The position numbers were made by a program, and so were the translations under genes. DNA of 15,250 bases from Reyranella sp. GTDB taxonomy: Bacteria; Pseudomonadota; Alphaproteobacteria; Reyranellales; Reyranellaceae. Shown here in pieces: positions 1-15,250 of the stretch (within the stretch, counting starts at the first letter, position 1; each line of letters opens with the position of its first letter). The stretch is taken from NCBI GenBank assembly GCA_016780605.1, contig JADHLS010000034.1, positions 1 to 15,250 on the forward strand, read 5' to 3'. The notes beneath the pieces are model-generated. The model was not told where the DNA came from and made no database searches. It was given only the letters and a program-made list of their open reading frames with translations.

Positions 1-864
1 CGCGACGCGTCGGCCCACTGACTGCAAAATCGTCGACTGCGTTGCAATGAACTGTTCGAAGACCTCGATCGATAGACCATATCCTGGAAAGCGATTGTGC
101 ATTGAGAAGCGCGGCACGGCCTCGCTTATGTGAACGCTGCCGACGGTGGGCGGCAAGGTCCGGGCGGTGATGCGGGACATGTGACGCGAGTAGTACTTGG
201 GAACAGCGAACTGGACGGCCACCAACGCCAAGTCAGTCGCGAGGTTTGCCATCTCTTCGGCGCGCTCGAACTCGCAGCCCTCAATTTCGACTTCGGCAAC
301 CCACTTGGCGGACCGCGCTTCCATCGTTTGCAAGAGGGGGCCGTAGGCCAGTTGACTCACGAACTCGTTAACGCCCGTCGTCCTTCGTTTGATGAAGTCA
401 CTCACGTAGGAAAACTGAACGGGGCCGACTTCGAAGCATTTGGCCGCATTCAATAAAATGGCGCACGGCACGACGTGTGTTCGCGTTGCTACCTTCGATG
501 CAAACCAGTCGGAAACAGCTTCCTCCAGGGCGGCAAAGTCCGCCTTGGTGATCGTGTCTTCCGTTCTGCCAGCGAACGCGCCAAGGGCGGCGTTAGCGAT
601 CGCGGTCGCAAGGACATTCCTTCGCGTACCACGGCCGTAAGCGGATTTGCTCTTCTGGAGCGAAGCGGCCAGCGCCAATGCTGCGGCGACGCCTGTATGT
701 CGCAGTCCAATGCGCGCGCCAGTCGCAGGGTCCATTTGCTGAAAGACCATCTGCGGATTCTGAAGCCACTGAAGCGTCTCGTCTCCGTCCAGTTGCCTGC
801 CGGGACCTGGCACGGCAACGATATCGCCGACGATCGCACGTAGAAAGGATAGGTCATTGGTCAA
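1..864 (-). CDS. Unrecognised protein, C-terminus cut by left window edge
   Basis: This frame is open for 288 codons from a TTG at 862-864 to the left edge, so the stop lies outside the window. There is no ATG or GTG start in frame between the TTG and the stop of the upstream gene at 904. An AGGA sits 8 bases before the TTG, which supports that start. The product begins L/M-TNDLSFLRAIVGD. It has an alanine-rich helix near residues 57-69 (GVAAALALAASLQ), a charged helical stretch around residues 190-215, and a segment FAVPKYYSRHMSRITART. I see no signal peptide and no catalytic motif that I recognise. It lies 39 bases downstream of the GGCT-like gene on the same strand and is probably its operon partner. 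The residue pattern is far more protein-like than any other frame here. The gene is real with good confidence, but no family is assigned; a helical HEPN- or Abi-type protein is one guess. Confidence 0.72.
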   Translation of the reverse strand, partial: MTNDLSFLRAIVGDIVAVPGPGRQLDGDETLQWLQNPQMVFQQMDPATGARIGLRHTGVAAALALAASLQKSKSAYGRGTRRNVLATAIANAALGAFAGRTEDTITKADFAALEEAVSDWFASKVATRTHVVPCAILLNAAKCFEVGPVQFSYVSDFIKRRTTGVNEFVSQLAYGPLLQTMEARSAKWVAEVEIEGCEFERAEEMANLATDLALVAVQFAVPKYYSRHMSRITARTLPPTVGSVHISEAVPRFSMHNRFPGYGLSIEVFEQFIATQSTILQSVGRRVA

Positions 865-903
865 GGAAGAATTCCTGGCAGGCGTAGAGACGCGGTCATG
901 AGG

Positions 904-1458
904 TCAGGAAGCGGCGCGGGATCGCTGCCGCAACGGCGTGTCGACAAAGTCAGGCGCCCTGCCGATGTAGTCGGACGCGGCGCGACGCCCTTCTTCCGAA
1001 AGGCCTTGTATGTACTCCATAGCGGCGTCGACAGAGAACGGCTTGCCTGTCTTCTCCGGGAAGTTGCTCTGCAAGTCAGTCCAGACGACGGCTTTGAAAT
1101 TCTTCGCTTTGGCCCAGGCCGCGATGCGCGATTTTGTGTCGCCGTCGCGCGACTTCCCCTCTCCACTGGGTCGAACGTAGCCGACGTTCGCGCTACTTGT
1201 GCCTTCTCGCTTGCGGAGGTCTTCGATGGCAAGCGACAGGCGGCTCCGCAAGCTCAAAGCGTAGGCAACCTGGATATCAGCGCCATCGCGCGTGTCCAGT
1301 ACGAGCGTTAAGGCGCCGGACCGTGTGATCGAGATGCGCGAGAACTCAATCTTCAGCGTAGGCCCATCGTGCTGCCATGCGCCGTGCCATTGGTCGAAGT
1401 CCGGGCGTGCGTCCCACAACAGCGAGCCCCAACCGAGGATGGCGATCGGGTCAGGCAT
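904..1458 (-). CDS. Gamma-glutamylcyclotransferase (GGCT)-fold family protein
   Basis: This is a 184-residue protein. Near its N-terminus, residues 6-15 (AILGWGSLLW) match the substrate-loop signature of the GGCT/ChaC/AIG2-like fold, where a Y/W-GSL motif follows the first strand. A second conserved-looking site is E85-G86 in LRKREG, where GGCT enzymes carry their catalytic Glu. Canonical family members remove gamma-glutamyl groups as 5-oxoproline, but many stand-alone relatives have unknown substrates. The ATG at 1456-1458 has AGGA six bases upstream. The start overlaps the end of the upstream gene by 8 bases, so the two are translationally coupled. The length is normal for the fold. The fold call is reasonably firm and the substrate is unknown. 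The partnership with a PUA-like gene and with an unknown gene downstream suggests an accessory rather than a glutathione role, which is inference. Confidence 0.8.
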   Translation of the reverse strand: MPDPIAILGWGSLLWDARPDFDQWHGAWQHDGPTLKIEFSRISITRSGALTLVLDTRDGADIQVAYALSLRSRLSLAIEDLRKREGTSSANVGYVRPSGEGKSRDGDTKSRIAAWAKAKNFKAVVWTDLQSNFPEKTGKPFSVDAAMEYIQGLSEEGRRAASDYIGRAPDFVDTPLRQRSRAAS

Positions 1459-1927
1459 GAGGATTCCTGACGCTTTCAGGTTCGTTGTCCAGATAGGCCA
1501 GAACAGGCCATTGCGGGACCGCGCCGGTGAACGGCTTGCCCTTGCCGTTGCGTTTGGTGAAGCGGGTGAGGGACAGCGGGTGATCCAACAGCCGAATGCC
1601 GGTCACTTCCAGAAATGAAATGAACGCGCTGTCGCCTTTCTCCGCCGTGAGCGGCCGGACTGTGCTGTCCGGGTGCTTTCCGGAGCGCGGACCACGTTCA
1701 ACGGCACGTTCAATCCTGTCGACCATGCCGGTCCATGTGACGACGCCAGGAACATGCCGTTCATGCGCAGGCCCGGAGGCATAGATGAAGATCGGCAAGC
1801 CGGCGTATTCCTCTGTCACGGCGAGGCTGCTTGTACCGAAGGCGACGCGATCTTTGAGGCGTGGTTCATTCTCGATCGCCTCCAGGTGGATCCATGGCAC
1901 CGGCGCTAGAACGACTTGGCTATGCAT
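1451..1927 (-). CDS. Small PUA-like (EVE/ASCH-type) candidate protein
   Basis: This is a 158-residue protein starting at the ATG at 1925-1927, with an AGGGAG about 11 bases upstream. The strand pattern has IFIYASG at residues 46-52, then PGVVTWTGMVDRI at 60-72, and later FISFLEVTGIRLL at 102-114. This resembles EVE/ASCH members of the PUA superfamily, which bind modified bases or RNA. EVE proteins are commonly found next to restriction and other defence genes. The family call rests on this pattern alone and no diagnostic catalytic residue is visible. The 3' end overlaps the GGCT-like gene by 8 bases, which suggests their products are made together. A gap of 106 bases separates it from the MltR-like gene upstream. 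It could equally be an unrelated beta-rich protein. Confidence 0.72.
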   Translation of the reverse strand: MHSQVVLAPVPWIHLEAIENEPRLKDRVAFGTSSLAVTEEYAGLPIFIYASGPAHERHVPGVVTWTGMVDRIERAVERGPRSGKHPDSTVRPLTAEKGDSAFISFLEVTGIRLLDHPLSLTRFTKRNGKGKPFTGAVPQWPVLAYLDNEPESVRNPHA

Positions 1928-2033
1928 TGCCGGTTTACTCCCTTCTCGTTATTCGCGGTTCACTTCGGCAAGACGCTGGATGAACGATTTGCACTTGTTC
2001 TTGGCGAACTTGTCGAAATTATTCTGCCGCTAC

Positions 2034-2606
2034 TCAACGCAACAGCGTCGGGCCGCCTTGGTCGTCGGCTCGTATCTTGCGACGCTCGAGGCGCGCTACG
2101 CCGGCAAGTCCGTCTAAATAGCCGATCAATTGGTTCACATCGACTTTGAAGATGTCTCGCGGTGTGGCGTCGGACGGCGCTTTCATCATCATGGAAAACT
2201 CGTGCCACCTCAGAGAAAGACACCACCCGCGTACGGGTTCGAGGTCGAAGGATGCCTGCAATTCGTGAGCAAACTTGTTACGTATCCTTCCGACCATTCG
2301 AAGATCATCCCGAACAGTCTTGCAGATTAATCCGAGGCAATACGCAGCAGTCACGCGGCTGGAAAAGGTCCCCAGCGGGCGGTCAAAACCCAGCAACTTG
2401 CTCGCTTCCTTCTCGTCATCGATCATGAAGTTGATGAGCGTATGCTCAAGGATCGAATCGAGAAAGGTCACGCCCACGATTGCAATAGCCCGCTCGTCTA
2501 CGACGCCTTGCTCATTGAAGAGTTTGTGGAACTCCTCTAAAGCGTCGCGACGTTGCCAGTGTCGATGCAAGTCTTTGCCGGCGATGACGTGCGCTTCTTC
2601 TACCAT
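2034..2606 (-). CDS. MltR-family (HEPN-like) protein with R-x4-H motif
   Basis: This is a 190-residue protein with a strong ribosome site (GAGGGGAG) just upstream of the ATG at 2604-2606. Its layout follows the MltR family. There is a helix with ERAIAIVGVTFLDSILEHTL (residues 38-57), then PLGTFSSRVTAAYCLGLI (77-94), and then DDLRMVGRIRNKFAH (100-114). MltR was named from the enteric mannitol operon repressor, but most relatives have no link to mannitol. No mannitol genes are visible here. R109-N-K-F-A-H114 has the R-x4-H spacing that marks ribonuclease HEPN domains of toxins and abortive-infection proteins. The helical context after a conserved S/R helix fits that fold. I infer a possible RNase or nucleotide-handling role. 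Its neighbours are a Cys/His finger gene 77 bases upstream and a PUA-like gene downstream on the same strand. Confidence 0.85.
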   Translation of the reverse strand: MVEEAHVIAGKDLHRHWQRRDALEEFHKLFNEQGVVDERAIAIVGVTFLDSILEHTLINFMIDDEKEASKLLGFDRPLGTFSSRVTAAYCLGLICKTVRDDLRMVGRIRNKFAHELQASFDLEPVRGWCLSLRWHEFSMMMKAPSDATPRDIFKVDVNQLIGYLDGLAGVARLERRKIRADDQGGPTLLR

Positions 2607-2683
2607 TTGCTCCCCTCTTCCAAGGCGCTCGTTTCTCCGCTTCTGATATTGTGGCGCAGCGTATGCGGTCTATTGCCCAAGCA

Positions 2684-3112
2684 CTATCTGATCTCCACCA
2701 GATAGCCCGTGCGGCCAGAACAATCCCAGCCGTTCGGCGCCTTGTGCGCCCGCAGGGTGCTGTCTTGCTTCTTCCGCTGGAACTGCTTTGAGCAATAAGG
2801 GTACTGATAGATGTAGGTGGGGCCGAAGCTCGGCGTCGACGTCCTAGCATACCCCTCAAAAGCACTCCCTGAGCTTCGGTTGGAGCTGCCAAGTCCGCGC
2901 CCGAACCTGCCGCCAGACATCGGAGCGGGCCGCGTTGTGGTCGGCGGTATCGTCTGCGCGCCACCCGGCGTCAGTTCAATGGCATATCTGGGCGCGAAGG
3001 TCCGCCCGGTCGGCCGCGCGGCGCGGATATCATTGCCGGCGCGGCAGTCGCGGTCGTCGCCAACGACTTTCCGGCGGAGCTGAAGGACATTGCTCAGAGC
3101 GTCGCCCGGCAT
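2684..3112 (-). CDS. Cys/His finger protein, start uncertain, possibly 5'-rearranged
   Basis: The C-terminal 45 residues carry a convincing metal-binding pattern: YCSKQF, then a basic stretch, LRAHKAPNGWDC, and GRTGYLVEI to the end. This arrangement (aromatic-x-C, L-x-x-H-K, G-W-x-C, G-R-x-G) is a small zinc-finger-like module. The middle is glycine-, serine- and proline-rich and probably disordered (GGRFGRGLGSSNRSSGSAF). The longest frame starts at the ATG at 3110-3112 and gives 142 residues. Its first 50 residues look like random antisense sequence and lack a ribosome site. Protein-like sequence seems to start near RYAIELTPGG, about position 2990. The only other in-frame Met is at 2918-2920, giving a 78-residue product. 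The gene lies upstream of the MltR-like gene in the same direction. It is either a short real gene or a 5'-truncated remnant. Confidence 0.55.
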   Translation of the reverse strand: MPGDALSNVLQLRRKVVGDDRDCRAGNDIRAARPTGRTFAPRYAIELTPGGAQTIPPTTTRPAPMSGGRFGRGLGSSNRSSGSAFEGYARTSTPSFGPTYIYQYPYCSKQFQRKKQDSTLRAHKAPNGWDCSGRTGYLVEIR

Positions 3113-3313
3113 CTTTTGCCGGACACGATCCTGCCGGACATGGATATCATCAATCCCAAGAACCGATCAGCGTTCGTGAATTCGGTCATCTTGTACGGCC
3201 TCGCGACGCGTGCCGAGGAACACGCTGATCCTTATAAAAATCTTCCGGAACTCTATCACGCAGCCGAAGTGGCGTGGGTGCGTGGCGATCGCCGGATTCT
3301 GGAGGACACCTGA
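3020..3313 (+). pseudogene. Plus-strand coding fragment without a good start
   Basis: This frame reads protein-like from about 3020 to a TGA at 3311-3313. It begins GADIIAGAAVAVVANDFP and continues through AELKDIAQSVARHLLPD, DMDIINPKNRSAFVNSVI and YGLATRAEEHADPYKNLPEL. It ends EVAWVRGDRRILEDT. Upstream of 3020 the same frame turns arginine-rich and noise-like, and no ATG or GTG start with a ribosome site is present. The first plausible start codon is a TTG at 3116-3118, which would leave 65 residues and discard clearly protein-like sequence. It lies head-to-head with, and partly over, the finger gene on the other strand. I interpret it as the 3' end of a gene whose 5' part was lost by rearrangement. 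A short functional gene from the TTG is the alternative. I do not recognise the family. Confidence 0.45.
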
Positions 3314-3408
3314 GCGGTGGACAAGCGGTTGCCGCCGTCAGTTTAGACAACGGTCAGTTTGCCAAGCGAGACTTGACAAATATGACCGCTGTCACACCGG
3401 TCATCGCT

Positions 3409-4023
3409 CTATTGCCAGAGTGCCGCCCACGGCCGCAGCATCTGCCAGTACGTGACTGGAGTCAGAATGCGGATGCCAAGCTCACGCTCGATGGGCTCCG
3501 CGTTACGCGGCAGGCGTCTTTCCATGGTCAGGAATACTTCGCAGCGGAAGGCGACCGCTTCTTCCAACAGCACATGGTCCTTCTTGCCGAGATATCCGAA
3601 CCTCGGTTCTCGCAGCCTGGCAGCATGAGCCCAGCTCTCTTTACTCGCGCCATCAAGAGCGAGGCAGGCCGCCGAGTGCCGGGCGATATCGTAAACCCAG
3701 CGCAGGTGGCCGGGATCGCCTTTGTCGTTCGCTTCCACCATGCTCGCGTGAGAGACGATCCACTCAAACTGTGCGCGCTCGTTGAGCTGAAAGATGTCCC
3801 GCAACGCCTCGACCTTCTCGACGCCTCCAGGCACCCGGAAGAGGCGATCAGAATCGGGAATCGCTTCGCCTTCGAAGATGAAGGCCCCATAGTCACGGAG
3901 CGTCTGGGCCGTGCATGAATCCAGGAATATCCGGCGCGGCAATTGTTCAAGCGGTGTGCTCATTGGCCTGGCACGACCATCATCATCATGATGATGATGG
4001 TCCTCTTCATCATGTTGGTGCAC
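3409..4023 (-). CDS. PIN-like domain protein, probable nuclease
   Basis: The frame encodes 204 residues from a GTG at 4021-4023, which has AGGA six bases upstream, or 184 residues from an ATG at 3961-3963, which lacks a clear ribosome site. PIN-fold features follow: RIFLDSCTAQTL with Asp35 at the end of the first strand, Glu98 in SHASMVEAN, a KKDHVLLEEA helix (Asp149, Glu154/155), then FLTMERRL with Glu168, and a final ILTPVTYWQML. This order of acidic residues and the closing 'T-P-x-x-F/Y/W' strand-helix is typical of PIN nucleases, which cut RNA or, less often, DNA using Mg. At this length it is bigger than most VapC toxins, and no antitoxin gene is evident beside it. With the GTG start the protein has a leader rich in His and Asp (residues 2-15), encoded by a perfect palindrome. 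It is separated from both clusters and probably has its own promoter. Confidence 0.72.
   Translation of the reverse strand: MHQHDEEDHHHHDDDGRARPMSTPLEQLPRRIFLDSCTAQTLRDYGAFIFEGEAIPDSDRLFRVPGGVEKVEALRDIFQLNERAQFEWIVSHASMVEANDKGDPGHLRWVYDIARHSAACLALDGASKESWAHAARLREPRFGYLGKKDHVLLEEAVAFRCEVFLTMERRLPRNAEPIERELGIRILTPVTYWQMLRPWAALWQ
3975..4002. repeat. Perfect 28-bp palindrome at 5' end of the PIN-like gene
   Basis: The half-site GACCATCATCATCA is followed directly by its exact reverse complement, with no spacer. The symmetry stops at both ends. If translation of the PIN-like gene starts at the ATG at 3961-3963, the palindrome sits 12-39 bases upstream of the start codon, where an operator or a 5'-UTR hairpin would lie. 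If it starts at the GTG at 4021-4023, the palindrome lies in the coding region and encodes a run of four His and three Asp. An operator or autoregulatory site is inference. Confidence 0.6.
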
Positions 4024-4133
4024 TAGCCATCCTAGGGCACCGGTACGCGCAGAGCCACCGGGCTGTCAGCCTACATATCCGCGTATGCCGGGCTCCGCCC
4101 CGATTAAAGGTTGATTAACGTTGATGCGCTACA

Positions 4134-4352
4134 ATGAAACAAGAGGGCACCGCGCCGGCCGACGTGGAAGTTGGCGTGCCGGTGAGGCGTAAAGAGATGG
4201 AAGGCTGGATTCCCGCGGGAGGTCATTTCATTGAACCAGACGTGACCCGTTGGACCGAAGGCGTCTTCGGGCCGCGCCGTGGCAAAAGCATACGGGCAAG
4301 GAAACTCGGCGAACGCATTGTGACTGCCGGTCCTGCTGTTCTTAGCGGGTAA
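4134..4352 (+). CDS. Small hypothetical protein (72 residues), weak support
   Basis: The frame runs from the ATG at 4134 to a TAA at 4350-4352. The middle reads like a real protein: GWIPAGGHFIEPDVTRW, then a basic stretch and ARKLGERIVTA. It has mixed charged and hydrophobic spacing rather than the Arg/Pro-rich noise of shadow frames. No good ribosome site precedes the first ATG. The ATG at 4197 follows a weak GAGGCG-AAAGAG purine stretch and would give 51 residues. The reading quality fades at the end (GPAVLSG), exactly where a neighbouring frame becomes membrane-like, so the gene may be frameshifted. It is on the opposite strand to the PIN-like gene and to drmC. No family is recognised. Confidence 0.35.
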   Translation: MKQEGTAPADVEVGVPVRRKEMEGWIPAGGHFIEPDVTRWTEGVFGPRRGKSIRARKLGERIVTAGPAVLSG

Positions 4353-4401
4353 AGCGATATACCACACCAGCGGGTCGTCCATCCTTCACTGGTTGGTTGT
4401 G

Positions 4402-4572
4402 ATGGTGTTCGGTTTGCCGGCAGCACTCGCAGGCTTCAGCGTCGTTCAGCAGATCCGGCATTTACTGTTACCCAGCACGACTTGGCAATATGCCGTAGGT
4501 CTTGTTGCTGCCGCTGCAACTGGCACCATCGCGATTACGCGGCTCGCCGTTAAAGGAACTGGCTCACCTTGA
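4402..4572 (+). CDS. Small hydrophobic membrane protein candidate (56 residues)
   Basis: This short frame runs from the ATG at 4402 to a TGA at 4570-4572. It has two hydrophobic segments, MVFGLPAALAGFSVV and YAVGLVAAAATGTIAI, separated by QQIRHLLLPSTTW. This fits two membrane helices or a hairpin. The frame is open further back to a stop at 4321-4323, and that stretch (LPVLLFLAGKAIYHTSG) is also hydrophobic. The true product may therefore be longer, using a TTG or GTG start, or may be the C-terminus of the frame at 4134-4352 joined by a +1 shift. There is no clear ribosome site. Its last 9 bases overlap the end of drmC, which is transcribed towards it. Confidence 0.35.
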   Translation: MVFGLPAALAGFSVVQQIRHLLLPSTTWQYAVGLVAAAATGTIAITRLAVKGTGSP

Positions 4573-4576
4573 GCCA
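4560..4576. terminator. Short hairpin at the convergent gene ends
   Basis: TGGCTCA is followed by the loop CCT and then TGAGCCA, a perfect 7-bp stem. It spans the stop codons of drmC (minus strand) and the small membrane frame (plus strand). Its position fits a bidirectional transcription end. However, the stem is short and there is no run of T on either side, so an intrinsic terminator is only weakly supported. Confidence 0.25.
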
Positions 4577-5130
4577 TTACTTCTCAAGGCAGAAATCTGC
4601 AGCATGCTCTGGACGACATCGTGGACCTGCTTCACGGCTTGGCCCTCCAGCAGAACGCCGCATTCGAGCGATAGCTCCTTGGACGATCTCAAAAAGTTGG
4701 CGGACCCAACGTAAGCCGCGACCTGATCGGCGAGAACGATTTTAGCGTGGAAGGTTTCGGCAGCGCGACTCCCCCAACCTTTCGGTGCGCGCTCTAGGAA
4801 GTATTCGTGGATTGCAACACCGGCAGTGGACAAGCGCGTCTCATAGGGAGAAGTCACGTGGTTGTAATGGCGACAAATAAGAGCTCGATCGGGCGCACGG
4901 GTCGCTTCGAACAGCGACGAAGCCCATTCCAACCCGTCTGCATCCAAGAATGGCGAGACCACGACGAGACGCTCCGAAGCCCTTCGGCTTAGATGCAGAA
5001 ACGTCTCCATCGTCTCGATGAGCACGCCGCTGTCGTTGATTCCGGCAAGCGCCCTCTCGAAATGGGACGGCCGCATCGGAACTGTGACAACAATCCGCGC
5101 GCGATCGTTGTCGTCCTTTCTGGCGGTCAT
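4564..5130 (-). CDS. drmC: DISARM protein DrmC, phospholipase-D-fold protein
   Basis: This is a 188-residue protein with one HKD motif: H128-x-K130-x4-D135 in TFHAKIVLAD, followed by VGSANFL with Gly142 and Asn145. An upstream strand-helix at residues 54-70 (RLVVVSPFLDADGLEWA) is typical of the family. PLD-fold enzymes with a single HKD usually dimerise to build one active site, and many are nucleases. In DISARM the third core gene drmC encodes such a protein. As I recall the original Bacillus work, it was the least essential core gene. The ATG at 5128-5130 overlaps the drmB stop by four bases (ATGA), so it is translationally coupled and is the last gene of the operon. It seems slightly short for DrmC, but both motifs are complete. 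The family is clear and the name rests on the context. Confidence 0.9.
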   Translation of the reverse strand: MTARKDDNDRARIVVTVPMRPSHFERALAGINDSGVLIETMETFLHLSRRASERLVVVSPFLDADGLEWASSLFEATRAPDRALICRHYNHVTSPYETRLSTAGVAIHEYFLERAPKGWGSRAAETFHAKIVLADQVAAYVGSANFLRSSKELSLECGVLLEGQAVKQVHDVVQSMLQISALRSNGSR

Positions 5131-7349
5131 GCACAGATCTCAAAAAAGCCGGTCACATAATCGCGGCCGCCCTCTCTTGCTTCCCACATGGGCAAGGACC
5201 CGCCAGCAAGCGCCGCGCGCGACACGAGCTGGTTACCGGCGATGCAGGAAATATCGGAAATAAGGATGCAGGCCGGACACGCGGCGCCCCGGGCATCGCA
5301 TAAGCTTCCCGAGCCGCATCGGAGCGACCTAGGCTCCATCATATGGCCGAGAAAAGTTTTGGCTTGATTGCGCCACATCGCCGAGATGTTTCCCAGATCG
5401 GGAGTCATGCCCCTGCGGTACAGAACGAATGCCAAGTCGGCAGGGTAGAGGTGCTCGCCGATCCCATCGCGATCCAAGCCGGACGTTTCAGCCAGCGCCT
5501 CGATCATCTGATGGGAAACGGAATGCAGCAGCATATAGATGTAGGAACACAGGGTCCGTGGCGTCTGCCCCTCCTCGCGCGTCCGGTATGCTTCCATAAA
5601 TGGTTTGAAGTCCTGGTATTGCTCCAGATACGCAGCTCCCAATTGTCCGAGTTGCGGAAGGTCGGGGACGCCATTGGCCTCCAGCCATTTGAGCACCTGG
5701 CCTTCGTCCAATCGGACGTAGAAGGCTTCATTATCCTGTTCGAGTACGTAAATCGGACTGCTGCCCCCGGAATTTTCGCTAATGAGGGATGGAAACGCCA
5801 TGAGCCGAACCGGCATCGGCACGGAGCGATTGTTATGCTCGCGGGTATAAATCGGTGTCGGCGAGACGCGAGAGTAACCGAAGGTGTATTCGCAGATCGG
5901 GAGATTGCGGATCAGCACCATCTCCTTGATGCCGCTGCGGTTGAGCAGACCGCCGATGACGCGCTTGTAATCTGCAAATCTGGCGGGATCCCCGACAGCG
6001 TCCGACAGTGTGCGATCCGGCGACAGGACGTTGTTCGCCTTGCGCTCCTCGACCTTGTGGCGGACGTGTTCGTCGTAGAAGGTGGCGTGCTCCAGAGTAA
6101 GCCGGATGGGATCGAACCGCTTCGCCCATGCGGAGCGAAGCGCGATGTTCTGACGCAAGGCCGAGCTTTGAACCGAGCCCTTTTCGATCAAATTGTCCGC
6201 AAACCATTTCTGCCGGATGGCGTCGGCTTCCTTCCTGAAAGCTCTGGCGCGCCCCGGCGAGGCTTCCTTTCTGGCGTCGCCATCCAGCTCAACCCACTCG
6301 GTCCATTCCTGTTCACGCCCGCACGCCCTTAGCTTTTCTTGAATTTCCACCTCGGACGGCTCCGCGAACGGCACGTTGTGGATGGTCGCGATTTCGCGAG
6401 CGAGCGCCTCATGCTCGCTTGGCCCCAGCAAGAGGAGTCTCCGGCCGTCCTCCAGAACGATGAACCGATTGCCTTGGACATACTGCACAGCATTGGCCCG
6501 GTACGAGACCGGCAGCATATTGATCTCGATAAATTCATGCGTCTCGCCAGCCTGCTGCTTGCCACCAAGAATAGTCCTTGTGAACTTATCAGCCTTCGTC
6601 ACATCCGAAGTTTCCGAACAGCCCACGCACCGGAAGTACCAATCGGAAAAGCTAGTGCTGTTGTTATGAAGCGTGAATTCGTCGCTGCCGCATTTGCCGC
6701 ATTTCTCATAGGCGATCACGCGACGTTCGTTGGGCAGATACTCGTAGCGCGTCGGCGTCAGCGGCTCGAGCGTTCCGGACCAATGAACGAACACGACGTC
6801 GACCTGTTTCCAATCCGAGGCATGGTCCGAACAGCGCCGCGGCAGCGCCTCTTTGGCCTGTGTCTCTGGACTTTCGTAGTGGCGAAGCCGCTTACAGACG
6901 GTGCATTGAAACAACAGTGGATAGGGGATGTAGCCCATCTTCGTCGGATTGGTGAACTCGAAACCGGCATCCAAATCGACCTGGACTTCGTGGCCGTTCA
7001 AAAATTTCCGATCTAGGCACTGCTCCATATAGATGGGCGCGCCATTCGGCCGGCAATTGGCGGCGCGTGCCGCCCACGTGGCGACAAACTCGTCGATCCC
7101 CTCCCCGATCATTCGTCGCTGCGTGGCGTGGGGCTTCTTCAAGTCCGCAAGAGGCACCGACAGGCAGATGCCGCGTCCGCCTTCCCAGGTGAACAGCTTC
7201 CCCGGCGCGTAGGTGGTCGCGACCTGGCCGCGTGAGCGGACCATGGTCGGGGCCTTCGGCGTTCGCTGGTCGTCGGCGGTGTCCGGCTTTCCGAAGAACC
7301 GTTGCGGAGTTTTGCGCCCGCCTGAAACTGGAGATGGATTTTTCGCCAT
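5127..7349 (-). CDS. drmB: DISARM protein DrmB (DUF1998 zinc protein)
   Basis: This is a 740-residue protein. It carries a metal site C149-x2-C152 followed by C173 and H176, and a second site C217-x2-C220 with C241-x2-C244. The C-terminal third has the DUF1998 pattern: SHQMIEALAETSGLDRDGIG, LYPADLAFVLYRRG, and a cysteine cluster at C678, C684, C691, C694 and C702. DUF1998 occurs in DrmB and in helicase-associated proteins. DrmB forms a complex with the helicase DrmA, and DrmAB is reported to bind DNA with 5' overhangs. The gene starts at the ATG at 7347-7349, 17 bases after drmA, and ends overlapping drmC by four bases. The usual Gly-Gly after the 'vY' strand is replaced here by DLGNISAMW, a small departure. 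The order directly after a DrmA-type helicase makes the assignment firm. Confidence 0.93.
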   Translation of the reverse strand: MAKNPSPVSGGRKTPQRFFGKPDTADDQRTPKAPTMVRSRGQVATTYAPGKLFTWEGGRGICLSVPLADLKKPHATQRRMIGEGIDEFVATWAARAANCRPNGAPIYMEQCLDRKFLNGHEVQVDLDAGFEFTNPTKMGYIPYPLLFQCTVCKRLRHYESPETQAKEALPRRCSDHASDWKQVDVVFVHWSGTLEPLTPTRYEYLPNERRVIAYEKCGKCGSDEFTLHNNSTSFSDWYFRCVGCSETSDVTKADKFTRTILGGKQQAGETHEFIEINMLPVSYRANAVQYVQGNRFIVLEDGRRLLLLGPSEHEALAREIATIHNVPFAEPSEVEIQEKLRACGREQEWTEWVELDGDARKEASPGRARAFRKEADAIRQKWFADNLIEKGSVQSSALRQNIALRSAWAKRFDPIRLTLEHATFYDEHVRHKVEERKANNVLSPDRTLSDAVGDPARFADYKRVIGGLLNRSGIKEMVLIRNLPICEYTFGYSRVSPTPIYTREHNNRSVPMPVRLMAFPSLISENSGGSSPIYVLEQDNEAFYVRLDEGQVLKWLEANGVPDLPQLGQLGAAYLEQYQDFKPFMEAYRTREEGQTPRTLCSYIYMLLHSVSHQMIEALAETSGLDRDGIGEHLYPADLAFVLYRRGMTPDLGNISAMWRNQAKTFLGHMMEPRSLRCGSGSLCDARGAACPACILISDISCIAGNQLVSRAALAGGSLPMWEAREGGRDYVTGFFEICA

Positions 7350-7366
7350 GTGGCTTTCGCGCCTTC

Positions 7367-10300
7367 TCAGGCTTCCTCCGGCCTTATGTCGGGCTCATCG
7401 ACGTCGTTGACCCTGGATTTTTGACCTCTGATTGCTCGCATCACGCGCTCGACCGATTCGGTCTTGAGCCACCGATCGGTATTGGGATCCCGCCGCGCAG
7501 CAACGATGATGGCGGCCTCGTCCACGTCGCGGAGGGAAGTCATCGGCTTTTGAGTCGGCAGGCGATCGCCCCACAATTCGCGCAGCTCTATGGCGCTCGG
7601 TGGAAGCGCATCGGTAAAATCCTTGATCAACTTCAAGATGACGTTGGTATAGTGCTCGCCGTGATAGGGCTTGCCCAAACCATCAGGGCCTTGTCCGTCA
7701 AAGCCGACGGCCACTTTCATGAACTCGGCCAGTCGATCGCGGAACGCAATGCGATCATGCTCAAAGGTTGCATGCAGGGATTTGGCGATGTCGTTGCGCT
7801 GCATTAAGTGCTTCTGACCGTCCGGCAGGCTGCAAAATTGCTCGATTTCACGCATGACGCCCCATGCCTGGATAATCGAGGCCGTAATCCGGCGCAGGGC
7901 ATTGTCCGCCCATCGCTCCGACGCCGGTGCGGCGATCATTCGCTCCAGGAAGCGGTGATACATCTGATGCGCCTCGACAATGTATCGGTCGCGTTTGCTT
8001 TGCGGTGTCGGAATCAGGATCACGAAGCCAACATGCATGCGGCCGACGCGGCTCGATGCCTGGATGTACTCGGCAACGTCGGCGGGCATTCCCGCAAAAA
8101 ACATACTGTTGAAGCGGTCGACGTCGACGCCATGGGAAATGGCCGACGTGGCGACGATACTGCGCATCGTTTCCGAGATGGGCGGCATCGGCGTCCCTGC
8201 GGGAATGCCGCTTTCCGCACGCTTCATGACGCCCTGGATGGAGCCCATGTCAATCCCGCCCGTGATGAGCTCGCTTTCGAACGCGCGCATTTCCATCCCG
8301 TTCGTCTCGTGGTCGCGGCGCACCTGTGTTTCGAGGGCGTCCATGACCTGGTCGCCGCCCTTCTTGTTCGTCACATAGGTCAATGCGATGCGATGGAGAT
8401 CAACGAGCGCCAGGGCCTCGTCAAAGCGTTTCTGCTGCCGAAGCACCTCAAGCGCTTTCCTGCGCCACTCGCCCTCCTGTCCGGGCGATATAAAGGACTC
8501 CAGCCGTTGCAAGGCGCTGGCCGGTTGGTCGCCGAGGAGCGCGTCCCACAATTCCGAAATGCAGACATGGAACGCGGACAGGGCGGCGACGGTCGTCACG
8601 GTGTGACTGGCGCCATTTGTCATCAGTGAGCAGAACAGCCTCATCCAGGGTGCAGTGACCTGCGGACCGTTCACCGGTCCGAGCTCAACGCCCAAACCCT
8701 GTCGGTCCTTATTTCCGGCGGGTGCGTCCGCCGGCGCGGCATAGAACGAGCGGTAAAGATCGGGACCGGGGTGCGGAAATTGGACCGGCTTACGTTGGTA
8801 CAGGACGGCCAGCTGCTTGTCAGGATCGGACACGGTCGCCGTCGCCGCGATGATCTTCGGCATGCGGGGCCGTTCCTTGGTCGATCGCGCCGCCTCGAGG
8901 CCCTTCCCGCAAATCTGGTCGATGCTCGTCAACAACGTCTCGAATGTCGTCTCGAACAAACCGCTGAACGTCCCGAGGCTTTCTTCGAGAAGGTGCATTT
9001 CGTCTTGGATGACGATCGACGGGAACGGATCTTTGAAGATTCGGCATCCGTTCTGATAGGCCGGGAAGACGGGCGCATACCCTTCCTCCTCCGGCCCGGC
9101 TTCGAGCAGGTCGGACGTGCGCGGCGAAAACAAATGCCCGTCGGCAGCCACCCACCGCGCGGTTCCGAACATACCCAGTACGGATGTGATGGTGTTGGGA
9201 TGCTGGCCGATCATTGCCAGCTTATCGACGGTGCCGAGCACGACACTGGGAGCACGTTGATATATTGTGTCGTCCGTCAGGAGGAACGGCAGCGGCGTCC
9301 GAACCTCGCCCGGATGTGCCTTATTCCAGGCGCAGGACGCGTTGAAGCATACAATACCGACCCGCTTGGATCGCGCGACGGCGCCATTGAACAAGCGTAA
9401 GCCCGTCTCTTCCTGGCAGATCGGACAGGTCGGAATCTTGCAATAGGCGACCCGCATATCCTCGTAGCCGCGCGCGAAGTCTCTGTCCTTGTCGGGTGCA
9501 GCTGACGTAGCGAGTGTCGCTTTGAGTACTTCATCGTTGGGGTGCGCCGCGTCATCGACGGCCGGGACGGTCTTGATGCCACTGACGTTATTCGGTGTGT
9601 TGGCACTTCCCACCCAGAACCCAACCTCGAACGGCCAGACGCCCAAATCGGCATTTTTTCGGATCAACTCGGCTTGGATCACAAGTCGAAGGAGCCTTTG
9701 TGCCTGTTGCAATGTCAAAAGGCGCAGCGGATAGCGAACGAGCGCCGTGACGCCCCGGTCTTTTCCCCGCAATCGGTCGAGAAACAGACCGAAGACCAAT
9801 ATGCCGTAGAAGGCTTCGGACTTACCGCCGCCGGTCGCGAAATAGAGAAGGGTCGCCTCTTCCTCATCGAACTTGGGGTCGTGCCACTTGCCAAATTCCG
9901 GCATGCGCGAGGCAATGGTCGGAAGATGCGCCAGCACAAAGGCCATTTGGAACAGACGCCAGCCCGCTGTCGAATTTCCCTTTTCACGGTCGAGTAAGGC
10001 GCGATTCATCAACAGCCAGGCGCGATAAGGTGCGCCTTGTCTGAGGAGCGAGTCCCGCCTATCGCCGGACGCGGATTGTCCTTCGAGATAGGCGGAGCGC
10101 GATAGAATCAGGAGTTTGATCCCGCGCTTGATGAGACCCGCCTCCCGGTTCCACGACTCGATATCCTTCGTGAGGCGCTCGGATTCGATCGCAGCATCTT
10201 CCGCCGACAATCCTTGACGCACTTCGGCCTTGAGGCGCGTCGACTCCTCCTTGATCCAGGTGCGGTAGACGTCGGGCAGCGGCGAGAGTTCGTCGGGGTT

Positions 10301-11704
10301 GAAGCTATCAGCCGACAGTTTGGCGAATTCAACCGGCACGCCGAGGCCGAGTGGCACGATCCTGATCTGCAGGAACCGGGGCGACCATGTCGTCGCGAGC
10401 TTCACGCGCCCGTCGGCCATAGACGCGGTGATGCCGTTGTTCAGGCCGATCGCGGGATATTCCATATGGTGTCGGAAACGATAAGACGGCTCGATGCGAT
10501 CCGGGATCAGAGGCTTGTGGACCGCTTCCGGCAGCTCGATCTCAATCCCGGCAGCAAAGACAGATGCGCATTGATGCTGACGGCGTTTCTTACTGAGTTG
10601 CCGATTATTGTTTTCTAGGGCTACGCGGAGACTGCGCACCCTGGGGTCCGCGAAATTGGCGGCGTCCTGCACCGTGACCCGCATTTCCTCCACGGGAGGC
10701 CGGACGGCTTGCAAGTCCGGCTTTGTTTTACGCACGCGCTCAAGATACGCCGTCCACGCTGCTTCGTTGACGACATCGGTCGGGGTCACTTTCTCGTCGC
10801 GCCACGCTTCGGCCTGGCCTTCCGGCGACGTGAGCCATGCATCGACTTGGGCGGTCACGGCTGCGGCGATCTCTTTAGCGAAGGCGGAAAGGTCCACGTC
10901 GCGTATCCGAGTGTCCAGCTCCCAGCGCAGGGCCGCGAGCGTGAGATCGATGCGTTTCCATTTAACGGGAATATCTGCGGGCTTCGCCAAGTGCGGCGGC
11001 ACCTGATGGTCGCCCCAGACGAATTTGAACGGAACATCACGCTCGGGCGGTGGCGCATCGACGGGAGTTTCAGGACCAGCAGTTTCTTCTATCGTTTCCG
11101 GGGACTCGTCCGCTTCGCTTTCCGGCAACCCCGCGCTCTCGATCCCATACTCTTTGTAAATCTGCTTTGTCGTTTCCTCTTTGAGCGCGGTGCGCCGAGC
11201 CTGCCGCTGGCGGCGGTCTTCGCGCGACACGGTCTTCGGGTCGTCCCGGCCGACCAGGCCCTCTTCGGTGCATCGCGCCTTCGTCGCTTCGCGGATGCGT
11301 TGAACGATCTCCTTCCGGATCGTCGGCATCAGGTCGAAGGTCGGGTGAATTCCCAAACGTCGATCGACCAGCTCGCTCCAGTTAGGAAGGACGCGCACAT
11401 AGACGGAGAACCGGGGCCGAATGGATGCCGGTCCCGTCGCCTCCTTGGTGACTTGCAAGTCCAGACCGATGACCGAGATATGAATGTCAGAGGTTTCGTC
11501 CTCGTCACCGATCTCGGCGAAGCGCGGCAACAGGAAGCCGGACACAAACGCCCGTTCCGGCAATCGCCCATAGACAATGCGGCCAAAATCGCCGGTGCCG
11601 GAGCAGCGCGCCACAGTCATATTGACCAAGGCGTCCGCCACGGCCTCCTTGGCTTCCTGCAGCGAGGCGTTCAACGATTGCGGGGCTACGCCGATACGGG
11701 TCAT
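7367..11704 (-). CDS. drmA: DISARM helicase DrmA (superfamily 2)
   Basis: This is a 1445-residue superfamily 2 helicase. Walker A is FATGGGKSEAF with Lys628. The DEXH box is IQDEMHLLEESLG with D901-E-M-H904. Motif III is AATATVS near residue 955. Motif VI is QASSRVGRMHVGF, spanning Gln1215 to Arg1222 with arginines at 1219 and 1222. Between motifs I and II lies an insertion with C756, C760-x2-C763 and C786-x4-C791, which looks like a zinc ribbon. The first 600 residues carry no helicase motif. They include an acidic Glu/Pro-rich linker (around residues 190-220) after a basic helix, and presumably a DrmA-specific recognition region. The role is ATP-driven work on invading DNA together with DrmB. 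The ATG overlaps the upstream gene by four bases, and GGAGGA lies nine bases before it, so it has its own strong ribosome site. The length is at the large end for DrmA. Confidence 0.94.
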   Translation of the reverse strand: MTRIGVAPQSLNASLQEAKEAVADALVNMTVARCSGTGDFGRIVYGRLPERAFVSGFLLPRFAEIGDEDETSDIHISVIGLDLQVTKEATGPASIRPRFSVYVRVLPNWSELVDRRLGIHPTFDLMPTIRKEIVQRIREATKARCTEEGLVGRDDPKTVSREDRRQRQARRTALKEETTKQIYKEYGIESAGLPESEADESPETIEETAGPETPVDAPPPERDVPFKFVWGDHQVPPHLAKPADIPVKWKRIDLTLAALRWELDTRIRDVDLSAFAKEIAAAVTAQVDAWLTSPEGQAEAWRDEKVTPTDVVNEAAWTAYLERVRKTKPDLQAVRPPVEEMRVTVQDAANFADPRVRSLRVALENNNRQLSKKRRQHQCASVFAAGIEIELPEAVHKPLIPDRIEPSYRFRHHMEYPAIGLNNGITASMADGRVKLATTWSPRFLQIRIVPLGLGVPVEFAKLSADSFNPDELSPLPDVYRTWIKEESTRLKAEVRQGLSAEDAAIESERLTKDIESWNREAGLIKRGIKLLILSRSAYLEGQSASGDRRDSLLRQGAPYRAWLLMNRALLDREKGNSTAGWRLFQMAFVLAHLPTIASRMPEFGKWHDPKFDEEEATLLYFATGGGKSEAFYGILVFGLFLDRLRGKDRGVTALVRYPLRLLTLQQAQRLLRLVIQAELIRKNADLGVWPFEVGFWVGSANTPNNVSGIKTVPAVDDAAHPNDEVLKATLATSAAPDKDRDFARGYEDMRVAYCKIPTCPICQEETGLRLFNGAVARSKRVGIVCFNASCAWNKAHPGEVRTPLPFLLTDDTIYQRAPSVVLGTVDKLAMIGQHPNTITSVLGMFGTARWVAADGHLFSPRTSDLLEAGPEEEGYAPVFPAYQNGCRIFKDPFPSIVIQDEMHLLEESLGTFSGLFETTFETLLTSIDQICGKGLEAARSTKERPRMPKIIAATATVSDPDKQLAVLYQRKPVQFPHPGPDLYRSFYAAPADAPAGNKDRQGLGVELGPVNGPQVTAPWMRLFCSLMTNGASHTVTTVAALSAFHVCISELWDALLGDQPASALQRLESFISPGQEGEWRRKALEVLRQQKRFDEALALVDLHRIALTYVTNKKGGDQVMDALETQVRRDHETNGMEMRAFESELITGGIDMGSIQGVMKRAESGIPAGTPMPPISETMRSIVATSAISHGVDVDRFNSMFFAGMPADVAEYIQASSRVGRMHVGFVILIPTPQSKRDRYIVEAHQMYHRFLERMIAAPASERWADNALRRITASIIQAWGVMREIEQFCSLPDGQKHLMQRNDIAKSLHATFEHDRIAFRDRLAEFMKVAVGFDGQGPDGLGKPYHGEHYTNVILKLIKDFTDALPPSAIELRELWGDRLPTQKPMTSLRDVDEAAIIVAARRDPNTDRWLKTESVERVMRAIRGQKSRVNDVDEPDIRPEEA

Positions 11705-14526
11705 GCGGCCGCGTCCTCCGATTTGAAGACCGACTTCTTCTCCACGCGTCCGACGAAGTCCTCGGCCAGGCGGCGCAAGGACCGCAAGCCGTCCGCAATT
11801 CTGGGATTCTCGGCAAGCCTCGCGTGCGGATCGACGAGGATTCCAAGATAAGCTTCATGAAACTGCAGAGCGGCCGACACGCGCCGCGAGCGGGTGGCGA
11901 CGACAGCCCATGTCCAATCGATTTGCGCGGCGCGCTCGCCTCGGCCTATGGCGGTCATGAACTTCAGGAACTCAGGCAATCGCTGCGGCGCGTTCGGCCG
12001 CACCAGCCGCAGATCCTCTTGCAGGTATTTATCGACGTTGATCCAGTTGTAGACGCGGTCGACAAGTCCGGGCTCTCCCATACGCTTGGCGATCTCGACG
12101 GCCTTATCCCTACGGGTCTTGCCTGGTACCGATGGAAGCGCGTCGCGGACAGTCTCGTGATAGCTCCGCAGCCCAGCCGCCGCGGTGGCCCGGATGTCTA
12201 ACAACCCGCGTGCACCTTCAATAAAGGCGTCGCCGAGTACGGCGATCTCATCTCCGACATTGATCTCGTCGGCGCGCCCTCTTTGAAAGGGATTCGCCGG
12301 ATCGTCCCAGTCGCAGAGCACGAGATCGCTTCCCGGACGTGCATTGATCGTATAGTTGTTGCTGGTCTTGAAAACGATAATCTGCGGACTGCCCTTCGTC
12401 CCCAAATCCACGACGCTGGACATGGGGATGAACTCGACATCTTCTTCCGGCGGCTCGTCCCAGGTCAGCGCCGTCCTGCTTGCATCCCGCCGAGCAATTT
12501 CGTCCGCTCCCTCTTGGGCCAGGCGCGACAGGCGCTTCTGCACCGGAACGCCGAATGCCGTGAAGCGCGACAGGCGCTTTGAATCCGAGGCGATGTTCTT
12601 CAGGAGATCAAGATCACCAACCACAAACACGTCGCGCGGCAACCACGGGAGGGCCATGAGTCTCGTGGCGTCCGCCCTCTTTGGACCGACGAGGACCAAC
12701 CAGCCGATGTGATTGCGGAACGTGCGCGGATCGCTGCCTCCGCCTTCGCGCAGCAGCGCTTCGGTGCTCGGGTAATCCATGGCGATCAGCATTTCCTGAT
12801 CGAGACGCTTCTTGAAGCGCTCGCCGATCGGAGACGCCAGAAGTCGGTCGCGCGCAAAGTCCAGTGCAGTTCCGTCCCTCATCGTGAGCAGGACCTTCGA
12901 CGATTTACCCATCAGGTCACCCACAACGCTCTCCAGGACCGATCCCATTGGCGTCGTCGTGTTGTACTGGCTCAAGAATTCTTCGATCTTTTGCCGAAGT
13001 GACTTGATCTCCTCGGGATAGCCCTGCGCTAGCGCCAACGCGGGATTCTCGAGCTCGGTGAAAATGTGTTGGGGACGATAGCCGGCCATGACCTGAATGG
13101 CCGTCTCTATGCCGTCGCTCTCGGTCACAAAGTCGTCCAGAAATTGAAGGCCGCCGGGCGCATTGGCGCACCTGCGGATGACGGATTTCAATAACCGGAG
13201 CAAACGTGCGGACTGATCGTCGTCGATCATGAGCGCGCGCTGGTGAAGACCGTTCAAGCCATCAAGAACTTCGCGCCCAATTCCGCCAAACCCGACGGCT
13301 CGGATGTGCTCGCACCCCTCGAAACTGATTGGAGCAGCGGCCGTTGCAGCGACAATCGAGCCTTGCTCGCAATAAAGCGCCGGTTGTGCGATCGGCACTT
13401 GTCCCTTCTTCGGCAAGTCCGGCCGCGCGTCGTGAGCGGCGAGCAAGTCGCGAGCAAAAACGGTGTGCGTGAACGGATCATCGGTCACGGCCAACACGGG
13501 AACACGACCAAAGAGTCGTCTGACCGTGGCGAGCACGTCCGCGTATTTTTCTTTCCAGGCGTCGCCCAGCCCCCGCGTGGCGCGGCTTGTTGCGTCGATC
13601 AGAACACCATGCAGGGGGCCCATGGTCTTGATCAGGGCTTTGTTCGGACGCGCGGTGCGATGCAGGGCGAGCATCATATAATGGGCGGTCTGGGGATTGT
13701 CGGGGGAGCCGAGACTAAGGTCGGGGAGTTGGGTAAAACGTCGCGTACGATGCAGCAGACCGTGCGACGACACGGATCCATCCATCAACACGGCCTGTGG
13801 GGAGAGCTCGGTCAACGTCGGGTGAGAATATTCGGCAAGCTTGGCCTGAGGCCGCCCCCGTCGACCTTTGACGGTGCCATCCAGGTCCTTGACGCGGATC
13901 AACGCACGATGGAGATCAGACAGAGGCGATGAATGGCTGTGCTCAGCTGACCGTCCGCGGTTTATGTGGTGCAGGTTGGTTTTCAGAACCCAATTCTTGT
14001 CGACCAGAACACTGGACTGCGCCAAGCGTGAGGGCCGTACCCAGGGATAGAACAAGGTCCGAAGCGCCCCGGGCTCATGAGCGGCCCCCTGTCCGTCGGC
14101 GCCCTTGGAATCGGGAACTGTGAGCAGCGCCTGCACTGCAAGCGCATGCACGATCGCGATATTCGGCGGCGCGTAGGGCCAACACAGGATCGCTTCCGAC
14201 CGGTTTGTCCGTTGCACGCGAAACAAGCCTTCGACCAAATCGGGCACGGGATTTCGCGGCGTACTGCGGACGTCGATGCGATCGGCCAGAATGAGCGGAA
14301 GGCTACGTATCGCGGATAAGATTGTCTCCGACGGCGGGACATCGCGACCCTCCGGCTTTACGACCACCTCGACGGGTTTTTCGGCTTTGGGCTTGACCCC
14401 AGCGTGCTTCATCTTCTCGATCAGCGCCCGCTTTTGCTCCGCAACCTCCTGATCGCGCCGTTGAATCTTATTCAGATTGTGGTCCTGAGGGCGGAACTGC
14501 GGAGGCGGGTTGGAGGGGCGTTTCAT
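11701..14526 (-). CDS. Large DISARM-associated protein, tentatively DrmE-like
   Basis: This is a 941-residue protein between the methylase and drmA. It is joined to the first by a TAATG overlap and to the second by an ATGA overlap. Residues 15-50 form a basic, coiled-coil-like N-terminus (KIQRRDQEVAEQKRALIEKM). There are Rossmann- or RecA-like strand-turn patterns near residue 310 (HGVLIDATSRATRG), around 545 (SSKVLLTMRDGTALDFARDR) and at 605-640 (GWLVLVGPKRAD, RDVFVVGDLDLL). No Walker A or DEXH box is present. The section near residue 720 (VFKTSNNYTINARPGSDLVL) leads into a region rich in acidic residues and then EINVGDEIAVLG, a beta-rich unit. DrmE of class 2 DISARM is similar in size, has a helicase-like fold without clear motifs, and lies just upstream of drmA. 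That position and architecture are the basis of my tentative name. It may instead be an uncharacterised DISARM component. Confidence 0.85.
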   Translation of the reverse strand: MKRPSNPPPQFRPQDHNLNKIQRRDQEVAEQKRALIEKMKHAGVKPKAEKPVEVVVKPEGRDVPPSETILSAIRSLPLILADRIDVRSTPRNPVPDLVEGLFRVQRTNRSEAILCWPYAPPNIAIVHALAVQALLTVPDSKGADGQGAAHEPGALRTLFYPWVRPSRLAQSSVLVDKNWVLKTNLHHINRGRSAEHSHSSPLSDLHRALIRVKDLDGTVKGRRGRPQAKLAEYSHPTLTELSPQAVLMDGSVSSHGLLHRTRRFTQLPDLSLGSPDNPQTAHYMMLALHRTARPNKALIKTMGPLHGVLIDATSRATRGLGDAWKEKYADVLATVRRLFGRVPVLAVTDDPFTHTVFARDLLAAHDARPDLPKKGQVPIAQPALYCEQGSIVAATAAAPISFEGCEHIRAVGFGGIGREVLDGLNGLHQRALMIDDDQSARLLRLLKSVIRRCANAPGGLQFLDDFVTESDGIETAIQVMAGYRPQHIFTELENPALALAQGYPEEIKSLRQKIEEFLSQYNTTTPMGSVLESVVGDLMGKSSKVLLTMRDGTALDFARDRLLASPIGERFKKRLDQEMLIAMDYPSTEALLREGGGSDPRTFRNHIGWLVLVGPKRADATRLMALPWLPRDVFVVGDLDLLKNIASDSKRLSRFTAFGVPVQKRLSRLAQEGADEIARRDASRTALTWDEPPEEDVEFIPMSSVVDLGTKGSPQIIVFKTSNNYTINARPGSDLVLCDWDDPANPFQRGRADEINVGDEIAVLGDAFIEGARGLLDIRATAAAGLRSYHETVRDALPSVPGKTRRDKAVEIAKRMGEPGLVDRVYNWINVDKYLQEDLRLVRPNAPQRLPEFLKFMTAIGRGERAAQIDWTWAVVATRSRRVSAALQFHEAYLGILVDPHARLAENPRIADGLRSLRRLAEDFVGRVEKKSVFKSEDAAA

Positions 14527-15250
14527 TACCGCACCGCCCTCACCGGTGTTGGTAACGTCAAGGCCGTCGATGTTTTTTGATATGCAAGCTCGACCGCCTG
14601 CTCGAAATCATCAGCAATGCGAAGGCTTTCCCGAAGGTGTTCGGGTTTTGGCAACGGCAAGTCCCGCAACGAGGACACAGACACGCTGGCCGTCCCGGCG
14701 ATACGGCGGTACCTAACGTCAACCGCAGCGCTGTTGAGCAACCGGCAAACGAGATCGAGCTTTACGCCAGCCTTCGCCGGCACGACGGCGATGGTATGAT
14801 TCTCTGTGACAAAGCCGCCATACGTATCAATCACTGTCGATGGTACGATCGCCGCAAGCAGGCGGCGACGTTGCTTGTTGTTGGTGGTGCGCTGAAGGAC
14901 GATGGCCGACGTATCGATCACGCCCGTGTTTTCCGTCCCGAACGACACGAAGTCGACCGTCTTTCCGTCTTTCGATCCCGGCCAGCACCACCGCCCGGCG
15001 CTGATATTCTTTGCCCAAAGCAATGGGTACTGGGTCTCTGTCGCTTTCAGCCGCTTCTTGTTGAGGCGGGCTTTCTCGCGGTTCCAAACGAAGTAGCCGG
15101 CTTTGATGTGGACGCCGAAATCCGCGAGCCGACCAGGACAAGAGGCGAACGCAACGTCGTCATGCTCGCCGCCGCCCCCTGGCAGAATCCAGGCCGAACC
15201 GAAGTCATTGTCGGCCGATCGCGCCGTGCCGATTTGTCTGGCTTTCCAGC
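14526..15250 (-). CDS. N6-adenine-type DNA methyltransferase, C-terminal part, cut by right edge
   Basis: This frame is open from the right edge to a TAA at 14526-14528, giving the last 240 residues of a larger protein. The signature of the target-recognition half of Eco57I/TaqI-like adenine methylases is present: ADFGVHIKAGYFVWNREKARL (from about residue 45), then QYPLLWAKNISAGRWCW, then TVIDTYGGFVTENHTIAV. The last is followed by a helix-rich tail ending at the stop (SVSSLRDLPLPKPEHLRESL). These pieces follow the N6_Mtase/TaqI-C pattern, in which a conserved 'YPLLxA' strand and an 'EN-H' segment precede the C-terminal helices. The catalytic domain with its NPPY motif lies outside the window, so adenine rather than cytosine methylation is inferred from this family. 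In DISARM the methylase protects self DNA. It is the first gene of the operon in view. Confidence 0.85.
   Translation of the reverse strand, partial: WKARQIGTARSADNDFGSAWILPGGGGEHDDVAFASCPGRLADFGVHIKAGYFVWNREKARLNKKRLKATETQYPLLWAKNISAGRWCWPGSKDGKTVDFVSFGTENTGVIDTSAIVLQRTTNNKQRRRLLAAIVPSTVIDTYGGFVTENHTIAVVPAKAGVKLDLVCRLLNSAAVDVRYRRIAGTASVSVSSLRDLPLPKPEHLRESLRIADDFEQAVELAYQKTSTALTLPTPVRAVR

Follow-up and report, generated by a model that had tools for sequence, protein, structure and literature searches.

The 15,250-base stretch analysed here (the window) carries a five-gene operon that is very probably a DISARM-type anti-phage system, predicted to be defensive, of a third lineage with the order methylase, DrmE-like protein (hereafter X), DrmA, DrmB and, in part of its members, DrmC. 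Its gene content and conservation, the common lineage of its DrmA and DrmB and the remote homology between X and DrmE were all observed computationally. In the portion of PMC9252829 that gives the PADLOC definitions, the two-class DISARM scheme couples the type of methylase to the accessory gene. An earlier note on this DNA had suggested a hybrid of the two classes or a third arrangement, and the second fits better.

The window encodes a DISARM core

The window is an entire contig (15250/15250 bases) of a genome that is 61% complete, so its right edge cannot be extended in the same genome. The contig cuts the methylase gene, the catalytic part of which lies past the contig end, and complete relatives of the operon were read in place of an extension. 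The genes are closely packed: methylase and X meet at TAATG, X and drmA at ATGA, as do drmB and drmC, and 17 bases separate drmA from drmB (Table 1).

The adjacent drmA, drmB and drmC core described in the earlier note was borne out by the open reading frames and by PADLOC matches. The best match of DrmA was PDLC02575 (E 2.3e-88); it scored 361 bits against NCBIfam NF038325 (E 1.4e-107, curated cut-off 950), matched the solved DrmA structure 7s9v_A (E 3.6e-45) and carries the motifs ATGGGKSE, VIQDEMH and QASSRVGR. DrmB best matched PDLC02582 (E 5.8e-17), with 35 bits against NF038324 (curated cut-off 240). DrmC best matched PDLC02588 (E 5e-9), with 42 bits against the NCBIfam DISARM model (curated cut-off 133); it matched PF13091 above cut-off and has a single H-x-K-x4-D motif (HAKIVLAD). 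It is shorter than its counterparts in pRL10, Polaromonas, Afipia and genome G011 (approximately 277-356 aa, the start choices being uncertain). The window thus contains drmA, a separate drmB adjoining it and a drmC of the PLD nuclease type.

Table 1. Genes of the operon and predicted parts of X (gene positions in bases of the window; parts of X in residues)
Feature	Position	Strand	Description
drmC	4564-5130	-	188 aa; predicted PLD-type nuclease gene
drmB	5127-7349	-	740 aa; DrmB match in C-terminal part; four CxxC motifs
drmA	7367-11704	-	1445 aa; YprA-type SF2 helicase
X	11701-14526	-	941 aa; divergent DrmE-family protein, assigned by profile comparison
Methylase tail	14526-15250	-	C-terminal 240 residues (specificity part), Eco57I/N6_Mtase type; reading frame 14526-15248, open at contig edge
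X, SF2 helicase-like core	residues ~85-660		no conserved Walker A; low-confidence model
X, beta strands	residues ~715-765		low-confidence model
X, helical C-terminal part	residues ~766-935		low-confidence model

The operon recurs in other bacteria

Seventeen loci of this kind were read. X, drmA and drmB were present in that order in 17/17, with drmA and drmB as separate genes in every case; in S. americanum, IS66-type elements interrupt drmB. An adenine-type methylase was found in 16 loci, upstream of X in 15 of them and after drmC in pRL10, while R. phaseoli had no adjoining methylase, the sole candidate inside the stretch being a weak opposite-strand match (E 4e-10). The drmC gene was present in 12/17 loci and was not found in four of the 16 in which the downstream end was read. 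These counts rest on methylase, DrmB and DrmC profiles each built from eight of the counted loci and on a DrmA profile built from all 17; the leave-out check covered X. In that check, a protein and its close duplicates were withheld from the profile used to search for it; 16/16 X proteins were recovered, the Afipia one at E 2.3e-31 and the remaining 15 at E 1.8e-77 or lower. The X profile was made without G1039 (a near copy of G1028), Afipia OM4 (same figures as OM5) was left out of the sample, and the R. johnstonii X row is the annotated 662-aa form of a 918-aa open frame.

Members of the operon were found on the sequenced plasmids pRL10 (R. johnstonii 3841) and pPNAP03 (P. naphthalenivorans CJ2). 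The genes near the X loci include AbiE, VapBC, HipA and restriction-modification genes. As operons of the same type recur in other bacteria, they appear to represent a distinct branch of DISARM and not a one-off hybrid.

The methylase is of the adenine type and no drmD was seen in the loci

The methylase tail, previously assigned to the adenine type, kept that assignment: its best PADLOC match was PDLC03338 MTase_II (E 4.6e-41), also the best match of all seven full-length relatives scanned. N6_Mtase/Eco57I matches were obtained for 4/4 full-length methylases scanned and an NPPY/NPPF motif was present in 15/15. The X-operon methylases (approximately 515-660 aa) are shorter than DrmMI. In the controls, two true class 1 methylases matched DrmMI at E 0 and the class 2 methylase matched DrmMII; the cytosine methylase DrmMII was not found among the four full-length methylases scanned. 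Judged by sequence, the X-operon methylase is not DrmMI.

The earlier note had allowed for a drmD gene just past the right edge. The window does end inside the methylase, but no drmD was seen in the complete relatives, and their methylase is not the class 1 enzyme. DrmD was not detected above the NF038317 cut-off in any of the 10 genomes holding X. One of them, G011, has an SNF2-type gene with a partial DrmD match (279 bits, cut-off 610) on the contig of its X locus, approximately 1.75 Mb distant; among the remaining nine genomes, the nine loci that were read contained no weaker match either. The annotations of six plasmid loci listed no drmD (the R. phaseoli record is unannotated), nor any SNF2/RapA-type gene among the neighbours.

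X is a probable remote relative of DrmE

X is not identified as DrmE by any model in Pfam, NCBIfam or PADLOC. Pfam DrmE_C matched 0/17 X proteins, the NCBIfam DrmE model 0/5 scanned and the PADLOC DrmE model 0/6, the last being of low information as it also missed the class 2 control DrmE. Profile-profile comparison (hhalign) matched X with DrmE at a probability of 97.1-97.7% (E 6e-11 to 2e-12). The C-terminal halves alone gave 97.9% (E 3.6e-13), while the N-terminal halves did not align (0.1%). The match covers 331 columns and comprises the last RecA-like part, the beta part and the helical part with their order kept. Probability was 0.0% in 40/40 column shuffles, 0.1% for the reversed alignment and at most 0.3% for six control families (UvrD, DrmA, DrmB, DrmD and two methylases). 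It was 89.1% (E 2e-6) once three haloarchaeal DrmE rows were removed and 96% after dropping either the Allocoleopsis or the Rubrobacter row. These two rows were placed in the DrmE set by gene position; DrmE_C later matched the Rubrobacter row, weakly and below cut-off (E 0.0002). In Lactiplantibacillus, the gene occupying the place of DrmE matched neither the X nor the DrmE group, indicating that position alone is insufficient to make a DrmE. Early comparisons with thin profiles (4 rows against 1-2) gave no match; only the fuller profiles did. Plasmid searches with two DrmE rows returned nothing.

At the level of remote homology, X is probably a relative of DrmE, the match lying in its C-terminal half. 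The DrmE-like gene that the earlier note saw upstream of drmA is supported by this match, but not by any DrmE model tried; of the combination expected there for a hybrid, the adenine methylase and the lack of drmD in the relatives were found, and a DrmE model match was not.

The structure model of X is of low confidence (pLDDT 57, pTM 0.38) and tentatively suggests a helicase fold lacking the ATPase motifs. The DrmE model, from the class 2 locus L015 (pLDDT 41, no PDB match at E <= 0.001), was used solely for the order of the C-terminal strands and helices. This order was identical to that of X in the matched part, the two models not being independent because X rows were in the DrmE alignment. 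The beta part of the DrmE model gave weak intein-like matches (Foldseek E ~0.1 and above). When the X profile was searched against PDB sequences, a single designed protein came back (E 0.006), which was judged a chance match. No DrmA chain was among the 50 VIA-align matches listed for X, an uninformative absence.

X-linked DrmA and DrmB group separately

The 17 X-linked DrmA proteins formed one group (SH-aLRT 100), as did the 15 X-linked DrmB (SH-aLRT 100) in a tree made without G1039 and S. americanum, where drmB is split by IS elements. X-linked DrmA sided with the drmE-linked DrmA of haloarchaea, Rubrobacter and Allocoleopsis and with one Roseomonas DrmA, and this combined assemblage was separate from the class 1 and class 2 control DrmA. 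No DrmE was seen in the Roseomonas locus, which lies in the nearest DrmA group. X-linked DrmB also fell on the haloarchaeal/Rubrobacter/Allocoleopsis side. Both trees show a separate lineage, and for this reason "third arrangement" describes the locus better than the class 1/class 2 mixture.

Discussion

The X loci resemble class 2 DISARM (DrmMII, DrmE, DrmA, DrmB, DrmC) in their separate drmA and drmB, PLD-type drmC, probable DrmE relative upstream of drmA and, in 15/17, a methylase as the first gene of the operon. They differ in having an Eco57I-like adenine methylase where class 2 has the cytosine methylase, in an X whose divergence puts it beyond the reach of the DrmE models used and in their own DrmA/DrmB groups. 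With class 1 (DrmD, DrmMI, DrmA, DrmB, DrmC) they share DrmA, DrmB, DrmC and an adenine-type methylase, but this methylase is much shorter and matches another model, no DrmD was seen, and their DrmA lies on the opposite side of the tree. The five haloarchaeal, Rubrobacter and Allocoleopsis loci (L029, L045, L047, L048 and L049) share the tree side and the DrmE-like gene directly upstream of drmA; a PLD gene follows drmB in 3/5. DrmE was annotated or matched in L048 and L049 and fell below cut-off in L029. The nearby methylase of L045 and L049 is, by contrast, a cytosine methylase. In Rubrobacter, the gene preceding DrmE resembles methyltransferases faintly, at scores below cut-off, and may be a methylase that went unrecognised. 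ARMADA, as defined by Bell et al. 2025 (PMC12458937), also combines a YprA-type helicase with an adenine-type methylase; there the helicase is fused to OB-CON-DUF1998 and has a BrxHII/RapA-like partner, whereas X loci have separate DrmA and DrmB and no such partner was seen. The separate drmA and drmB genes rule ARMADA out. No named third DISARM class was among the matches listed in the literature searched for a third class or for DrmE.

The truncated methylase and the incomplete genome leave room for an ordinary class 1 system, with X as an accessory and drmD-drmMI past the contig edge, and the distant SNF2-type gene of G011 points the same way. This is extremely unlikely given the lack of DrmD over cut-off in the 10 genomes and of any DrmD match in the nine loci read from the others or among the genes annotated in the six plasmid loci, the PDLC03338 rather than DrmMI matches of the methylases and the distance of X-linked from class 1 DrmA. 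We also consider very unlikely a recent hybrid, a class 2 system whose cytosine methylase was exchanged for a class 1 adenine methylase. The class 2 locus L015 does share the order methylase-DrmE-DrmA-DrmB, plus one extra gene, and a Serratia DISARM operon carries both methylase types according to PMC9142583. A recent swap would have left a canonical DrmE and DrmA, so the far divergence of X, DrmA and DrmB, the last two in their own groups, counts against it, as does a methylase whose best match is a model other than DrmMI.

X might instead be a helicase-like protein unrelated to DrmE in the same position, the match reflecting a common small beta domain. The unmatched N-terminal halves agree with this, and the intein-like matches of the DrmE beta part mean that a widespread fold could give some of the signal. 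We regard it as quite improbable, since the match runs through three parts in the same order, the two (non-independent) models agree in strand and helix order and the six control families stayed at background.

In the third-lineage system favoured here, the Eco57I-like methylase would mark the DNA of the host at an adenine motif specific to it, as its NPPY/F motif and family suggest. DrmA and DrmB, by analogy with the DrmAB structure paper, would assemble into a helicase complex; this would load onto phage DNA that has single-stranded ends and be restrained on methylated self DNA. X, with two predicted RecA-like domains whose ATPase motifs appear to be lost, followed by a small beta domain and a C-terminal helical part, may be a subunit that binds DNA or acts as a scaffold for DrmAB and is not itself catalytic. 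DrmC would be a dispensable PLD nuclease effector, as suggested by the four loci in which it was not found. A more specific reading, which we offer tentatively, is a third DISARM class defined by the Eco57I-like adenine methylase and by X as an XPF/RIG-I-like pseudo-helicase with a dead ATPase; DrmE proteins in general would thereby be SF2 helicases that have degenerated, carry a small beta domain and act as the non-catalytic recognition subunit of DrmAB.

The adenine-type methylase accompanies a DrmE-type system in nearly all X loci (16/17), indicating that the chemistry of the methylase is not tied to the accessory subunit. If a class 3 were defined, with models built for it, searches would pick up loci such as the six annotated plasmid loci, where the X-operon genes are currently labelled "hypothetical protein" and "helicase", and the plasmid-borne members on pRL10 and pPNAP03 make the system directly testable. 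The passages of the DISARM literature covered here do not say what DrmE does, and X offers a route towards its role.

A DISARM-type gene row outside the two defined types

The window, one entire contig (15250 bases) of a 61%-complete genome, carries a tight minus-strand row (methylase tail, X, drmA, drmB and drmC) in which starts and stops overlap or almost touch at every junction. DrmA, DrmB and DrmC were recognised by PADLOC models and matched by NCBIfam DISARM models, each under its curated cut-off. X, the gene directly upstream of drmA, had no match among the PADLOC or NCBIfam models and one sub-cut-off match only in Pfam. In the PADLOC scheme (available text of PMC9252829), DrmD and DrmMI mark type I, whereas type II is marked by DrmE together with DrmMII; the window locus fits neither definition. 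Compared with type I, the ten X-holding genomes scanned lack an above-cut-off DrmD and the methylase of the operons is not DrmMI; compared with type II, X is not recognisable as DrmE and the methylase is of predicted adenine type, whereas the class 2 control locus holds DrmMII. No named third DISARM class turned up in searches of an open-licence library. The available text of Bell et al. 2025 (PMC12458937) notes many uncharacterised DISARM-like classes, so the window DrmA may sit, without a name, in their tree.

The four small proteins beyond drmC gave no Pfam or PADLOC match. The 204-aa protein has a relative in the R. phaseoli plasmid locus, where it lies 1.1 kb upstream of X, and none among the ORFs of the other 15 loci; the 184-, 158- and 190-aa genes had no relatives among the ORFs of other loci.

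Features of the window and of loci read for comparison
Sequence	Position	Strand	Feature
Window	904-2606	-	Two genes (184 and 158 aa) overlapping by 8 bases, and a 190-aa gene
Window	3409-4023	-	204-aa protein after drmC, PIN-like by eye
Window	11701-14526	-	X, 941 aa
L006, Burkholderiales MAG contig JAIENF010000707.1 (6.7 kb)	2-247		Opening piece, 84% identical to window drmA
L016	5613-10991		1792-aa frame: P-loop-like motif at start, DrmE-family region at end
L017, S. americanum plasmid	16859-22565		drmB broken up by IS66-type elements
L020, R. phaseoli plasmid	7782-8408		Relative of the 204-aa protein (29% over 183 residues)
L026, Rhodococcus opacus DISARM-like locus	3092-4612		507-aa protein
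L027, Tsukamurella plasmid	2333-11427		Unusual row: cytosine methylase, RelA/SpoT-like protein, UvrD helicase, DrmA, DrmB

Distribution and gene content

Counting the genome from which each search began, X was found in 2 of 101 relatives searched, in 2 of 76 genomes from the order, in 1 of 385 from the class (the window's own genome only) and in 3 of 398 from the phylum. In the families to which the two phylum hits belong the counts were 5 of 249 and 3 of 200; among plasmid records, 5 of 72,556. Among the plasmid matches listed for drmA, eight records had relatives covering 98% or more of it at 36-48% identity; the remaining matches listed reached at most 67% coverage and about 26-33% identity. 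The eight records added two organisms, Polaromonas naphthalenivorans CJ2 and Afipia carboxidovorans OM5, and in both a gene matching X in size occupies the place of X. Profiles made without a protein's own row and near copies recovered 16/16 X proteins (Afipia weakest, E 2.3e-31; all 15 others no worse than 1.8e-77).

X, DrmA and DrmB were present in all 17 loci, window included. An adenine-type methylase was found in 16, upstream of X in 15 and after drmC in pRL10 (the R. johnstonii 3841 plasmid locus); the R. phaseoli locus, outside this count, gave a weak match only (E 4e-10), on the opposite strand. DrmC was present in 12 loci and was not found in four genome loci (L039-L042). The stretch read from S. 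americanum stops inside drmB, and the system there appears to be broken, its drmB being interrupted by IS66-type elements.

The DrmD model scored above cut-off in none of the ten X-holding genomes, with no sub-cut-off match within the nine loci read from the genomes other than the window's, and drmD was absent from the gene lists of six annotated plasmid loci. The same model gave matches in 14/14 control genomes (above cut-off in one); weak matches are therefore expected of this helicase family.

The methylase and the DrmA lineage

The earlier note had read the methylase tail as adenine type, and this held: Pfam found N6_Mtase and Eco57I in all four full-length relatives scanned, and an NPPY or NPPF motif was present in 15/15 full-length methylases. 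PDLC03338 was the best PADLOC match for 8/8 operon methylase proteins scanned, window fragment included, whereas two class 1 methylases put through the same kind of scan gave DrmMI (E 0), and that of the class 2 control gave DrmMII. By these matches the operon enzyme is a predicted adenine-type methylase different from that of class 1.

In a tree of 35 DrmA proteins, the 17 X-linked sequences formed a single group (SH-aLRT 100), and the DrmB tree (33 rows) concurred (15 rows, support 100). X-linked DrmA grouped with five drmE-linked DrmA (three haloarchaeal, Rubrobacter, Allocoleopsis) and one from Roseomonas, in whose locus DrmE was not seen; the exact neighbour is uncertain, long branches being flagged. 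With support of 100, this wider group was separated from the DrmA of class 1, of the class 2 control and of other DISARM-like loci. After its drmA piece, the Burkholderiales contig continues with other genes (by eye, diguanylate cyclase and flagellar genes) and is possibly a misassembly.

X as a probable remote relative of DrmE

The class 2 control locus has the order cytosine methylase, DrmE (NF038316, E 6.5e-34), another helicase-like gene, DrmA and DrmB, and two haloarchaeal plasmid genes carry the DrmE family annotation. In profile-profile comparison the X family matched six to seven DrmE or similarly placed proteins at 97.1-97.7% (E 6e-11 to 2e-12). The match was 97.9% (E 3.6e-13) with the C-terminal halves only, and there was none between the N-terminal halves. 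Reversed alignment gave 0.1%, column shuffles 0.0% in 40/40, and six other families at most 0.3%. The match stayed at 96-97% when groups of DrmE rows were dropped, but fell to 89% without the three haloarchaeal rows. Pfam DrmE_C matched 0/17 X proteins but does match a haloarchaeal DrmE; the PADLOC DrmE models also fail on the class 2 control DrmE. Judged by these profiles, X is a probable remote relative of DrmE, not recognisable as DrmE.

The 507-aa Rhodococcus opacus protein gave a weak DrmE-profile match (59%, E 9e-5) and may be a short DrmE next to a NERD-domain gene; the 1792-aa frame is possibly a fusion.

Proposed mechanism

According to the available text of PMC9142583, DrmAB binds DNA that is single-stranded or has 5' overhangs, methylated DNA lowers its ATPase, DrmC appears non-essential, and the Serratia DISARM operon holds both methylase types. 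By analogy, self DNA in the window system would be marked by the adenine methylase, unmarked phage DNA would be acted on by DrmAB, DrmC may cut, and X could be a structural or recognition subunit.
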